This document shows positions 1 through 64,000 of a DNA stretch of 64,000 nucleotides, in pieces. Origin of the DNA: Rhizobium sp. 007 (GTDB lineage Bacteria; Pseudomonadota; Alphaproteobacteria; Rhizobiales; Rhizobiaceae). The stretch spans positions 62,001 through 126,000 of the forward strand of contig NZ_CP064189.1 of the NCBI RefSeq assembly GCF_015353075.1, written 5' to 3'. The translations under genes and the position numbers were made by a program. How positions within the stretch are numbered: position 1 is the stretch's first letter; each line of letters starts with the position of its first letter. The notes under the pieces were generated by a model. It was not told the DNA's origin. It saw only the letters and a list, made by a program, of their open reading frames with translations, and ran no database searches.

Positions 1-410
1 CAGATGCGCGACGGGGGCGAAACAGCTTTGGCCTCGATTGGAGGATTCGACCTGATCTATTCGGGCGAGCGCTTTGGCAAGGACGGCTACCGGTACACGG
101 CGATGCTGCAGCGGACTGCCGGCGACTACGAGATCGAGCTGCCGGTGACGACAACGCCAATAGGGGCCGTCGCCCGGATCGAACACGCCCTGTCCGGCTT
201 CGAGGCCCGAACGCGACGGCTATCGGCTCCGACTTGCCGATGGCGAGCGGCGTCTGGCGTCCTATCGCCCCGCGACTTGGAGAGACATTCGCTTTTGAGG
301 CGGACCTCGAGCTCAAGCGGGAACGGCTGGCCGAGGTCGAGAAGGATCTGGCCGCGACGGAGATGGAGGACGCGGAAAGTGATATGCTAGCTGCGACAAA
401 AGCTGCCTGA
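1..410 (+). pseudogene. C-terminal remnant of strawberry-notch-type plasmid helicase (copy 1)
   Basis: The first ~75 codons read as a segment with the motifs ALASIGGFDLIYSGERFG and IELPVTTTPIGAVARIEHAL. From memory these belong to the extreme C-terminus of the very large (about 1,500-1,700 aa) DEAD/strawberry-notch helicase-methylase proteins of rhizobial plasmids. After codon ~70 the frame is lost. The sequence continues in a second frame (DGYRLRLADGERRLASYRP) and then in a third (RLGETFAFEADLELKRERL) down to a TGA at 408-410. Two frameshifts are therefore needed to rebuild the family sequence. The rest of the gene would lie to the left of the window. A second decayed copy of the same segment lies at about 2,744-3,346. 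Family assignment is from recall, not a search. Confidence 0.65.
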
Positions 411-531
411 AGAAATCCGCAGAACCCCTTGTATGTGACGGTTCGATTTCATATCTCCCCGTCATCACCCGTTACCGATGGCATTCTGCATCGCCGCATG
501 GCATGCGTTCGGTGCTGTCCGGGTCCAGAAG

Positions 532-570
532 AGGCGCTCCCCGCAAGGGGGTCGAGCGCCTTTCTATTTT
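532..570 (+). terminator. Rho-independent terminator
   Basis: AGGCGCTC (532-539) pairs with GAGCGCCT (554-561) and is followed by the T-rich run TTTCTATTTT. It ends the helicase remnant. The block including the preceding GCTGTCCGGGTC is closely repeated at about 4,051-4,103. Confidence 0.75.
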
Positions 571-767
571 GTTGTTCGATGTACAAACAGACAGACATCA
601 GGTTTCATAGCTTTAGGGTAAGCTCCTTCGACGCGCGGTGCAGATCGGTGACAACGACCCAATAGTCCGCGGACACGCGAACCAAAGCACTGAAAGGCCC
701 GCGCAATCGCCTGTTGACAGAGTATCTCGCCCGGCCGAAAAGGTATCGGCTGTAAAGGAGATGATCG

Positions 768-1178
768 ATGGCTGAAGAGAATAACACCGCCCCCGCTGTT
801 GCCGTGGGCGTAGCGGCGCCGGTGGAGACACCCGCTGTGAAGAAAACGCGGGCACCTCGTCAGAAGAAGGCTGTTGCCGCGCCGGTGGTCGTTCCGTCGC
901 AAGCTGCTGCCGCACCGGCGGAGTCCGTAAAGGCTGCCAGCGGCCGTGGCAGGAAGGCCAAATCGGTCGCTGCAAAGCCCGAGGTTGCAGGAAAAGCTAC
1001 CATAGCCAAGCGCACGCCCAAGGCTGGTCTTCAGCCGCAAACGATTCCTGTCGCAGCGCTCGATGAGATTGAAGATCTGATCAGGCTGGAAGAAGAGAAC
1101 CAGCGCCTTCGCAAGCTGCTAGCCGAAAAGCTGCGCAACGAAAACGCCGATCTGCGCAAGCGGCTCGATCGCGTCTGA
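768..1178 (+). CDS. SyrB-like small regulator
   Basis: This 136-aa protein has an Ala/Pro/Lys-rich, low-complexity N-terminal part (MAEENNTAPAVAVGV, then KKTRAPRQKK and SGRGRKAKS basic patches). It ends in a short coiled coil with the pattern LEEENQRLRKLLAEKLRNEN. This layout matches SyrB of Sinorhizobium meliloti, a small protein that represses syrM, a regulator of exopolysaccharide and nod genes. The basic patches could bind DNA and the coiled coil could dimerise. The start ATG is preceded by AAGGAG at about 757. It is the first of three tandem genes sharing the C-terminal motif. The promoter probably lies in 570-760. SyrB-like by overall similarity; direct control of a syrM homologue is not shown here. 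Confidence 0.75.
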   Translation: MAEENNTAPAVAVGVAAPVETPAVKKTRAPRQKKAVAAPVVVPSQAAAAPAESVKAASGRGRKAKSVAAKPEVAGKATIAKRTPKAGLQPQTIPVAALDEIEDLIRLEEENQRLRKLLAEKLRNENADLRKRLDRV

Positions 1179-1301
1179 CGCGAACAGTGCTGTCGTTCTG
1201 CCTTTTGACAGCGGCAAGCATACCGATCCAAGAAATTTGGCAAGCGGGATCTGCAAGGATCTCGCAGCGCCGTTGCGCATTCAGTCAGGGGGTAAAGCAC
1301 T

Positions 1302-1916
1302 ATGAAGTCACCATGGCGATTTCTCGCGGACGTGACGTCGCGCCGTAAAACGCAATCGTCGCCGTTGGTTCCCCCGGCTTCAGACAAACCGGCCGAGGAC
1401 CAGACAGGCGATCAGGACGTAGCGCCGGCGCTGTCGGCAACGATAGCGGAGCCGACTGATCATTTACTCGGAACGACAGACAGCGCCGCCGCCGCGTCGC
1501 CGGTTATGTCATCATCGGTGGTCAGTACCATAGTCGAACCGAGCGAAGTCGCCTCCCATTTGCCGTCGAATCGACCGGTTGACATAGTAAAGCCGGAAGT
1601 CGCGATCGAGCGACCAGATCCAACTCCGGTGGCAATAGCACCGGCAAACCTTGGCGATGTGGAAGCCCTGTCGAGCCCTAGCAAAAATCGGTCGAAGCGT
1701 ATAAAGCCCAGTTCGGTTCAAGTCGTGACGCAGTCTCCGTCCAAGCCGAGCGACGACCGACAGGCCGCATCTCTTCCGGCGCAGCCTCTGACATTTCTTG
1801 AGGAGGTTGTTGTCCTCGATGAAGAAATCGCGGCGCTGAAGGCTGCCTTGGCGCTGAAGCTGAAACTGCAGAACGCTCAATTGAAAAAGATGCTCGAGCG
1901 CTTTGATATTCGATAG
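1302..1916 (+). CDS. SyrB-related coiled-coil protein 2
   Basis: This is a 204-aa protein with a short basic N-terminus (MKSPWRFLADVTSRRK), a long Ser/Pro/Ala-rich, probably disordered middle, and a C-terminal coiled coil (VLDEEIAALKAALALKLKLQ, then NAQLKKMLERF). The C-terminal 30 residues align with the end of the SyrB-like protein upstream and with the next gene, so the three look like paralogues that kept only the end of the chain. The gap to the upstream gene is about 120 bp and to the next gene about 30 bp, so co-transcription is likely. No catalytic motif is visible. Function unknown; a dimerising regulator or partner of SyrB is an inference. Confidence 0.6.
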   Translation: MKSPWRFLADVTSRRKTQSSPLVPPASDKPAEDQTGDQDVAPALSATIAEPTDHLLGTTDSAAAASPVMSSSVVSTIVEPSEVASHLPSNRPVDIVKPEVAIERPDPTPVAIAPANLGDVEALSSPSKNRSKRIKPSSVQVVTQSPSKPSDDRQAASLPAQPLTFLEEVVVLDEEIAALKAALALKLKLQNAQLKKMLERFDIR

Positions 1917-1948
1917 CCTGCCGGTCAGGCTGGTATGATCGGAATGAG

Positions 1949-2530
1949 ATGAAGACCCCGCAGAGAAATTTCGTTGTCGAGATCAAGTCGAAGGGCCGCC
2001 GATCGGCAGTCCGGCAGGGATCCATCTGGGGCAGCACAGATCTGAAGGCATTTGCCCGTCAGGCAGCCAGCGTGGCGCCGCAGCTTTTCGAAAACGGGCA
2101 GAAAACTGAACCCGCCGTCGAAGACATTGTCGTCGCGCCTGCGGTGGAAAATGCGCCTGTTGCAGAGCCGGTCTTCACGCCGGTGGCTGAGACTTTTGAG
2201 GTAATCGCTGCGATCGCCGTTGCTACTGTGGAAGCGCGCTCAGAGCCTCAAGCGCTGGCCGCCGTCGAAGTCGTTGCAAAAGCCGCCGTCGCGACAAGAA
2301 AGCCCCGTCCATCGGGGATGATAGGCCGTCAGTCGCCAACTACGCCTAAAGGCGGCGACAAGGTCGGTACCTTAGTAACTTCCCATTTGGACGCTCCCAG
2401 CGAAGCTTCAATTGATGAATTGCCCTCCCTCGAAGCCGAAAATCGCCGATTGAAGACGCTTTTGGCTGATCGCCTTCGCCAACAGAATCTGCAGCTTCGA
2501 ATGATGTTGCGCCGCTTCGGCGCTGCCTGA
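1949..2530 (+). CDS. SyrB-related coiled-coil protein 3
   Basis: This is a 193-aa protein. The N-terminus MKTPQRNFVVEIKSKGRRS resembles that of a recurrent hypothetical protein family of rhizobial plasmids and is basic. An Ala/Val/Glu-rich middle follows. The end (LEAENRRLKTLLADRLRQQN, then LQLRMMLRRF) is the same coiled-coil motif as in the two genes before it. GGAATG lies just before the start ATG. The gene is 32 bp downstream of its neighbour and is probably in the same operon. No enzyme motif is seen. It is likely a structural or regulatory paralogue; the role is unknown. Confidence 0.6.
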   Translation: MKTPQRNFVVEIKSKGRRSAVRQGSIWGSTDLKAFARQAASVAPQLFENGQKTEPAVEDIVVAPAVENAPVAEPVFTPVAETFEVIAAIAVATVEARSEPQALAAVEVVAKAAVATRKPRPSGMIGRQSPTTPKGGDKVGTLVTSHLDAPSEASIDELPSLEAENRRLKTLLADRLRQQNLQLRMMLRRFGAA

Positions 2531-2743
2531 ACTCGACGACATATCCTCGGGTTGACCCCGTCTTGACTGGCTCATTGTTTGGAAACCTTTTCGGTGGTGC
2601 GATAGCCTAATTGCTTCGCCGACCCGCTGCGCCTGATGAAGCGAAAAAGGGAAATGAGAATTGGCGTGTTCGCAGCCCGGTCCAACGATTGACGCTGCGC
2701 TCAAACGCGCCGGTCGTCTGAGGCCACCTCCTTTGCACGGCAC

Positions 2744-3346
2744 TTGCGTCGTGTACGTCCGCAGACCAGGTCCGCAACGGCATCGTTTGCAGCCGCCGGT
2801 CCGGGATGCCGAGCGTCATATCGACGTCTCCAAGCGCAGAATCGTGAGATCGGCGAAGACATTGTGCGATATCTGCCGATCGCCGGCGATGAATTCAAGA
2901 TGACGGTCAGGACCGCCGAACATGCCGAGAGGAAGCTTGCGGGACGCGCCTTGATGAAGGAAATCCTGACGCTCGTCCAGCTCCAGCAGGAAGGTGACGT
3001 CGTGGTAGCGACGATCGGCGGGTTGCGCTGGAATAATATCGCGGCGAGCGTTTCGGCCGGGACGGCTATCAGTATTCAACGATGCTGAAGCGGACCGGGG
3101 CCGGTCATCGTCACGCCGGGGGGCGCCGTGACGCGCCTCGAGCATGCTCTCTCGAACATGGAGGCGGAGCGTTTCGGCTACCGAAGGAGCGATGCCGAGC
3201 GGTGGCCCGTATCCTACCGACCGCGCCTCGGAGAGGCGTTTGCCTTCGTCGCCGAGCTTACTCGGAAGCGAGAGGAACTCGACGACATCGTACGCGATCT
3301 CGCCGCCACGCAGAACAAGGGTGCGGGTGAACGGGCGGCCGCGTGA
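2744..3346 (+). pseudogene. C-terminal remnant of strawberry-notch-type helicase (copy 2)
   Basis: This segment carries the family sequence in at least three frames. The first piece reads YLPIAGDEFKMTVRTAEHAE and KLAGRALMKEILTLVQLQQE up to VVVATIGG. The chain then shifts to ERFGRDGYQYSTMLKRTG near 3,050-3,095 and shifts again to VIVTPGGAVTRLEHALSNME and YRPRLGEAFAFVAELTRKRE up to the TGA at 3,344-3,346. The order and wording of these motifs match copy 1 at the left edge, so the same C-terminal end exists twice, both copies frameshifted. The N-terminal helicase domains are absent. The three SyrB-like genes lie between the copies. Confidence 0.7.
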
Positions 3347-3357
3347 CCGCAGTCGGT

Positions 3358-3594
3358 TCAGTGATCGTCCTTCATGGCGGCACGCAGCGCATCGTTGATA
3401 CGCTCCTGCCAGCCCGGACCCTCCGCCTGAAAATAGGCGAGCACGTCGCTGTCGAGTTTCAGGGAGACTTGCTCCTTGACATTCGGCAGCGCTCGCCGTT
3501 CGATGGCAGGCGCCGGCGCGACCTTCTTTGCCGGCTTAAACAATGCCTCCGCGGCGTCAAGCGGGTTGGCGGGGCGGCGGGGTGTTCGTGTCAT
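3358..3594 (-). CDS. BrnA-type antitoxin-like protein
   Basis: This 78-aa protein starts at the ATG at 3594, preceded by GGAGAG. A longer TTG start is possible but lies upstream of that ribosome binding site. The C-terminal half (VKEQVSLKLDSDVLAYFQAE then GPGWQERINDALRAAM) is the ribbon-helix-helix signature of BrnA antitoxins, which neutralise BrnT ribonucleases and repress their own operon. No brnT-like toxin is adjacent; the partner upstream is the small gene at 3,627-3,902. It may be an orphan antitoxin or part of a hybrid pair. The ends of this gene and the upstream pseudogene converge. Confidence 0.65.
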   Translation of the reverse strand: MTRTPRRPANPLDAAEALFKPAKKVAPAPAIERRALPNVKEQVSLKLDSDVLAYFQAEGPGWQERINDALRAAMKDDH

Positions 3595-3626
3595 GCTTCT
3601 CTCCAATGGCTCGGTGCAATCCGCAG

Positions 3627-3902
3627 TCAGACCGTGGCCTCATCAGCGGGCTCGTCGCTTGCTTGGACAATCGTTGCTTCCGACATTTCCGGACTGAAGT
3701 CGGAGGTGAGACCGAGGTTGCGCTTGCTGCGCGAACGGTGTGCCAGCAACGCATTATACCGATCGCGCATCTCATCGGCTTCGATGTCGCCGGCCACCCA
3801 TAGCTCGACGATCGCCATGAACTCGGCGTCTGCGTCGACCGGCGCACCGCGGGCACTGGCCCGCGCAATCACCCGCTCGGCAATGGATCTGCGTGATGTC
3901 AT
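3627..3902 (-). CDS. Small VbhA-like/antitoxin-like protein
   Basis: This 91-aa acidic protein is one gene upstream of the BrnA-like gene, with a 32-bp gap, so the two are probably co-transcribed. The segment AERVIARASARGAPVDADAE followed by WVAGDIEADEMRDRYNALL resembles the helical VbhA antitoxin domain that inhibits Fic-type AMP transferases. No Fic gene is seen nearby. The likeness rests on pattern only, so the safest call is a conserved small plasmid protein, possibly an orphan antitoxin. Confidence 0.45.
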   Translation of the reverse strand: MTSRRSIAERVIARASARGAPVDADAEFMAIVELWVAGDIEADEMRDRYNALLAHRSRSKRNLGLTSDFSPEMSEATIVQASDEPADEATV

Positions 3903-4063
3903 GCTGTCCGGCTCCCGGCTTCGAATTCTGGCCTACCGAATATCAATCGCTGAAGATTCGTGCCACTTGAAATCCGCTGATACGGATCTCATCTAAAATC
4001 CACTCCCGTTCTGACGGCCTCTTGCTCGACCTCCGGTCGGAGCGTTCGATGCTGTCCGGGTCG

Positions 4064-4103
4064 AAAGGGCGCTCCCCGAAAGGGTCGAGCGCCCTTTTTG
4101 TTT
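4064..4103 (+). terminator. Strong Rho-independent terminator
   Basis: AAAGGGCGCTC (4064-4074) pairs with GAGCGCCCTTT (4087-4097), with a 12-nt loop and the run TTTTTGTTTT. It may work in both directions, between two minus-strand units. Stem, loop and left flank are close to the terminator at 532-570, which points to a duplicated segment. Confidence 0.8.
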
Positions 4104-4165
4104 TGATTGACCTGACGCCGGTCCGATGCCCTCGCGCTCAAGTCCAGTGACGACGGCGATTGAGC

Positions 4166-4546
4166 TCAGGCAGCGGAACGGTGTTTTTTTACCCGAGATC
4201 TTGACGTTCTTTGCTTCGACGCCGGCTCGGCGTCATCGTCGAACAAGGACGACAAGATCACCGGTTCCCGGTCAGGAAACCGGGCGACGAGTTCCAACGT
4301 ACCGCCCATGGCACCGACATAGCCGCGCAAGGTCGACAAGAGCAGATCGCTTCGCTTTTCCAGCCGCGAGATATTTTCCTGCTTTACGCCAAGCGTTTCG
4401 GCCATGCGAACCTGGGTCAAATCCCGGGCTTTGCGGAGGTCCTGAAGTGTGCGGTATTCTTCCAGGCGTGCCTTGCCCAGGCGTTCGAGGCGTTCGCGAC
4501 GCTCGGCCGGGAGATCCTGAAGAACGTCATCCAATGTTCTAGCCAT
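4166..4546 (-). CDS. HigA-type XRE antitoxin
   Basis: This 126-aa protein has a helix-turn-helix of the XRE class (residues ~40-65, RKARDLTQVRMAETLGVKQE then NISRLEKRSD), followed by a beta-rich segment (LRGYVGAMGGTLELVARFPD) and a basic tail. This is the usual build of antitoxins of the HigA/RelB-like XRE group. It would bind the toxin and repress the operon. It follows the toxin gene with an 8-bp overlap, in the toxin-first order typical of higBA. Confidence 0.8.
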   Translation of the reverse strand: MARTLDDVLQDLPAERRERLERLGKARLEEYRTLQDLRKARDLTQVRMAETLGVKQENISRLEKRSDLLLSTLRGYVGAMGGTLELVARFPDREPVILSSLFDDDAEPASKQRTSRSRVKKHRSAA

Positions 4547-4910
4547 TCTTTTTCTCCTTCATTGCATCGAGATGCTGCGCAAATCGCCTGTCGGCTTTCG
4601 CAATCATCACTTTGTAGAATCGCGCCTGGCTGACTCCCGACTTGTCGCCCGCCACCAGAAGGATGGCGCGGCGCTCCGGATCGAAAGCGTAGGCAAGGCG
4701 CCACACTCCATCCGCCGCCTTGAAACGCAACTCCTTCATATTCGCATGGGCCGAGCCCTTCAGCGTGTCGGCATAGGGGCGTCCGAGCTGCGGGCCGTAG
4801 GCCTTCAAGAGCGGCAATGCCACGAAGATCTCGTCCTGCACCTCTTCCGGCAGCGCGGAAAACTCCGGGTCGAACTCGTCGTGGAGCAGAACTGTCCAAT
4901 CCATTGCCAT
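4539..4910 (-). CDS. HigB/RelE-family toxin
   Basis: This 123-aa protein has the RelE/HigB (phage Gp49-like) pattern: MDWTVLLHDEFDPEFSALPE, then LKGSAHANMKELRFKAADGV, WRLAYAFDPERRAILLVAGD and KSGVSQARFYKVMI. Members of this fold are ribosome-dependent mRNA nucleases. It is the first gene of a two-gene operon with the XRE antitoxin. A role in plasmid maintenance is likely. The promoter must lie in 4,911-5,288, which is shared with the divergent parB. Confidence 0.8.
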   Translation of the reverse strand: MAMDWTVLLHDEFDPEFSALPEEVQDEIFVALPLLKAYGPQLGRPYADTLKGSAHANMKELRFKAADGVWRLAYAFDPERRAILLVAGDKSGVSQARFYKVMIAKADRRFAQHLDAMKEKKNG

Positions 4911-5288
4911 TAAATATGATCTCGAAGTTATATGCTGTCAAGGTTCTAAAACTGAAAGTGTCATGTGCCGTGGGCTCGGTTTCTGCCACTGCCGTACATT
5001 AACGCCCGATCGGTGCGGCTGGGTTGTAACCCGGGAAGGATCAAAAGGGAAAGAAGAGAAGTCTTTCGCAGGCCGAGGCACCGGCTGACGCTGACGCTCA
5101 ATCGCGACGATCGCGAGATCAGGCCCGCGGTCCGCGCAAGGCGGTGCGCCTCGCTTGCCCCGCAAACCGGCTGTGCTCCGTTGCAATTGCGACCGGATCC
5201 TCGGCCTGCGGTCCGGGAGATGTCTTCGAGATGAAGACAGGCAAGGACGGCGAACGGCGCCGTTCGAAAACTTCCAAAGGACACTCCC
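4911..5288. promoter_or_regulatory. Divergent intergenic region between higBA-like pair and parB
   Basis: This 378-bp gap lies between the minus-strand toxin gene and plus-strand parB and must hold both promoters. The left part is AT-rich (AAATATGATCTCGAAG). The right part is GC-rich with no clear coding frame. I see no convincing -35/-10 pair or operator by eye. Confidence 0.4.
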
Positions 5289-6971
5289 ATGCATCTGATC
5301 TCAGTCGACCCCCGCGCTCTGAAGGAAAATCCCGACAAGACGCGCCGGTCCAAGTCATCGCCGCAGGCCGACGCCGTGCTGCTCGCATCCATCAGGGCGG
5401 TCGGCATCGTGCAGCCGCCCGTGATCGCTGCGGAGCGGGACGGTGGCAACGGCTTCGTCATCAATGCCGGTCACCGCCGGGTCGCGCAGGCAATCGCCGC
5501 GGACCTGCCGGAAATCTTCGTTCTCGTCGATGACGCCACTGACGATGGCGGTGCGATGCGCTCGGCGGTCGAAAACATCGCCCGCGAGCCGCTCAACCCC
5601 GTCGACCAGTGGCGCGCCATCGAGCGCCTCGTGGCGCTCGGCTGGACGGAGGAGTCGGTCGCTGCCGCCTTGGCTCTCTCGGTCCGCCAAATCCGTCGCC
5701 TGCGTCTGCTTGCCAACGTGTTTCCGGCCATGCTCGAACACATGGCACGCGGCGACATGCCGTCCGAGCAGCAGCTTCGCACCATTGCCGCAGCGGGCCA
5801 CGACGAGCAGGCCGAGGTCTGGAAGAAGTACAAGCCGAAGAAGCAGGAGCATGCGTCCTGGTGGGAGATCGCCAGGGCGCTCACCAAGACCCGCATGCTT
5901 GCAAAGGACGCGAGCTTCGGCGACAACTTGGCCCAAGCCTACGGCATCGTCTGGCAGGAGGATCTCTTCGCGCCGGCTGACGAGGACAGCCGCTATACGA
6001 CGGATATCGAGGCGTTCCTCGGCGCCCAGCAGGAATGGCTGTCGAACAATCTGCCGAAGCGCGGCGCCATCATCGAGGTCAACGATTGGGGCCAGCCGAA
6101 GCTGCCGGCGAAGGCGAGCCAGATCTACTCGAAGCCTGGGAAGGGCGACAACACCGGCTGGTACATCAGCCCGCGGGATGGTTCGGTCCAGTCGGTCGCC
6201 TATCGCCTGCCGGAGAACAAGACGGCGCTGGCATCTGGAGAGGCTGCGGAGGCTGATGCTGAAACTGTCGGGACCAAGCCGCGGCCGGACGTCACACAGA
6301 AGGGCCTCGACATGATCGGTGACCTCAGGACGGCGGCTCTCCACGAAGGGTTCGCGCGCGCGCCGATCGAGGACGATATGCTGCTCGCTCTCCTCATTCT
6401 CGCATTTGCCGGTGTCAACGTGACGATCGCGAGCGGATCATCGGACAATCCCTACGGTCATGCCGATTGCCGCAGGCATGCCGCCCGGCTGATCGATGAA
6501 GAAGGCGAGCTCTCCTTCGATCGCGACACACTGCAGCAGGTGGCGCGCTCGGTGCTGATCGACGTGATGTCGTGCCGCCGCAACCGGTCAGACAGCGGCA
6601 TCGCCGCCCGTATTGCCGGCGAGGTGATCGGCGCCGATCAGTTCCTTCCCAACATCGCCACAGAAGAGTTCCTCTCATGCCTGTCGCGTTCGGCGCTTGA
6701 AGCCGCCGCGGACGCATCGGGTATTGCCGGCCGCATCAAGGTCAAGGACACGCGCACGGCCCTCATCGAGCATTTCGCGGAAGGCCGCTTCGTCCATCCC
6801 GCGGCGCTGATCGCGCCGCCTGTCGACGAGGTTGCTGGGTGGGCTACCCGATGCACCTCCAGCACGTCCGAGCCCGCGTCCGAGACGGAGGAGGACGAGG
6901 CGTCTCGCGGTCCCGAAACCGAGGCGGATGCGCTCGAGGAGGAGACCGAGTTCCGGGAAGCAGCCGAATAG
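5289..6971 (+). CDS. Large ParB/RepB/Spo0J-family protein
   Basis: This 560-aa protein begins with a ParB/Sulfiredoxin-type N-terminal domain (MHLISVDPRALKENPDKTRR; GHRRVAQAIAADLPE carries the conserved G-H-R-R motif; ENIAREPLNPVDQWRAIERL). A helix-turn-helix of the KorB/ParB type follows (LGWTEESVAAALALSVRQIR). The remaining ~350 residues are an extension found in a family of long ParB-like proteins on rhizobial plasmids, longer than chromosomal ParB (about 300 aa). There is no parA beside it, so segregation may not be its role; such proteins often sit with ArdC and DUF7007 genes, as here. The start has AAAGGA at -10. Confidence 0.8.
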   Translation: MHLISVDPRALKENPDKTRRSKSSPQADAVLLASIRAVGIVQPPVIAAERDGGNGFVINAGHRRVAQAIAADLPEIFVLVDDATDDGGAMRSAVENIAREPLNPVDQWRAIERLVALGWTEESVAAALALSVRQIRRLRLLANVFPAMLEHMARGDMPSEQQLRTIAAAGHDEQAEVWKKYKPKKQEHASWWEIARALTKTRMLAKDASFGDNLAQAYGIVWQEDLFAPADEDSRYTTDIEAFLGAQQEWLSNNLPKRGAIIEVNDWGQPKLPAKASQIYSKPGKGDNTGWYISPRDGSVQSVAYRLPENKTALASGEAAEADAETVGTKPRPDVTQKGLDMIGDLRTAALHEGFARAPIEDDMLLALLILAFAGVNVTIASGSSDNPYGHADCRRHAARLIDEEGELSFDRDTLQQVARSVLIDVMSCRRNRSDSGIAARIAGEVIGADQFLPNIATEEFLSCLSRSALEAAADASGIAGRIKVKDTRTALIEHFAEGRFVHPAALIAPPVDEVAGWATRCTSSTSEPASETEEDEASRGPETEADALEEETEFREAAE

Positions 6972-7052
6972 GGCGTTCCATCGCACGTGTCATTCGCGCC
7001 GCTGGCATCATCCGGCGGCGTTTCCGTTTCCAACGATTGGACTGGAGAGAAC

Positions 7053-7316
7053 ATGTCCACCACATCACCACTATACGGCCGGACCCGAGACGGCATGCTC
7101 GTTGCGCGGGTCGGCGACCAGGTCTTTGCAACGCGTCCGCATGAGGGCGGGTTCCACCTCGTCAAAGCCTGGGGCTTGACCGGCACTCTGAATGATTGGA
7201 CCGCGGCTGACTTCCACGATAACAGAAGGGATCCGGTCGACGAGGCTGAATTCAGGCGAACGGTCGAGGAATGGGCGGACCACCAGCGTGCAGCTGGTGC
7301 TCCTCGGCCGCCGTAG
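7053..7316 (+). CDS. Small conserved plasmid protein
   Basis: This 87-aa protein starts at the ATG at 7053, preceded by GGAGAG. A longer in-frame start further upstream lacks such a site. The sequence MSTTSPLYGRTRDGMLVARV, then HEGGFHLVKAWGLTGTLNDW and a helical tail, has no motif known to me. It lies 80 bp after parB and overlaps the start of the DUF7007 relic, so it belongs to the same transcription unit. Confidence 0.55.
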   Translation: MSTTSPLYGRTRDGMLVARVGDQVFATRPHEGGFHLVKAWGLTGTLNDWTAADFHDNRRDPVDEAEFRRTVEEWADHQRAAGAPRPP

Positions 7317-7883
7317 CATTGCCGCAAGGGCTTCGACCCCATGGGGGCTTTCGCAACATGCCGTCGCCTATGCCGATGGCACCGTCGTCCACAGCACCAC
7401 AAGCCATGGCGGCTTCGCCCTGACAGCGGAGCGCAATGCCGGCGTACCCGTCCTTCTGCGGTCAAGCGACGGCTACTACGAAGAGGATTGCGCCTGGGCG
7501 GCCGTGGCGATCGCCTTTCCCGAGATTTTTACTGACCTCGAAAAACGCCACGCCGATGAAACGCTCCGGCACTACTATCCCGATGCTTGGGAGGAGATTC
7601 ACGGCAAAATGCTGGAGGCTGGCCAGTCCCGCGGAAAGGACCGCCGACGGTTCGAACGGGAAAACGCCGATCGCTGGGTTGTTGTCTCCGCCGTGCTCTC
7701 CACTCACCGCCCGGGTTTCGTGGAATGTGTGGCGAGGCTCGGAGGTCGCCACGATGGCGAGCAGCGGCGCTACCTTGTGGCGGAGAGCTCTACAATATCG
7801 GCAACTTCGGCTTTGTCATCGACGAGGCCCGCGATGAGCGATATGCCGGGCCATCGAGCTTCATCGGCTGGAGCGCGCCATGA
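7288..7883 (+). pseudogene. DUF7007-type plasmid gene, frameshifted
   Basis: From about 7,320 the frame reads STPWGLSQHAVAYADGTVVH, TSHGGFALTAERNAGVPVLL, DGYYEEDCAWAAVAIAFPEI and RWVVVSAVLSTHRPGFVECV. From memory this is the DUF7007 family of rhizobial plasmid proteins. Near 7,780 the frame changes, and the expected end (YNIGNFGFVIDEARDERYAG then PSSFIGWSAP) continues in another frame to the stop at 7,883. The family start is close to the GTG at 7,288, which overlaps the preceding gene. One indel would explain the break. Function unknown. Confidence 0.6.
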
Positions 7884-8547
7884 GGCACCCTCGAAGCCGC
7901 CATCCGTCGCCAAGCTGAAAACGCGCCGGCCGGATGTCAGTTTGGCCGGCGAGCGGCACACCGCGGTCCGGGACTGCCGAAGGCATGCAAGGCGATTGCC
8001 AATGCATGTTTTGCATGGCGCAGGCCGCGGTCTCTTGGCCACGCGGATGCCAAGCGCATGATGGTGGCGTTGCAGACCGCACCTGTCGAACCACCGCGGG
8101 GAGCTTTTCCAACACGAAGTGCGGGACTGAAGCTGCCGGGCGGGTTTACCTCCGAGTTCGGCGCGGTCTGAGAGGAGCTTTGGCGAGGGACCGCAGCGCG
8201 ACGATGATATTCCCGCCGCGTTGGCCGAGTGTGCATGTCGAGCGGTTCATCCGGCGCAGCCCCTCGGTTCTGCTGCGGTCTGAACCGGACGGCAGCCCGG
8301 TCAAAGGCCGCGTTCCGCGCCGCGGGGCGGCAGGCTCGACGCTTGCTTCTTCGCAAGGCGTGGCCGCGTCCACTGCCGACCGCGGGTGCGGCCCGCATTC
8401 TCCGCAACCCCACCTTTCTCGCCTCGCATCGTCCTGACCTTGGGCCAGGCCGCTTCGCCAGTTCGTGTCGACCGCACCCGAGGGACAGCGCCGGACAAAC
8501 GGCAGGCCCCGGGCTTCGCTCAACCAACACGGACAAGGACATTCATC
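7884..8547 (+). other. Non-coding GC-rich stretch before a decayed small gene
   Basis: No frame in these ~660 bp has a recognisable product. The part at about 8,380-8,540 (GGTGCGGCCCGCATTCTCCG and similar) looks like the structured leaders seen before other small plasmid genes in the window. An AGGACATTCATC sequence precedes the ATG at 8,548. Confidence 0.4.
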
Positions 8548-8828
8548 ATGGCATCGCTCAACCGTTCCGCCCCGAAAGCCCGCCCAGCCGCCCAGCGCAC
8601 CACCACCCTCGAGATGGTCAGCCTGCCCGGACAGCGCGCAGGCACAACGCATCTCCGAGAGCTTCGGCCTGGCCGTCGTCGACAGCGACGGTATCCGTGA
8701 ACTCCACCGTGCCCAGCTCATCGAAAGTGCTGCGGCACTGAAAGACGGTCTCGCCGAAAAGGCCATGCAGATCCACATGCAGCGCCTCGTCGGCTGGCCG
8801 CATCGCTGCAGATGTCCGCCTTCGAATG
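8548..8828 (+). pseudogene. Decayed small conserved plasmid gene
   Basis: The start reads MASLNRSAPKARPAAQRTTT then LEMVSLPGQ. At about 8,630 the frame changes to AQAQRISESFGLAVVDSDGI, RELHRAQLIESAAALKDGLA and EKAMQIHMQRLVG. The C-terminus that would normally follow is replaced by unrelated sequence, and the open frame runs on into ardC's leader. So one frameshift and a lost end are visible. The family is a small helical protein next to ArdC genes in rhizobial plasmids, function unknown. Confidence 0.5.
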
Positions 8829-8862
8829 ACCGGAAGGGGCGAAAGCCCTTCATCTCCGAAAT

Positions 8863-8893
8863 AAGGCCGGTGCGCGGCGCGAACCGGCCTTTT
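8863..8893 (+). terminator. Rho-independent terminator
   Basis: AAGGCCGGT (8863-8871) pairs with ACCGGCCTT (8883-8891), followed by TTTTG. It separates the decayed small gene from ardC. Confidence 0.7.
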
Positions 8894-9126
8894 GCCGTGT
8901 GGCTCGATGGGCCTTTGCCCATCACGGTTCGTCCCGGTTTGCGGTCTAGCCTCGCCCGGAGATGGACGGTCGCAACGGCAAGCCGTCCTCCACTGTCGTT
9001 TCGGCCCGCCTGCGATGATCGAACTATCAACCGGGATGCCAGCGGGTGCACCGCCTCCCGCCTCCGCTTCCTCGACCGCCGTGACGAACCGCGAAGGGCG
9101 CGGTTCGCAGGGTTGAGAGGAAGACC

Positions 9127-9852
9127 ATGAAGAAGTCAGACAAGAATACCGGCGAACGTGCAGACATCTATGCACGCATCACTGACAAGATCGTTGCCGT
9201 GCTCGACGAGGGTGTGCGGCCATGGGTGCAGCCGTGGAGTACGAAGCATCTGAGCGGTCGCGTTTCGCGGCCCTTGCGCCATAATGGCGAGCCTTATTCG
9301 GGCATCAACGTGCTGCTGCTCTGGTCGGAGAGCATGGCACGCGGCTTTTCGTCATCGACATGGATGACGTTTCGCCAGGCATTGGAACTTGGCGCTTGTG
9401 TCCGCAAGGGTGAGACGGGCTCGACGGTGGTCTATGCCAACCGCATCAGCAAGACGGAAACCGACGGTGAGGGGCAGGAGGTCGAACGCGACATTCCCTT
9501 CCTCAAGGCCTATACCGTCTTCAATGTCGAGCAGATCGACGGTCTCCCCGAAACTTACGCCGTTCCGACTGAGGACAATACCGTGCGGTCCGTTGACAGG
9601 ATAGGTCACGCCGATGCCTTCTTCGCGGCAACCGGCGCCGTCATCCGCCATGGTGGCGACAAGGCTTTCTATGCGCCTGGCCCGGACTACATCCAGATGC
9701 CTCCGATCGAAACGTTCCGGGATGTGGAAAGCTATTATGCAACGCTTGCCCATGAAGAAATTCACTGGGCCGGTGCACCCCATCGCCTTAATCGTGATCT
9801 TTCCAGATACGCGAAAGACCGGTCGGAGCGGGCCCGCGAAGAGCTGATCGCC
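9127..9852 (+). pseudogene. ardC: ardC antirestriction gene, 5' part (interrupted)
   Basis: The first 242 codons of an ArdC/DUF1738 protein: MKKSDKNTGERADIYARITD, PWVQPWSTKHLSGRVSRPLR, GINVLLLWSESMARGFSSST, and the metalloprotease-like HEEIH motif in YYATLAHEEIHWAGAPHRLN. ArdC proteins bind single-stranded DNA and protect an incoming plasmid from restriction during conjugation. The frame stops at EELIA, where a 7.8 kb element is inserted. The missing end (ELGAVFLAADLGIVPEMEPR) is found in the right frame at 17,685-17,880. Removing the element with one copy of the 6-bp repeat rejoins the gene exactly. The start has GAGAGGAAG about 6 bp upstream. Confidence 0.85.
9847..9852 (+). repeat. 6-bp direct repeat at left border of the ardC insertion
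   Basis: ATCGCC stands just left of the terminal inverted repeat and recurs at 17,685-17,690 just right of the other end. It codes Ile-Ala in both ArdC halves. Confidence 0.75.
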
Positions 9853-9866
9853 TTATCTTGACAGTC
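9853..9866 (+). repeat. Left terminal inverted repeat of the 7.8 kb element
   Basis: TTATCTTGACAGTC, matching the reverse complement of 17,671-17,684 with two mismatches. It is immediately internal to the ATCGCC repeat. Confidence 0.7.
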
Positions 9867-10000
9867 TGCACCGACTCTCAGCGTTATGCTGACGTTGATG
9901 CACACGCTGACGGAGGCGCTTTCCAGGCCGGACGCAGCGCTCCCAAATAGCTGGCGGAGGCCGGCCTGGAGAGTGCCGGGCAAGTTGAACACCTTCGTTG

Positions 10001-10829
10001 ATGCGGGGCTCCCGGATGGGGGTCTGGGGGAAGGTTGGACGACTATTGGACAACGTCGCTTCGGTTTCTAACATCATCATTCAGGAGCGCAGATCAGATG
10101 AAGGTCCTGATGCTTTCGTCCCGATGATACTCCGGGACGGAGCGCCTTACGATGCTGATCTCGACCGTTTCTTTCTCGACCTCCCTTTTAACGGGGTCCG
10201 CTCCCGCCATTCTCTGCGCGCCTATGGCTACGACGTGCTCGTCTGGCTCCGCTTTCTTTCTGAAGCCTGCGGCAAGACCGTATGGGAGGCCGACCGTCAG
10301 GATGTTATTGCGTATCACCGCGCCCGCCGTCGTCATGATGCCGCCCAGCGCATAGCAGCCAGTTCCTGGAATCGGGCGGTTGCCTGTCTCGACCGACTTT
10401 ATCGGTGGGGCATTCAGGAAGGGCTGACCCGTCAGGCGCCGTTCACACATCGAGCTGTTTGGCGAAGGGCTATGGCGGGAGGCGTTCGCAGATGGTGGGC
10501 CGGAACGACGCCTATGAGCAGGCCGCGCGTCGATCAGACATCAGCTTCGTCACGCTTCAGGACTACCGGGTGTTCCGTGACGTCGGGCTCCGCACGCGGT
10601 TGGGAGACGGAAGCGAACGTCCAGGTGCCCGCGATCGCAACGGCCTTCGCAACGCGCTTTTCGCCGATCTCCTGGTCACCACGGGACTTAGGCTCGAAGA
10701 AGCCTCCTTCCTCTTTGCTTCCGACCTCGCCGCACTCCATCGCCCGGACGCTCCGGATCGACAAGCCTGGCTCGACCTGCCGGCGGCGCTCACCAAGGGT
10801 GATCGCGGGCGCCGTGTCCTGGTCCCTAG
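10001..10829 (+). pseudogene. Tyrosine recombinase A, frameshifted and truncated
   Basis: The N-terminal part has a phage-integrase SAM-like core-binding domain (DADLDRFFLDLPFNGVRSRH, LRAYGYDVLVWLRFLSEACG, RAVACLDRLYRWGIQEGLTR). At about 10,455 one base is missing and the chain continues in another frame with KGYGGRRSQMVGRNDAYEQA and the box I region LLVTTGLRLEEASFL, which holds the first catalytic Arg. At 10,829 it is cut by the IS5-family element before the second catalytic box and the Tyr. The sequence beyond the IS belongs to a different recombinase, so the end of A has been lost by deletion. Confidence 0.65.
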
Positions 10830-12334
10830 CAGGCTGTTGAAAAAGGCCCTGGCGTGGAGACTTTGGTCGTGATTCATTGGCTTTGTCGAGATTCGGAGTT
10901 GATGGATGCGCGGCGGCGATGTGAGGACGGGTCAACTCTTCAGTTATGTCGATCTGGAGGATCGTGTTCGTCGTGATCATCCGCTGCGGGCAATCCGGCA
11001 GATCGTGAAAGACGCGCTCGTTCTGCTGGAACGGGAGTTTGCAGCGCTCTATTCACCGATCGGGCGGCCATCGATCGCGCCTGAGAAGCTTCTGCGCGCC
11101 ATGCTTTTGCAAGCCTTCTATTCGATCCGTTCTGAACGGCTTTTGATGGAGCGGCTGGAATACGACCTTCTGTTCCGCTGGTTCGTCGACATTGGCATTG
11201 ACGATCCAGCTTGGAACCATTCGGTGTTTTCGAAGAACCGCGACCGTTTGCTGGAAGGCGACATCGCCGCGAAGTTCCTGGGTGCGATCCTGGCGCAGCC
11301 CAAGGTAAAGCGGCTGCTGTCAACGGACCACTTCTCTGTCGATGGCACGCTGATCGAAGCCTGGGCGTCGATGAAGAGCTTCAAGCCGAAGGACGGCTCG
11401 GGCGAACCACCATCGGATGGCGGTAGTAGGAATGCGGAAGCAGACTTTCATGGCGAAAGGCGTTCCAACGAGACGCATGCTTCAACGACCGACCCAGATG
11501 CAAGACTTTATAAGAAGGGTAAAGGCAAGGAGGCCAAGCTGTGCTTCATGGGGCACGGGCTGATGGAAAACCGCCATGGCCTGCTGGTCCATGCCTGCCT
11601 GACGGAGGCTAGCGGATATGCCGAACGGGTCGCGGCGCTGCACATGATCGAACCCTTCACTGAGCGGCCACAAGCGATCACGCTGGGTGCCGACAAGGCC
11701 TATGACACAAAAAACTTCGTCTAAGATTTGCGGTCGATGAAGGTGACGCCCCATGTGGCGCAGAACATCAATGGTCGCCGCTCGGCCATTGATGGGCGCA
11801 CGACGCGCCATTCCGGCTATGGGATCAGCTTGCGCATCCGCAAGCGCATCGAGGAGGCGTTCGGCTGGATCAAAACCGTCGCGGGGCAGGACAAGACGAA
11901 GTTCCGTGGCCGCGACCGCGTCGGATGGGCCTTCACCTTCGCCGCCGCCGCCTATGATCTGGTACGGTTACCGAAACTGTTGGCGGTGTCGTCATGAGCG
12001 CGGCTTCAAACTGCCGCCTGATCGGCCGTTGGCGGATTGTAGAGGCCGATCTCTGGGATCGGGATTATCTCGACCTGGTCGAGCCCGCCACAATCACCAT
12101 CGGGGCCAATGGACATGGCGAAATCGCCTTCGGTGCGATGCAAGCGAGCCTCGATCTCGGCTACAGCCCGTCCATGGTCTTCTTCAGATGGGGCGGAAGC
12201 GACGAAATGGACGAAGTCTCGGGTGACGGTCATGCCGAGTTACTCGATGATGGCGCGATCGAGATCACTTTCTCATACGAGAACGGAGACGAGGCCGTGC
12301 TGAAGGCCAAACCGGAGACTTCTTCAACAGCCTG
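10830..12334 (+). mobile_element. IS5-family insertion sequence (about 1.5 kb)
   Basis: The left end CAGGCTGTTGAAAAAGG and the reverse complement of the right end, CAGGCTGTTGAAGAAGT, are inverted repeats. Both sides are flanked by CTAG (10,826-10,829 and 12,335-12,338), the target type of IS5-family groups. The element holds a transposase gene with an internal stop and a second small gene. The flanks belong to two different recombinase genes, so although CTAG is on both sides, the copy probably marks a deletion between two earlier IS copies. Confidence 0.8.
10906..11997 (+). pseudogene. IS5-family transposase with nonsense mutation
   Basis: The frame reads MRGGDVRTGQLFSYVDLEDR, IGRPSIAPEKLLRAMLLQAF, STDHFSVDGTLIEAWASMKS and, after the stop, FGWIKTVAGQDKTKFRGRDR. 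These are the DUF772 and DDE regions of IS5-family transposases. A TAA at 11,722-11,724 interrupts it between YDTKNFV and DLRSMKVTPHVAQN; the frame is otherwise intact on both sides. The DDE aspartates (DHFSVDGT and GADKAYD) lie before the stop and the conserved glutamate region (RKRIEEAFGW) after it, so neither piece alone should be active. Its stop codon overlaps the next gene's start (ATGA). Confidence 0.85.
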
Positions 12335-12338
12335 CTAG
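11994..12338 (+). CDS. IS-borne passenger protein of unknown function
   Basis: This 114-aa acidic protein lies wholly inside the IS, overlapping the transposase stop by ATGA; its own TAG stop is formed by the CTAG flank. The sequence has RLIGRWRIVEADLWDRDYLD, then GHGEIAFGAMQASLDLGYSP and MVFFRWGGSDEMDEVSGDGH. It looks like a small beta-barrel, with alternating hydrophobic residues and repeated Trp/Asp. I recall similar ORFs downstream of related IS5-family transposases, so it is probably a regular passenger gene. Role unknown. Confidence 0.6.
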   Translation: MSAASNCRLIGRWRIVEADLWDRDYLDLVEPATITIGANGHGEIAFGAMQASLDLGYSPSMVFFRWGGSDEMDEVSGDGHAELLDDGAIEITFSYENGDEAVLKAKPETSSTAC

Positions 12339-13291
12339 AGATCGAGTGCTGCAAGACATTGGCGGTTGATTGTCTCCAAAATCCGAGCGCTGGAACGGTC
12401 GAGATCGCTTACGTCAAGCGTCGGGCGCGAGGCGCCGAGCACAAGCATCTCCGTGTTCGCGACGGAGGCATCGGGACCCCGGGAGGCCTTATTCGCAAAC
12501 TGATCGAGCTTACTGCCTTCACCAGGCGGTTCGTTCGGAGCGACAGCCTTTGGGTCTATTATTATACGGGGCGGGCCCAGCTCCGTGCCGGCGTCGGTCA
12601 TCCGCAAGAGATGGTCGATCGATGGGTGAGAAGCCACAACATAGTCGATGACGACGGTCGGCCGCTCTATCTGACCCTTTCGCGGCTGCGCAAGACGCAC
12701 AAGGCGCTGTGGTATCTCAAAACCGAAGGCCATATGGCACGCTTTGCGGTGGGGCACACGCCTGAGGTCGCCGCTCGTCATTATGCCGATATCCCCTCAT
12801 TGCGACCGCTCCATGAGGCGACGGTCGCCGATGCTCTATCGGAGGTCGTGGCGGCGGCCGAACCGATCATTCTCGGACCAGACGAGGAAGCCCGGTGGCG
12901 CAATGACGTCACCGCGGCCCCTGTTCAGCCTGATGTCGTGCCCGCTCTTCTTGATGGAGAGCAAGATGTCTGGCTCGCGGCCTGCTCAGGTTTCCATGAC
13001 AGCCCTTTCGGCGAGCCCGGCTCACCGTGTCCACAGCCTTTCTGGGGATGCCTTGAGTGCCGTAACGCGGTCATCACTGCCCGGAAGCTGCCGGCGATCC
13101 TGGCTTTCCTCGACTTCATCGAGCAAGAGCGGAGCGGCCTTGCGGGGCCGGACTGGAACATCAAGTTTGGTCGCGCCCACGCTCGTATTACGCAGCAGGT
13201 GCTGCCGGCCTTCTCCGATACGCTGATTGCCCAGGCACGGATCGAGGCCGATGCCCAAGCGCTCTATCTCCCGCCGGAGGCGCGGCCATGA
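12339..13291 (+). pseudogene. Tyrosine recombinase B, C-terminal part only
   Basis: Immediately after the IS the frame reads EIECCKTLAVDCL, the region just after box I, without the N-terminal domain. Later come LYLTLSRLRKTHKALWYLKT, HMARFAVGHTPEVAARHYAD with the box II region (VGHTPEVAARHY, catalytic Tyr), and a Cys-rich tail (SGFHDSPFGEPGSPC then FWGCLECRNAVITARK) that may bind a metal. The stop overlaps the start of recombinase C (ATGATC). The 5' half was lost with the end of recombinase A in the IS5-linked deletion. Confidence 0.65.
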
Positions 13292-15459
13292 TCATTATCG
13301 CCGCAGCCTCACATGATCATGCGTCGGGCGATCGCCCCACGCTAGCTTCCGCGCCTCTCAAGCCGGGGTTCGACCGCAACAGCCTCTCAAGATATGGCGA
13401 CGCAAGTTGGGATCTCGGTCCTGCCGTGTTCAGAGAGAACGCCAGGCGCTGCCATGTAACGGTGCATTTTGGATCCGTCGAAGACCCAGGCACAAGGGAA
13501 GCCATTCGCGAGTTTCTCTATGCGCGTCTGAACGCCGACGTTCCCGGCCATCGCAAGAAGCTGCCACCTGCCAGTGTCCGGCAGGTCTTCAACCGAGCCC
13601 GCCGCTTCTTCGAGTTCGTTCACGCAGAACTCGGCGGGGTCGATCTTCGGCGCGTCGATCAGCCTCTGCTCGATCGTTATGCCCGACATCTCAAGGCCGA
13701 TCGCGAGCGGCGTCCCGTTGTAAACAGCCAGTTGCTTGAAGTCGTCACCGATCTTCATGTCTACCGTGACTATCTACCTTCCGGTGGAATACGCTTCCCG
13801 CCATGGGGCGGTCGCCCACCGGCACGTGTCGCAGGGTACCGCTTCATGCGAGAGAATCTGACCCCACGCATTCCCGAGGCTATTATCGCCCCACTTCTGG
13901 CTTGGTCACTTCGGTATGTCACGGATTTTGCGCCCGATATCCTTACCGCGCGCGAAGAACTCCAGCGGCTCGAAGCGCACCGGGTTACGCTTATCCGGAA
14001 TGATGCGGCGCTCGATCGCCAACAGCGCCGCGACCGGCAACGCGATCGCCTGCTGAGCTACTTCGACGGTCTGCGAAGTGCCGGTCGAGGAGTGCCCGTC
14101 TGGACGAAGGCGCACAACGGGATCGTGCTGCGCCATCCTGTGACCGGAGAAGTGTCGCCACCAATCAACTCGCATCTACTTCATCTCCACATTGGAATTG
14201 ACGCTCAGTCCGAGAAGCGGATGCACGTTCAGCTTTCGAGCGGCGCGCCGGACCTAATCGATGCGGCGGTGCGGGAACTGGGTGTCGAAACCGGCGGCAT
14301 GGACACGCCCATCTCCATTCTGCCCGAGACCGGCCGACCCTGGCGGCCACGCTTCGATAGCAAGACGCTCGCGCAAGAAGAGCGGATGTTGCAATCGGCG
14401 GCGTACATCCTTTGCGCCTACCTGACCGGTATGCGCGACTGCGAGGTGCAGGCGATGCAGCGTGGATGTTTGTCCATCGTTCGCAGCGAGGACGGCGTCA
14501 TCATGCGCCATCGTGTCAGGTCGGTCGCTTACAAGGGCAAGTCCAGTCAGGGCGAGCCTGCCGAATGGGTGACGATCGAACCTGTCGCCCAAGCCATAGA
14601 TGTGCTGGAACGCTTGTCATCCCGGATGGCAGCCGCGCGCGGGCTCACCACGCTGTGGCCTGTTCTGGCAGGAAAGTCCTACTGCAAGGATCACCTGTCG
14701 GCTGAGATCGTTCGCCAGCTCAACGGCTACCGCGACCATCTCAATGACCTGTTCGGAGCAGCCGAGAATCCTGTCGTTCCCGATGGCCCCGAAGGCGCGC
14801 CATGGCGGATCACCACAAGGCAGTTCCGCCGCACGATCGCCTGGCATATCGCCAACCGCCCGTTTGGCACCATTGCCGGGATGATCCAGTACAAGCATGC
14901 ATCCGTCGCCACCTTCGAGGGTTATGCAGGTTCCAGCGCATCGGGATTCCGCGCTGAAGTCGAGAACCAACGCGCCTTGGGGCAGCTCGACGATTTGCTG
15001 ACTTACTTCGATGAGCGCCAGACCGGATCGACCCTCTCTGGACCAGCGGCACCACGGATATCTAATGCGCTCGATACCGCGGCAGCCGAACTCGCCCCGC
15101 TTCCGGCCATGATTGCTGACCGGGCTCGACTGCGAACCATGCTCGCCAGCCTCGCACGAACGCTGCATGTCGGCGTGCTTGCCGATTGCTTCTTCGATCC
15201 GGGCACCGCGATTTGCCTCAAACAGGCGACGAAGAACGACGGCAAGATGCCACTGACCGCCCTTTGCCAGCCAACCCGCTGCCCCAATGCCTGCATCACC
15301 GCACGCCATCGGCCAGCATGGTCGCGCTCTGCGGAGGACGCCAAGACTTTGCTGAGGGAGAAGCGTCTGTCGCCTCTGCAACGGACCATCGTGAAGCAGG
15401 ATCTCCAGCGGATCGAGGCGGTTCTTGGTGGCTTAGATCGTCGGACTGAGGCGGCGTAG
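13288..15459 (+). CDS. Large tyrosine recombinase C (integrase)
   Basis: This 723-aa recombinase is the only complete one of the trio. Box I is YLTGMRDCEVQAMQRGCL with the catalytic Arg. Box II is ITTRQFRRTIAWHIANRPFG. The Tyr is in TFEGYAGSSASGF. A C-terminal Cys cluster (DCFFDPGTAICL then LCQPTRCPNACITARHRPAW) may bind zinc. The length is far above that of lambda-type integrases (about 350 aa) and resembles the large TnpB/GinC-type recombinases of multi-recombinase elements. It overlaps recombinase B by 4 bp, so the three were translated as one operon. Confidence 0.8.
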   Translation: MIIIAAASHDHASGDRPTLASAPLKPGFDRNSLSRYGDASWDLGPAVFRENARRCHVTVHFGSVEDPGTREAIREFLYARLNADVPGHRKKLPPASVRQVFNRARRFFEFVHAELGGVDLRRVDQPLLDRYARHLKADRERRPVVNSQLLEVVTDLHVYRDYLPSGGIRFPPWGGRPPARVAGYRFMRENLTPRIPEAIIAPLLAWSLRYVTDFAPDILTAREELQRLEAHRVTLIRNDAALDRQQRRDRQRDRLLSYFDGLRSAGRGVPVWTKAHNGIVLRHPVTGEVSPPINSHLLHLHIGIDAQSEKRMHVQLSSGAPDLIDAAVRELGVETGGMDTPISILPETGRPWRPRFDSKTLAQEERMLQSAAYILCAYLTGMRDCEVQAMQRGCLSIVRSEDGVIMRHRVRSVAYKGKSSQGEPAEWVTIEPVAQAIDVLERLSSRMAAARGLTTLWPVLAGKSYCKDHLSAEIVRQLNGYRDHLNDLFGAAENPVVPDGPEGAPWRITTRQFRRTIAWHIANRPFGTIAGMIQYKHASVATFEGYAGSSASGFRAEVENQRALGQLDDLLTYFDERQTGSTLSGPAAPRISNALDTAAAELAPLPAMIADRARLRTMLASLARTLHVGVLADCFFDPGTAICLKQATKNDGKMPLTALCQPTRCPNACITARHRPAWSRSAEDAKTLLREKRLSPLQRTIVKQDLQRIEAVLGGLDRRTEAA

Positions 15460-15668
15460 CGGCTTTGTCTGCGGCCCACTGATCGGGTGTCCCGTCGGAC
15501 CAACCCCGGCGTTCGGCGGAGCGCGCGATGTCAGGTCCGCCCGCGCAACGGCTGATCGCCGTCCTTCGCTCACGCTGCGGCTCTTCGAGTGCGCGGTCGG
15601 CCCTTGGGCCATCGCAGGTGGCTGCTCCGCCGCCGGGGATTGGCCCCGGCGGGACAGGAGTTCCGACC

Positions 15669-16547
15669 ATGGACACGCAAGACCGCACCGACGTTTATAC
15701 CCCCATCACCTCCGAGATCATTGCCGCCATCGAGGCCGGCGCCGGCGAATGGCGGATGCCCTGGCACCACGATGGAAGCTCGATTGCCCGCCCAACCAAC
15801 ATCTCTTCCGGAAAGGCCTACCGCGGCGTCAATACGCTCGCCCTCTGGATCGCCGCCCAGGCTCACGGCTTCGGAAGCGGCATCTGGGGCACATACAGGC
15901 AATGGCAGGCGCTCGACGCCCAGGTCCGCAAGGGCCAACGCGCAACGACCGTCGTGCTCTGGAAGGAGTTTGCCGCACGCAGTGACGATGATGTCGCCGG
16001 CGACGACGAGCACCCCCAGCGACGCCTCTTCGCGCGGGCCTTCTCGGTCTTCAACAGCTCTCAGGTCGAGGGCTTCGCGCCTCCCGCCGCTCCGATGCTG
16101 CCTGACTCTGAACAAATCCCGCATGCGGAGGCCTTCATCAGTGCGCTCGGCATCCCCGTTACCTTTGGCGCCGACGCTGCATACTACCGCATCGATCTCG
16201 ACCACATCTTTATGCCGGACTTCAACGTCTTCCGCGACGCTGTCGCTCATGTCGGGACTTATGTCCATGAGGCTGCGCATGCCACGGGCGCCAAGCATCG
16301 GCTCGATCGTGACTTCACCAAACGCTTCACTCGCCAGACCTTGGCAGTCGAAGAACTGACCGCCGAACTTGCTGCAGCCTATATCCTGGCCGATCTGGGT
16401 CTGGCGCATCATCCGCGACCTGACCACGCAGCTTATGTGGCCTCCTGGCTCAAAGTGCTGAAGGACGACGCGCGGGCGATCTTCACCGCCGCGAGCAAAG
16501 CGCAGGCTGCCGCCGACTGGATGCACGCGCAACAGCCGCCGAGTTGA
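15669..16547 (+). CDS. ArdC-family antirestriction protein (element-borne)
   Basis: This 292-aa protein starts at the ATG at 15,669 (MDTQDRTDVYTPITSEIIAA) with AGGAG upstream. The ArdC N-terminal ssDNA-binding domain includes WRMPWHHDGSSIARPTNISS and GVNTLALWIAAQAHGFGSGI. The metalloprotease-like domain has HEAAH (YVHEAAHATGAKHRLDRDFT), and the end is ELAAAYILADLGLAHHPRPD. It is full length and inside the mobile element, so the insertion that split one ardC gene brought a second one. It could shield the element or its carrier plasmid from restriction on entry. Confidence 0.8.
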   Translation: MDTQDRTDVYTPITSEIIAAIEAGAGEWRMPWHHDGSSIARPTNISSGKAYRGVNTLALWIAAQAHGFGSGIWGTYRQWQALDAQVRKGQRATTVVLWKEFAARSDDDVAGDDEHPQRRLFARAFSVFNSSQVEGFAPPAAPMLPDSEQIPHAEAFISALGIPVTFGADAAYYRIDLDHIFMPDFNVFRDAVAHVGTYVHEAAHATGAKHRLDRDFTKRFTRQTLAVEELTAELAAAYILADLGLAHHPRPDHAAYVASWLKVLKDDARAIFTAASKAQAAADWMHAQQPPS

Positions 16548-16628
16548 GCGCTATATCGCCTCCGGGCCTAGCGGCACTTCAGCGCTCGAACGATTGATTT
16601 GTAACAGCCGTAACTTTATGGTGCAGCC

Positions 16629-16967
16629 ATGGCTACTTCATCCTGGCTGCTTTTGACCTACAAAGTCCCGCCCGAACCTGCCGCGAAGCGGGTCGCATTA
16701 TGGCGCCGATTAAAGGGAATGGGTGCGGTGTATCTACAGAACGGGGTCTGCCTGCTCCCCAAGACCGACGATCACGTCCGCGGACTGAAGATGATTGAGA
16801 ACGGCGTCCACGAGATGGCAGGGGAATCCGTGATTCTGGAAATGGTGGCGCTCGATCGATTCCAGGAAGAGAAGGTTATTGCCCGATTCAAATCTGACCG
16901 GGACGAGGCCTATCGGGAGTTCATCGACAAGTGCGGGGACTTCGAGGCGGAGATCGCCAAGCTGTGA
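16629..16967 (+). CDS. ChrB N-terminal-domain-like protein
   Basis: This 112-aa protein matches the N-terminal domain of the chromate-resistance regulator ChrB: SSWLLLTYKVPPEPAAKRVA, LWRRLKGMGAVYLQNGVCLL and FKSDRDEAYREFIDKC. Full-length ChrB has a second domain of about 200 residues, which is absent here; the 60 bp after the stop (LLDAYAQQVFDAHDENR) look like a remnant. No chrA chromate transporter is present. Role as a stand-alone protein unknown. Confidence 0.65.
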   Translation: MATSSWLLLTYKVPPEPAAKRVALWRRLKGMGAVYLQNGVCLLPKTDDHVRGLKMIENGVHEMAGESVILEMVALDRFQEEKVIARFKSDRDEAYREFIDKCGDFEAEIAKL

Positions 16968-17040
16968 GGCATTGCTCGACGCCTATGCCCAGCAGGTCTT
17001 CGACGCACACGATGAGAATCGCTAATTGGAGCCGGAAGGG

Positions 17041-17637
17041 ATGGATACGTCTACACAGGATCGAGATTTGCGGCGGGTGGTCCGTCTAGTCGTCCTTCTC
17101 AATCTCGCCTACTTCGGCATCGAGTTCGCCGTCGCGCGCGCCATCGGCTCTGTCTCGCTGTTCGCCGATAGCGTGGACTTCCTCGAGGACGCCTCCGTCA
17201 ACTTCCTCATCCTTGTGGCACTCGGGTGGTCTGCCCGTCGCCGCGCCAAGGTCGGAATGCTGCTTGCCGGCATTCTGCTCATTCCGGGCTTGGCAACACT
17301 CTGGACAGCGTGGGAAAAGTTCATGACGCCCAGCCCGCCCGAGGCGCTCGCGTTATCATTGACCGGCCTTGGCGCGCTTGCGGTCAATCTTACTTGCGCG
17401 ATCATGCTGACGCGTTTCCGCCGGCACAGCGGTAGCCTCACGAAGGCTGCATTCCTCTCTGCACGCAATGACGCGCTGGCGAATATCGCGATCATCGCGG
17501 CCGGTCTCCTAACGGCATACACCCTGTCCGCATGGCCTGACCTGATCGTCGGGCTCGCCATTGCCGCCATGAACGCCGATGCGGCGCGAGAAGTCTGGGA
17601 AGCAGCCCGCGAGGAACATAAAATCGCTGAGACCTGA
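17041..17637 (+). CDS. CDF-like cation transporter (short, five or six TM)
   Basis: This 198-aa membrane protein starts at the ATG at 17,041; an upstream TTG is in frame but less likely because GGAG lies between the two. The segments LVVLLNLAYFGIEFAVA, SVSLFADSVDFLEDASVNFL, GMLLAGILLIPGLATLWTAW and SLTGLGALAVNLTCAIML are transmembrane helices. SLFADSVDFLED carries the metal-site pattern of cation diffusion facilitators (usually a D/H-rich helix 2), with D in place of some His residues. The C-terminal ferredoxin-like cytosolic domain of CDF proteins is missing. It likely exports or binds a divalent metal or is a related orphan; with the ChrB-like gene it forms the cargo of the element. Confidence 0.6.
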   Translation: MDTSTQDRDLRRVVRLVVLLNLAYFGIEFAVARAIGSVSLFADSVDFLEDASVNFLILVALGWSARRRAKVGMLLAGILLIPGLATLWTAWEKFMTPSPPEALALSLTGLGALAVNLTCAIMLTRFRRHSGSLTKAAFLSARNDALANIAIIAAGLLTAYTLSAWPDLIVGLAIAAMNADAAREVWEAAREEHKIAET

Positions 17638-17670
17638 TGCTCAGCTACGGCGATGGCCATCGTCTGGCTT

Positions 17671-17684
17671 GACTGTCAGGATAT
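17671..17684 (-). repeat. Right terminal inverted repeat of the 7.8 kb element
   Basis: GACTGTCAGGATAT, whose reverse complement matches the left end (9853-9866) at 12 of 14 positions. It is followed directly by ATCGCC. Confidence 0.7.
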
Positions 17685-18080
17685 ATCGCCGAACTGGGTG
17701 CGGTGTTTCTCGCGGCTGACCTCGGCATCGTTCCGGAAATGGAGCCGCGCCCGGACCATGCGAGCTATCTCGCATCATGGCTTTCGGTGCTGAAGAACGA
17801 CAAGCGCTTCATATTTCAGGCGGCCGCTCAGGCGCAGCGCGCCGTTGCCTACTTGCACGGTCTAGGCATCGTTTCAGGAGCGCATGCCGACTGCGTCGGA
17901 AACGGTCGCGTCCCCTTTGGGGCCGCGGGTCTCTTCTCTCTGACGTCCTATTCTACTCCAAAATCCGGCGTCAAGGACGGCGCGGTCTCCCCCAATTTTG
18001 CCGCAAGCGACAAAATCGGTTCCCCCGCTTGCAAGCCGCGTTCCGCGGTCCTTGACCCCTCTTTGCCAGGGGGTGGCTGA
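17685..18080 (+). pseudogene. ardC: ardC antirestriction gene, 3' part (interrupted)
   Basis: From the ATCGCC repeat the frame reads IAELGAVFLAADLGIVPEME, then PRPDHASYLASWLSVLKNDK and QAAAQAQRAVAYLHGLG, the usual C-terminal domain of ArdC. It is in the same phase as the 5' part at 9,127-9,852. Beyond LHGLG (about 17,880) the open frame continues into what looks like the non-coding leader of the next gene, so the original stop seems lost and the last ~65 codons are probably not native. Confidence 0.8.
17985..18075 (+). promoter_or_regulatory. Structured leader, copy A
   Basis: CCAATTTTG (17,992-18,000) and CAAAATCGG (18,011-18,019) form a hairpin with one mismatch. Then comes TTCCCCCGC, a GC-rich stretch and GTCCTTGACCCC. 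The gene start with its AGGAG site follows within ~50 bp (ATG 18,110). The same order occurs at about 22,690-22,790 and 23,780-23,870. Confidence 0.55.
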
Positions 18081-18109
18081 TCTCCGTCAACGATGAAGGA
18101 GATCACATT

Positions 18110-18589
18110 ATGACATCCAACGATAGCCTCATGCTCTACGCCAAACTTGCCGGCTTCCGGCTCATCGTCCTCGCAAACCGCCTCTGCTGCGACAGCGATT
18201 TCGACCGGGAACTCCATGATCGGCGGATCGACGGACTCCAGGCAGCTATCGATAGGCTTCGGATCATTATGGAATTGGAACGGCGACTTCTGGCCAACGA
18301 CGAGTTCGCCGCCTTCCAGCTGGAGGGCGAGACTGAGATATTCGGGCGCTTCGCAATCGATTTGTTGGACGACGTCGAGATCGACCACGAGACGCATGAA
18401 TATCGCATCAATGACGGAGGCTGGATCAACGTCTTGGCGGTCGATGATAGCGGTGTCTCTGTCGATTATCCGGAACTGGTCTCTTTGACCAATGTGGAGC
18501 TCGGGTCACTGGCGCCAATTATCGCCGTGGGCGAAGCCCGTTTCCTCGATCCGAACGACGACGTGCAGGATGCGCATCGGCCGAAATGA
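18110..18589 (+). CDS. Conserved hypothetical plasmid protein
   Basis: This 159-aa acidic protein (SNDSLMLYAKLAGFRLIVLA, RLRIIMELERRLLANDEFAA, IDHETHEYRINDGGWINVLA) is predicted cytosolic and mixed alpha/beta. The ATG at 18,110 has AAGGAG at the proper distance and follows the structured leader. It overlaps the next small gene by ATGA. I do not recognise a domain. Confidence 0.5.
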   Translation: MTSNDSLMLYAKLAGFRLIVLANRLCCDSDFDRELHDRRIDGLQAAIDRLRIIMELERRLLANDEFAAFQLEGETEIFGRFAIDLLDDVEIDHETHEYRINDGGWINVLAVDDSGVSVDYPELVSLTNVELGSLAPIIAVGEARFLDPNDDVQDAHRPK

Positions 18590-18726
18590 GCCGTCGCCAG
18601 CAGCGAGACAAGCTCGTCATTCTGACCGCAGAGGAATACCACAAGCTCATCGGTCGTTCCCACCGTTGCATACGGCTTGATGGATGCTCCAGAAGACATC
18701 ATATTATCGAGGCCGACAATGCTTGA
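18586..18726 (+). CDS. Very small protein, possible antitoxin
   Basis: A 46-aa product begins MSRRQQRDKLVILTAEEYHK and ends at a TGA at 18,724-18,726. Its ATG overlaps the preceding stop and its end overlaps the start of the PemK-like gene. KLVILTAEEYHKLIG is similar to the central strand-helix of Phd/YefM antitoxins (pattern VVVLSxEEYxxL). Its place directly before a toxin-like gene fits an antitoxin, but it is short and the call is tentative. Confidence 0.45.
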   Translation: MSRRQQRDKLVILTAEEYHKLIGRSHRCIRLDGCSRRHHIIEADNA

Positions 18727-19117
18727 GCCAGGGCAGATTGTCCGCTTCTTCTACCTCTCGAAGCGCCAAGCGACGACGGGCGAAGAGTCCGGCCGCAAGG
18801 CGAGACCCGTGTGCGTCGTCGTTCGCGCCACGGCGGTGCTGCCCGGGACTGTGTTTCTGTCTCCCATCATATCACAACAGCCCGACACGGAGCGGCTTTC
18901 TCTTGCGATCAGCCAAATAGAATGCCGTCGCGCAGGGCTGGATTTTCCGTGCTGGCTCATTCTCGACGAGTACAATCGGATTGAACTCGACAAGGCATTT
19001 GACTTCGAATCGACCGCGCCGCTTGGCAGTTTTAGTCCTGCCTTCCTCAAGAAAATCGCACTGACTGTCAAAAATGCCGCCGCAGCCCGAAGGCTCGCTG
19101 GTATCACGCGCTCCTGA
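18719..19117 (+). CDS. PemK/MazF-like toxin
   Basis: This 132-aa protein starts at the ATG at 18,719, inside the end of the upstream small gene. MLEPGQIVRFFYLSKRQATT, SGRKARPVCVVVRATAVLPG, TVFLSPIISQQPDTERLSLA and CWLILDEYNRIELDKAFDFE follow the strand order of the PemK-like SH3-barrel proteins related to MazF ribonucleases. The usual R-P (KARPVCVVV) and S/T (LSPI) positions of the fold are present. It is probably a type II toxin or a derived non-toxic relative; the upstream 46-aa gene is its likely partner. Confidence 0.6.
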   Translation: MLEPGQIVRFFYLSKRQATTGEESGRKARPVCVVVRATAVLPGTVFLSPIISQQPDTERLSLAISQIECRRAGLDFPCWLILDEYNRIELDKAFDFESTAPLGSFSPAFLKKIALTVKNAAAARRLAGITRS

Positions 19118-19554
19118 TGCTTGACGCCATGCCTCATGGGCTGAGGGGATGGCGCGCGCGACTTGCAGCCTCGATGCTGACGCGCCTGGGTCTGCTATTG
19201 TCGGTCCCTTCAATCTTTGCGCAAGGCACGCCCACCGCGGTCTCGATGGGGCATGTCTGACCGGAGAACGCCTCGCGCTGCTCGGCTCGATCGTCCTCCC
19301 GCAACGGCCGGCTCGTTTTCTTCCCCTGACGGCGACCACCCCACGTGACAGGTCACGCGGGGGCCCCGGATCGCCCTCATTCCTCGCGAAGCAAGAAAGC
19401 CTCGGCCCATGGCCGTCCTCCACTTCGTTGCGGCCCTACGGGTGCGGGCCGATCGTCCCCGGTTTGATCGACAGCCATCGAGATCCTATGAGTAATGGCG
19501 GCGATCTGTTCTGATCTGGTTGACGTCAATGCCGTTGCGGAAAGGAGCAGGACG
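19118..19554 (+). other. Non-coding region with a second leader type and the left flank of an IS110 element
   Basis: No product is recognisable in these ~440 bp. CATTCCTCGCGAAGCAA at 19,378-19,394, preceded by TTCCCCTGACGG, matches CATTCCTCGCGAGGCAA at 21,118-21,134 before the first DUF736 gene. IS110-family elements lack long terminal repeats and use a structured bridge RNA coded in their non-coding end, so part of this gap may hold that RNA. The exact IS border cannot be seen by eye. Confidence 0.4.
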
Positions 19555-20709
19555 ATGTCGCAAGATGGTGCTCATGCAGCAGGTACTCCTCAAAGGGAAC
19601 TCGGGGCGATTTTCGTTTCGATCGAATTGAGCAAGAAAACCTGGCTACTGACGTCGATGTCACCGGGCGCCGGTGAGAAGATGTCTCGCCACATTATTAC
19701 CGGAGGCGACGTCGCCGCTCTATTTGCCCAACTCATTGTACTGCGTCGAAAGGCATCCGACCGAACCGGCCGCGAATATCCATTCGTCATCATCCAAGAA
19801 GCTGGTCTCGATGGGTTTTGGGTCCACCGGGCGCTGACCGCAGAAGGCTATGAGAGCCATGTTGTTGACGCGGCCTCTATTGCCACATCACGGCGCAAGC
19901 GGCGGGTGAAGACCGATAGGCTAGACGGCGAGACTTTGATCCGAACGCTGCTCGCTTTCAAACGGGGAGAGCCGCGAGTCTGCTCGATGTTGCGGGTGCC
20001 GGCCCCCGATGAAGAAGATCGCCGTCGCATCGTCCGAGAGCGGAAAGTTCTGATGGAAGAGCGTATCCGACATAGCAACCGTATCAAGGGTCTGCTCTTC
20101 TCCCAGGGCATCACGGGCTACGATCCCCTGCGACGTGATCGCCATGAGCAGCTGGAGACCCTTCGTACGGGGGATGGACGGGCTCTGCCGCTACACATGA
20201 AGCAGCAGGTTCTGCGCGAGCTGGCCCGAATGGAGCTGCTCATCGACCAGATCAAAGATGTCGAGGCAGAGCGCGACGACATGCTTGCGGAGGAACGGAA
20301 ATCTGCTCGCGAAGTGGTGTTGCTGTCGAAGGTCGTTGGTATCGGGCCTGAGTTTGCTGCGGTTCTCTGGGGTGAGGGCTTGTTCCGACGCTTCGACAAT
20401 CGGCGACAGGTCGCCGCGTACGCAGGGCTAGCACCGACGCCTTGGCAGAGCGGATCGATTGATCGGGAACAAGGGATCGGCAAGTCCGGGAATCCTCGGC
20501 TTCGTTCGACCCTGTTGGAAATGGCCTGGCTTTGGTTAAGGCATCAGCCAGCATCAACGCTCAGTCGTTGGTTCAATGAACGGGTCGCGCAAAATGGCGG
20601 CCGCTTCAAGAAGGTGATGATCACGGCACTGGCGCGCAAGCTGGTTGTGGCGTTGTGGAAGTATGCCAGCGCGGGCGTCGTGATCCAGGGCGCGGTGGTC
20701 AGACCGTGA
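19555..20709 (+). CDS. IS110-family transposase (complete)
   Basis: This 384-aa recombinase starts at the ATG at 19,555 with AGGAG. The N-terminal DEDD (RuvC-like) domain starts IFVSIELSKKTWLL, where the first acidic residue is Glu rather than Asp, and includes VVDAASIATSRRKRRVKTDR. The C-terminal transposase domain has VVGIGPEFAAVLWGEG, AAYAGLAPTPWQSGSIDREQ and GIGKSGNPRLRSTLLEMAWL with the Ser-containing GKSGN region. This enzyme class inserts DNA guided by a bridge RNA. The gene is intact and may be active. Confidence 0.85.
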   Translation: MSQDGAHAAGTPQRELGAIFVSIELSKKTWLLTSMSPGAGEKMSRHIITGGDVAALFAQLIVLRRKASDRTGREYPFVIIQEAGLDGFWVHRALTAEGYESHVVDAASIATSRRKRRVKTDRLDGETLIRTLLAFKRGEPRVCSMLRVPAPDEEDRRRIVRERKVLMEERIRHSNRIKGLLFSQGITGYDPLRRDRHEQLETLRTGDGRALPLHMKQQVLRELARMELLIDQIKDVEAERDDMLAEERKSAREVVLLSKVVGIGPEFAAVLWGEGLFRRFDNRRQVAAYAGLAPTPWQSGSIDREQGIGKSGNPRLRSTLLEMAWLWLRHQPASTLSRWFNERVAQNGGRFKKVMITALARKLVVALWKYASAGVVIQGAVVRP

Positions 20710-21263
20710 CCATCTAAGCGCATACCAGTTCGGCACCGGCCTGATCAGCCTCGCCGGAACCAGGTGGACGACCGAATTGCGGCCTGGCTTCAAACGCCGT
20801 CATCGAGAATGGTCTCGTCCTCCTGAGCCCTAGCCGCCGCAGGCGGGATTGTGGTGCGGCCGTTGGAACGGCGACCGGATATGAGGTTGATACGTGCAGG
20901 GCGCGGATCAAGGAACGGGCTCAGACCGCAGGTTCAAAAGGCGAACTCCGATGCGCCACCAGTGCCGGCTCATGGTTGGAAGACCGTTGCCAACACCGTT
21001 CTCGCGAGACCGGTGTCCGGAAGCCGTCCCTTACGACCTCTCTTCAGGCGGGTCTGACGCCAATCTGTCCTGATCCTGCAACGGCTTCGCCGAACTTCTT
21101 CCCCTGCGGCTTCGCCGCATTCCTCGCGAGGCAACAAGTCCGGCTTTCGCCGTCCTGCGCTGGCGCTGCGGTCCCGATGGGATGCAGTCGGCCCGATCGG
21201 CGCCTCACGACCGCTATCGAGGCCGCAAGGGACGGCTTCGGCAACCCAGTAAGGAGAACGACA
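20710..21263 (+). other. Non-coding region downstream of IS110 and upstream of DUF736 gene
   Basis: The first ~200 bp (20,710-20,900) probably hold the right flank of the IS110 element. From about 21,090 the sequence is the GC-rich leader of the DUF736 gene, with TTCTTCCCCTGCGG, CATTCCTCGCGAGGCAA (21,118-21,134) and several short self-pairing GC stretches. No coding frame is convincing. Confidence 0.4.
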
Positions 21264-21587
21264 ATGGCTACCATCGGAACCTTCCAACAATCCGGCAACG
21301 ACTTCAGCGGCGAGATCGTCACACTTTCGCTCCAGACCAAAAACGTCCGCATCGTTTCCGATACGCGCTCCAGCGGCGAAAACGCTCCCAGCCACCGCGT
21401 CTTCGTCGGCCGCATCGAGATCGGAGCCGCCTGGTCCAAGCAGTCCAATGAAGGCCGCAGCTACCTCGGTCTCAAACTCGACGATCCGAGCTTCACCGCT
21501 CCGCTCTACGCCAATCTGGTCGAAGACGAGGATGGCAAGGGCTTCAGCCTGATCTGGTCGCGGCCGAACCGCCGGTCTGGCGACTGA
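21264..21587 (+). CDS. DUF736 family protein 1
   Basis: This 107-aa protein reads MATIGTFQQSGNDFSGEIVT, then RIEIGAAWSKQSNEGRSYLG and LKLDDPSFTAPLYANLVEDE, ending LIWSRPNRRSGD. This is the DUF736 signature found on many rhizobial and other alphaproteobacterial plasmids next to antirestriction and transfer genes. AAGGAG precedes the ATG. The biochemical role is unknown; the context with ArdC suggests a function in plasmid establishment. Confidence 0.8.
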   Translation: MATIGTFQQSGNDFSGEIVTLSLQTKNVRIVSDTRSSGENAPSHRVFVGRIEIGAAWSKQSNEGRSYLGLKLDDPSFTAPLYANLVEDEDGKGFSLIWSRPNRRSGD

Positions 21588-21598
21588 CTGATCACGAT

Positions 21599-21624
21599 GT
21601 GACGCCCCGCACCAGGGGCGTCAC
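21599..21624 (+). terminator. Perfect 10-bp hairpin after DUF736 gene 1
   Basis: GTGACGCCCC (21,599-21,608) pairs with GGGGCGTCAC (21,615-21,624) around a 6-nt loop. There is no T-run, so it may be an attenuator or RNA-stability element rather than a standard terminator. Confidence 0.5.
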
Positions 21625-21724
21625 GAAAACCCGCCACCCGCGGCTCGAAACAGAAGCTTGACGAGTGGCTCCTCATATGAGGCCGCGATGGGCGCGGCCC
21701 GAGCAACGGAAAAGGAATACGACA

Positions 21725-22036
21725 ATGGCAACCATCGGCTCTTTCACCGCCTCGAACGACGGCTTTACCGGCACCATCAAGACCCTCAACCTCAACGTCA
21801 AGGCGAAGATCGTCAGGGTCGAACGCTCCTCCGAAGACGCCCCGGACTTCCGGGTCCTGGCCGGTAATGTCGAGTTCGGTGCCGGCTGGCAGAAACAGGC
21901 CCGCGAAACCGAGCGCGACTACATCTCGGTCAAGCTCGACGATCCGAGCTTCCCAGCTCCGATCTACGCGACGCTGACCGAAGTCCAGGGCCAGGAAGGC
22001 CTCCAGCTCATCTGGTCGCGCAACACGCGCCGATGA
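21725..22036 (+). CDS. DUF736 family protein 2
   Basis: This 103-aa paralogue of the preceding gene reads [40 protein letters not shown] and [20 protein letters not shown], ending LIWSRNTRR. The start ATG at 21,725 has AAGGA at -14. The two copies share the fold and the closing motif but differ in the middle, so this is an old duplication. It ends just before a strong terminator shared with the convergent HU gene. Confidence 0.8.
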
Positions 22037-22047
22037 ACGGAACCAGA

Positions 22048-22077
22048 AAGCCCCGCGAAATCAAGCGGGGCTTTTCT
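22048..22077. terminator. Bidirectional terminator between DUF736 and HU genes
   Basis: AAGCCCCGC (22,048-22,056) pairs with GCGGGGCTT (22,065-22,073), followed by TTTTCTT on the plus strand. The convergent HU gene ends at 22,083, so the hairpin can stop both transcripts. Confidence 0.85.
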
Positions 22078-22082
22078 TAATG

Positions 22083-22361
22083 TCACTTGCTGAGTGCATC
22101 CTTCAGCGCCTTGGCCGGCGCAAAGGTGAGCTTCTTGGCGGCGGCGACCTTGATGGTCGCGCCGGTCGCCGGATTGCGCGCTTCGCGCTCGGGCGTCGCT
22201 TTCACCTTGAACTTGCCGAAGCCGGGCAGCGACGTTTCGTTGCCGGCAACTGCCGCCTCGGTAATCGAAGCGACAACCGCTTCGACGATAGCTTTGCCTT
22301 GAACCTTGGTCAGGCCATGTTCCGCGGCGATCTTGTCGGCGATTTCGTTCGTAGTGGTCAT
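22083..22361 (-). CDS. hup: HU-family DNA-binding protein
   Basis: This 92-aa protein matches HU/IHF: MTTTNEIADKIAAEHGLTKV, GNETSLPGFGKFKVKATPER and EARNPATGATIKVAAAKKLT, with the conserved PGFGKF and RNPATG motifs of the DNA-bending arm. It compacts DNA without sequence specificity. A plasmid-coded HU may reduce the burden of plasmid DNA on host chromatin or help replication or transfer. It is transcribed on its own, opposite to the DUF736 genes. Confidence 0.9.
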   Translation of the reverse strand: MTTTNEIADKIAAEHGLTKVQGKAIVEAVVASITEAAVAGNETSLPGFGKFKVKATPEREARNPATGATIKVAAAKKLTFAPAKALKDALSK

Positions 22362-22843
22362 CTTGGGCTCCGCATCTTCATTGAGACCGGAATCACTGCC
22401 AGTTCATTAAGTTGCTGTCATGGGGGCGGTATGGAATCGGAGGCGCCTACGAGGGGATTTCCACAGAATGTGCGGGGTCTATAACCCCGATTGCGCTTCT
22501 GTATGGTGAGGTCAGGGAACGTATTGGGCTCGCCCCGTCCAAAAGAGGACTCGGTCGACGATCTGAAACTGTCGCTTGACCCGATTTTCTCTCGTTGCGC
22601 GGAAACCCTTCATGGTGCCCCAAGAGACCAAACCTGTCTGCTTAGGACAGCGATTGTGCCGTGAGGGAAAAAGCCGCCTCAAGGTCGTGCGGCCCCTCCA
22701 ATTTTGCCTCCGCTACGTTTCACTGCGCTCCGACAAAATCGGTTCCTCCGCGCGCCGGCTCCGCCGGTCGCTACGCGAACCTTGACCCGACTTCTCCCCT
22801 CAGGGCCGCGATCGTCATCTTTCACATCATCAAGGAGACAAAG
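22362..22843 (+). promoter_or_regulatory. HU promoter side and structured leader, copy B
   Basis: The left part must carry the promoter of the minus-strand HU gene. The right part has the leader: GGCCCCTCC, CCAATTTTG (22,698-22,706), CAAAATCGG (22,734-22,742), TTCCTCCGCGCG and AACCTTGACCC (about 22,778-22,788). AAGGAG and the ATG of the 54-aa gene follow at 22,844. Layout as in copy A. Confidence 0.55.
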
Positions 22844-23008
22844 ATGACCATCGAACAGCACGTCGAGGAACTGCGCGCCGAACTCCGCAACGCATCGACC
22901 CTTGAAGAACGCCGAACGATCGAGGCTGAGCTCGACGTGGCGATCGCCGAACGCGAGATCTGCTGGGCCGAACTCGACGGCCGCATCGATGCTGAGCCGC
23001 CCTTCTAG
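22844..23008 (+). CDS. Small helical plasmid protein
   Basis: A 54-aa product (MTIEQHVEELRAELRNASTL, EERRTIEAELDVAIAEREIC, ending DGRIDAEPPF) is almost wholly helical and acidic. AAGGAGACAAAG precedes the ATG, and it follows the copy B leader. From memory similar ~55-aa proteins ending DAEPPF occur on rhizobial plasmids, function unknown. Confidence 0.6.
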   Translation: MTIEQHVEELRAELRNASTLEERRTIEAELDVAIAEREICWAELDGRIDAEPPF

Positions 23009-23175
23009 GCGTCTTTTCGCCAAACTGCCGAGCGCCAAAATCCTCTGAAACGATCAGGTTCGTCCGATCGCGCCACAATTTATCACTGCCACATCTTTCG
23101 GTGTCAGGCCTTTAGCGACTTTGCAGTCTGGCCGCCGCGACCCAACACGTCACCTCAAAGATTTCAGTCTCGGGT

Positions 23176-23517
23176 TTAGGCGATGCTCTCTGCTGGCGAG
23201 CGCGGTTTAGGCCTGTACCCGCGCGAGCGCTTCTGTCTGAGAACGTCCAGGAAGAGCGCGACCGCTTCCTCCTCGTGCGTGAAATGATGCGCCAGACTCT
23301 GACCTCCCGCACCGATGCGCCCCCAGCGACGAATAAGGCACGCCTCCCCGAACAGCGTCGGCTCGATCGACATAGCATAATAGCGGGCCATGTTTTTCGT
23401 GGCGTCCGTGCGTTCGACATACAGCTGATAAGGTTGTGCAAGCATGCCGGCAGGATTGCGCACAGCGGATTCCGAGTCCAACGAGATATTTGAATCGGTC
23501 GGTCGCGATTGATTCAT
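23176..23517 (-). CDS. WGR-domain protein
   Basis: This 113-aa protein has a WGR domain (QLYVERTDATKNMARYYAMS, ACLIRRWGRIGAGGQSLAHH, FTHEEEAVALFLDVLRQKRS) covering most of the chain, with the defining W-G-R in RRWGRIG. WGR domains bind nucleic acid in PARP1-3 and in the bacterial MolR family; short stand-alone versions are common on rhizobial plasmids. The start could be further upstream (23,547 or 23,634); ATG 23,517 is chosen as closest to the domain. Confidence 0.7.
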   Translation of the reverse strand: MNQSRPTDSNISLDSESAVRNPAGMLAQPYQLYVERTDATKNMARYYAMSIEPTLFGEACLIRRWGRIGAGGQSLAHHFTHEEEAVALFLDVLRQKRSRGYRPKPRSPAESIA

Positions 23518-23783
23518 GACGATGATGGGTTGTCGGACACGCGGCATGATTTGGACGAGCCGCCTGCGGCGGACGGTGCTATTCGCTATTGCTCGCCCAG
23601 TCGGGTGACGGCCCTCTCGCAGTCGCGGCACCATGGGTGCGCATAAAGCGACCTCAGCAAGTCAGGAGAGGTTCATTCGCCGGCCGAACCGGGAGTGGGC
23701 ACGACGCCTCCGGCGTCGTGGGCTCTTCATCTGACCTCCCATTTTGCACCCGCCACTCCTGCGTTAAGGACTGCGCGGCCCAT

Positions 23784-23875
23784 CCAATTTTCCAGCCGAC
23801 GTCCGTTTGGACGCCACCAGAAAATCGGCTCCTCCGCTTGCCGCCGCTGGCGGTCGTGATGCGATCCCTGACCCC
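23784..23875 (+). promoter_or_regulatory. Structured leader, copy C
   Basis: CCAATTTT (23,784-23,791) and AAAATCGG (23,821-23,828) surround a GC-rich loop. CTCCTCCGC and GATCCCTGACCCC (about 23,860) follow, as in copies A and B. The gene after it has no clear start codon. Confidence 0.5.
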
Positions 23876-24578
23876 TCGCGCTTACGGTGCGGCCCTCCTT
23901 CGGTCAGAGAACGAATATATCGACGGTGGCAGCCCGGAATACTGGCGACAGCGGACTGAGGGTGTCCGCCTCATTCGCGAGGCGGACAGGGCACTGGCAC
24001 GTGTCGAGAGAGCGCCCATGTACATCTCCGGCGGCTATGACGAGGACGGCGATGTGATCCCCTTCGAGAACCTGGGTCCATGGGATGCGAGGGACGCGGC
24101 GATCCGCGCCATCGAGGCAGACGAGACGGCCGTCGACATCCTCGTCGCCCTGCGCCGGGCACACTTCGGCCTATGGCGCATCAACGCAGTGATGGGCGAA
24201 CTCGAATTGGCCGAAGCCGATCACGCGGAGACCCCCCAGATCAATCCGCTCCTGGAACCTCCAACTCTCCCTGTGGTGCAGGTCGAGACCCGCCCGGCCT
24301 TTCGGGCCGTTAGGCGGACGCTGCCGCGACTTCCCCAAACAAGACGGAAAGGACGTGCACCTTGCGCTGCGCCCTCATGCTTCGGGCGTCCGCTCCAGGT
24401 GCACGTCCTTTCCTGCGGTGCGCGAGCCGTCTCATCGTTCGGATGTCATCGATGCCCGCTCCCTCCGGTCCCGGACATCCCGACACCTCACGACGACGGC
24501 TCGCTTCAGCATCTCTCACCAAACCGGTCTGGCCAGCGTGCTGGTGCTTCGGCGCGATCACAGACACATGGCCTGTGA
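23859..24578 (+). CDS. Uncertain ORF, probably a degraded gene in its first part
   Basis: Between about 23,900 and 24,300 the frame looks coding (NEYIDGGSPEYWRQRTEGVR, APMYISGGYDEDGDVIPFEN, RRAHFGLWRINAVMGELELA). The only upstream ATG (23,859) lies in the leader copy, and the next is internal (24,018). Beyond 24,345 the frame runs into an inverted-repeat region and is unlikely to be protein. The gene is either read from a weak start or broken at both ends. No domain recognised. Confidence 0.3.
   Translation: MRSLTPRAYGAALLRSENEYIDGGSPEYWRQRTEGVRLIREADRALARVERAPMYISGGYDEDGDVIPFENLGPWDARDAAIRAIEADETAVDILVALRRAHFGLWRINAVMGELELAEADHAETPQINPLLEPPTLPVVQVETRPAFRAVRRTLPRLPQTRRKGRAPCAAPSCFGRPLQVHVLSCGARAVSSFGCHRCPLPPVPDIPTPHDDGSLQHLSPNRSGQRAGASARSQTHGL
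24346..24413. repeat. Perfect 17-bp inverted repeat with 34-nt spacer
   Basis: GGAAAGGACGTGCACCT at 24,346-24,362 is the exact reverse complement of 24,397-24,413. It opens a ~1 kb non-coding stretch of unusual structure. Confidence 0.85.
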
Positions 24579-24656
24579 TCGCTGTTGCTTTGTCTGACGA
24601 CTCGCAACAGCATTGGCGCCTCGGGCACGCTGGCCAGACCCGGTTTGGTGAGAGAT
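24511..24656. repeat. Nested inverted repeat (31/32-bp outer arms, two inner hairpins)
   Basis: The outer arms at 24,511-24,541 (start ATCTCTCACCAAACC) and 24,625-24,656 pair along their whole length with a single one-base bulge. Between them are two perfect hairpins: GCGATCACAG (24,554-24,563) with CTGTGATCGC (24,573-24,582), and GCTGTTGC (24,581-24,588) with GCAACAGC (24,604-24,611). As single-stranded DNA or RNA the whole 146 nt would fold into a cross with a long stem and two inner arms. Confidence 0.85.
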
Positions 24657-24665
24657 GGCAGGATA

Positions 24666-24687
24666 GGCTAATGGTATACCATTAGCC
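24666..24687. repeat. Perfect 22-bp palindrome
   Basis: The half-site GGCTAATGGTA is followed at once by its reverse complement, with no spacer. It lies 10 bp to the right of the nested inverted repeat and could be an operator or a nicking or replication signal. Confidence 0.85.
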
Positions 24688-24860
24688 GTTTCGCCCGGGG
24701 GGGGCGATCGTCGCAAAGGCGAGCGAGGGCTTCAGCGATCTTTCATTTTGTCGAGCTGGGTACGAAACAAGGCCGCGAGGGATAGACGTCGGGCCGGTAG
24801 GAGGGGTTGAGGCTGGGCGACCGCTTTCGTGGAGCGGGGAGCTTCCAGCCGCCGGGAGAT

Positions 24861-25299
24861 GCACTGGCAATTCGGCAGTTATCCGGTTCCTCTAAACAGC
24901 GAATGGGTGAACCTGCCAATCGGTGAATCGCTGATTGGCCGAATCTGCGAATGCACAAATAGGCAAATCCTCGTTGCGCGAATAGGCGCCTCTCCGTTTG
25001 AGCGTATAGGTACGTCGGTGAATGAGGGGATCGGTATTTATGCCATTGAGTGAAACGGCAGATCGGCAACGAAGCAAATCCGCGAAACGGTGCGCCACTG
25101 ATCGGGCGAATGTGCGTCTGACCGATCCCGGCAATCGGTGAATAGGTGATTGCGTCGATCGCTGATTGGGTGTTTGCGTGAACGCGCAATTGGGCGGCTC
25201 GGTGAGCAACTCATTCCGGAAATGAGCATTTGACCGAGCCGGTGAATCGGTGAGCGAGGGAATCACCCATTTCGCGAAACGGTGAAAGCGCGTCCAAGC
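24861..25299. repeat. Array of ~54 degenerate octamers with strict 8-bp period
   Basis: The sequence is a row of 8-bp units with consensus about GAATCGGY: for example gaatgggt at 24,901, gaatcgct at 24,925, gaatctgc at 24,941, aaataggc at 24,957, gaataggc at 24,980, gaatgagg at 25,020, gaatgtgc at 25,108, caatcggt at 25,132, gaataggt at 25,140, gaatcggt at 25,244 and gaatcacc at 25,260. The phase is constant from 24,861 to 24,972 and again from 24,980 to the end, with one 1-nt slip near 24,975. All three minus-strand frames are open over most of it, which follows from the period not being a multiple of 3 and argues against a real protein. It lies between the palindrome cluster and the T4SS operon. 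Confidence 0.8.
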
Positions 25300-25471
25300 C
25301 ATTAGCAGGCTTTGCCGACGTCGCTATGTCGACGCCTGGAAATGCCGCATCTCACGGATGGTTGCGCTAGCTGGTTATGACGACTTGCTTTTCTCACATC
25401 ACCGCCATGGAGCCGGTCGTGGCGAAGTCCTCGCTTTTTCCCGCTTGAGCAAGCCATCCGCGGCTGATAAA

Positions 25472-25487
25472 TTATACCGGAGTATAA
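25472..25487. promoter_or_regulatory. 16-bp palindromic box (T4SS regulon), copy 1
   Basis: TTATACCGGAGTATAA, a near-perfect palindrome. It matches TTATACCGCAGTATAA at 26,900-26,915 and related boxes at 26,844-26,859 and 47,517-47,532. It stands ~110 bp before the first gene of the T4SS region. Confidence 0.7.
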
Positions 25488-25594
25488 GTTGTTCATTCGA
25501 TCAAAGCTGCGGGCAGACCGATATTTCGTTTCATCAATAATAGGGTTTGACTCTGATACACAATCGATCCCTCCTGACGAAGGAATGGTACAAA

Positions 25595-26329
25595 GTGCCA
25601 TTTACAGCGGACTGCTCGGGTTGTGGCGCACAGACGCGGTCCGCCGCGATCGTGGTTGGCCCTTCGAGCCTGGTCGGGGACGCCGGGTCCGTGTCGGAGA
25701 GCGATATCCTCACAAAGCCTTGGAGACCACTGGATGCCTTCGCATTCGTCGAGTCACTGAGCGGTCAGACGGATCGTGTCGAACGCTTTGTGGTCCACCG
25801 CTTCTACAGCGCTTTCGCTTTCACGAATGGCCGGTTGACGTCGATCTGCCAGCATTGCGCGGAAAGCCTTCCGCCCGCTGCAATTCGCTCCGCTGTGATG
25901 AACGGCTTTGTCCGGTTTGGACAGAGGCGCCTTCTTGTCAACGAGCGCTTGCTGTTCTTTGCGTCCGACGTAGTGCTGACGGAATTTCGTGGCGCAACCT
26001 CGATCGCGGAAAGTGCCATGCAGGATCCGGACTATGCACTCCTGCTCATTTGTGACACCGAAAGCGCGATCGGCGAAACCGGCACGATCGAGCTCTGGCA
26101 CAGCGTTGCGCGGGGCGACTACGCCATCGTGGTCAAAGGCCACGAAGGTCGCGAGATATTGCTGGACGCCCTCAACGATGACCTAAAGGACGTCGTGGCA
26201 ACCATTTCCGATCTCGGATTGGTGCTCACCCAGCTTCACCTCGCACAGGCCTCGTCACGCTATTGCGAGCTCGCCCGCGACCTTTTCCTCGAAGCCCTCG
26301 AACAGGCCGGCTATCGGCAGGCAAGCTAG
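25595..26329 (+). CDS. Hypothetical protein at head of T4SS region
   Basis: This 244-aa protein starts at the GTG at 25,595, which has GAAGGA 11 bp upstream; a TTG at 25,547 in the same frame is an alternative. Two Cys pairs (CSGCG near the start and CQHC at residue ~88) could form a zinc site. The rest (LLFFASDVVLTEFRGATSIA, LLLICDTESAIGETGTIELW, ARDLFLEALEQAGYRQAS) is mixed alpha/beta without a known motif. It follows box 1 and is 12 bp upstream of a lipoprotein gene, so it likely belongs to the transfer regulon. Confidence 0.5.
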   Translation: MPFTADCSGCGAQTRSAAIVVGPSSLVGDAGSVSESDILTKPWRPLDAFAFVESLSGQTDRVERFVVHRFYSAFAFTNGRLTSICQHCAESLPPAAIRSAVMNGFVRFGQRRLLVNERLLFFASDVVLTEFRGATSIAESAMQDPDYALLLICDTESAIGETGTIELWHSVARGDYAIVVKGHEGREILLDALNDDLKDVVATISDLGLVLTQLHLAQASSRYCELARDLFLEALEQAGYRQAS

Positions 26330-26340
26330 AAAGCGACGCT

Positions 26341-26796
26341 ATGCGAATTTCCACGAAGCTCTTCGGATCCCTGGCGGCAATGATCGTGCTGGCCGGATGC
26401 GGTCATCAGGTCGAGCAGCCACGCCCGCGGCCGCCGGCGCCATTTGCGTATCTCAGCCTCGCCGCCTGCAGGGCCTATCGGGACAATATCGTCGAGTGCC
26501 AGCTTGAATATGGCACCGACTTCGGACGCCAGCGTCTTGGCCCCGTCCAGGAGAGGGGCCTGTCGATTGCCAGCGACGACGGACGCTACCAGATCGAGTC
26601 CTGCTATCCGGTGGCGAGGATACAGAAGGAATTACCCAATTTCGTGTGCCGAATCTCTGCGGGCCGGTCAGGCGCCGATGCCGGTTCGGTACTGGTCAAG
26701 GGCGGTACAGCCGTGCGCCTCGCACGCATTTTGGGTGATTGGGAACAGCTCCAGTATCGCTGGACTCCAGATAAATGGTCCCGGCTACGCGATTGA
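26341..26796 (+). CDS. Small lipoprotein
   Basis: This 151-aa protein has a lipoprotein signal (MRISTKLFGSLAAMIVLAGC, lipobox LAGC, mature Cys at residue 20). The mature part contains several Cys residues (SLAACRAYRDNIVECQLEYG, then SCYPV and FVCRIS) that may form disulphides in the periplasm. The sequence resembles no family known to me. It precedes virB1 and could be an entry-exclusion or envelope accessory factor of the T4SS. Confidence 0.6.
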   Translation: MRISTKLFGSLAAMIVLAGCGHQVEQPRPRPPAPFAYLSLAACRAYRDNIVECQLEYGTDFGRQRLGPVQERGLSIASDDGRYQIESCYPVARIQKELPNFVCRISAGRSGADAGSVLVKGGTAVRLARILGDWEQLQYRWTPDKWSRLRD

Positions 26797-26843
26797 TTTT
26801 TCTCAGGAAACACTCATCCTGACGTTGTGCTATGATGGCATAA

Positions 26844-26915
26844 TTATACTCCAGTGAAACTTTTAGGTTGATTTCCGTAACGGAATGCAGTTCAAAAGCT
26901 TATACCGCAGTATAA
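26844..26915. promoter_or_regulatory. Tandem 16-bp boxes before virB1 (copies 2 and 3)
   Basis: TTATACTCCAGTGAAA at 26,844-26,859 and the palindrome TTATACCGCAGTATAA at 26,900-26,915 lie 56 bp apart (start to start) in the gap before virB1. Because copy 3 lies inside a longer open frame beginning at 26,885, the virB1 start must be the ATG at 26,933. Confidence 0.7.
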
Positions 26916-26932
26916 TTTGCACTGGTTCGGCC

Positions 26933-28084
26933 ATGGATCGCATCCCGCTTTCGCCTGTGAACAGACCGCACAAGACATGGTCGCGAAGCGCGCTGTGGAT
27001 CGCCGGAACGTCGGCCTTCCTGCTCACCGGCTTCGCATCCGGCCCTGGCGGCAGCAACCTTCACATCCCTTCCGGAATACCTACACAGGCAAGTAAATCT
27101 GGCGGCACAAGTGCGAAGGCGGGGAAGCTCGCGGCTCTGCCGGCGCCACTCCTAGCGTCGTCTGCCGCTGTTGCGACAAAGCAGCCGGCTGTCCCAACAA
27201 TCGATCGGATTAGCTTCAACCAACGCTTTGACGGGCCGCACGATGAAGATCGGATGTGGGCGGCCAGGGCTCTTCCGTTGGATATTCTTGGAGAGTTTGA
27301 TAGCAGTTCTGCGAGATTACCAGGAGCGGCTGACGGCGCAAATGCACGGCGTCAACGCAGCGTGCATTCTCCCATCAGCGTCTACTCTCATGACTGGATG
27401 CCGGCTTCTCCGATCACTGATCCGGTAACCGAACCACTTGTCGATGCTAGCGGGTTAGCGGCACAGGCTCGATCCGATCTTTTATCCGGCATCCCCGAGG
27501 ACTATGCCAGGCTCGCACTGACAATCGCCGCCGCGGAGGAGGTTGATCCGAACTGGGTGCTTTCCGTCATGCGGGCCGAAAATGTCGGTTTCGATCCAGG
27601 CCTGGTCAGTTCCGCCGGCGCCGTCGGATTGATGCAGGTGATGCCACGGATCGGCGAGGCCTTCGGTGCGAAGGATTTGACCGATCCCGAACAGAATATC
27701 CGCGCCGGCACACGGTTTCTCCGGATACTTATCGACAAATATCGCAATCCGGTCCTCGTCGCTGCGGCTTACAATGCCGGCGAACCCAACGTCGACCTTC
27801 GCCATTCCTTGCCGTTGATCCGCGAGACCGCCGACTATGTCACGCGTGTCGTCGGATATTACACCGGCACAGCAGCCGGGCCGACCTTTCCGCCCACAGG
27901 CCCGACTTCGACGCCCGCGCCCGGTTCTCCCCGCCGCGTGGGACCCGCCGAGCGAGCCAGATCTCCCATGCTTGTTTTCTCTGCAGCAAAGCCGATCCCG
28001 CCAGACGCCCGTCCTCAGCATGAGGAGGGGCGAAAAGATCCTGGTGGGCCGGTCAAAATTGTCAAGGAAGAGGTGCTTGAATGA
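26933..28084 (+). CDS. virB1: VirB1-type lytic transglycosylase
   Basis: This 383-aa protein has an N-terminal membrane/signal segment (SALWIAGTSAFLLTGFASGP), a Pro/Ala-rich linker, and an SLT domain at residues ~185-300 (YARLALTIAAAEEVDPNWVL, SVMRAENVGFDPGLVSSAGA, VGLMQVMPRIGEAFGAKDLT, LVAAAYNAGEPNV). The catalytic Glu is in MRAEN, and VGLMQVMP and AAYNAGE are standard SLT motifs. It opens the peptidoglycan for assembly of the T4SS. It is longer than VirB1 of Agrobacterium (about 240 aa). It overlaps virB2 by 4 bp. Confidence 0.85.
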   Translation: MDRIPLSPVNRPHKTWSRSALWIAGTSAFLLTGFASGPGGSNLHIPSGIPTQASKSGGTSAKAGKLAALPAPLLASSAAVATKQPAVPTIDRISFNQRFDGPHDEDRMWAARALPLDILGEFDSSSARLPGAADGANARRQRSVHSPISVYSHDWMPASPITDPVTEPLVDASGLAAQARSDLLSGIPEDYARLALTIAAAEEVDPNWVLSVMRAENVGFDPGLVSSAGAVGLMQVMPRIGEAFGAKDLTDPEQNIRAGTRFLRILIDKYRNPVLVAAAYNAGEPNVDLRHSLPLIRETADYVTRVVGYYTGTAAGPTFPPTGPTSTPAPGSPRRVGPAERARSPMLVFSAAKPIPPDARPQHEEGRKDPGGPVKIVKEEVLE

Positions 28085-28452
28085 ATCCCATCGCGTTGGC
28101 AGTCCAAACTGCCGTCCTCTATGGCAGCGTCGCCTGGTCCTCAATGGCCCGGCGGAAATGGGTCGGCAATGTCGCCATCGTACTTGCAGCGAGCTTGATC
28201 CTGCTCGTCAGCCAGTACGAACCGGCGGCGGCGCAGAATCTTGATCGTCTCCAGCAGGCGGCAGATCGCCTGGTGCAGTTCTTCACCGGCCCATTCGGTC
28301 GTTCTGTCGGAGCGATCGCCTTCATCGGCATGTTCCTTGCCGCAGCCTTCGGATACTGGTCCTGGGGCGCTCTCCTGCGCGTTGCCGGTTGCCTTGCCGG
28401 CATGTTTGCTGCAGCCGAGCTCGTCGACTTCCTCGCCGGTGGGGGAGCTTAA
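28081..28452 (+). CDS. virB2: VirB2 major pilin
   Basis: This 123-aa TrbC/VirB2-type protein starts at 28,081 by overlap with virB1 or at the ATG at 28,144. A hydrophobic leader ending near PAAAQ (VAIVLAASLILLVSQYEPAA) gives a mature pilin with two transmembrane helices (VGAIAFIGMFLAAAFGYWSW and LLRVAGCLAGMFAAAELVDF). VirB2 subunits build the T-pilus and the inner channel. Confidence 0.8.
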   Translation: MNPIALAVQTAVLYGSVAWSSMARRKWVGNVAIVLAASLILLVSQYEPAAAQNLDRLQQAADRLVQFFTGPFGRSVGAIAFIGMFLAAAFGYWSWGALLRVAGCLAGMFAAAELVDFLAGGGA

Positions 28453-28454
28453 CC

Positions 28455-28778
28455 ATGGCGGCCGGAAACGACACTGACAGCGGAGACGACTACATCGAAT
28501 CCTGTCCCGTCATCCTCGCGCTGACGCGGCCACCGACCGTCATGGGAATACCCTATACGTATTTCCTGGCCGAGTGCTTCGTCTCGCTGATGGCCTTCAT
28601 GATTCTCGGATCCATTCTCTGGTTCCCGGTCTCCTTCGTCGTTCTCCACGGCATCCTTTACGTGCTCACCGTCAAGCTCGACCTCTGGTTTTTCGAAATC
28701 GTCGGTCGGCTGAGCATGTGCGGCGTCAATCCTCTCGGCCGGAAGCTCGGCGGCGGCGTCAGAACCTACGGGGTGTGA
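28455..28778 (+). CDS. virB3: VirB3 inner-membrane protein
   Basis: This 107-aa protein has the VirB3 pattern: a short cytosolic start with PVILALTRPPTVMGIPYTYF, then two close membrane segments (VSLMAFMILGSILWFPVSFV, VLHGILYVLTVKLDLWFFEI). It starts 3 bp after virB2. VirB3 works with the VirB4 ATPase at the inner-membrane complex. Confidence 0.85.
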   Translation: MAAGNDTDSGDDYIESCPVILALTRPPTVMGIPYTYFLAECFVSLMAFMILGSILWFPVSFVVLHGILYVLTVKLDLWFFEIVGRLSMCGVNPLGRKLGGGVRTYGV

Positions 28779-28781
28779 GCG

Positions 28782-31301
28782 ATGCACACGATGGCCAGAT
28801 CGCTGAAAGGAAGTCTGTCGAAGGGCTGGGAGATCTTCGCGGATCGTAGTGTCGCCACCCATGTCCCTTTCTATGTGCCGATCGAGAACGGCATCATCCG
28901 CCTGAAGAACGACTGCCTCGTCTCGACCCTGAAGCTGACCGGGTTTTCCTTCGAGACAGCTGATATCGAGACGATCAACATGCTGCAGCGGCAGCGCAAC
29001 GCCGCCTTCCGCGCGATCTCCTCGATCGGCAGCTTTGCGCTCTACACCCATGTCGTCAGGCGCAAGGTCGCACCGTCGCTGCCCTCGGCCTTCGCCGATC
29101 CCTTCATGCGGCGTCTCGATGACGTCTATCAGGCGGGCATCTCGAAGAACGAGATGTTCGTCAACGACACCTATGTCTCGCTGGTCGTGCGACCCATGTT
29201 CAGGAAAGGGTCGGCTCTCTCGCGCATCATGGGCGCCGGCGGCACTATCGTGCGCAAGGAACAATTCCGCGCGATGCGCGACAAGCTGGTCGAGGCGACG
29301 CGGGCGCTGGAGAAATCGCTTGCCGTCTACGGCCCGAAGGTCCTGCGCGATGTGCAGCGCGTGCAGGCGGACCTCGGCGATAACAGGACGATCTTCCGTG
29401 ACGTCTCGGAAGACATGGTGGTCGATGAGGCCGCGCGAAAAGTCTGGTTCTCCGAACAGTGCGAGTTCTTCTACACGCTCCTCAATGGCGGACGCGTCCG
29501 ACCGATCCGGCTTGGGAACATCCCGATCGACGAGATGCTGCCGGCGCGCAGGACGTCGATCGGCAACCGCATCATCCACCTGCAGGGTGACACCGCCGAT
29601 GACGACCGCTATGCGGCGATAGTCTCACTGAAGGAGTATCCGCCCGAAACCGGCGCCGGCATGCTCGACTATATCCTCAAGCTGCCATTCGAATTGGTGC
29701 TGACCCAGTCGATGTCCTTTGTCGACGACATGGCGGCACGCGGCCGGATCGAACGGCTGGACCGCCAGATGTCGAAGGCCGACGAAGGTGGGTCCAGCGT
29801 CCAAGCCAACCTCGACATCGCCCGCGACGAGCTCGCCCGCAAACGCGTTGCCTTCACCGAGCATCATCTGACTGTCATGCCGGTCGCAAAATCCATCGCC
29901 CAGCTCGACGATGCGGTGGCCCTAATCGGAAACGAACTCGGCGCTCTCGGCGCCTCCTACGTCCGCGAGGATCTAAATGCCGAACCGGCCTATTGGGCGC
30001 AACTTCCCGGCAATCAGGCCTATATCGCGCGCCGGGCCTTGATCTCGACACTCAACTGCGCCGGGCTGAGCAGCTTCCATGCCTATCCCTACGGCAAGCC
30101 GGACGGCAATCATTGGGGACCGGCGATCACCATCTTTGAGACGACCTCCGGTACGCCATTCTTTTTCAACTTCCACCAGGGGGACGTCGGGCACACGACC
30201 GTCTTCGGCCCGACCGGGTCGGGCAAGACCGTCATCATGGCCTTCCTGATCCTACAGGCCTATCGCGTCAGCCCACGATTGAAGACGATCGTCTTCGACA
30301 AGGATCGCGGCCTCGACATCATGGTGCGGGCGGCGGGCGGAACCTACATGACGCTGGAGCCCGGCCAGCCGTCGGGTTGGAACCCGCTGCTGCTCGAGGA
30401 TACTGAGGAGAACCGCGTTTTTCTTTACCGGCTCCTGAGCTTCATGCTGAAGCCGTCGAAGGAAGGCGAAAGCCTGACGCCGCAAGAAGAATCAATCATC
30501 CGCAATGCGATCAAATCCGTCCTCAAGACAAAGGACAGGTCGTATCGCCGTCTCTCGTCGCTGCGAGCACTGCTCGCCGGCAGCGAGAGGACCGAAGGCA
30601 GCCTGATCGCCCGGCTCGACAAATGGGTCGACAAGGGACCCTACGCCTGGCTCTTCGACAACGCTGAGGACAGTCTCGATATCTCCAGGCCGATGATCGG
30701 CTTCGACATGACGTCGATCCTCGACGATCCGACCGTGCGCACCGCAGCCCTTCTCTATATGTTCCACCGGCTGGACGAGATCTACGACGGCAAGGCGCCG
30801 ATCATCAACCTGATGGACGAAGCCTGGAAGCTGCTCGACGACGACGAGTTCAAGCGCACGATGAAGGACTACTTCAAGACCATCCGAAAGAGGAATGGTC
30901 TCGTCATCTTCGGCACGCAGTCGGCCGACGATGTGGTGCGTTCGAGCGTCAGCCGCACAATCATCGAACAGACATCGACGAACATCTTCTTTGCCAATCC
31001 GAAGGCTGACGAAAGCTCCTACATGGAGCATTTCGGCCTATCCCGGGCGGAGTTCGAATGGGTCAAGAACGGCGATCCGAGCTCGCGTTTCATGCTGATC
31101 AAGCAGGCGAAGAACAGCGTGATTGCCCGCGTGGACATGTCCCACATGCCCGAATTCATCAAGGTGCTGTCCGGTCGCGAGGAGACGGTGCGCGAGGTCG
31201 AGATGCTGCTCGACGAATATGGCGGCGATCCGAAGAACTGGCTTTCGAAATTCTGCGACTGGGATGGGGTGGCGGTCGATGAAGAACGCAAAGCGTCTTG
31301 A
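28782..31301 (+). CDS. virB4: VirB4 ATPase
   Basis: This 839-aa protein has the CagE/VirB4 N-terminal domain and a C-terminal ATPase domain. Walker A is FGPTGSGKTVIMAF at residue ~480; Walker B is near PIINLMDEAWKLLDD (residue ~680); a VirB4-typical motif is FGTQSADDVVRSSVSRTIIE. VirB4 is the large motor of the secretion channel. The length is in the usual range (about 790-850 aa). Its end overlaps the next gene by 23 bp. Confidence 0.95.
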   Translation: MHTMARSLKGSLSKGWEIFADRSVATHVPFYVPIENGIIRLKNDCLVSTLKLTGFSFETADIETINMLQRQRNAAFRAISSIGSFALYTHVVRRKVAPSLPSAFADPFMRRLDDVYQAGISKNEMFVNDTYVSLVVRPMFRKGSALSRIMGAGGTIVRKEQFRAMRDKLVEATRALEKSLAVYGPKVLRDVQRVQADLGDNRTIFRDVSEDMVVDEAARKVWFSEQCEFFYTLLNGGRVRPIRLGNIPIDEMLPARRTSIGNRIIHLQGDTADDDRYAAIVSLKEYPPETGAGMLDYILKLPFELVLTQSMSFVDDMAARGRIERLDRQMSKADEGGSSVQANLDIARDELARKRVAFTEHHLTVMPVAKSIAQLDDAVALIGNELGALGASYVREDLNAEPAYWAQLPGNQAYIARRALISTLNCAGLSSFHAYPYGKPDGNHWGPAITIFETTSGTPFFFNFHQGDVGHTTVFGPTGSGKTVIMAFLILQAYRVSPRLKTIVFDKDRGLDIMVRAAGGTYMTLEPGQPSGWNPLLLEDTEENRVFLYRLLSFMLKPSKEGESLTPQEESIIRNAIKSVLKTKDRSYRRLSSLRALLAGSERTEGSLIARLDKWVDKGPYAWLFDNAEDSLDISRPMIGFDMTSILDDPTVRTAALLYMFHRLDEIYDGKAPIINLMDEAWKLLDDDEFKRTMKDYFKTIRKRNGLVIFGTQSADDVVRSSVSRTIIEQTSTNIFFANPKADESSYMEHFGLSRAEFEWVKNGDPSSRFMLIKQAKNSVIARVDMSHMPEFIKVLSGREETVREVEMLLDEYGGDPKNWLSKFCDWDGVAVDEERKAS

Positions 31302-32451
31302 GAGAGCCGCGGCCAGCGCTCTGGTGGTGTTCTTGACCCTTGCCGGGGGCTCGAGCAACGCCCAGGTGCCGGTGATCGACAAGGCCCGCCAGAAGATCCA
31401 GCAGGCGACCCTGAACTGGTACCAGTCCTATCAGGCCGATACCCGCAAAGTCAAAGGCGCCTCGGGCGGCACGACCGATAGTGTCGCGCCCGGCCAGGGC
31501 TCGGGCGCTCCCGCCGATTGCTCAGCGGACGGCATGGCCGGTGACACCGCGCTGGCGGCACCATCCAGTCGCACGCCGAGTCAGCAGGAAGTCGCACGCA
31601 TGGTCGAGGAGGAGGCGATCCGGCAGGGTGTCGATCCGAATTTCGCGCTCGCAATCGCGGAGCAGGAATCCCGCTTTCGTCAGTCCGCCCGGTCGGCGGT
31701 CGGCGCCACGGGCGTCATGCAATTGATGCCGGGTACAGCCGCGCAACTTGGCGTCAATCCCTATGATACGCGCGACAATATTCGCGGCGGCGTCAAATAC
31801 ATCAAGCAGCTCCAGGGGATGTTCGGCGACCGCTACGACCTGATCGCCGCTGGCTACAATGCCGGACCGTATCGGCAGTCGCTGCAGAATGGTCAGATTC
31901 CCAATATTCCGGAGACCCAGGACTACGTCCAGAAAGTCTCCAGCTATTACCGCCGCAACAAGGCTCAGAATGGTGATCGAGCACCGGCGGAGGGCACAAC
32001 CGAGCCCGAAACCGCAAGCTACGGGAATGGCTGCGGCGAGCAGTTGAAGAAGGCCGTCGACCGCAACACGCAGGCGCAGGTCGAGCGAGGTTCGGTCTGG
32101 AACGAGCTGCTCGGTAAATCCATAGCGGCGAACCAGCAATATCTTCAGCGCCTGCAAGCGGGGCTGCAATCGTCATCGGCAAGCCTGCGCGGCAGTGGCG
32201 GCGGAAATTCCGGAGATCACGACGGCTCGCTGGTGATGGCCGAGATCCGGTGCCCGACCAACATCATCGACACCGGCGGCACGCGCTGCTTTGCCGTTCC
32301 TTCAAGCGCCACCACCGAGCAGATCCAGCGTTGGCTTTCCGACCTGCAAGATGAGGCGCGCGCCAACGGCACGGTCGCGACCTTCGCGGCAATGCAGGAT
32401 CCCGCGCTCGGCCTCGTCACGGTCGTCGATTCCCGACCGACAGCAAACTGA
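31279..32451 (+). CDS. Second lytic transglycosylase of the T4SS
   Basis: This 390-aa protein starts at the ATG at 31,279 inside the end of virB4. It has a signal peptide (residues ~10-28, ASALVVFLTLAGGSSNAQ) and an SLT domain (ARMVEEEAIRQGVDPNFALA, IAEQESRFRQSARSAVGATG, VMQLMPGTAAQLGVNPYDT, LIAAGYNAGPYRQSL) with the catalytic Glu in IAEQESRF. A C-terminal part has two Cys (EIRCPTNIIDTGGTRCFAV). It lies between virB4 and virB5, so the operon has two transglycosylases; the second may act at a later assembly step or on a different wall substrate. Confidence 0.85.
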   Translation: MKNAKRLERAAASALVVFLTLAGGSSNAQVPVIDKARQKIQQATLNWYQSYQADTRKVKGASGGTTDSVAPGQGSGAPADCSADGMAGDTALAAPSSRTPSQQEVARMVEEEAIRQGVDPNFALAIAEQESRFRQSARSAVGATGVMQLMPGTAAQLGVNPYDTRDNIRGGVKYIKQLQGMFGDRYDLIAAGYNAGPYRQSLQNGQIPNIPETQDYVQKVSSYYRRNKAQNGDRAPAEGTTEPETASYGNGCGEQLKKAVDRNTQAQVERGSVWNELLGKSIAANQQYLQRLQAGLQSSSASLRGSGGGNSGDHDGSLVMAEIRCPTNIIDTGGTRCFAVPSSATTEQIQRWLSDLQDEARANGTVATFAAMQDPALGLVTVVDSRPTAN

Positions 32452-32473
32452 ACAATGAAGAGAGGTTAGGCAT

Positions 32474-33265
32474 ATGAAGACAGCAGTGATCGCACCGGCA
32501 TTCGCCATCCTACTCGTCTCGCACGCACATGCGCAGGTCCCCGTCAAAGATTCGGAGAACATCTCCATCAGCGAGGACATCAAGCGCCTGTCGTCCGAGA
32601 TCCAGCAGGACACCTCCGTCGTCAAAGACAACACGACGAAAACCTTGGCAGCGATCACCGGCGACCGGACGCAGGATGCCAGCCAGTTTGCCAAGCTTGC
32701 GACAGGCAATGGCTTCACCATGGGACAGGCGCCGGATTTCAGCACGGTGCTGTCGAGCAATCAGGCGGTGTTCGGAGGGATCGGCGGCCAATTCCAGAAC
32801 ACCGCAGCCAAACTGATCAACGGCCTCAACCTCGTGAAAATGGTGGTCGATACCGTCAAGGGCGGCGAGCTGTCCGGCGCAAACCAGGCCTATTCGCAAG
32901 GGATCAATGCCCTGACGACGCTGACGGCCCTCACCGACGCAATGAACAGCGCGACCAAGGACCGGCAGAACTCGTTCATGCAGGCCACACAGCAGATCGG
33001 AACGGCAAAGGATCTGAAGGGAGCGTTGGAGCAGAACACCCAGATGGTGCTTCAGGGCAACCAGACGGCAAACGAGGCCGTCGGCTCGCTCAACAACCAG
33101 GTCATGCTGCTGAACCAGCAGTACAAGGCAGCGCTTGCGACGTCGTCGCAGAACCTCAAGACCTTCGCTCCGCTTCCAGACAGCGTGATGCGTGGCAGCG
33201 GCACGGAGCCACAGGGCGCCTCGGTCCGCGACCAGTTGAAGGCCTTCGAGGAGCAGACCCAGTGA
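32474..33265 (+). CDS. virB5: VirB5 minor pilus protein
   Basis: This 263-aa exported protein has a signal peptide (AVIAPAFAILLVSHAHA) and a mature chain dominated by long helices rich in Gln, Asn, Thr and Ala (SSEIQQDTSVVKDNTTKTLA, NGLNLVKMVVDTVKGGELSG, QTANEAVGSLNNQVMLLNQQ). This is the VirB5/TrbJ-like build. It would cap the pilus and contact the recipient cell. The position between virB4 and virB6 fits. Confidence 0.75.
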   Translation: MKTAVIAPAFAILLVSHAHAQVPVKDSENISISEDIKRLSSEIQQDTSVVKDNTTKTLAAITGDRTQDASQFAKLATGNGFTMGQAPDFSTVLSSNQAVFGGIGGQFQNTAAKLINGLNLVKMVVDTVKGGELSGANQAYSQGINALTTLTALTDAMNSATKDRQNSFMQATQQIGTAKDLKGALEQNTQMVLQGNQTANEAVGSLNNQVMLLNQQYKAALATSSQNLKTFAPLPDSVMRGSGTEPQGASVRDQLKAFEEQTQ

Positions 33266-33504
33266 GGGCCATTTTCGCTCTGATGGTAAGCTGCGCCGCG
33301 CTGACCGGTTGTGCTGGAAAGTACGAACAGCTGGCGAAATGCTCGGCCGACGAAAACCCCGTGCCGGCCCTCGGATACGAGACCCAGCCTAACAGCACGC
33401 CGGCCGAAAATGCGCTGGCAGACGCGGTCAAGAACGATTGCGGACCGATGCGACCAGTCAATCAATTTCAGGATGAGATATGGATCCCGTCAGCTACGCG
33501 ATAA
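33262..33504 (+). CDS. virB7: VirB7-like lipoprotein
   Basis: This 80-aa protein starts with GTG at 33,262, overlapping virB5 by 4 bp. The signal ends in a lipobox (ALTGCAG, Cys at residue 17). The mature part has two further Cys (KCSADE and NDCGPM). VirB7 lipoproteins anchor VirB9 in the outer-membrane core complex; some proteins at this place act in entry exclusion instead (EexN-type). It overlaps virB6 by 25 bp. Confidence 0.6.
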   Translation: MRAIFALMVSCAALTGCAGKYEQLAKCSADENPVPALGYETQPNSTPAENALADAVKNDCGPMRPVNQFQDEIWIPSATR

Positions 33505-34553
33505 ATTTCTATGGCGACGCGCTTCGATATTTCGACAAGATCAACGAGGCCTCTCTGGAAAGGGCTTGGGGGCTGTTTGCCGAAAACAGCAATCTGGTTT
33601 CCGGCATCCTGGCGATCTTCTTGATCCTCTATTTTCTCTGGGGGGCGCTCGGACTTTCGAGTGTATCCCTTCAGGATATGGCGATTACCGCATTCAAGAT
33701 CACACTCGCCTATGCCCTGATTATGTCCTGGGCGCTGTTCTACGACAATATCGGCCAGTTCGTGCTGTCGGCGCCGCAGGATCTCGGCTCCGCCATTTCC
33801 TCGGCAATGGGTGGCCAATCGGCGGGAGCGGATATCGCCCAGCAGGTCGCCAGCATGGCGCGCAAGGTCTACGACTTTGCCATGCAGCTCTTCAATTCCT
33901 ACGAGTCCGGATGGCTGCCTAATGTGACAGGCGCCGTCGTCGTCTTCATCGTGCTTGTCTTCGGACTGCTGCCGATGCTGCTGATCCTCACCGGCGTCAC
34001 GCTCTTTGCCAAGATGGTCAACGCCGTGATGCTGGCAATCGGACCGATTGCCATCCTCTGCTATTTCTTTGGGATCACTCGCTTCGTCTTCGACGCCTGG
34101 GTGAGGGGCGTTGCCTACGGCATGTTCATGCTGCTCTTTACCTATATCATGGCCGGGCTGTCGTTCGGGTTCCTGATCGGCATGATGGATACGATCAATG
34201 GCGACATGGCCACGAAAGAGAACGCACTGGCGATCGTGCTCGCCATGGTGCTCTACCTCGCACTGATCTCCTATTTCATCTTTCAGGTGCCGGATTTTGC
34301 GCGGACCTTCGCCTACGGCGCGGCCTTCTCCAGCGTTCCGGGCGGAGGTGGCGTCGACACCGCCTACAATACCGCCCGCAGGCGCCTTTCCTCCAGCAAT
34401 TCCCGCGCCGGCCAGGCTGCGGCCATAGCGCTTAGCACGCTGGCCGGCCCACGAGGCGCCGTCACCGCTGCTGCGCTTGCAGGCCGCGGCAGTGTCGCAG
34501 GCGCCGGCGCTCTCGGCCGCATGCTCACCAATCGCCGCCGCAACAGCGAATGA
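33480..34553 (+). CDS. virB6: VirB6 polytopic inner-membrane protein
   Basis: This 357-aa protein of the TrbL/VirB6 family has about six membrane helices (LVSGILAIFLILYFLWGALG, AITAFKITLAYALIMSWALF, VVVFIVLVFGLLPMLLILTG, GMFMLLFTYIMAGLSFGFLI, IVLAMVLYLALISYFIFQVP) and a central periplasmic loop between helices 2 and 3. It forms part of the translocation channel. The C-terminal tail is cytosolic and Ala/Arg/Ser-rich. Confidence 0.9.
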   Translation: MDPVSYAINFYGDALRYFDKINEASLERAWGLFAENSNLVSGILAIFLILYFLWGALGLSSVSLQDMAITAFKITLAYALIMSWALFYDNIGQFVLSAPQDLGSAISSAMGGQSAGADIAQQVASMARKVYDFAMQLFNSYESGWLPNVTGAVVVFIVLVFGLLPMLLILTGVTLFAKMVNAVMLAIGPIAILCYFFGITRFVFDAWVRGVAYGMFMLLFTYIMAGLSFGFLIGMMDTINGDMATKENALAIVLAMVLYLALISYFIFQVPDFARTFAYGAAFSSVPGGGGVDTAYNTARRRLSSSNSRAGQAAAIALSTLAGPRGAVTAAALAGRGSVAGAGALGRMLTNRRRNSE

Positions 34554-34612
34554 CGCGCTGGCTGCGAGGATAACGTTCACATTTTACCTATTGCGACGTC
34601 GAGGTTTGAAAT

Positions 34613-35347
34613 TTGGCATTGTTCAAAAGGCAATTGAAGTCGGCGCCGGCCGATCGTATCCCGGGCCCGCAAGACATCTATGATCAACATCTCTCATGGG
34701 GTGAGAAGAACCGCTCGCTGCGGACATTGATCGGTCTCATCCTGCTGGTCTTCGCGGTGGCGGGCTGGATCGTTGCCGGCGTGCTGTCCTTTTCCGTCGC
34801 ACAGCTTTTCCCGCTCGTGCGCACAGAGGTCGTGCCGCTGATCGTCGACAGGAACACCGGCTACATGGAGACCGTAACGACACTCGACAAGGACCGGTCA
34901 AACGTGTCCGAAATCCAGGCCGTACGCGCCTCCTTCGTCGGTAACTACGTCATCCGCCGCGAGACCTACGATCCACGATATCTCTCGGAAAACTTCGACA
35001 TGATCGCCCTCTGGTCGGATCCTGACGCCTCGGCCTTCAAGGACTACTCGGAGGGGATGAACCCTTCCAATCCCAGAGGACCGGTCAAGGCTATGGGTAC
35101 GACCGGCGAGATCCGCCCGGAAATCCTCTCGGTCAATCCGCTCAATCAGACGACGATGTCGGTGCGCTTCGAGACGAGAGAGCGGCGGCGCGGTGGCGAA
35201 GTCGTCAATCGCTGGTCCGCCACGGTTCGCTACCGGCAGATCAATCTGCCCGCCAGCAACCGGGTTCGGCTCTATAACCCGCTCGGCTTCGTCGTCACCG
35301 AATATGTGAAGGTTCCCGAGACCATGCCTTCGGGGCTCGTTCAATGA
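34613..35347 (+). CDS. virB8: VirB8 bitopic channel protein
   Basis: This 244-aa protein starts with TTG at 34,613 (ALFKRQLKSAPADRIPGPQD). It has one inner-membrane helix (LIGLILLVFAVAGWIVAGVL) and a periplasmic NTF2-like domain (VRTEVVPLIVDRNTGYMETV, ASFVGNYVIRRETYDPRYLS, RWSATVRYRQINLPASNRVR). VirB8 nucleates assembly of the inner-membrane complex. It overlaps virB9 by 4 bp. Confidence 0.9.
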   Translation: MALFKRQLKSAPADRIPGPQDIYDQHLSWGEKNRSLRTLIGLILLVFAVAGWIVAGVLSFSVAQLFPLVRTEVVPLIVDRNTGYMETVTTLDKDRSNVSEIQAVRASFVGNYVIRRETYDPRYLSENFDMIALWSDPDASAFKDYSEGMNPSNPRGPVKAMGTTGEIRPEILSVNPLNQTTMSVRFETRERRRGGEVVNRWSATVRYRQINLPASNRVRLYNPLGFVVTEYVKVPETMPSGLVQ

Positions 35348-36177
35348 GGCGGAGGACGGCAGGAATTATCATGTCACTGCTCTTGGCAGCATCATCGGCA
35401 CAGGCCGAACTCATTGCCCGGCCGGGCAGGCTCGATCCGCGCGTGCGCACCTTGCCCTATTCGGCCGAGCAGGTCTTCGTGGTGACCGGCACTTACGGGA
35501 TGGTGACGACGATCCTCTTCGGTGCGGATGAGGAGATCACCCAGGTCGTGGCCGGTGACACGGTCTCTTGGCAGATCCTCACATCGGCTGACAGGCGCTC
35601 GCTCACCCTGAAGCCGATGGAAAAAGATGCGCCGACCAACCTCTCGGTCGTCACGACGAAGCGCACCTATTCGTTCGATCTGGAGGTGAATGACAGCAAG
35701 GCGATCCAGAACCAGACCTTCAAGCTGCAGTTCATGTATCCGGAAGATGCCGGCTTGAAAGGAACGGCCGAACTGTGGAAACAGGCCCAAGACGCCGAAC
35801 GAAATCCCAACATCAAGAACATCCGCCGCGACAAGGTCAACTACGACTATGGCTTCAAGGGCAGCGATGCCGCCAAGCCGCTGTGGGTGTTCGACGATGG
35901 ACTGAAGACCTTCATGAAATTCACCGGCGATGTGCCGGCGATCTTCATCGTCGATAACAAGCGGCGGGAGAGCCTCGTCAATTATCGCCGTGAGGCGGAC
36001 TACATCGTCATCGACACGGTCTCGCGGCAGTGGACGCTGCGCTATGGCACCGAGAACGAGACCTGCCTGTTCAATCTCAGGACCGCTCCAGCCGATGTGC
36101 CGGCGCCGATCGAGGGTGCTGTCGCGCCCAAGCGGCTGGGCTCGGCAGGCGTCAGCGCCGCATCAAAATCGCGATAG
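35344..36177 (+). CDS. virB9: VirB9 core-complex protein
   Basis: This 277-aa protein has a signal peptide (MRRRTAGIIMSLLLAASSAQA) and the VirB9/TrbG layout: an N-terminal beta domain (RPGRLDPRVRTLPYSAEQVF) and a C-terminal domain (KVNYDYGFKGSDAAKPLWVF, DDGLKTFMKFTGDVPAIFIV) that pairs with VirB7 at the outer membrane. It ends 9 bp before virB10. Confidence 0.9.
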   Translation: MRRRTAGIIMSLLLAASSAQAELIARPGRLDPRVRTLPYSAEQVFVVTGTYGMVTTILFGADEEITQVVAGDTVSWQILTSADRRSLTLKPMEKDAPTNLSVVTTKRTYSFDLEVNDSKAIQNQTFKLQFMYPEDAGLKGTAELWKQAQDAERNPNIKNIRRDKVNYDYGFKGSDAAKPLWVFDDGLKTFMKFTGDVPAIFIVDNKRRESLVNYRREADYIVIDTVSRQWTLRYGTENETCLFNLRTAPADVPAPIEGAVAPKRLGSAGVSAASKSR

Positions 36178-36186
36178 GGAGGCACG

Positions 36187-37524
36187 ATGTCTGATCCGAA
36201 CTATCATTCGATCGAAAACGACACCGCGATTGGCGGGCAGGTGAGGCGCTCCGGGATCGGGCTGATGCGGCCGGTTGCGGTGGCATTGGCGATCGCCGGT
36301 ATCGGTGTCGTTCTCTATTTCCTGTTTTCCCGCGGCGAGCGGGAACCGACGGTCGACAATACCCTTCGGGAAGAGTTCCGTCCTGTCCAGGCGCCGAGAA
36401 ACGAAGGCTTCAACCCGCCGGCGCCGCCGCCCTTGCCGACAGTTCAGGTGCCCGAGGCGCCGCCTCCGCCACCACCCCCGCCTCCCGCTCCTGTGGGTCC
36501 GGTCCCCGCCCAGGTCGCGCCGCCGGTCGATGTCGATTGCTCCAGGGGAAACAATCCGGACAATCCAAGATGCATCGAGCTCGCCCGGCAGGCCAAGCTT
36601 CTCGAGCGCGTGCGCTCGACCGCCGTCGTCTTCGATCAGTCCGACGAGACGAACGGGGCCGCACGGGCTTCGTCCGATACCTCGGGAGCCGGGCTTTTCG
36701 GCGCGAATGACTCGCCAGGGACAGCCGCCGGCGCAAGCCCGGATGCAGGTAGTGCCGTCGATGGCGATCGCGCCTTTCTGAAGGCGATGGGTGGGCAGGG
36801 CGTGGAGGTCTCGGTTGCCGCCGAGAACCGCCGTATCGATGCCTGGATCCCGCAGGGCACGATGATCCGCGGCACGCTGGAGACAGCGGTCAATTCCGAT
36901 CTCGCCGGCATGGTGAGGGCGATCGTCCGGGAGGATGTCTATTCCTTCGACGGTCTGCGCATCCTGATACCCGCCGGCTCCTCGCTGATCGGCGACTACA
37001 AGTCCGGTGTCGAGCGCGGGCAGGAGCGCCTGTTCATCGTCTGGACGCGGATGATCCGCGGCGACGGCGTTTCGGTGCAGCTCGGCTCCTACGGCACGGA
37101 CCGTCTCGGCCGCTCCGGCATGACAGGCGACGTCGACCGAAAATACTGGGAGCGGTTTGGTCCACCGGCCCTCATGACGATGATCGGCGGAGTGACGCAG
37201 TATATCGCCCAGCTCGGTCAGAAACAGGATCGCAACATCACGATCGTCAATACGGACGGGACTGTGACCACTATTCTTCAGGATAACGGAACCACCTCGC
37301 AAGATCGGGCACGCGAGATCGCCGCCCAGACCATCGCGTCGGGGATCCAGCAGCTGGCGACGGAAGCCTTCCAGGACACAAGCAATATCCGTCCAACGAT
37401 CCATATTGCCCAGGGCTCCGACATCACCGTGTTCGTCACCCGGGACCTCGATTTCTCGGACCTCTATCCGGACCCAGTGCGCGAGGAATTCGACCGCCTG
37501 CGCAGAAAGAAGGCCGGCAAATGA
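36187..37524 (+). CDS. virB10: VirB10 core-complex protein
   Basis: This 445-aa protein has a short cytosolic start, one inner-membrane helix (MRPVAVALAIAGIGVVLYFL), a Pro-rich segment (APPPPPPPPPAPVGPVPAQV region at residues ~85-115) and a TrbI domain (GTMIRGTLETAVNSDLAGMV, YSFDGLRILIPAGSSLIGDY, RMIRGDGVSVQLGSYGTDRL). VirB10 spans both membranes and senses ATP use by VirB11 and VirD4. It overlaps virB11 by 4 bp. Confidence 0.95.
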   Translation: MSDPNYHSIENDTAIGGQVRRSGIGLMRPVAVALAIAGIGVVLYFLFSRGEREPTVDNTLREEFRPVQAPRNEGFNPPAPPPLPTVQVPEAPPPPPPPPPAPVGPVPAQVAPPVDVDCSRGNNPDNPRCIELARQAKLLERVRSTAVVFDQSDETNGAARASSDTSGAGLFGANDSPGTAAGASPDAGSAVDGDRAFLKAMGGQGVEVSVAAENRRIDAWIPQGTMIRGTLETAVNSDLAGMVRAIVREDVYSFDGLRILIPAGSSLIGDYKSGVERGQERLFIVWTRMIRGDGVSVQLGSYGTDRLGRSGMTGDVDRKYWERFGPPALMTMIGGVTQYIAQLGQKQDRNITIVNTDGTVTTILQDNGTTSQDRAREIAAQTIASGIQQLATEAFQDTSNIRPTIHIAQGSDITVFVTRDLDFSDLYPDPVREEFDRLRRKKAGK

Positions 37525-38570
37525 ACGCGCGCCCGTCGATCTCCGCCGAGCAGCATTTCCTTTCCGAGGCGCTCGAACCTATCAAGCCGTTTCTCCACGA
37601 TCCCGGCGTGGTCGAAATCTCATGCCAGCGCTCCAACGAAATCTGGCTCGAGCGGATCGGCCAGCTCAGCATGGTGAGGGAGGAGATCGATGGGCTCGAT
37701 CAGGATGCCATTCGCCACATGGCGTCGCGTGCCGCCTCGTTCACCAAGCAGACGGTCAATGCCGAAAATCCGCTGCTGTCGGCGACGCTCACCAACGGCG
37801 AGCGCGTCCAGTTTGTGCTGGGTCCGACCTCTGCGACCGGCCACGCTTTTTCGATCCGCAAGCAATTCATCCGGCGCTTCGATCTTGACGACTATGAGAA
37901 GGCGGGGGCATTCCGCTTCACCAAGGTGACGGGAGACGACTATATCGATGATGTCGACATCGAGCTCTCGCGGATGCTGCGGGCCGGAAGGGCGCGCGCG
38001 TTCCTGCAGCTCGCGGCGATCAATCACCGCAGCATGCTGATCTCGGGCGGCACGTCCACCGGCAAGACGACATTCCTCAACACGATGCTGACCGCAATCC
38101 CGAACCACGAGCGTTTCATCCTCATGCAGGACACGGCCGAACTGGAGCCACGCCAGGAAAACGTCGTCTCGCTGCTCGTTTCGAAAGGCGGGCAGGGCGA
38201 GGCGCGGGTGACGATGACCGACCTTCTTGCCTCCGCACTGCGCCTTAGACCCGACCGGATATTCATGGGCGAGTTGCGCGGCGACGAGGCTTTCGACTTC
38301 CTGAACGCGATCAACACCGGTCATCCGGGGTCGATGTCGACAATCCACGCGAATTCGCCGCATCACGCCTTCAACCGGCTGTCGACGCTGGTGCTGAACA
38401 GCAACGTCCGGATGGAGCGCGACGATATCATCCGCTACATCCGCTCGATCATTCCGATCGTGGTCCAGTTGAAGAAGAGCGATGCCGCCGGCGGCCGCGG
38501 TGTCAGCGAGATCTACTTTGCCGATGAGGTGGACGAAGATGGCAAGCGTATACACGGACGCAGGGGCTGA
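37521..38570 (+). CDS. virB11: VirB11 traffic ATPase
   Basis: This 349-aa protein has the GspE/VirB11 fold: an N-terminal domain (QHFLSEALEPIKPFLHDPGV), Walker A GGTSTGKTTFLNTM (residues ~174-187), an Asp box with FILMQDTAELEPRQ, Walker B LRLRPDRIFMGELRG and a His box TGHPGSMSTIHANSP. It is a hexameric ATPase on the cytosolic side that powers pilus assembly and substrate transfer. It overlaps virD4 by 32 bp. Confidence 0.95.
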   Translation: MNARPSISAEQHFLSEALEPIKPFLHDPGVVEISCQRSNEIWLERIGQLSMVREEIDGLDQDAIRHMASRAASFTKQTVNAENPLLSATLTNGERVQFVLGPTSATGHAFSIRKQFIRRFDLDDYEKAGAFRFTKVTGDDYIDDVDIELSRMLRAGRARAFLQLAAINHRSMLISGGTSTGKTTFLNTMLTAIPNHERFILMQDTAELEPRQENVVSLLVSKGGQGEARVTMTDLLASALRLRPDRIFMGELRGDEAFDFLNAINTGHPGSMSTIHANSPHHAFNRLSTLVLNSNVRMERDDIIRYIRSIIPIVVQLKKSDAAGGRGVSEIYFADEVDEDGKRIHGRRG

Positions 38571-41331
38571 ACGCCCGAAGTGGACGAAGCTTCAGGAGGT
38601 TTCGGTCTTCACATTTCCGGTCGCCGTGTTCGGCGCCGCCGCGATATGGCTGCTGTTCTTCACGCTGATCTACGACGCCTATGTTTCGTCCTTTGAGTCG
38701 ACCTCCTATTATGACTACATCGCACAGGCTTCCATTCTCGACAGCATCGCCTACACATGGTCGATCATCCGGGTCCGCAACACGGTCGGGCTTTCGATCC
38801 TGGCCTTTGTCCTCGCCTCGCCGTTTCTGTTTTTCCTTTTGTGCTTGTGGATGCTCAAAGGCGGCAGGGCGCTGTCGCGCAAGATCCTCTACCTCCTGCA
38901 TATCCGGTCGATGTTTACCCTGATTGCGCACTCGGCACTCATTTTCGCGGCCGCCTACGCCGCCGCGATCGTCTACGGAATTATCTTTTACCTTGTCGCG
39001 AGCAGGGCTGGTGGGCTCGCCGCGATCGCCGACTATTATGGCAACCACCTTGCGGCGATGTATCAGGCGCCCTTTGGAGCCACCGACGCGGCCGGTTCCT
39101 ATCAGCGGCCTTCGCGACAGACGGTGCTGGCGGCACTGGCGGGTCTAGCGGCCGCAGGCGCGCTGGTCGGCTTTCCGATCAGCGCTGCGATCCAGAAACG
39201 CCAGCGTATGATCATGGGAAAGGCGCGGCTGGCAACGTTGAAAGATGCCGCCGACTTCCGGCTACGCGACAAGCACGGGATCGTGCTCGGGCTCAAACAG
39301 GGCCTGCTTTTGCGCAACGACGGCGACCAGCATGTGATGGTCATCGGATCGCCGGGGCAGGGCAAGTCGCGCGGCTTCGTCATCCCCACCATGATGAGTT
39401 TCCAGGGGTCGCAGGTCGTGCTCGACATGAGCGGCGAGCTCTTCGAGGAAACCTCGGGCTATCTGAAGGACAAAGGCTACGAGATTTTCCTGCTGGCGCC
39501 GGGATCGAAATTTACCGACGGCTATAATCCGCTCGATCTGATCAGCGCCGATCCGAACCAGAGAATTACCGACCTGCAGAAGCTGACGCAGATGCTGCTG
39601 CCGGAGCGCCTGCGCTCCGATTCCTCCGACTTCTGGGAAGAGAGCGCCAGGATCCTTTTGACGGCGATGCTCGGCTTCGTGCTCGAATGCCCTGATACCC
39701 GCAAGTCGCTGAGCGAACTCTACCGCATCCTCAATTCGATGTCGGACGAGCGGAAGGCGATCATCCAACTCCTGGAAAACTACGAGACAGTCCTTTCCGA
39801 CCAGACCCGCATGCAGCTGACGAAGTTCGCCGGCCGCCACGAAAAGTTGGGGGAGGGCATCGCGGCGGAGATCGTCGCCAAGCTCAATTTCCTGCAGAAC
39901 CCGCTCGTCGAGGCCCTGACATCGATCACGTCAATCCCGATCGACAGCATCAGAAAGCGGAAAATGGTGACTTTCGTCCAGGCCGACTGGAACGCCATCC
40001 AGATCTACGAGCGACTGATCTCGATGTTCATCCAGCAAATGGCCGACAAGCTCGTGCAGATGGGACCGCTGCGCAATGGCGAGCACGAAGTGCTGATGAT
40101 GCTCGACGAATTCGGCAATGGCGGCCGCATCGACACGGTGCTGACGCTCGCTCCGCTGATCCGCAAGAACGGCGTCCGCTTCGTCTTCATCCTGCAGGAC
40201 GGCGCCCAGCTCGAGCGGCTTTACCAGCGCTCTGGCCAGAAGATCCTGATGGGCGCTTCGACGATCAAGCTGTTCATGAACTTCCAGAACCAGGGGGATG
40301 CGACGGCGGTGTCGATGGCCGCCGGCAGGACGACGGAATGGGTTGAGCAATCCTCCTACACCCATCGCCACGGGCGTCGAGACCGGTCGATTGCGAAAGT
40401 GCCGATCTCGGTCGACCTTCTTCCCGTCAACACGCTGATGATGATGAAACCCGAGGAGGCAATCCTGCAGGTCACCGGCATGCCGCTGATGCGCATCATG
40501 AAACTCGATTCCGGCGGCGAGCGGATGTTTTCGAAGGTGCGGAAGTTCAAGCCGGTAACTAGGCCCTGTATGGAGCCGGTCGAATGGACGATCGCGGATA
40601 GCGACGCATTTCAGCCAATCGCGTCGGACGCTGAGACGGCCCTACCTCGGAAAAAGAGAAGCCCGTCGCCTGGCCCTCGAATGGACATCGATTTCGGCGC
40701 CGTCAACCGACCGCAGCAACCACAGAATATGCGCTTCATTGTCAAGGACGGCGTGCGCCATGTCTATATATCATCGCTCGACGAACTCCGTCGGCGTCTG
40801 GATCTCGACGAGAAGCGCGAGGCTGGAGTGACAGAGGAAGAACTTCACAAAGAAAAGCAGGAAGTGACGCGGAAGAAGCAACAGGCTGCGACGGCCGGCC
40901 GGCAAGGAAAGCGGAGCGCTCCCCAAGCTTCCGGAGCCATCCCAGTTGATGGCGTCAATCTCGATATCGATCAGGCGAAGCTGGATCGCAGCGTCTATAC
41001 AGGGTCTCCGCGAGGAGCACTTAATCGGCGTGATCGCGCCTCTGCTGTCGAGGCCGAAGCGGGCACCTCGGCTCTCCTGCGGCGACAGGACGTTCGCGAC
41101 GCATTCGGGGGTGACATCCAAGCCTTGAACGCCGCGATTTTTGAGCAGGCTGACGCGGGCTTAGTCGAGCCGATCGAGCTGAACGCAGACGTTGAGCTCT
41201 TGATCGGAACCCTCTCCGAGCGTCTGACCGAGGATAGTTCGAAAACGTATCTGCGCGAATTTGCCGATCTTGCTCGGGATCCGCTACGCGAAGACACAGA
41301 GCCAACCGAGACCGAGAACCGCTTCGAATAG
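38539..41331 (+). CDS. virD4: VirD4/TraG-type coupling protein with long C-terminal extension
   Basis: This 930-aa protein starts at the ATG at 38,539 (MASVYTDAGAERPKWTKLQE); upstream codons in frame lie inside virB11. Four membrane helices occur in the first ~220 residues. Walker A is GSPGQGKSRGFVIP, and a TraG-type motif is WEESARILLTAMLG. Walker B is near HEVLMMLDEFGNGGRIDTVL. A C-terminal tail of ~270 residues beyond the ATPase is hydrophilic and charged (EKREAGVTEEELHKEKQEVT, DRRDRASAVEAEAGTSALLR region). VirD4 of Agrobacterium has about 650-670 residues, so this is unusually long. The protein recruits the relaxase-DNA complex to the channel. Confidence 0.9.
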   Translation: MASVYTDAGAERPKWTKLQEVSVFTFPVAVFGAAAIWLLFFTLIYDAYVSSFESTSYYDYIAQASILDSIAYTWSIIRVRNTVGLSILAFVLASPFLFFLLCLWMLKGGRALSRKILYLLHIRSMFTLIAHSALIFAAAYAAAIVYGIIFYLVASRAGGLAAIADYYGNHLAAMYQAPFGATDAAGSYQRPSRQTVLAALAGLAAAGALVGFPISAAIQKRQRMIMGKARLATLKDAADFRLRDKHGIVLGLKQGLLLRNDGDQHVMVIGSPGQGKSRGFVIPTMMSFQGSQVVLDMSGELFEETSGYLKDKGYEIFLLAPGSKFTDGYNPLDLISADPNQRITDLQKLTQMLLPERLRSDSSDFWEESARILLTAMLGFVLECPDTRKSLSELYRILNSMSDERKAIIQLLENYETVLSDQTRMQLTKFAGRHEKLGEGIAAEIVAKLNFLQNPLVEALTSITSIPIDSIRKRKMVTFVQADWNAIQIYERLISMFIQQMADKLVQMGPLRNGEHEVLMMLDEFGNGGRIDTVLTLAPLIRKNGVRFVFILQDGAQLERLYQRSGQKILMGASTIKLFMNFQNQGDATAVSMAAGRTTEWVEQSSYTHRHGRRDRSIAKVPISVDLLPVNTLMMMKPEEAILQVTGMPLMRIMKLDSGGERMFSKVRKFKPVTRPCMEPVEWTIADSDAFQPIASDAETALPRKKRSPSPGPRMDIDFGAVNRPQQPQNMRFIVKDGVRHVYISSLDELRRRLDLDEKREAGVTEEELHKEKQEVTRKKQQAATAGRQGKRSAPQASGAIPVDGVNLDIDQAKLDRSVYTGSPRGALNRRDRASAVEAEAGTSALLRRQDVRDAFGGDIQALNAAIFEQADAGLVEPIELNADVELLIGTLSERLTEDSSKTYLREFADLARDPLREDTEPTETENRFE

Positions 41332-41423
41332 GTGGCGACGATGTCCGCGAGAGCAGCGTTCGATAGGAAATCTTACAAGCGTTTTTGCAGTTCCGGTCCG
41401 ACTGATAGAGGGAGGAAAATGCC

Positions 41424-41768
41424 GTGGGCGAAATCAGATACCTCGCCAATCGGGATCTTTCGAAACATGACGTTCTCGACCGGATAGTCGCAGCAGCCAG
41501 GTCCAACGCCGGCCTTTGGCCGATGGTCAAAGAGCGCGCGATGGAAACGCGCGCGCTCAAGTCCGAGCTCGGACGGTTGGGAGTGGACGCAAGCGACATT
41601 GATCGCCTGTTTCCGACGAGGTTGACGCCGACGATCACCGAACTCACGGAAGAGCTTGTGTCCACCATATTCGGAAGCTGCCCGCCAGACATGCAGTCCC
41701 GTGCTCAGGCGGCTTTGCTCTTGGCTGCGGAATCCGAGCTGGATGCAGACATGGCGCAGCCGACCTAA
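41424..41768 (+). CDS. Small protein downstream of virD4
   Basis: This 114-aa helical protein starts with GTG at 41,424 (AGGAGG a few bases upstream). It reads GEIRYLANRDLSKHDVLDRI, VKERAMETRALKSELGRLGV and MQSRAQAALLLAAESELDAD. No family known to me. It is the last plus-strand gene before the convergent minus-strand genes and could be a cytosolic accessory factor of the coupling protein. Confidence 0.5.
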   Translation: MGEIRYLANRDLSKHDVLDRIVAAARSNAGLWPMVKERAMETRALKSELGRLGVDASDIDRLFPTRLTPTITELTEELVSTIFGSCPPDMQSRAQAALLLAAESELDADMAQPT

Positions 41769-41828
41769 AACCCCTGAAAATCTCCGAGCTATCCTTTCCG
41801 CCCATCAACCACTCGTCGCGTCGTTGTT

Positions 41829-43175
41829 TCAGCCCGTGCGAATCTGATCGACGACCCACGCCTGCAGCCGCCGCCCGGTGCCTTCGGAATTGATCTCGGC
41901 GAGATCCTTTGGAAAAATACTAAAGATCGGCCCAAGATGCTTCATTCGCGGGATCGTCTTTTCCTTTGCTTCCCGATATTCGTCCGTCTCCATCCCGAAG
42001 GCCTCGACAATCAGTCTCCGGGGTGGATAGTCCTTGTACCTCACCTCCAAAACGAAGTCCGGCCTACAGAGTCCGACGCGCGTTTCCGATGCGAAAAGCG
42101 GTTTGGTGATCTTGACCCGCAGCTCCGGCGCGGCGTCGAACAGCGATTGCTGGAGCCAGAACAAAAGGTGCGATACATCCCGCTCAAACCCCGATTCGAC
42201 CGGGAATAGCGTGTCGCCGTTGTAGACCGGCTGGGCGTAGGCCTGCACCGCGCGAACCGGCCCCTCGTCATCCTCCTGAAAATCCACATTCAGCAAAGTC
42301 AGGAATGGACCACGACGTGCTGGATCGCCCCGCAGCGGCTGCCGCACTTTGGCAAGGATGTCGATTGTTCGCGACGAAGAGGCGGGCATGATCGCCTGTG
42401 CGGATACGCTCGTCGAGAACAGCAACATGAAGCCGGTTCGGCGAAGCGCCTCCGGCCAGTCCGGGCGCGACGTCCCAAGCAACCGCTGCCATCTGCTGCC
42501 AGGATTCCAATAGTCTGCGGCCCACGTCGACAAAAGCGCGTTCAGCGTCCAAGTCCGCAGCACTCTGAATTCGCGTGCCGCCGAACGGAGCCTGGCGAGC
42601 TGAGTGCCGAGCGTAAGATCGGGATCGTCCTGCAGCGGCGGGATGACGTTCGTATCCGCCTTCTCGATCATTCGCCATAGGATGCCACCAAGTCTAGACG
42701 GCCTGTCGTTCCTCTCCGTCGATCGGGACTGATCTCGGTTCGCGACATCGGCGAGGCGGGTGGGAATGGCGGGAAGTGCATCGATGTAGGTGCGATCGGA
42801 CCTAGGCAGCGGGCGAAGGTGATAGCCGCGATCGAAGAGGGCGGGGTCGGTATCCTTGTCGACGTGAAATGGGCAGGTAGGGGCATGGTTCGGGCGTTCT
42901 TCATGTCGGTCAGGGGTCTCATCCTTCGGCGTTAGCCGTCGCAGGGCAAAGGTGCGCTCCTGCTGGATTGGTGCGAGCAACGGCTGGTGTCGACCGACCA
43001 AGCAGTCGCACTCGATCCAGCCGTTCATCACCTTCACGCGCCGGATAATAGCAAGCGCGATTGCCTCGTCCTCGTTGGAAGCCGCATTGCCGTACCAGGC
43101 ACGCAACGCGGTGGCCTCTCGTTCTGTCAGTTCCGCCAATGCGTGAGCCGGGCTGTTGCGAACGACAATACGCAT
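41829..43175 (-). CDS. DUF1173-like protein with restriction-endonuclease-like C-terminus
   Basis: This 448-aa protein begins RIVVRNSPAHALAELTEREA and has Cys/His-containing segments (WIECDCLVGRHQPLLAPIQQ, APTCPFHVDKDTDPALFDRG) similar to the DUF1173 family of rhizobial plasmid proteins. The C-terminal third (LCRPDFVLEVRYKDYPPRRL then IVEAFGMETDEYREAKEKTI) follows the D...E-x-x pattern of PD-(D/E)XK nuclease-like folds, with the PDF motif and VEAFG as the two acidic sites. Nuclease activity is not shown. It is one of several plasmid accessory genes beside the transfer region. Confidence 0.5.
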   Translation of the reverse strand: MRIVVRNSPAHALAELTEREATALRAWYGNAASNEDEAIALAIIRRVKVMNGWIECDCLVGRHQPLLAPIQQERTFALRRLTPKDETPDRHEERPNHAPTCPFHVDKDTDPALFDRGYHLRPLPRSDRTYIDALPAIPTRLADVANRDQSRSTERNDRPSRLGGILWRMIEKADTNVIPPLQDDPDLTLGTQLARLRSAAREFRVLRTWTLNALLSTWAADYWNPGSRWQRLLGTSRPDWPEALRRTGFMLLFSTSVSAQAIMPASSSRTIDILAKVRQPLRGDPARRGPFLTLLNVDFQEDDEGPVRAVQAYAQPVYNGDTLFPVESGFERDVSHLLFWLQQSLFDAAPELRVKITKPLFASETRVGLCRPDFVLEVRYKDYPPRRLIVEAFGMETDEYREAKEKTIPRMKHLGPIFSIFPKDLAEINSEGTGRRLQAWVVDQIRTG

Positions 43176-43184
43176 GTTGCGCGG

Positions 43185-43481
43185 TCAATAACCGAGGGAC
43201 CAAAGGCTATAACCGAGATATCCCACGCCAGCTGCCCCAACGGCAGCGACGATCGTCTCTGCCCACCCACGGATCTCGCGAAAGCTACTCTTTTCGAGAC
43301 GAGCACCTTCTATTGCAGCCGATAGGAAGACATAGGAAGGGACTACCATGGCATAGCCCAAAGTAAGGCTATCCCTGATTGCAACACGAAAAATCAGGAA
43401 GGCCAGCGCAAGGATCAAGATCGCTATTGCCAGCCGCCGCAAGTCAAACTGGTAGCCAAACCTTTCGAGCAATGTCATCAA
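43185..43481 (-). CDS. Small inner-membrane protein
   Basis: This 98-aa protein has three membrane segments (RLAIAILILALAFLIFRV, LGYAMVVPSYVFLSAAIEG, TIVAAVGAAGVGYLGYSLW). It lies 9 bp upstream of the DUF1173-like gene and is likely co-transcribed with it. No family assigned. Confidence 0.55.
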   Translation of the reverse strand: MMTLLERFGYQFDLRRLAIAILILALAFLIFRVAIRDSLTLGYAMVVPSYVFLSAAIEGARLEKSSFREIRGWAETIVAAVGAAGVGYLGYSLWSLGY

Positions 43482-43515
43482 CCGCCTCCTTTAAGCTGAA
43501 TTGAGCAGAACTTTG

Positions 43516-43534
43516 ACTGCAGTTAAATTGCAGT
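43516..43534. promoter_or_regulatory. Inverted repeat, possible operator
   Basis: ACTGCA (43,516-43,521) and TGCAGT (43,529-43,534) form an inverted repeat with a 7-bp AT-rich spacer. It stands ~35 bp upstream of the membrane-protein gene start and on the side of the divergent XRE regulator gene at 43,884. It could be that regulator's site. Confidence 0.4.
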
Positions 43535-43883
43535 TTTGAGATTGGAGCATCGGTCAACCGACAAGTCTGGCGCAGGCGGACGCTTCGGTACTCGTCGCCA
43601 GCGGGAGGCAGTTTCTCGCGACGGTGGCGTTGCGATCCGAAACGCCGCCTCCGGTCCTCTTGCACGGGCCGATCGTCGCGGTGTAAGACGCCTGATAACT
43701 TGGGAATAGCTGAATGCGAGAGATAGGCAACACAGCGTTGACGCTTGGCCGGTTTCTGGACGACGTCGGGCATCGGATGAGCAATATAGTTTCAAGAACC
43801 TTACGCGCCTTCAGCCATGGCAGGATCCGCTGTCCTCGGCATCATGCCAACTCGATGGCATCTGCGGCCAAGGATGACGTCCC

Positions 43884-44225
43884 ATGCCTCGTTTGAAAGG
43901 CGACATCCCCGGCAAGGCGGTGAACGTCACGGACCTGAACACCCTTTCGTTCCAGGATAGACTTGCCATCGGTTTGGGGCGGCTGAAGTCTGAGCGCGGA
44001 TTGACGAACAAGGATTTGGCTGAGCAACTCGGCGTGTCGGAAGCCTATATGTCGCAAGTGACCCGTGGAATGCGGGACGTGAAGCTGACCACGCTCGACA
44101 AGATGACGCGCGAATGGAATGTCACGATCGAAGATCTGTTCACGGTCACTGAAGACGATCTCGCCCGGATCGCGGCTGCGAAAGCGCGCCGCACGAAAAG
44201 GAAGACCGCCCAGCCATCGTCCTGA
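43884..44225 (+). CDS. XRE-family transcriptional regulator
   Basis: This 113-aa protein has an HTH_XRE domain at residues ~24-80 (RLAIGLGRLKSERGLTNKDL, AEQLGVSEAYMSQVTRGMRD, VKLTTLDKMTREWNVTIEDL) and a short Lys/Arg-rich tail. It lies alone on the plus strand between minus-strand accessory genes of the transfer region and may control them or the box-linked promoters; this is an inference from place. Confidence 0.7.
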   Translation: MPRLKGDIPGKAVNVTDLNTLSFQDRLAIGLGRLKSERGLTNKDLAEQLGVSEAYMSQVTRGMRDVKLTTLDKMTREWNVTIEDLFTVTEDDLARIAAAKARRTKRKTAQPSS

Positions 44226-44260
44226 GCTTCGCCGTCGTGCCAGCATCTGCTGCCCTGCGC

Positions 44261-44806
44261 CTAGTTGTTCAGATTGAACCAAAATCTTTCCTTCACGCCT
44301 TTGTCGTTCGGAATATCGAAGAAGTAGGGGTCCGTGCGTCGCGGCCGCGGTATTGCGATTTGCCGGATGCAGTTATCGCCTCGGTCACCGAAAACGCGGC
44401 GAACCGTTGCACTCTTCAGCTCTGTATCGATACCGCGCTTGTTCGGAGACCGACAAATATCGACCGTCTTGATGCATTGGTCAGGTTCTCCCCGCCAACC
44501 ATTGTCGCCCTGCGAGCTGTAGCCGACCGTCGTATCGGGTGGGCAATCCTCGTAGGTCTCGCGCCCCGGCTTGCCAGCATTGGCTTCATGGCAAATCGGC
44601 CACGAAAAACCGGGCTTCGACATTGCAGCAATCAGCCTTGTCATGGGCGGAACGCAATAGGGAACGCCGTGCCAGGAGGGTTTCTGCGATGCCGCGCAGA
44701 GTAGAACCTGGCATCCCCAAGAGGCGTCCTCGGCGTTTGCTGGCGTGACCGGCGGTGCAAAGGTTGAGCCAGCCAGGACTGTGGCCACGATCACGAACGG
44801 TCTCAC
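44261..44806 (-). CDS. Exported Cys-rich protein associated with T4SS loci
   Basis: This 181-aa protein starts with GTG at 44,806, chosen because AAAGGAG lies 8 bp upstream; a longer frame has no such site. It has a signal peptide (RPFVIVATVLAGSTFAPPVT) and a mature part with at least eight Cys (SWGCQVLLCAASQKPSWHGV, PYCVPPM, WPICHEANAGKPG, YEDCPPDTTVGYSS, DQCIKTVDICR). From memory, similar periplasmic proteins recur beside conjugative T4SS genes in Proteobacteria. It is the last gene of a minus-strand operon starting near 47,474. Confidence 0.6.
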   Translation of the reverse strand: MRPFVIVATVLAGSTFAPPVTPANAEDASWGCQVLLCAASQKPSWHGVPYCVPPMTRLIAAMSKPGFSWPICHEANAGKPGRETYEDCPPDTTVGYSSQGDNGWRGEPDQCIKTVDICRSPNKRGIDTELKSATVRRVFGDRGDNCIRQIAIPRPRRTDPYFFDIPNDKGVKERFWFNLNN

Positions 44807-44828
44807 AATTCGTCTCCTTTCGAATGCC

Positions 44829-45200
44829 TCATTGAATCTGCGTCCAGGCGCCGTCGATTTTTGCAAACGACAGCACTCCTGGCTGCGTGGTTCCGGCAAA
44901 TGAGCCTGTCGTGGTGGTAATGATGCCGGTGCAGGTGACACCAGGCAGAGCTTCGCGCGGCGTGCACTCCGAAATCCGCATCGAACGTCCGGACTTCGCA
45001 ATCGCCGCACTTGCCTCCTCGTCGTTGGGAGCGTCTACCTGCGTTTTTCGCTGAGCCTCGTTCTGCAGCCGGGCGATCTCTTGTTCGAGCTCCTCCGTCT
45101 GGCCGCTTTTCACCATTTCATTGATCGCGTAGCCTCCAGCTGTTCCAAGGAGGAAGGCGATCGCCGCAGCAAAAACCGCTCTATCAGGGGACTTGCTCAT
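44829..45200 (-). CDS. Membrane-anchored protein with short coiled coil
   Basis: This 123-aa protein starts at the ATG at 45,200 (MSKSPDRAVFAAAIAFLLGT), with one N-terminal membrane helix, a short coiled coil (SGQTEELEQEIARLQNEAQR) and a periplasmic domain with two Cys (RISECTPREALPGVTCTGII). It is in the minus-strand operon between two exported proteins. Function unknown; an envelope part of the transfer apparatus is likely from context. Confidence 0.55.
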   Translation of the reverse strand: MSKSPDRAVFAAAIAFLLGTAGGYAINEMVKSGQTEELEQEIARLQNEAQRKTQVDAPNDEEASAAIAKSGRSMRISECTPREALPGVTCTGIITTTTGSFAGTTQPGVLSFAKIDGAWTQIQ

Positions 45201-45208
45201 CGGTACCC

Positions 45209-45523
45209 TCAATATCCTTCAATTCCCAGGCGCTTCAGGATAAGAACCGGATCGGTCTCACAGTCCCTCTTCCAGTCGCGATGTTTGGCGCAGGCGTAGG
45301 CATATTGGCTGAGGTCCGCCGAAGACAGGTCCGCAAGCTTGTTGCCAACCGCCTTCCACCGCTGCACGTCCGCCGGATCGCAGCCAGCGCCTCCCGCACC
45401 ACAAAAGTCAGGATCGCGCTGCTCGAGTTGCTTTTGGGTGGCGCCGTCTTGTGCGTCGGTGGCCAAAGGAGAAAATACGGAGAGCAACGACATCATCGCG
45501 ACGGTTCCAAAAAAGCGATACAT
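45209..45523 (-). CDS. Small exported protein
   Basis: This 104-aa protein has a signal peptide (FFGTVAMMSLLSVFSPLATD then AQD) and a mature part with four Cys (DFCGAGGAGCDPADVQRWKA, YACAKHRDWKRDCETDP), a pattern suited to disulphides. It directly follows the 45,524 gene in the operon with no gap. Unknown family. Confidence 0.55.
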   Translation of the reverse strand: MYRFFGTVAMMSLLSVFSPLATDAQDGATQKQLEQRDPDFCGAGGAGCDPADVQRWKAVGNKLADLSSADLSQYAYACAKHRDWKRDCETDPVLILKRLGIEGY

Positions 45524-46147
45524 TCAACCTCCGTGCACATCATTGAGCGATAGCGAATTGTTAGGGGTTACAGGCAACGGCAGGGGCAAGCCGCTGTCGG
45601 GTTCTGAGGAAGGGATTTTGGCCATGTTCTCATTGGCCATCGATGCGGTGTAGAGCCACGGAGGAAGCAGGTCGGGCGAAGACCAAACGCCGTATCCTAG
45701 GCCTCGGGCTTTCCTCTCGATGTCGAAATAGGCGGGGACCTGAGGTTCGTTGCGATAATTGAAAGCGTAACCGATACCCTCCGCAATCGCGGTGGCGGCA
45801 AGGTTCGTCTCTCCGACAAAACAATGAGCGATAATCACACCGTTCGCATCACGGGCAATCGGTGCACAGTTGACGTCTTGCCCGAGGGTGCGAAGGACCA
45901 TCCAGGCGCGCGCGACCTGACCGGCCGGCCACTCCACTCCATCGCTCGTTGCCGTCTGCTCAAGGCGGGATGCTTCATATCCAGCAAGGCGGACGGTCTG
46001 TCCGCTTTTCTTGAATTCTAACGTGGTAGCGTCCACGACTTGGACCTTGCCATAAATCTGGCGGGGCAAGTCGGCTGGCCGGTTCTGTCCCAGCGAAGCC
46101 GTCGGGCTCAACGTGAGCAATATGATCGAGATCGAGGCAATTTTCAT
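45524..46147 (-). CDS. Exported SNase-fold protein 1 (catalytic residues changed)
   Basis: This 207-aa protein starts at the ATG at 46,147 after a stop overlap with the gene upstream. It has a signal peptide (ASISIILLTLSPTASLG) and a staphylococcal-nuclease-like domain: GKVQVVDATTLEFKKSGQTV, RLAGYEASRLEQT, CAPIARDANGVIIAHCFV, AIAEGIGYAFNYRN and RKARGLGYGVWSS. In Staphylococcus nuclease the active residues are R35, E43 and R87. Here the first Arg (TVRLAG) is kept, but the GIDAPE motif reads GYEASR and the DRYGR motif reads DANGV, so cleavage activity is doubtful. Probably an envelope or binding role in transfer. Confidence 0.65.
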   Translation of the reverse strand: MKIASISIILLTLSPTASLGQNRPADLPRQIYGKVQVVDATTLEFKKSGQTVRLAGYEASRLEQTATSDGVEWPAGQVARAWMVLRTLGQDVNCAPIARDANGVIIAHCFVGETNLAATAIAEGIGYAFNYRNEPQVPAYFDIERKARGLGYGVWSSPDLLPPWLYTASMANENMAKIPSSEPDSGLPLPLPVTPNNSLSLNDVHGG

Positions 46148-46794
46148 CGCTGCGCTCCGGCCTGCTGGGTGAGGATCGAGACTGGGTGCGGCATGTCCGA
46201 GTAGGCCCAAAGCCCGGCGCGCGCCGATCGCGCACTTTCCTCCGCGACCCTGTAGCCAGGAACGATCAAATGGCCGGCATTGTCGACGGCGGCGAAGCCC
46301 CATCCTTGGGCGATCATATAGGTTGCCAGATCATAACGCCGCCTGCCTGTCGTCGTCTGGCATACGGCCACCGCGTTGTTCTGGTCGATCTCCTTGATGC
46401 TCGTGCAAACCGGTCTCGCATCTCTGATCAATGCCTGCGCCATGATCAGGTTGAGTTCTCCGCAGTCTCGAACAACGCCGGGAGAAATCGTGGCAGCGGT
46501 TCCTCGAAGACAGGCCTGCAGGCCATACAGACGATATCGCCGGCTGCCTGAGATCCAGGTGTCGCCGGTCTCGAATTGCGCCTCAGCCGGAAATGGGGTG
46601 AATCCGGATTGATCGCCGCCCTGGCCGCTTTCGGCTGGAATCTCGCTTTGGTGTGCCTGAATAGGAATGATCGAAGGCTGAAGATGGGAGCCTTCAACGT
46701 GACCGGCGCCGCCAAGCATGGGCATGACGGTGATACCTGCATAGAGGCCGGAAGCGGTGAGTGTGGACATCAACATGAAGGACCTCATCCGCAT
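46144..46794 (-). CDS. Exported SNase-fold protein 2 (divergent)
   Basis: This 216-aa protein begins RMRSFMLMSTLTASGLYAGI (signal or anchor) and has a long linker (residues ~30-75) and a domain similar to the neighbour: RRYRLYGLQACLRGTA, LIRDARPVCTSIKEIDQNNA, LATYMIAQGWGFAAVDNAGH and AEESARSARAGLWAYSD. The ending helix (ARxxxxGxW) is typical of the SNase fold. The catalytic Glu and second Arg are not at their places. Starts and stops of the three tandem genes overlap by 1-4 bp, so translation is coupled. Confidence 0.6.
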   Translation of the reverse strand: MRMRSFMLMSTLTASGLYAGITVMPMLGGAGHVEGSHLQPSIIPIQAHQSEIPAESGQGGDQSGFTPFPAEAQFETGDTWISGSRRYRLYGLQACLRGTAATISPGVVRDCGELNLIMAQALIRDARPVCTSIKEIDQNNAVAVCQTTTGRRRYDLATYMIAQGWGFAAVDNAGHLIVPGYRVAEESARSARAGLWAYSDMPHPVSILTQQAGAQR

Positions 46795-47474
46795 CAGTTC
46801 GTTGAAGGATTGGCGCGATAGCGTTCGCCGTAGGGATGCATGAAATGAGCGTTCGCCCAAATTCCAGCTCTTCCCCTGTGTGCGTCTTCCTCCACTTGCA
46901 AATATTCCGGAAATACTGCCCGGCCCGCCCGGTCACGGGCGGCGAACGCCAGCCCCTTGCTGATGAGCGTCTCGGAGAGCGATTGCACCGTGCCGTCTTT
47001 GACGAAAAAGCACTCGGCAAAGCGCACAGTCGGCGTGCCTGGATTTTGCCCGAGGAAATGGCACGGAAAAGCGTTGCCGGCGGCAGCCATTGCCTCATCG
47101 AGGGTCTTGGTCATGCCGGCGAGCGAGACCATGGCGCATGTCGCCTGCAGGCCAGCGAATTCCATTGGCTCGGTCGAGAGGCAGCCTTGGGCACCGGCTA
47201 ATTTGACGATCGTTCCATCTGAGGACAGAAACGCGCTGCCGGTCAGCGCCGCTTCGGGTCTGATCGTTTGCAGGTCAAGCCGAGTGGCGAGGGATGACGT
47301 ATCGAGCGCTGTTTGAGGTGGGAGGATCAGGTCTCGTCCCTGCGCGTAGGCAGCCTGATAATAGCCGACAAACGTCGTAGCCGTGTCGTCCCGCGCGGAG
47401 AGCGGCAGGGCGATCATCGTGATTGCAAGGGTGGAGAAGGGGAGGCTGTCGAGCCGCCACGCGCCAAGATTCAT
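46794..47474 (-). CDS. Exported SNase-fold protein 3 (divergent, operon head)
   Basis: This 226-aa protein has an N-terminal hydrophobic segment (SLPFSTLAITMIALPLSA) and the same closing part as its two neighbours (ISKGLAFAARDRAGRAVFPE, EEDAHRGRAGIWANAHFM). The middle (TIVKLAGAQGCLSTEPMEFA, FPCHFLGQNPGTPTVRFAEC) follows the SNase strand order, with the catalytic positions replaced. It is the first gene of the minus-strand operon, with the 16-bp box at 47,517-47,532 about 45 bp upstream of its start. Confidence 0.6.
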   Translation of the reverse strand: MNLGAWRLDSLPFSTLAITMIALPLSARDDTATTFVGYYQAAYAQGRDLILPPQTALDTSSLATRLDLQTIRPEAALTGSAFLSSDGTIVKLAGAQGCLSTEPMEFAGLQATCAMVSLAGMTKTLDEAMAAAGNAFPCHFLGQNPGTPTVRFAECFFVKDGTVQSLSETLISKGLAFAARDRAGRAVFPEYLQVEEDAHRGRAGIWANAHFMHPYGERYRANPSTN

Positions 47475-47516
47475 GCTCGCATCCGTCGTCAGTTGGCTAT
47501 CTCAAGCATGCACAAA

Positions 47517-47532
47517 TTATACTGCAGTGCAA
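47517..47532. promoter_or_regulatory. 16-bp box (T4SS regulon), copy 4
   Basis: TTATACTGCAGTGCAA shares the left half-site TTATAC and the centre with the boxes at 25,472 and 26,900. It lies between the divergent SNase-like operon (minus) and the relaxase operon (plus) and could serve both. Confidence 0.6.
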
Positions 47533-47600
47533 GTCTGGAAAACGCTCATGGATTGCGATATGTCTACTCAGACACTGAATGAGCGTTTGGAGAAAGGCAG

Positions 47601-47999
47601 ATGTCGGCTTACCGAAATGCCGTCAGGATCGCAACTTTTCCTTTTTGGGCAGTCTGGATCCTGGTTCTAATTGCGAACTTCTTGCTGGTATCGGCCGTCT
47701 GCGCCGTATTCGCGGCCTTCATTGCCTACGCTCTGGCTTTGACGATTTCATACGCCTTCCTTCCGGCGGCATGGACGCAAGCGCTGTGGCAGTGGGCCGC
47801 AGATCTTTATGCGCAGTCCATCTGGTTTAAGGCCGCGACGATCACCTGCTTCGTGTTTCTTTTTCTACCGATCCTGAGGTTCTGGCCGGCTAGGGACCCG
47901 CAGACGGATGCGGCTCGCCAGCGCGAAGCGACGAGGCTTAATGACGATCTGATAGCGGCGAGCCAGCAGGAGCATCTACGAGCGAAGCGGCGGGATTGA
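47601..47999 (+). CDS. Inner-membrane protein at head of relaxase operon
   Basis: This 132-aa protein has two or three hydrophobic helices (ATFPFWAVWILVLIANFLLV, VCAVFAAFIAYALALTISYA, AATITCFVFLFLPILRFWPA) and a charged cytosolic tail. It starts ~70 bp from box 4 and ends 7 bp before the parA-like gene. Unknown family; may link the DNA-processing proteins to the membrane. Confidence 0.55.
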   Translation: MSAYRNAVRIATFPFWAVWILVLIANFLLVSAVCAVFAAFIAYALALTISYAFLPAAWTQALWQWAADLYAQSIWFKAATITCFVFLFLPILRFWPARDPQTDAARQREATRLNDDLIAASQQEHLRAKRRD

Positions 48000-48006
48000 G
48001 GATTCC

Positions 48007-48756
48007 ATGACAATCAAACCACTTTCGCTTGCCATCTCGACTTTCAAAGGCGGCGCCGGGAAATCGACCTTGAACGTCAATCTCGCAGCCGAGTTCGCGC
48101 AACAGGGACATCGAACACTGCTCATCGATTGCGACGAACAGGAATCCTCGACCCGTTGGTACAACGTATCCATGAAAAGAGGATTGCTTCCGACCGACGG
48201 CACGCTGCTGCATCTGCGGGTCGCCCCAGACGACAGATTTGTGGATCGCCTCGCCAACTCCCCGGAGGCGGACATTCGGATTTACGACGTTGGTGGATAC
48301 GTCCACCAACGTGCGATCGAAGTCTATCACGAGTGCGATGCCGTTCTGATCCCCGTCATACCGGAACCGACGGCTGCGACTTCCGCCATCAAAGTGGCGA
48401 CAATCTTGAAGGAGATCTCCCGGAAGCGGGCCCGGGGACCGATCCCTTACGCGGCGATCTGGAATTACGTGGACATGATTGCCCTCAAACACAACCGCTC
48501 GCTTCCCGAGGTCCACGCGATCCTGACCAGCGGCAGCATCCCGATGGTGGATACCGTCATCCGGAAGAGCAACCATTTCAGCGATGTCGGCGCCGGCTTC
48601 GGGTCGCTCTATTCCAAGCTGGCCAGCATCGAGAGTAATCCGTCGCTAACGCCGTCGGCCAAGCGTCGGGCCTCCGAAAGCGTGCTCGACGCGATCGATC
48701 TCGTGAAGAGGATCAACAACGAGTTCATCAGTCTCCTGCAGGCGGAGGCCGCTTGA
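48007..48756 (+). CDS. ParA/MinD-type ATPase, VirC1-like
   Basis: This 249-aa ATPase has the deviant Walker A of the ParA family (ISTFKGGAGKSTLNVNLAAE) with the signature Lys, Walker B-like LLIDCDEQESSTRWY and a switch region DIRIYDVGGYVHQRAIEVY. Its place upstream of an RHH protein and the relaxase matches VirC1 of Agrobacterium, which binds near the transfer border and carries the relaxosome to the cell pole. A plasmid-partition ParA is less likely, as no parB or repC is next to it. It overlaps the next gene by 4 bp. Confidence 0.75.
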   Translation: MTIKPLSLAISTFKGGAGKSTLNVNLAAEFAQQGHRTLLIDCDEQESSTRWYNVSMKRGLLPTDGTLLHLRVAPDDRFVDRLANSPEADIRIYDVGGYVHQRAIEVYHECDAVLIPVIPEPTAATSAIKVATILKEISRKRARGPIPYAAIWNYVDMIALKHNRSLPEVHAILTSGSIPMVDTVIRKSNHFSDVGAGFGSLYSKLASIESNPSLTPSAKRRASESVLDAIDLVKRINNEFISLLQAEAA

Positions 48757-49166
48757 GCGCGATGTCGAGAGAAAGGACGCCGGCCGGCAACATCCTCGCT
48801 CTTGCTCGATCGAGAGAGGACCAGGCGAAGGACGTGGAGGAAACCGCGACCTCTTATATGCCGATCAATGTCGATCTCAAAAAGCTCATGCCCGAGGATT
48901 TTCCTCAAGCACCAGAGGAAAGCGTCATTGCGGACGCCGGTGCACAGGAACGGCGCTCTCCAAGCAAAAACGAACGCAGGGAGCGATTGGCGACGAAGGG
49001 CCAGGCGACGGCGGTCGGCGGGGCCACGAAACGCAAGCGTATCTCCCTTTATCTCGACGACAACGTGCTGACGAAGATCTTTCGGGTATCGTTGGAACGG
49101 CACGAGCAACTGTCATCCGCCACGCACAGGCTGATCCTCGAGGCTTTAAAGGCGAGGGGGCTGTAG
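48753..49166 (+). CDS. Ribbon-helix-helix DNA-binding protein, VirC2-like position
   Basis: This 137-aa protein has a basic linker (ERRSPSKNERRERLATKGQA) and a C-terminal RHH-like domain (GATKRKRISLYLDDNVLTKI, FRVSLERHEQLSSATHRLIL). RHH proteins such as VirC2 and TraY bind the origin of transfer and help the relaxase. Place between the VirC1-like ATPase and the MobC-like gene supports that job. Confidence 0.6.
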   Translation: MSAMSRERTPAGNILALARSREDQAKDVEETATSYMPINVDLKKLMPEDFPQAPEESVIADAGAQERRSPSKNERRERLATKGQATAVGGATKRKRISLYLDDNVLTKIFRVSLERHEQLSSATHRLILEALKARGL

Positions 49167-49170
49167 GAAG

Positions 49171-49563
49171 ATGCGGGAACCAGCCGTCATGTTCCGCCTG
49201 CCTGCTCACGTCCTGAGCAATGTCGAGGCCCTTGCCAGGCGGCTCGATATCTCCGTCAACATCGTCGCCAAGCTGATCGTCACCAGGGAGATCATGCATA
49301 TTCCGGCAATCTTGGAAGAGCATGACCGGCAACTGGGAAACATGCACAAATTTCTGCGGGAACTTGCCTTTCGAAACGAGGAATTCCTCGCCGAGAAGGG
49401 AGGACACATCGCCGCGGCTGAGACGATCATAACAAAATTGGACGAGGTGATGGTCGCCTTGGATTCCATCCGCGACGCAGCCTTCGTCCGACCATCCACC
49501 TATATCGCCGACCTGATCAGGAAGCACGATGAACGACCTATCCAGAAGTCGCTCCCGGTCTAG
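49171..49563 (+). CDS. MobC/VirD1-like relaxosome accessory protein
   Basis: This 130-aa helical protein (REPAVMFRLPAHVLSNVEAL, ARRLDISVNIVAKLIVTREI, ITKLDEVMVALDSIRDAAFV) has an N-terminal part like an RHH and a helical bundle after it, as in MobC and VirD1 proteins that open the origin for the relaxase. It overlaps the relaxase gene by 35 bp. Family assignment is by context and pattern. Confidence 0.55.
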   Translation: MREPAVMFRLPAHVLSNVEALARRLDISVNIVAKLIVTREIMHIPAILEEHDRQLGNMHKFLRELAFRNEEFLAEKGGHIAAAETIITKLDEVMVALDSIRDAAFVRPSTYIADLIRKHDERPIQKSLPV

Positions 49564-51550
49564 ACCTGAAGGTCGCCGGCTGCCGAGCTATCTCGATCTG
49601 ATCGAAGACGAACTGCGTCGGCGGGGCGGCGGCGGTGGAGGTGCGAAAAAGAGGCCGGTATCGGCCAAAACTGGGCTACCGTCCGCGAGACACGCCGGCG
49701 CCGCCACCGCTGTCAGCCGTGCGGCCGGCAACAACGCCGTCGTTGTCAAAGTCCTGTCCTACGGCGCCGGCGCAAGTTCGGCTCGCAACGTCCTTGCCTA
49801 CCAGAGCAAGGAAGAAAAGGCACACGACCAGGACGGCCGTGAAGTCACCGACCTCAATGCCGCCTTGCGGTCCTGGGAGCGGGAGTTTGGCAACCGGAAA
49901 GGCAGCAAGGACATTCTCCGTCTGACCTACGAACTCGAAAACACCGATCGGGAACGCGTTGCCAGCGCGCTTGGCTCGCTCGCGGAGGAGGGGTTTCGTG
50001 ATGCGGGCGATACCGATAGGACCTATGCCTTTAGCGTGAGCGAAGGGGTGAAGGGACAGACCCGTCTCCATTTCGCTCTGGTCATTGCCCATGAAAAGAA
50101 GGACCGATCGGATCGGAGCAGTCGCAATCGCATTGCTGCCGACATCGACAACGTCCACGCGATCGATGCTCGCCTGGACAAGGCTATGCGGGGGGAAGGG
50201 ATCACGCCGATCTCGCGCTATCCGGCCGAGTTCGCGTCCGGTCCGAAAGGCTTGATTGCCACCTTCCACGCTATGCAGCGTGCAGGCGTTGAGGTGACGC
50301 TTTCGACGAAAACGCATATCGAGGAGCGCCCTGGCAAGAGCGGCCGATACCAGCACGGCGCCGAGCGGCGCGAGATCATGACCAAGGATCACAAGCAGCT
50401 CACGGCCGAGGGCAAGATCGTCGGTGCTCTTATGGAGACCAGGCAACCGCGGGATTTCATGCACCTATTGCTGTCGGGGCCGGCCAACGTCGATCGCGAT
50501 CGGTTTATCCTGGCGGGTCGTGATTTTCTGAGGGAACAGTTTTCCGGTCACCGTTATGCCTATGCCATCCACAATCGGAACGACCTCGCGAAGCATCCAC
50601 ACCTGCACGTGATCGTCGCACTGCGCAACAGCAACGGAAAGATGCTCAATCCTAATATCCGCGATTTTACCGAATGGCGTGTGCGCTTTGCTGACAAGGC
50701 GCGTGAGCGTGGCATTGCAATCGATCGTCAGAAGCGTCTCGAGCGTGCAGGACCACCACCCGTCAAGAGATGGGAATGGGAAATGTTCCGGCGAATGGGA
50801 GCAACGGCGCCGAGCAACGTCGTTGAAAAGGTGATCTCCAAGGTTCGTGACCTTCCAACGGCGCCGAAGCTTGAAGAGGCCACAAAGCGGCTCGATCGGA
50901 GCCGGCGCTCGGTCGGTCGGGTCATTCAAATGCTGGAAGGGATTGCTAAAGATCGAACTGCGCCCAGCACGGCGCGGGAACTAAGCCATGACCTATCGAT
51001 CGGATTGCAACGTGAATACCGGCGGCTTGAAACGGCCGTCCGTGAAGGACGCGACCCCACTGGAGAGAAAGGTGAAGAGCACATGTTACGCGCCACACCC
51101 ATCAATGCCGCCCAGGCAAAGGCAGCCAAGGAAACGCTGGCAAATACCGCCCTCAGCGTTGCCGCGAAAATTACCAATCCGTCCGATCGTTTGATCTTCG
51201 AGCAGGCGACGAAGATCATCGGAAAGGTCATTGGGCTACAGCTCGATTCGCGGGTGGCGAAGAACCGGGTTCGCGCTGAAGATGGCAGAGACAAACGCAA
51301 CTCGGAAAGCTTGGAAACCAAGTCGGCCGCCGGTCGCGATCACATTGCGGAGCAGGGCGCCGTCAATAGGAGCTCGAACAATCGTACGGTCGATGCATCG
51401 CGCGTGGCCCGGTCCAACGCCGAGCAAGATCGGCCGGAAACGGATCGTTTGGATCGCAAGCGCGAGAAAACCCAACAGCGCGATCGCGAGATACCGAAAT
51501 CGATCAAGCTTCGCCCGCCCCAAGATAAGGACCGGGACCGAAGCCGCTGA
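49529..51550 (+). CDS. VirD2/MOBP-type relaxase
   Basis: This 673-aa protein has the relaxase signature: motif I near VVVKVLSYGAGASSARNVLA with the likely nicking Tyr in LAYQSKEEK, and the metal-binding HxH motif III in DLAKHPHLHVIVALRNSNGK. Additional relaxase-like parts are LHFALVIAHEKKDRSDRSSR and HLLLSGPANVDRDRFILAGR. The C-terminal ~200 residues are charged and probably carry the export signal (EKTQQRDREIPKSIKLRPPQ, ending KDRDRSR with many Arg). It nicks oriT and is piloted through the T4SS. The exact MOB subfamily cannot be set without alignment. Confidence 0.8.
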   Translation: MNDLSRSRSRSRPEGRRLPSYLDLIEDELRRRGGGGGGAKKRPVSAKTGLPSARHAGAATAVSRAAGNNAVVVKVLSYGAGASSARNVLAYQSKEEKAHDQDGREVTDLNAALRSWEREFGNRKGSKDILRLTYELENTDRERVASALGSLAEEGFRDAGDTDRTYAFSVSEGVKGQTRLHFALVIAHEKKDRSDRSSRNRIAADIDNVHAIDARLDKAMRGEGITPISRYPAEFASGPKGLIATFHAMQRAGVEVTLSTKTHIEERPGKSGRYQHGAERREIMTKDHKQLTAEGKIVGALMETRQPRDFMHLLLSGPANVDRDRFILAGRDFLREQFSGHRYAYAIHNRNDLAKHPHLHVIVALRNSNGKMLNPNIRDFTEWRVRFADKARERGIAIDRQKRLERAGPPPVKRWEWEMFRRMGATAPSNVVEKVISKVRDLPTAPKLEEATKRLDRSRRSVGRVIQMLEGIAKDRTAPSTARELSHDLSIGLQREYRRLETAVREGRDPTGEKGEEHMLRATPINAAQAKAAKETLANTALSVAAKITNPSDRLIFEQATKIIGKVIGLQLDSRVAKNRVRAEDGRDKRNSESLETKSAAGRDHIAEQGAVNRSSNNRTVDASRVARSNAEQDRPETDRLDRKREKTQQRDREIPKSIKLRPPQDKDRDRSR

Positions 51551-51662
51551 GCTACTGATGATCGGCCAGCGGGATGCATGGAATAGTGTGAGCCGGTTCT
51601 CCGTAGCTGCCTGCGTTAGAGTGGCTACGGTCCCGGCATCGCTACGAGATGCTAAACGCCGC

Positions 51663-52292
51663 TCAACGACCCAATCCCAGAATTCGTTCGAGGGTGGCGC
51701 GAAGCCCTCGCACCTCGGTTATCTCAGGCGGCAACGCAACTCGAGGCGTTTCTGTAGCCCTGCCAGGATCGGCCTGATAGTTTCGCCAGCCAGAATATTG
51801 GATGCCCGTGATGCCGGCGTCTTTGCTAGCGAGAACGCCTGCTGAGGAACTACTGACAACCACAGCTCTGTTCTTATCAATCCCATACCACTCGATAGCT
51901 CGCAAGATCGTTCCGGCGTCCGGCCTGCGCCACGTATTATTTCGATGTTGAGGTTCGGCTTTCCTTCTTCGAGCAGACCAGGCGAGCCAGAAATCAGGCA
52001 AAGCCCCTCGCACGTTCAGCAACTCGTCGAGCATCCTCGTCAGGCCGACATATTCCGACCAATCATCGAAGCCACCCGCTACGCCTGTTTGGCGCGAGAG
52101 GAATCCAAAGAGAACATTCTGCTCGCGCAGCTGTCGCAGCATCTCGACAAGTTTATCATTGATATCGCCCAGCATCAGATCCCTTTGAAGAAGCTTGTGC
52201 TTTAGGAGAATGCCATCTCGCTCAAGAATGACGATGCCTGCGGAGCCAATTTTCCGGAATATGCAGTGGACGTCGTGTGCGTCGGTATCCAT
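51663..52292 (-). CDS. HAD-superfamily (HisB-N/GmhB-like) protein
   Basis: This 209-aa protein has the layout of small HAD phosphatases: motif I-like ILERDGILLKHK, motif II-like FLSRQTGVAGG (S/T position), a lysine region and motif IV-like AVVVSSSSAGVLASKDAGIT near IQYSGW. The first Asp pattern (DRDG in active GmhB) reads ERDG here, so the nucleophile may be missing. It lies alone between the relaxase operon and a long non-coding stretch. A phosphatase-like regulator or relic are both possible. Confidence 0.5.
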   Translation of the reverse strand: MDTDAHDVHCIFRKIGSAGIVILERDGILLKHKLLQRDLMLGDINDKLVEMLRQLREQNVLFGFLSRQTGVAGGFDDWSEYVGLTRMLDELLNVRGALPDFWLAWSARRRKAEPQHRNNTWRRPDAGTILRAIEWYGIDKNRAVVVSSSSAGVLASKDAGITGIQYSGWRNYQADPGRATETPRVALPPEITEVRGLRATLERILGLGR

Positions 52293-53071
52293 AAGCAGAC
52301 AATCAAAGCTTGAACCAGCTTTGCCTCCTTAAAAAGCTCGATGAGGGCAGGCCGCTTGGATGGTGGAGGGAGGTCCAGCCTCGCCGCCAGCCGGACGAGG
52401 GAGGAATCGAGCTCGGCAGACTGTTTAGTTATAACGCCTAGGGTTAATCTTTGCGGCGGCTCTCTACTCGTTGGGAGGATCGGAGGATGAGGCGAACCTT
52501 CGCCACTGACTGATGAGATACATTGAAGAACTGCCTTTCGAAAAAGTGAAGTCGCTGCTGGAAATCAACGAAGCGTTTGCAGCTTTGCATGACGGAAAGC
52601 CGTTGGATGCCGAATGTCAGGCGTAGTGCCGGTTTTGTCCCCGGAGGCTCATACGCCTGATGCGGCTCTCCATATACCCTACCTATGGTTTAATAAACAC
52701 AAAGCCATCAGGGAAGAAGAATAATTCTAATAGCGACATATCCCGCTCACACTTTTGTGAATATTGGCTTATTTGTTTAATAAACCCAATATGTTGAAGC
52801 AGTCGAGCGCGTGCGTCGCAAAACCTCGCTCAGGAAAGGGTGTACAACACATGCGTGTCAATGTGGCGTAAGGGTACTGAGGGCCGCTTTGACTCAATCT
52901 CGTGAAATGCTTACCGGATGTTTTTGAACGCACGTCTGGACGCGCGGAGGTTTAGATAGCTTCGAAGGCGAAATGTAACGTTGGGGGGCCTCGGCAGCGC
53001 AGTTAAACCTCACGGGCGCCGCAAGCCGCAACGATTAGTGGACAAGCGCTCCAAATATCGCACATGACTGT
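52293..53071. other. Non-coding, partly AT-rich stretch
   Basis: These ~780 bp hold a 37-codon frame (see 52,513-52,626) and an AT-rich segment at 52,670-52,800 with the repeat GGTTTAATAAAC / TGTTTAATAAAC (about 52,687 and 52,777). No other gene or RNA gene is recognisable. The AT-rich part could hold the promoter of a lost gene. Confidence 0.4.
52513..52626 (+). CDS. Possible 37-aa peptide gene
   Basis: The frame reads MRYIEELPFEKVKSLLEINE then AFAALHDGKPLDAECQA and looks like real helical protein in its residue mix. GGATGAGG lies ~25 bp upstream but spacing is poor. It may be the start of a truncated gene rather than a functional peptide. Confidence 0.3.
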   Translation: MRYIEELPFEKVKSLLEINEAFAALHDGKPLDAECQA

Positions 53072-53407
53072 TTAGTCGGTCGGTCGGAGGGGGCTAAGAG
53101 CCGTTGCAGCGGCCCTGGGGCCGGTCTCTGGCCTGAAGATCTCTTCCAAAGCCCCAAGAATGTTTTGGACGGCTTTATCCTCACACCGATAATATACAGT
53201 CTGCGCCTCTCGGCGGGTACTGACGAGGTCTTCTCCCCTCAACTTCGCAAGGTGTTGTGACAATGCCGATTGGCTAATGTTCAACTTTTGCGCCAGGTCG
53301 CCGACTGACACCTCTTTTTCTACGATAATCGAAAGCAGTTGCAGGCGAACCTTGTTAGAAAGGTTCGCGAGCAGGCTGGCTTTTGCGGCATATTGATTGC
53401 AATGCAT
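53072..53407 (-). CDS. NolR-like ArsR-family repressor
   Basis: This 111-aa protein starts at the ATG at 53,407 with GGAG about 10 bp upstream. The winged helix (LANLSNKVRLQLLSIIVEKE, VSVGDLAQKLNISQSALSQH, LAKLRGEDLVSTRREAQTVY) is very close in pattern to NolR of Sinorhizobium and Rhizobium, which represses nodulation genes and affects conjugation and quorum sensing. Metal-binding Cys of the classic ArsR sensors are absent, as in NolR. It sits alone beside IS remains; a plasmid-borne copy of a normally chromosomal regulator would be notable. Confidence 0.7.
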   Translation of the reverse strand: MHCNQYAAKASLLANLSNKVRLQLLSIIVEKEVSVGDLAQKLNISQSALSQHLAKLRGEDLVSTRREAQTVYYRCEDKAVQNILGALEEIFRPETGPRAAATALSPLRPTD

Positions 53408-53833
53408 CCCTAGCTCCAGTTGTGACTGCTTAAATGTGTGAACTATGCGCTGACGCTCGCTCCGGGCCCACGAAAGGCAGGCATCTTTATCAAAGCACGG
53501 CGCGGCGTGGCGCGGGAGAACCGGGCGCGACATAGCCAACAGATTGTCAAAACCTCCTCGTTGTTTGCCGACCCTGGATCTGAAAGCCATTACCTGAATA
53601 GTTTGTTTGTACGTAGCGCAAACTAACTAATCTGTCAAGAAGTTGCGCGGTACAAACGTCGATCCCGGCAAGTCCCGAGATGTAAGGTGAAACTCGATAA
53701 ACGGTCATCCAATTTGATCGTTGGGCACCCACAATGTCGTTTGGCAGATGGGGTGGTTGCCGTCCTCCCCTAACGGCATCGCAATGTGCCAAGGTGATGT
53801 GGTGTAGGCCACACAGAACAGAGAGGACGGCGG
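53408..53833. other. Promoter side of the NolR-like gene and left flank of an IS110 element
   Basis: No product is recognisable. The left part should carry the promoter of the minus-strand NolR-like gene. From about 53,740 the sequence (CCGTCCTCCCCTAACGGCAT, then CACAGAACAGAGAGGACGG) likely belongs to the IS110 element: CCGTCCTC and GAGGACGG form an inverted repeat. Confidence 0.4.
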
Positions 53834-54861
53834 ATGAAGGATACGTTGATCGGAGTGGATCTGGCAAAGAATGTTTTCCAGCTACACGGGGCGTCGATGA
53901 CAGGCGATGTGAAGTATCGCAAGAAACTGTCTCGCGGGCAGTTCTTCCGGTTCATGTCAGAGCAGCCACCGGCACTTGTTGTTATGGAAGCCTGCGGCAG
54001 CGCCCATTACTGGGCGCGCGAGTTGGTGAAGCTGGGCCATGCAGTCAAGCTGATCGCGCCGCAATATGTGCGCCCGTTCGTGAAGCGGCAGAAGAACGAC
54101 GCGGCCGATGCCGAGGCAATCGTCATTGCGGCCCGTCAGCCTGAAATGCGCTTTGTCGAGCCGAAGACCGCCGATCAGCAAGCGCGGGCGTTCTGTTTCG
54201 GGCGCGCGAGCGTATAGTTCATCAGCGAACGGAATTGGTGAACGCTCTGCGCGCCGTTCTCTACGAATATGGGCAGGTCATTCCGCAGGGGATTGGTCAC
54301 ATCAAGCGCATTGAGGCGATTGTCGAGAATGCTGAGATCGGCCTGCCCGAGCTTGTGCAGGAGGAATGCCGCGACCTTCTGGCTCAGATCGGCGAGAAGA
54401 CGGCCCGGATCGAGGAAAAGGCGAAGAAGCTCGCGGAACTGTCCCGGCAGAGCGAAACCGCGCGCCGGCTTCAGACCATGCCGGGTGTGGGGCCGCTGAT
54501 CGCACTGGCCGTCGAAGCTTTCGCGCCAGCGATGCAGAGCTTCCGATGCGGTCGGGACTTTGCCGCTTGGCTCGGCCTCGTTCCACGACAGTTCTCTTCT
54601 GGCGGGAAAGAAAGGCTCGGCCGGGTGTCGAAGGCTGGTCAGGCCGACATCCGCAGGCTCCTGATCCTCGGGGCAATGGCCCGCGTGAGTTGGGCGGGTC
54701 GCAAACCGCCAGCCCAAGGATCGTGGCTTTCGCGGATGCTCGCGAAGAAGCCGCGCATGCTGGTGGCGATCGCACTGGCGAACAAGATGGCTCGGAAAAT
54801 ATGGGCCATGCTGACGAAGCAGGAAGATTATCGAGACCCGGCTCTGGCTGTAGCGGCGTGA
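53834..54861 (+). pseudogene. IS110-family transposase, frameshifted
   Basis: The first part (MKDTLIGVDLAKNVFQLHGA, PPALVVMEACGSAHYWAREL, KRQKNDAADAEAIVIAARQP) is the DEDD domain with intact GVDLAK. At about 54,190 the frame is lost to a stop at 54,217. The second part (from before 54,235: LVNALRAVLYEYGQVIPQGI, TMPGVGPLIALAVEAFAPAM, AWLGLVPRQFSSGGKERLGR, VSKAGQADIRRLLILGAMAR) continues in another frame to 54,861 with the C-terminal Ser-containing domain. A one-base loss explains it. This copy differs clearly from the intact IS110 gene at 19,555. Confidence 0.85.
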
Positions 54862-55199
54862 CAAGGAACCACCGCGGATAACCAGGACTGGCAAGGAGGT
54901 GTGAGAAGTCGATGACCTGAATGGGGCGCATGATCGAACAGATCTGGACCGGGAAAACCAGAAATTAACTGAGGGCGTAGAGCTCGTTTGGCAGATTTGG
55001 ACCCGATCCGCAGATCACCATACCGGCCCGCGGCTGCTGAAAGTGCCGCAAATAAAGGCCTGACAGAAGACCGCACTCGATCACACGTCAAAAAGGGTCA
55101 GACACTACTTGCGCAACGGACGGCAACCACAGAAGTTAATCGTAAGAATGCGGCGGTTCCTGCAGCCCATGGCATTTAATCGGGTCTTCCTCACTTTGT
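54862..55199. other. Non-coding stretch between two IS remnants
   Basis: These ~340 bp have no gene. The left half is the 3' non-coding part of the IS110 element; the right half leads into the ISL3 remnant. Confidence 0.4.
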
Positions 55200-56000
55200 G
55201 TGGTTAACAAATCGTTAGCAGTGACGCCGCTATGGGCTGGCATGCGAACGAAATCGAAATGGTCGCCCGGTCCGGGTATTAAAGTGCAGAGCGTTGTATT
55301 TAGCGATGAAGGCGACTGGGTTGTGTCTGCCTACGGGCCAACGTCTGGCATATGCCCTGATTGCCGATGCCGGAGCAGAAGTCGACACGGCTGGTCGTAC
55401 CGCAACTTTCAGGACCTGCCTATCCAAGGCAGTGCCGTGACGGTGAAGCTCCAGTTGAGCCGCTGGCGTTGCACATATCGGCAGTGCGGACGGCAAACGT
55501 TCACTGACCGGATCCCAGCGATAGCCTCCCCCTATGCCCGCAGGACAACGAGGGTCGCCGAAATGGTCGGACTTCTTGGCCAAATACGGGCGGGCGGCCC
55601 GGAGAGCGCTTGATGAAGCGGCTTGGGATGTCGATCAGCGACGACACCATCCTTCGGCACTTGAAGCGCAATGCTGCACGAGCCGACGACGACGCCCCGC
55701 CGCGGATCGTCGGCATCGATGACTGGAGTTGGAGGAAATCATGGCGCTACGGCACGATCATCGTCGATCTTGAGCGTCGAAAGGTCGTGGACATTCTCAA
55801 AGATCGGAGCGTGATAAGCGTTGCACAATGGTTGAAGCGGCACCCCCCTCTATTGAGGTCGTGAGCCGAGATCGATGCGGGCTTTACGCGCAGGCGGCTC
55901 GTGAAGGGGCGCCGCAAGCGTCTCAGGTGGCGGATCGCTTTCATCTCGTTCAAAATTTGCGCCTCGCTATCGAGTAACAGATGAGCCTTTGCGGCCGCGC
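55200..56000 (+). pseudogene. ISL3-family transposase remnant
   Basis: A zinc-finger start (SGICPDCRCRSRSRHGWSYR, LQLSRWRCTYRQCGRQTFTD, ASPYARRTTRVAEM) is followed after a frameshift near 55,590 by LMKRLGMSISDDTILRHLKR and the DDE region IVGIDDWSWRKSWRYGTIIV, DLERRKVVDILKDRS. After a break near 55,860 the fragment VADRFHLVQNLRLAIE ends at a TAA. The C-terminal part is missing, cut by the IS1182-type gene. At least two frame breaks. Confidence 0.8.
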
Positions 56001-56038
56001 TACCGGCAGAGCATTGCTGCCTGACGGGGACATCGAGA

Positions 56039-57185
56039 TTGATCACGACGATCGAGCGACGCGTAACCAACTCCCTGAGAGGTCGAGGCGCAATTGAGGC
56101 TTTCGTTGACGGCCTCGATCTCCAAGCCGCCGGGTTCGTGCGAGTGGCGGCGAAGGAGACCGGCCGTCCGGGTTACGACCCAGCCGACCTTTTGAAGCTT
56201 TACGTGTACGGGTATATCAACCGTGTGCGTTCCAGCCGGCGACTGGAAGCGGAAACGCGCCGCAACATCGAGGTGATCTGGTTGCTCAGACACCTGAAGC
56301 CTGACTTTCGCACCGTTGCCGATTTCCGACGGGTCAACCGGTCGGCTTTCCGCCAGGTGTTCCGGGAGTTCGTCATCCTGTGCCGTCAGCTCGACCTGTT
56401 CGGTCGTGAGCTTCTGGCCGTCGATGGCACCCGGATCAAGGCGGTGAACAACAAGGATCGCAACTTCACGCGCGGATCGCTCTCGAAGTTCATCCGGGAG
56501 GCAGATGAGAAGCTGGCCGATTATATGAAGCGCCTCGACGAGAGCGATGCTGACGAGGAGAAGGCAACCGGCAGCAACGGTTCGGGCGGCGGCATGGCGG
56601 AGAAGATCGCGGCGATCAAGGGCAAGCGAGATCGCCACAAGGCGCTGCTGGACGAGTTGGACCGCAGCGGCGAGGACCAGATATCGCTGACCGATCCGGA
56701 TGCCCGCGCCATGGCGCGTATGACCAAGGTCGGCGTCGGCTACAACCTCCAACTCGCCGTCGATGTAAAGCACAAGCTTATCGCCGAGCAAGAGGTGAGC
56801 AACCAGGTTCTCGACATGGGGCTTCTTGCACCGACGGTCGAGGCGGCGATGGAAACACTCGGCGTCGATCGGATCGAAGCGGTTGCTGACCGGGGCTACT
56901 TCAAGATCGAGGATATCGAGGCCTGCGAGAAAGCGGACATCACCGCCTATGTGCCGAAGCCGATCCGGGCCCTGCCGTGCGCGAGGGCTTCTTTTCCAAG
57001 GAGGAATTCCGCTACGATCCGGACAAGGACATTTTCCTTTGCCCCGGAGAGCAGGTGCTCTCGCCCCGTCATTACGGCAAGTCACGCGACAATGTGAAGA
57101 TCGACTACACCAACCGCGCCGCCTGCAAGGCGTGCCACTGCGCGAACGCTGCACCAAAAGCTTCCGCCGCGTGTCGCGCCTTTTT
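56039..57185 (+). pseudogene. IS1182-family transposase, broken
   Basis: The frame reads GFVRVAAKETGRPGYDPADL, LKLYVYGYINRVRSSRRLEA, LFGRELLAVDGTRIKAVNNK, TDPDARAMARMTKVGVGYNL and AVADRGYFKIEDIEACEKAD. These are the typical blocks of IS1182 transposases with DDE residues in AVDGTRIKA and ADRGYF. Near 56,975 the frame shifts (REGFFSKEEFRYDPDKDIFL, CPGEQVLSPRHYGK continue in another frame). Near 57,140 it shifts again and is truncated at about 57,185. Inactive. Confidence 0.85.
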
Positions 57186-57299
57186 TCCTAGAGCTACTTA
57201 TTTCCAAAAATGTAATCGGTTTGGCGTATTTGAGATCCTGATCGAAATAGATTGAATTAGAACCGCTTGGTGAAGGAGCTGCGGCTGGCGGGTCCGCGT

Positions 57300-57332
57300 T
57301 GTCCGATGTCCGACAATGTCGAACATGCGACA
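57300..57332 (+). promoter_or_regulatory. Tandem NifA upstream activating sequences
   Basis: TGTCCGATGTCCGACA (57,300-57,315) and TGTCGAACATGCGACA (57,317-57,332) both match TGT-N10-ACA exactly, side by side. They lie 47 bp upstream of a -24/-12 promoter, the usual arrangement for NifA-dependent activation in rhizobia. Confidence 0.7.
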
Positions 57333-57378
57333 TAGCAGTGTTAACGCCACCATATTGTTCTAAAATGACTTTCTCCTT

Positions 57379-57393
57379 TGGCACGGTATATGC
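57379..57393 (+). promoter_or_regulatory. RpoN (sigma-54) type -24/-12 promoter
   Basis: TGGCACGGTATATGC has GG-N10-GC spacing with the full TGGCAC at -24 and ATGC at -12 (consensus TTGC). Together with the two NifA sites upstream it indicates a nitrogen-fixation-type promoter, start expected near 57,405. Confidence 0.65.
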
Positions 57394-57861
57394 GCGTTCA
57401 CCTATGAACGCGCATGGATAAGGAGAAATGGTCCCTTGATCACGCTCACTGGAAGCCAGACGAAGTCAAGGTGGTTGCAATACTGCCGATACAGTATTGC
57501 AGAGGGCGGGGGCTTGCTAAGCACTTTGGGAAGCGCCGTTACTCTCCGCTTTCGGGTGCCTGCTGATTTCGATGGCCAACAAAGGATAGCGCTGGACCGA
57601 CCAATTCGGCATTCAGTGGCCCTGCGTGGCCGAATGCCGCGTTTGGGCTCGCTGCGGGCAAGTGCCCTGCGCTATATCTGCCGCATTTCACAAGCGATGA
57701 TGGGCAGGTGATGTCTCCCAGCGTGACGAGTCCGTCAGAAGGTACTCGGTAGTCTAAAACGGACCGTTCAAAGATTCTCAAAGCTACTCATCTCATTAGC
57801 TTGTCGCCAAAGCATTTGGTGATCACTAAATTGACTACGTCACTAAATAGAAGGACTGAAA
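57394..57861 (+). other. Leader and gene relics after the sigma-54 promoter
   Basis: A short frame from the ATG at 57,414 (MDKEKWSLDHAHWKPDEVKV) stops after ~50 codons and may be the start of a lost gene. GCGGGGGCTTGC...GCACTTTGGGAAG at about 57,507-57,534 closely repeats 58,156-58,183 in the aminotransferase relic. The rest shows no product. Confidence 0.4.
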
Positions 57862-58041
57862 ATGACTGATTATGTGAATTCGTCGATTGATGGTGGTCCG
57901 GAAAGCGCTTGCGAAGTGGTCGGCCATCTGAGCCCACGATTTCATGGCATTGATCACATTGCAGCGGTGCATAAATTGGATGACGCTATCTGTCTGTTTC
58001 GAGATGTCCTTGGCGTTACGCTCAGACGTCGTTTGCACATA
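57862..58041 (+). pseudogene. VOC (glyoxalase-fold) protein fragment
   Basis: After MTDYVNSSIDGGPESACEVV the sequence FHGIDHIAAVHKLDDAICLF, then RDVLGVTLRRRLHIKDKNG is the first beta-alpha unit of a vicinal-oxygen-chelate protein of the methylmalonyl-CoA epimerase / dioxygenase type, with the metal-ligand His in GIDHIA. At about 58,040 it changes into aminotransferase sequence in another frame, so the rest of the domain is deleted. The ATG at 57,862 has AGAAGGA upstream. Confidence 0.6.
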
Positions 58042-58644
58042 AAAGATAAGAACGGGATTGATGTGTGCGGACGTTTACCTGTCCACATTCTCCAAGACGT
58101 TAAGCCCAGCTCTCCGCGTGGGAGCAGCGATACTGCCCGAGACGATCTTTGGAGACGCGGGGGCTTGCCGGGCACTTTGGGAAGATCTGGTTCAGCGCAA
58201 GAGTTTCGTTACCCTCAATACGAGCCAAATAACACAAGCGATCGTGGCAGGGCTGTTGATCGAACAGGGGATAAGTTTGCGTGGCTGGGTTCAGCCGGCG
58301 CTGGATTGGTATCGTGCGAAGCGCGACGTCATGTTGCGTAGTGTGTTTTCGCGTTTCCCGGAGCAGATTCGATGGAATCGACCCTCTGGCGGCTTCTTCC
58401 TGACTCTTACTCTTCCTTTCAGATTTGGCGCGGACAGCGTGGACGAGTAAGGTGTGACAATGTCATTGTTATGCCGATGAGCTTCTTTGCGTTGGATAAC
58501 TCTCAAGACTGCCGGATGCGATTAGCGTTCAGCGCGGTTACCCCCGAGCAGATCCGAACCGCTGTGACTGGTTTGGGCCACTACGTGGCGAGGCGCCTAG
58601 GGCGGGCACTGCCCGGCCTACTGGGTGGACTGGCTGAGGGGTGA
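58042..58644 (+). pseudogene. PLP aminotransferase C-terminal half, frameshifted
   Basis: DVYLSTFSKTLSPALRVGAA carries the PLP-binding Lys (TFSKTL) of fold-type I aminotransferases of the MocR/2-aminoadipate type. ITQAIVAGLLIEQGISLRGW and IRWNRPSGGFFLTLTLP follow. A stop at 58,448-58,450 and a frame change lead to NVIVMPMSFFALDNSQDCRM and RLAFSAVTPEQIRTAV, the expected end, stopping at 58,644. The N-terminal ~200 residues are missing. Its stop lies 2 bp before the NRPS start, so the two were translationally coupled. Confidence 0.7.
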
Positions 58645-58646
58645 AG

Positions 58647-61600
58647 ATGGTATATCGGTCTTCTCCGACGCGCGGCCGTGCCTGTCAACCTGGCGATCAG
58701 GGCATGGATCCTGCAGCCCGATCGATCTCCTCCAGCGTCGTTGTTGGCAGTGGTACGCTTGCTATCCGCTGCGCTCAGCTGGCAATGGAGATGGGCCACG
58801 TCATTGGTGCGGCCCTGTGCGACGACGCCATATTCGCAGAGTGGGCGACGCGCGCCAACATCCCGTGTGTAGGGAGCGTTGAAGAGCTCTCGTCTTTTTT
58901 GGAGGCCGAACCGGTAGATTGGATTTTCTCCGTTGCCAATCCGTTCATATTGCCACCGGACGTGTTTGGGCGAGTGCGTCAAGGTGCTTTCAATTACCAC
59001 GACGGTCCATTGCCACGATATGCGGGAACGCACGCGACGTCCTGGGCGCTGCTGGCGCAGGAGACCGAATATGCCATCACGTGGCATCGGATCGATGATG
59101 GTGTTGATACGGGTGACGTCGTGGTTCAGCGCCAAGTGCTGATTGCGCCGGCCGATACGGCACTGACCCTGAACCTTAAATGTTATGAAGCCGCGATCGA
59201 GGGCTTCCGCGAGCTTTTAACTGGCTTGGCGAAGGGAGAGCTTACTGCCTATCCGCAGGCGCTGGTGAGCAGAAGCTACTTTCCGAGACGTCGACGCCCG
59301 GATGCGGCAGGCTGTCTGCGATGGGATCGGCCCGCGCAAGATCTGTCAGCGATGACGCGTGCCTTGAACTTGGGCCCATATCATCCCAATCCATTGGGTC
59401 TGCCCAAGGCTCTCGTAGGCGATGAGGTGGTCACAGTCAGACGCTTGGAGGTGCTGCCTCAACGCTCGGGCCTCCCGGCAGGTTCTCTGCTTGAAATCCA
59501 CTCCAGCCACTGGCGGGTGGCGACGGGTACACAGGATGTCGATGTTTGCCTTGGCAGCTCCGATGGTCAGGGGCTGGACGCGCGAGCCCTCGCCAGGCAC
59601 TCCAATCTGGATGAAGGTGGTCGCCTTCCAATTTTGAGCGAAGATGAGGCGCGGAGCATAACTGCGACCCATGAATTGCTGGCGCCTTCAGAGGATTTTT
59701 GGCGACAGCGGCTAGAGCAGCTTAGAATATTGCAGTTTCCTTTCCTGTCGTCGTGCGTGGCTGAGGCGCCGCCCAAACGGCAGTCGAGTTCGTGGTTCAT
59801 TGCAAGTGCTTTGGCTAAGCTGTCGCCAAATGATCGCACGGAATACTTGGTAACGGCTTGGCTGATCTATCTCGCCCGCATCACCGGAGAAACAGAGCTT
59901 CAACTGGGATGGACGCCTGCATCGGATCGATCGCAAGCCGGTTTGAAAGCGGTGGAGGTGCTTATCGCCTCTGTCGTGCCGATGGAAGTTACCATTGGCC
60001 TTGCACATGATTTTGAGGAAATGCGCAAAGTCGTGGCGGCCGAATTCGCTCAGTTGAGGGAGCACGGTAGCTTTGCCCGGGATCTTATCGCGCGCTGCCC
60101 GACATTGCGTGGTGTGGAGGCGCTACGGTCGCACCAGCCCTGGCCGATTGGCATCACAATCACCACAGACAGCGGTTCTCTCGATGGCGATCTGACGACA
60201 AGCCAAAGTGCTGGGTCAGCCCCATGCGGCGATTTGCTGACGTTTGAGGTTTGCGCTCTGGATGGGAGCCTTCGATGGCATTTTGATGCAAGTCGATTAG
60301 CACCGGAGCAGATCGACCGTATGACGCAGCATTTGCAAACTTTGTTATATGCTGTGACGGCCGATGCCGGTCAGCCGGTCGGCCGCATCGATATCCTGCC
60401 GGCCGCCGAGCGCACCTATCTGCTGGAGGATCTGAACCGGACGGCGGCGGCCTATCCGTCGGAGCGGTGCATCCACGAACTGTTCGAGGCGCAGGTGCAG
60501 CGTGCGCCGGATGCCGTCGCCCTCGTCCATGAGGACGAAGAGCTGAGCTATGGCGAGCTCAACGCCCGGGCCAACCGGCTGGCCCATCATCTGATCGGGC
60601 TCGGGGTCAGGCCGGACCAGCCGGTGGCGATCTGCCTGGAGCGCAGCCCGGCGATGGTGGTGGGACTTTTGGCGATCCTCAAGGCGGGCGGCGCCTATCT
60701 GCCGCTGGACCCGGCCTATCCGTCGGCGCGGCTGCGGCAGATTGTCGAGGATGCCGCACCGCACCTGCTGCTTTGCGATGCGGCCGGCCGCGCCGCACTC
60801 GGCCCCGAGGCGCTTGTCGATCTGACGGTGGTCGATCTGGAGACGGCGACCCCGGCCTGGGCCGAACTGCCGGCCTCGAACCCGGACCCGCGCGCCCTTG
60901 GCCTGACCCCCAGCCATCTCGCCTATGTCATCTACACCTCAGGCTCCACCGGAACGCCCAAAGGCGTCATGGTCGAGCATGCTCAGATGGCTCGTCTGTT
61001 CGAGGCGACCCAGGACTGGTATGGCTTCACCGAACACGACGTATGGTGCCTGTTCCATTCCATCTCGTTCGACTTCTCGGTGTGGGAATTGTGGGGCGCA
61101 CTGCGCTATGGCGGGCGTTTGATTCTTGTGCCGAGTAATACCGCCCGTTCTGCTCCAGACTTCCATGAGCTAGTCTGCAAGTCTGGCGTCACGGTTCTCA
61201 ATCAGACGCCCTCGGCTTTTAAAGCTTTCATGGATGTAGAATTCCCGAGCAATGTTCGAAACCGCCTTCGATATGTGATTTTTGGTGGGGAGGCTCTGCA
61301 GCCATCCATTCTAAAGCCGTGGTATGAAAGGCATTCAGACAGTGCCCCGCAATTGATCAACATGTACGGCATCACGGAAGCGATCGTGCATGTAACCTAT
61401 CGGCCTCTAAATCAATCTGACACCTCCAACTCGGCCAATCTGATCGGAAAGCCCATCCCCGATCTTCGGTTGTACTTGTTGGATCGCTTCGGCCAGCCGG
61501 TTCCGTTCGGGGCGGTGGGCGAGCTTTACATCGGCGGGGCGGGGGTGGCGCGTGGCTACCTCAACCGTCCCGATCTGACGGCGGAGCGGTTCCTGGCCGA

Positions 61601-64000
61601 TCCGTTCAGCGATGAGGCAGGCGCCCGGATGTACCGGACCGGCGATCTGGCGCGGTATCTGCCGGACGGCAATCTGGAGTTTCTGGGCCGCAACGACGAC
61701 CAGGTGAAGATCCGCGGCTTCCGCATCGAGCCGGGCGAGATCGCCGCGCGGCTTTGCGAGCACGCCTGGGTGCGCGAGGCGGTGGTGGTGGCGCGCCAGG
61801 ACCGCGCCGGCGACAAGCACCTTGTCGCCTATGTCGTGTGTGGACCCGAGGCCGGATCGGACGACGAGGATGGAAGCGGGCTGGCCGTCGCCTTGCGGGC
61901 GCATCTGGGCGGGCGGCTGCCGGACTACATGGTGCCGTCGGCGTTCGTGCGGCTATCGGCGCTGCCGTTGACGGCGAACGGCAAGCTCGACCGCAAGGGG
62001 CTGCCGGCGCCGGCCGACGACGCCTATGCGCGCCGCAGCTATGAGGCGCCGCAGGGCGAGGTCGAGACGCTGCTGGCCGGGATCTGGCAAGGGCTGCTCG
62101 GGGTCGAGCGGATCGGCCGCCACGACAACTTCTTCGAACTTGGCGGCCACTCATTGCTGGCGGTGCGCCTGCTTGCCCGGTTGACACAGGCCTTGGCAGT
62201 GGAGCTGCCGCTGGCGACCCTGTTCGCCAGGCCGACATTGGCCGATTTGGCGCTAAGTGTTGGCGAAGTGCTGAACGGTTCTGGTGCGCAGGCAGCACCG
62301 GCCATTATGCCAGTTGGACGTGATGGTGCGCTTGCGCTGTCCTATTCGCAGCAGCGTCTTTGGTTTTTGGCGCAGCTCGACGAGGGCAGCACCAACTATC
62401 ACATCCCGCTGGCCTTGCGGCTGCGGGGAGCGCTCGACCGCGTCGCCTGGCAGCGCAGCCTTGACCGTTTGTTTGCCCGTCATGAGGCGCTGCGCAGTGT
62501 CTTTGTCGCGCCGCAGGGCAAGCCCCGGGTCGAGCTGCTGCCGGCCGATGCGGGGCTGCCGGTGACAGTGCACGATCTGCACGGGCTGCCGGATGCGGAT
62601 GCCGTGCTTTCCGAGCTGTGCGACGAAGAGATGCACTCGCCGTTCGACCTGGCGCGCGGGCCGCTGGTCCGCGGCCGGCTGATCCGGCTGGCGGAGGACG
62701 AACACGTCTTCCTGCTGACCCAGCATCATATCGTCTCCGACGGCTGGTCGATGGGCGTGCTGGTGCGGGAGCTCAGTCAGCTTTACCGGGCGTTCGAGGC
62801 TGGAGAGGACGATCCCTTGCCGCCGCTGGCGATCCAGTATCCGGATTATGCCGCCTGGCAACGCCAATGGCTGTCGGGGGAACGGCTGCAGAGCCAGGCG
62901 CAGTATTGGCGCAACGCCTTGGCAAACGCTCCGGCCCGTCTTGCCTTGCCGACGGACCGTGCGCGTCCGGCCCAGCAGTCGTTTGCCGGGGCCAGTGTGC
63001 CTGTTGTCATCGACCAGGATCTGACGCGGGGTCTGAAGCGGCTGAGCCGGCAGCATGGCACGACGTTGTTCATGACGGTGCTGGCGGCCTGGGCGGCGGT
63101 GCTGTCGCGTCTGTCGGGGCAGGACGACCTTGTGATCGGCGTGCCGAGCGCCAATCGCGGCCGGGGCGAGATCGAAGAGTTGATAGGCTTCTTCGTCAAC
63201 ACCCTGGCGCTTCGGGTCGACCTGTCGGGCGAACCTGATGTGTCGGAGCTTCTGGAACGGACGCGGCGCACGGCCCTGGCTGCGCAGGAGCATCAGGACC
63301 TGCCGTTCGAACAGGTGGTGGAGATCGTCAAGCCGCCCCGGCATCTTGATCACACGCCGCTGTTCCAGGTGATGTTGGCCTGGCAGAACAACGCCGTCGG
63401 GTCGTTCGACCTTGCCGGGCTGAACGTGGAGGCTGCGGGCGAGGGGCTCGATCAGGTCAAGTTCGATCTGGAGCTGAGCCTTGGCGAGTGTGATGAGGTC
63501 ATAGCCGGAACGTTGGGTTATGCGACGGCGCTGTTCGATCAAGCGACGATCGAGCGGCAGCGTGGTTATCTGCTGGCGCTGCTGCGGGCGATGGTTGCCG
63601 ATGCCGACCAGCCGGTCGGTCGCATCGAGCTGCTGTCATCCGACGAGCGGACCTATCTGCTGGAGGAGCTGAACCGGACGGACGCGGACTATCCGTCGGA
63701 GCGGTGCGTCCATGAGCTGTTCGAGGCGCAGGTGCAAAAGGCGCCCGACGCGGTGGCGGTGGTCCACGAGGACGAGCGTCTGAGCTATGGCGAGCTCAAC
63801 GCGCGGGCCAACCGCCTTGCCCATCATCTGATCGCCCTCGGGGTCAAGCCCGGTGATAGCCTTGCAACAATGCTGGACCGCTCCGTCTCTCTTGTGGTGG
63901 CGCAGCTGGCGATCTTGAAGGCTGGGGGAGTGTATGTGCCGATCGATCGCGCTCTTCCATCTGCGCGACAAGAATGGCTGATTGCCGATTGTGCTGCACG
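58647..64000 (+). CDS. Non-ribosomal peptide synthetase with N-terminal formyltransferase domain (partial)
   Basis: The frame is open from the ATG at 58,647 (GAGGGG just upstream) to the window end, at least 1,784 codons. An ATG at 58,704 is an alternative start. A formyltransferase domain (residues ~30-190) keeps the triad: Asn and His in FNYHDGPLPRYAG and Asp in RIDDGVDTGD. A short condensation-like segment follows (~345-560, from EDFWRQRL) without HHxxxDG. Adenylation domain 1 (~600-1,110) has YTSGSTGTPKGV and the selectivity code DFWNIGMVHK, the classical threonine code. A carrier domain (FFELGGHSLLAVRL, ~1,166) and a full condensation domain (QHHIVSDGWSM, ~1,359) follow. Adenylation domain 2 starts at ~1,680 and is cut by the window end. 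The first building block is probably formylated Thr, comparable in logic to the LgrA starter module of linear gramicidin. Confidence 0.9.
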   Translation, partial: MVYRSSPTRGRACQPGDQGMDPAARSISSSVVVGSGTLAIRCAQLAMEMGHVIGAALCDDAIFAEWATRANIPCVGSVEELSSFLEAEPVDWIFSVANPFILPPDVFGRVRQGAFNYHDGPLPRYAGTHATSWALLAQETEYAITWHRIDDGVDTGDVVVQRQVLIAPADTALTLNLKCYEAAIEGFRELLTGLAKGELTAYPQALVSRSYFPRRRRPDAAGCLRWDRPAQDLSAMTRALNLGPYHPNPLGLPKALVGDEVVTVRRLEVLPQRSGLPAGSLLEIHSSHWRVATGTQDVDVCLGSSDGQGLDARALARHSNLDEGGRLPILSEDEARSITATHELLAPSEDFWRQRLEQLRILQFPFLSSCVAEAPPKRQSSSWFIASALAKLSPNDRTEYLVTAWLIYLARITGETELQLGWTPASDRSQAGLKAVEVLIASVVPMEVTIGLAHDFEEMRKVVAAEFAQLREHGSFARDLIARCPTLRGVEALRSHQPWPIGITITTDSGSLDGDLTTSQSAGSAPCGDLLTFEVCALDGSLRWHFDASRLAPEQIDRMTQHLQTLLYAVTADAGQPVGRIDILPAAERTYLLEDLNRTAAAYPSERCIHELFEAQVQRAPDAVALVHEDEELSYGELNARANRLAHHLIGLGVRPDQPVAICLERSPAMVVGLLAILKAGGAYLPLDPAYPSARLRQIVEDAAPHLLLCDAAGRAALGPEALVDLTVVDLETATPAWAELPASNPDPRALGLTPSHLAYVIYTSGSTGTPKGVMVEHAQMARLFEATQDWYGFTEHDVWCLFHSISFDFSVWELWGALRYGGRLILVPSNTARSAPDFHELVCKSGVTVLNQTPSAFKAFMDVEFPSNVRNRLRYVIFGGEALQPSILKPWYERHSDSAPQLINMYGITEAIVHVTYRPLNQSDTSNSANLIGKPIPDLRLYLLDRFGQPVPFGAVGELYIGGAGVARGYLNRPDLTAERFLADPFSDEAGARMYRTGDLARYLPDGNLEFLGRNDDQVKIRGFRIEPGEIAARLCEHAWVREAVVVARQDRAGDKHLVAYVVCGPEAGSDDEDGSGLAVALRAHLGGRLPDYMVPSAFVRLSALPLTANGKLDRKGLPAPADDAYARRSYEAPQGEVETLLAGIWQGLLGVERIGRHDNFFELGGHSLLAVRLLARLTQALAVELPLATLFARPTLADLALSVGEVLNGSGAQAAPAIMPVGRDGALALSYSQQRLWFLAQLDEGSTNYHIPLALRLRGALDRVAWQRSLDRLFARHEALRSVFVAPQGKPRVELLPADAGLPVTVHDLHGLPDADAVLSELCDEEMHSPFDLARGPLVRGRLIRLAEDEHVFLLTQHHIVSDGWSMGVLVRELSQLYRAFEAGEDDPLPPLAIQYPDYAAWQRQWLSGERLQSQAQYWRNALANAPARLALPTDRARPAQQSFAGASVPVVIDQDLTRGLKRLSRQHGTTLFMTVLAAWAAVLSRLSGQDDLVIGVPSANRGRGEIEELIGFFVNTLALRVDLSGEPDVSELLERTRRTALAAQEHQDLPFEQVVEIVKPPRHLDHTPLFQVMLAWQNNAVGSFDLAGLNVEAAGEGLDQVKFDLELSLGECDEVIAGTLGYATALFDQATIERQRGYLLALLRAMVADADQPVGRIELLSSDERTYLLEELNRTDADYPSERCVHELFEAQVQKAPDAVAVVHEDERLSYGELNARANRLAHHLIALGVKPGDSLATMLDRSVSLVVAQLAILKAGGVYVPIDRALPSARQEWLIADCAA

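Follow-up and report, generated by a model that had tools for sequence, protein, structure and literature searches.

A continuous row of degenerate octamers lies beside a predicted origin of transfer (oriT) in a Rhizobium genome, and we propose that it is probably a centromere dedicated to conjugation: by analogy with known systems, an overdrive-like site that would be read by a small ribbon-helix-helix (RHH) protein and would couple the relaxosome to a ParA ATPase. Computation shows that the array exists, how it is oriented, that it is linked to a conserved nic-like core and palindrome and recurs in several genera, that its consensus is constrained, and that ParA, the RHH protein, an accessory candidate and the relaxase are encoded in one operon. 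The window, i.e., the whole 64-kb stretch of DNA that was analyzed, covers 62–126 kb of a 461,509-bp contig in a 7.6-Mb genome, and its features are collected in Table 1.

Table 1. The octamer array, the predicted oriT and the neighboring transfer genes, in window coordinates.
Feature	Position	Strand	Basis or remark
HU-family gene	22083–22361		conserved; near the array in many relatives
Inverted repeat, left arm flanking the predicted nic	24510–24541	.	97% inverted match to 24625–24657
Inverted repeat, right arm, abutting the predicted nic	24625–24657	.	same 97% inverted match
Predicted MOBP nic core	24657–24667	-	top strand GGCAGGATAGG; minus strand CCTATCCTG^CC
Palindrome beside nic, expected relaxosome hairpin	24666–24687	.	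22 nt, GGCTAATGGTATACCATTAGCC
Octamer array	24863–25301	+	about 55 degenerate units, YGAWTSRG, one 7-mer; lag scan and model fits
Conserved ORF, start codon uncertain	25547–26329	+	no Pfam match; right of the array in many searched loci
VirB-type T4SS operon, to VirB10	26885–37524	+	synteny with annotated plasmids; VirB11 next in annotated relatives
VirD4/TraG-type coupling protein	38482–41331	+	best NCBIfam models VirD4/TraG-type, all sub-cut-off; synteny
ParA-family ATPase, VirC1-like	48007–48756	+	PF07015 VirC1; PDB ParA/ParF relatives
Small protein with putative C-terminal RHH domain, proposed octamer reader	48753–49166	+	sub-threshold profile matches
Relaxosome accessory candidate	49171–49563	+	no Pfam match
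MOBP-type relaxase	49529–51550	+	PF03432, 30.5 bits (cut-off 24.6); MobP1 model sub-cut-off

An initial annotation of this DNA had described the row of octamers and proposed comparing its autocorrelation with that of shuffled sequence. Lag-8 identity over 24861–25299 is 0.434, relative to 0.254 ± 0.022 in 1000 dinucleotide shuffles (z 8.2), so the periodicity is real. Lags of 16, 24, 32 and 40 are also raised (z 6.0, 9.6, 7.8 and 8.0, respectively), and at every other lag in the range 2–40 z is at most 1.3. When the whole window was scanned in 200-nt segments, the lag-8 maximum fell in the array (0.455; best elsewhere 0.35). In a cyclic 8-state model the array stays in phase between about 24863 and about 25301, through some 55 units of which the first few are weak, and the only 7-mer among them, at 24967–24973, is the slip that had been placed near 24,975. 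The rest of the window yielded no second octamer array: 5-octamer scores there reached at most 13.4, inside the range of ten simulated maxima (12.9–21.5), compared with 30.1 in the array. Tandem Repeats Finder detected only a 46-nt part of the array, as period 24.

Several familiar kinds of repeat can be set against these data. The octamers are contiguous and have no spacers, and the array is, as had been annotated, not CRISPR. That it represents iterons of a vegetative origin or incompatibility locus, a coding repeat or a structured RNA has, in our judgment, next to no probability. Origin iterons would stand beside a rep gene, and repC, on the same contig (C3:2582), is about 84 kb from the array, which speaks against a vegetative origin; the link to an origin suggested by the annotation thus holds for transfer, through the predicted oriT, and not for vegetative replication, and its suggestion of an incompatibility locus found no support. 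A coding repeat would agree with the hypothetical protein annotated on the minus strand across the array region of one relative (L072, 4466–5146), probably a spurious call. Against it, neither strand has a fully open frame in 39 of 46 distinct arrays. Minus-strand coding is rejected on this ground, which agrees with the earlier view that the row is unlikely to be coding; the open minus-strand frames remarked on in the window are not a family-wide feature (4/46 arrays have an open minus frame). A structured RNA, also raised earlier, is unsupported, as the Rfam search over 23500–26500 returned nothing at gathering score.

The cluster of palindromes that had been noticed next to the array is the predicted oriT itself. 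Two features of a MOBP-type oriT are present here, a conserved nic core beside an inverted repeat and a MOBP relaxase on the same element (PF03432 over cut-off). The minus-strand core CCTATCCTG^CC is, we assume, of the RP4/VirD2-type nic form, and from it the nick is expected on the minus strand between 24659 and 24658. The core GGCAGGATAGG had no mismatch in 33 of the 34 loci first compared, a set that includes near-identical loci, and one mismatch in L023. Across 75 loci the neighboring palindrome occurs in 20 distinct versions over 23 nt (19 over 22 nt): its outer pairs 1–5 are Watson-Crick in 17–18 of the 20, and the variable pairs 6–17, 7–16 and 8–15 are Watson-Crick in 12, 15 and 20 of them, with changes on both sides. 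Relaxase typing of 13 PLSDB records with this oriT gave eight MOBP, one MOBQ and four untyped. The best-conserved block adjoining the array (24600–24725, mostly 84–90% in relatives) contains the nic core, and the array begins some 200 bp from that core. By the predicted polarity, the genes for DUF736 and HU would be on the leading side, and the array followed by the VirB operon would be on the trailing side. To the left of the oriT, at 24351–24406, there is a further inverted repeat made of GGACGTGCACCT and its complement; as a structured RNA this stretch was rejected, its sub-threshold match to an Rfam miRNA family being taken as spurious. The conserved ORF to the right of the array is often the next conserved gene past it, although L062 has it some 10 kb more distant.

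The annotation had also called for a search of other Rhizobiales for arrays of the same period. The region matched 51 PLSDB records, i.e., plasmids of Rhizobium (42), Agrobacterium (8) and Neorhizobium (1), of which mobility typing classes 39 as conjugative and 12 as non-mobilizable. The nic-core pattern retrieved 42 stretches from GTDB genomes of Rhizobium, Agrobacterium, Neorhizobium, Ensifer, Ciceribacter, ‘Aliirhizobium’ and Mesorhizobium (three stretches, one of them a chromosome), together with one contig labelled Pseudomonas putida. With the loci compared earlier, the set numbers 75, of which 52 are distinct and 49 of these long enough on both sides; this count leaves out 23 near-identical loci, three short loci and L020, which has an altered palindrome. 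With a line of 0.42 that was set after a first look at the lag-8 values, the lag-8 maximum on the right side of nic was at or above this value in 47/49 loci, and on the left side in none (0/49); when ten other lags were tried on the right side, any of them came up to the line in 3/49. The two misses are L023 and, just under the line, L114; L020, from genome G007, has an oriT without an array, and counting it gives 47/50.

The gene for the RHH protein co-occurs with the oriT. Of 100 genomes, our own included, 17 have a match to the oriT core at E ≤1e-10; the RHH gene was found in 12 genomes, all belonging to these 17, and in 11 of the 12 an array lies beside the oriT. The exception, G037, has the T4SS, ParA, RHH and relaxase genes and shows no array in the 80 kb examined, which include an oriT fragment. 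In this genome (L054–L056) the T4SS, ParA, RHH and relaxase genes lie at about 948–971 kb of a 1.53-Mb contig, and the array-less oriT-like fragment is about 440 kb away. Five genomes have the oriT and gave no RHH match; four of them carry the array and one, G007, does not. In the 40–60 kb around their oriT no T4SS, ParA or relaxase match was found, as expected of mobilizable plasmids, the remainder of these replicons having been searched for the RHH gene only; an array kept in four of the five would fit a cis site that is served in trans. Absences of the RHH gene are provisional because the searches scored few candidates per genome (42, and 10 in a second set, which gave matches in 4/397).

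The unit of the array was derived by unseeded expectation-maximization. YGAWTSRG emerged in nearly all Rhizobium-type arrays (59 arrays, 46 distinct), with the window matrix used to rotate the other matrices and not to seed them; one other array search was seeded. These fits left out the array-less L020 and L023 and 15 GTDB loci that duplicated contigs already included or had no downstream sequence. Arrays L084 and L119 depart from this consensus, and the Mesorhizobium arrays also differ. The orientation of the unit relative to nic is uniform except in L119, by margins that are small because the unit resembles its own complement. In the matrix pooled over 42 of the 46 arrays (L084, L119, L069 and L108 left out), position 8 is the firmest (G, 0.75). 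A palindromic unit was considered and rejected as not significant, since 720 of 5040 position permutations were as good or better, and the symmetry of the unit thus lends no support to a site for a symmetric dimer.

The array consensus is under selective constraint. In five of six hand-chosen ortholog pairs, consensus bases were conserved above off-consensus bases: between the window and L008, conservation was 0.834 at consensus bases (343) and 0.602 at off-consensus bases (128; p 2.9e-7), between the window and L010 it was 0.815 and 0.500 (p 1.0e-9), and three of the other four pairs were significant, L016–L066 being the one that was not. When the phase was shifted by four bases as a control, the effect was gone (0/6 pairs significant). 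Pooling 131 overlapping pairs at ≥70% identity from 23 arrays, here without the phase control, gave 0.828 for consensus compared to 0.602 for off-consensus bases. In addition, identity of the array to that of the window, a measure somewhat inflated by the alignment of periodic DNA, exceeded identity at VirB4 four-fold sites in 8/8 comparisons, e.g., 0.771 versus 0.673.

Gaps were also counted between close relatives. Over overlapping and so non-independent pairs (≥86% identity, ≥180 aligned bases, ≤8 gaps), 37 of 98 were single-base and 17 were multiples of 8; the idea that indels come strictly in multiples of 8 is not borne out. Indels of many sizes, and the perfect local repeat runs in L084, L096 and L118, which indicate that recent tandem expansion occurs, are what would be expected if the array were a neutral minisatellite, born by slippage, now in decay and hitchhiking on the oriT. 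We regard this as highly improbable, given that consensus positions are conserved in phase, that YGAWTSRG recurs among arrays less than 70% identical, that the array is one-sided in 47/49 loci and that it evolves more slowly than VirB4 four-fold sites. The array thus seems to be both renewed by tandem expansion and kept by purifying selection. The initial annotation is partly supported as a whole: the strict 8-bp phase that it described holds in the window but not across the family, where there are 1-nt indels in relatives and 0–9 slips per array in the fitted models, and the selection on spacing that it preferred to recent slippage agrees with the constrained consensus but not with the perfect tandem runs and single-nucleotide slips of relatives. 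Its suggestion of a non-coding landing pad for a repeat-reading protein gains support from the recurrence beside nic and the in-phase conservation of the consensus, and it is the one that we develop here.

Downstream of the T4SS genes, one operon encodes in order ParA, the RHH protein, the accessory candidate and the relaxase. The ATPase scores 29.7 bits with PF07015 VirC1 (cut-off 24) and higher with AAA_31 (49.8) and CbiA (45.5); among NCBIfam models ParA_partition ranks above VirC1, and the VirC1 equivalog model reaches 33.5 of its 313 cut-off. The relaxase carries a MobA/VirD2 nuclease domain. It was found by the family scan and missed by a PF03432 search of its own genome, a search that we do not use as evidence. 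The proposed reader has 137 amino acids, although in most aligned relatives the start is the ATG at 48762, nine bases later, and it has an N-terminus that is basic and conserved, and a block at the C-terminus that ends in KRKRISLYLDDNVLTKIFRVSLERHEQLSSATHRLILEALKARGL. In a PDB profile search the top matches of this block were HP0222 (E 0.017) and 2kel (E 0.078), both of which we take to be RHH proteins, and Pfam RHH_7 matched below cut-off. Support for assigning the protein to the RHH fold from its sequence is thus good but not formal. Pfam and PDB profile searches gave no VirC2 match for it.

We further compared the position of the array relative to this operon. The array and the RHH gene of the Rhizobium window are 23 kb apart. 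In an Ensifer locus (L095) and two Mesorhizobium loci (L108 and L116) they are adjacent, in the order nic, array, parA, RHH gene, accessory gene, relaxase gene, with the start of parA 424–484 nt from nic; the Mesorhizobium chromosome (L119) has nic, a weak array, parA and the RHH gene, where the examined stretch ends. A named M. terrae plasmid (L125), found via its relaxase, has the same order from nic to relaxase, and between its nic and parA there is an 8-bp periodic stretch with a unit of about TGACATTG (log-likelihood 62.3, relative to 30.1 ± 3.3 and a maximum of 39.5 in 30 mononucleotide shuffles). With the array directly upstream of parA in L095, L108, L116, L119 (the weak array) and L125, it could serve mainly as an operator through which the parA-RHH-relaxase operon regulates itself, with no direct role in transfer. 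This we consider distinctly unlikely: in the window some 23 kb separate the operon from the array and no octamers precede its parA (best local 5-octamer score 6.3), yet the array there stays beside nic and constrained, and four genomes that gave no RHH match still have it.

The RHH strand changes together with the unit. Rhizobium and Ensifer combine the strand RISLYL with the unit YGAWTSRG, L108 and L116 combine RVNLQL with about CGATTGCG, and M. terrae combines RVTLRL with about TGACATTG; the period of 8 bp is retained in all three, a covariation that rests on three RHH types. A constant pitch with strand and unit changing together is what reading of the octamers by the RHH protein would predict. 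Alternatively, the array might be an enhancer of oriT read by another protein, be it the accessory protein, HU or the relaxase, with ParA and the RHH protein acting elsewhere. An HU gene near the array in many relatives, an accessory gene that shares the operon with the RHH gene, and an accessory protein that has also diverged in Mesorhizobium (41–42% identity) would all be in keeping with such a reader. HU proteins generally bind DNA with little sequence specificity, and the HU gene is well conserved (71–95%, mostly ≥83%), whereas the unit changes between clades with the RHH strand. On balance, reading by one of these other proteins appears unlikely, with the accessory protein still a candidate.

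More distant relaxase relatives (L126–L130; relaxase 26–30% identical) delimit the association. An annotated ParA stands beside a small protein that is RHH-like by eye in L126, L127 and L130; L129 has an annotated AAA ATPase, and the 17 kb of L128 include no annotated ParA. Between ParA and relaxase there was no clear lag-8 array; the locus-wide lag-8 maximum of L130 does lie there, at 0.417, a value equalled at other lags. The array is thus not general to such ParA/relaxase pairs. In L126 (3026–4959), L127 (5526–7317) and L130 (5388–7330), ParA and the RHH-looking gene diverge from the accessory and relaxase genes, an arrangement that recalls virC/virD, and in L126 the sequence between the divergent pairs has AT-rich AAAC/GTTT motifs and not octamers.

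Among known systems, the met boxes of MetJ are tandem 8-bp sites that take one RHH dimer each, and they are few, palindromic and form a transcriptional operator. The unit of the array, unlike met boxes, has no significant symmetry. By analogy, the array may work like a parS of the ParA/RHH type, placed where overdrive sits. On plasmid pSM19035, contiguous short repeats, direct and inverted, are read by the RHH protein omega (ParB-pSM), which activates delta (ParA) and for this needs at least four contiguous 7-bp repeats, and parS overlaps the parA promoter (PMC9499535). The array likewise has contiguous, in-phase short repeats, although slips occur in relatives, and a linked parA with a small RHH gene, the RHH assignment being sub-threshold in Pfam; reading by that RHH protein is what we propose here, and the Mesorhizobium array preceding parA resembles the overlap of parS with the parA promoter. 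The differences are that the units of the array are 8 bp and not 7, that about 55 form one block compared to 7–10 per site, and that the array is strongly degenerate, lies at a predicted oriT and is linked to a relaxase.

The position is of the same class as that of overdrive. VirC1 and VirC2 are a ParA/ParB-like pair that together with overdrive promotes relaxosome assembly and polar recruitment (PMC8716806; PMC4949242; PMC4285021), and the overdrive of Ti plasmids lies to the right of the right-border nick site (PMC4285021) and is short, 24 nt in vectors (PMC5030305). The likeness, drawn by position and genes, lies in the class of position, in a ParA/ParB-like pair with a DNA site, and in a VirB/VirD4 channel, and the window does encode a VirC1-family ATPase (PF07015, ranking below two generic ParA-type families). 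For the RHH protein the Pfam and PDB searches gave no VirC2 match, and the process would be plasmid transfer between bacteria and not that of T-DNA. Repeats of 8 bp are also shared with Streptomyces clt, described as the cis site for conjugation via TraB, an FtsK-like double-strand DNA translocase that reads clt through an HTH and is the sole protein required for primary transfer (PMC5365140); there the reader is the translocase itself.

For the conjugation centromere that we favor, we infer nicking at the predicted site, binding by the RHH protein, activation of ParA and an effect on transfer, in the following sequence. Each RHH dimer would occupy a single octamer, so that adjoining dimers cover the whole array; the coated array would recruit and stimulate the VirC1-like ParA ATPase; and the recruited ParA would bring the nic-bound relaxase, some 200 bp away, to the VirB/VirD4 channel. 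Lying on the trailing side of nic by the predicted polarity, the array would enter the recipient last. Contiguity would be the selected property, degeneracy might be tolerated as neighbors bind cooperatively, and length would give avidity. Three residues of the RHH strand presumably face outward, by RHH geometry, and these would pair with the unit as R-S-Y with YGAWTSRG, R-N-Q with about CGATTGCG and R-T-R with about TGACATTG.

To our knowledge, little is understood of how ParA helps to bring a nicked plasmid to the secretion channel, and what is known of the DNA site recognized in VirC-type systems comes mostly from overdrive, a short element. We see an even chance that the array represents a new class of transfer origin: a conjugation-only centromere in which dozens of 8-bp boxes serve as a platform for a filament and an RHH protein is the adaptor for a VirC1-type ParA, with the outward strand residues setting the octamer and protein packing fixing the pitch, i.e., a counterpart of overdrive on bacterial plasmids. 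Such an octamer array was not described in titles or abstract openings among the matches listed, a coverage outside which most of the subscription literature lies. The 46 distinct arrays form a natural comparative set for asking which protein is the reader, how many octamers are needed and whether the strand sets the unit, and oriT plus array makes a recognizable oriT signature for many rhizobial plasmids.

This signature extends to a few unusual records. The A. pusense plasmid L078 (NC_022536; record text IRBL74_p), which we take to be that of strain IRBG74, carries the oriT core described here together with a lag-8 array that is short. For the IRBG74 symbiosis plasmid, a published survey that used oriTfinder reported no oriT (PMC10272884). 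A rhizobial-type oriT with a short array is also found in L091, the contig labelled as the gammaproteobacterium Pseudomonas putida KH-21-134. The deviant unit AGAACARG belongs to the A. pusense locus L084, within whose 8 kb none of the searched genes was found. On one 26-kb contig of A. pusense LMG 25623 (L084 and L092), the oriT motif occurs twice, on opposite strands, through either an inverted duplication or perhaps an error of assembly, and next to each motif ACAAGAGA octamers, this deviant unit, follow one another without a mismatch.
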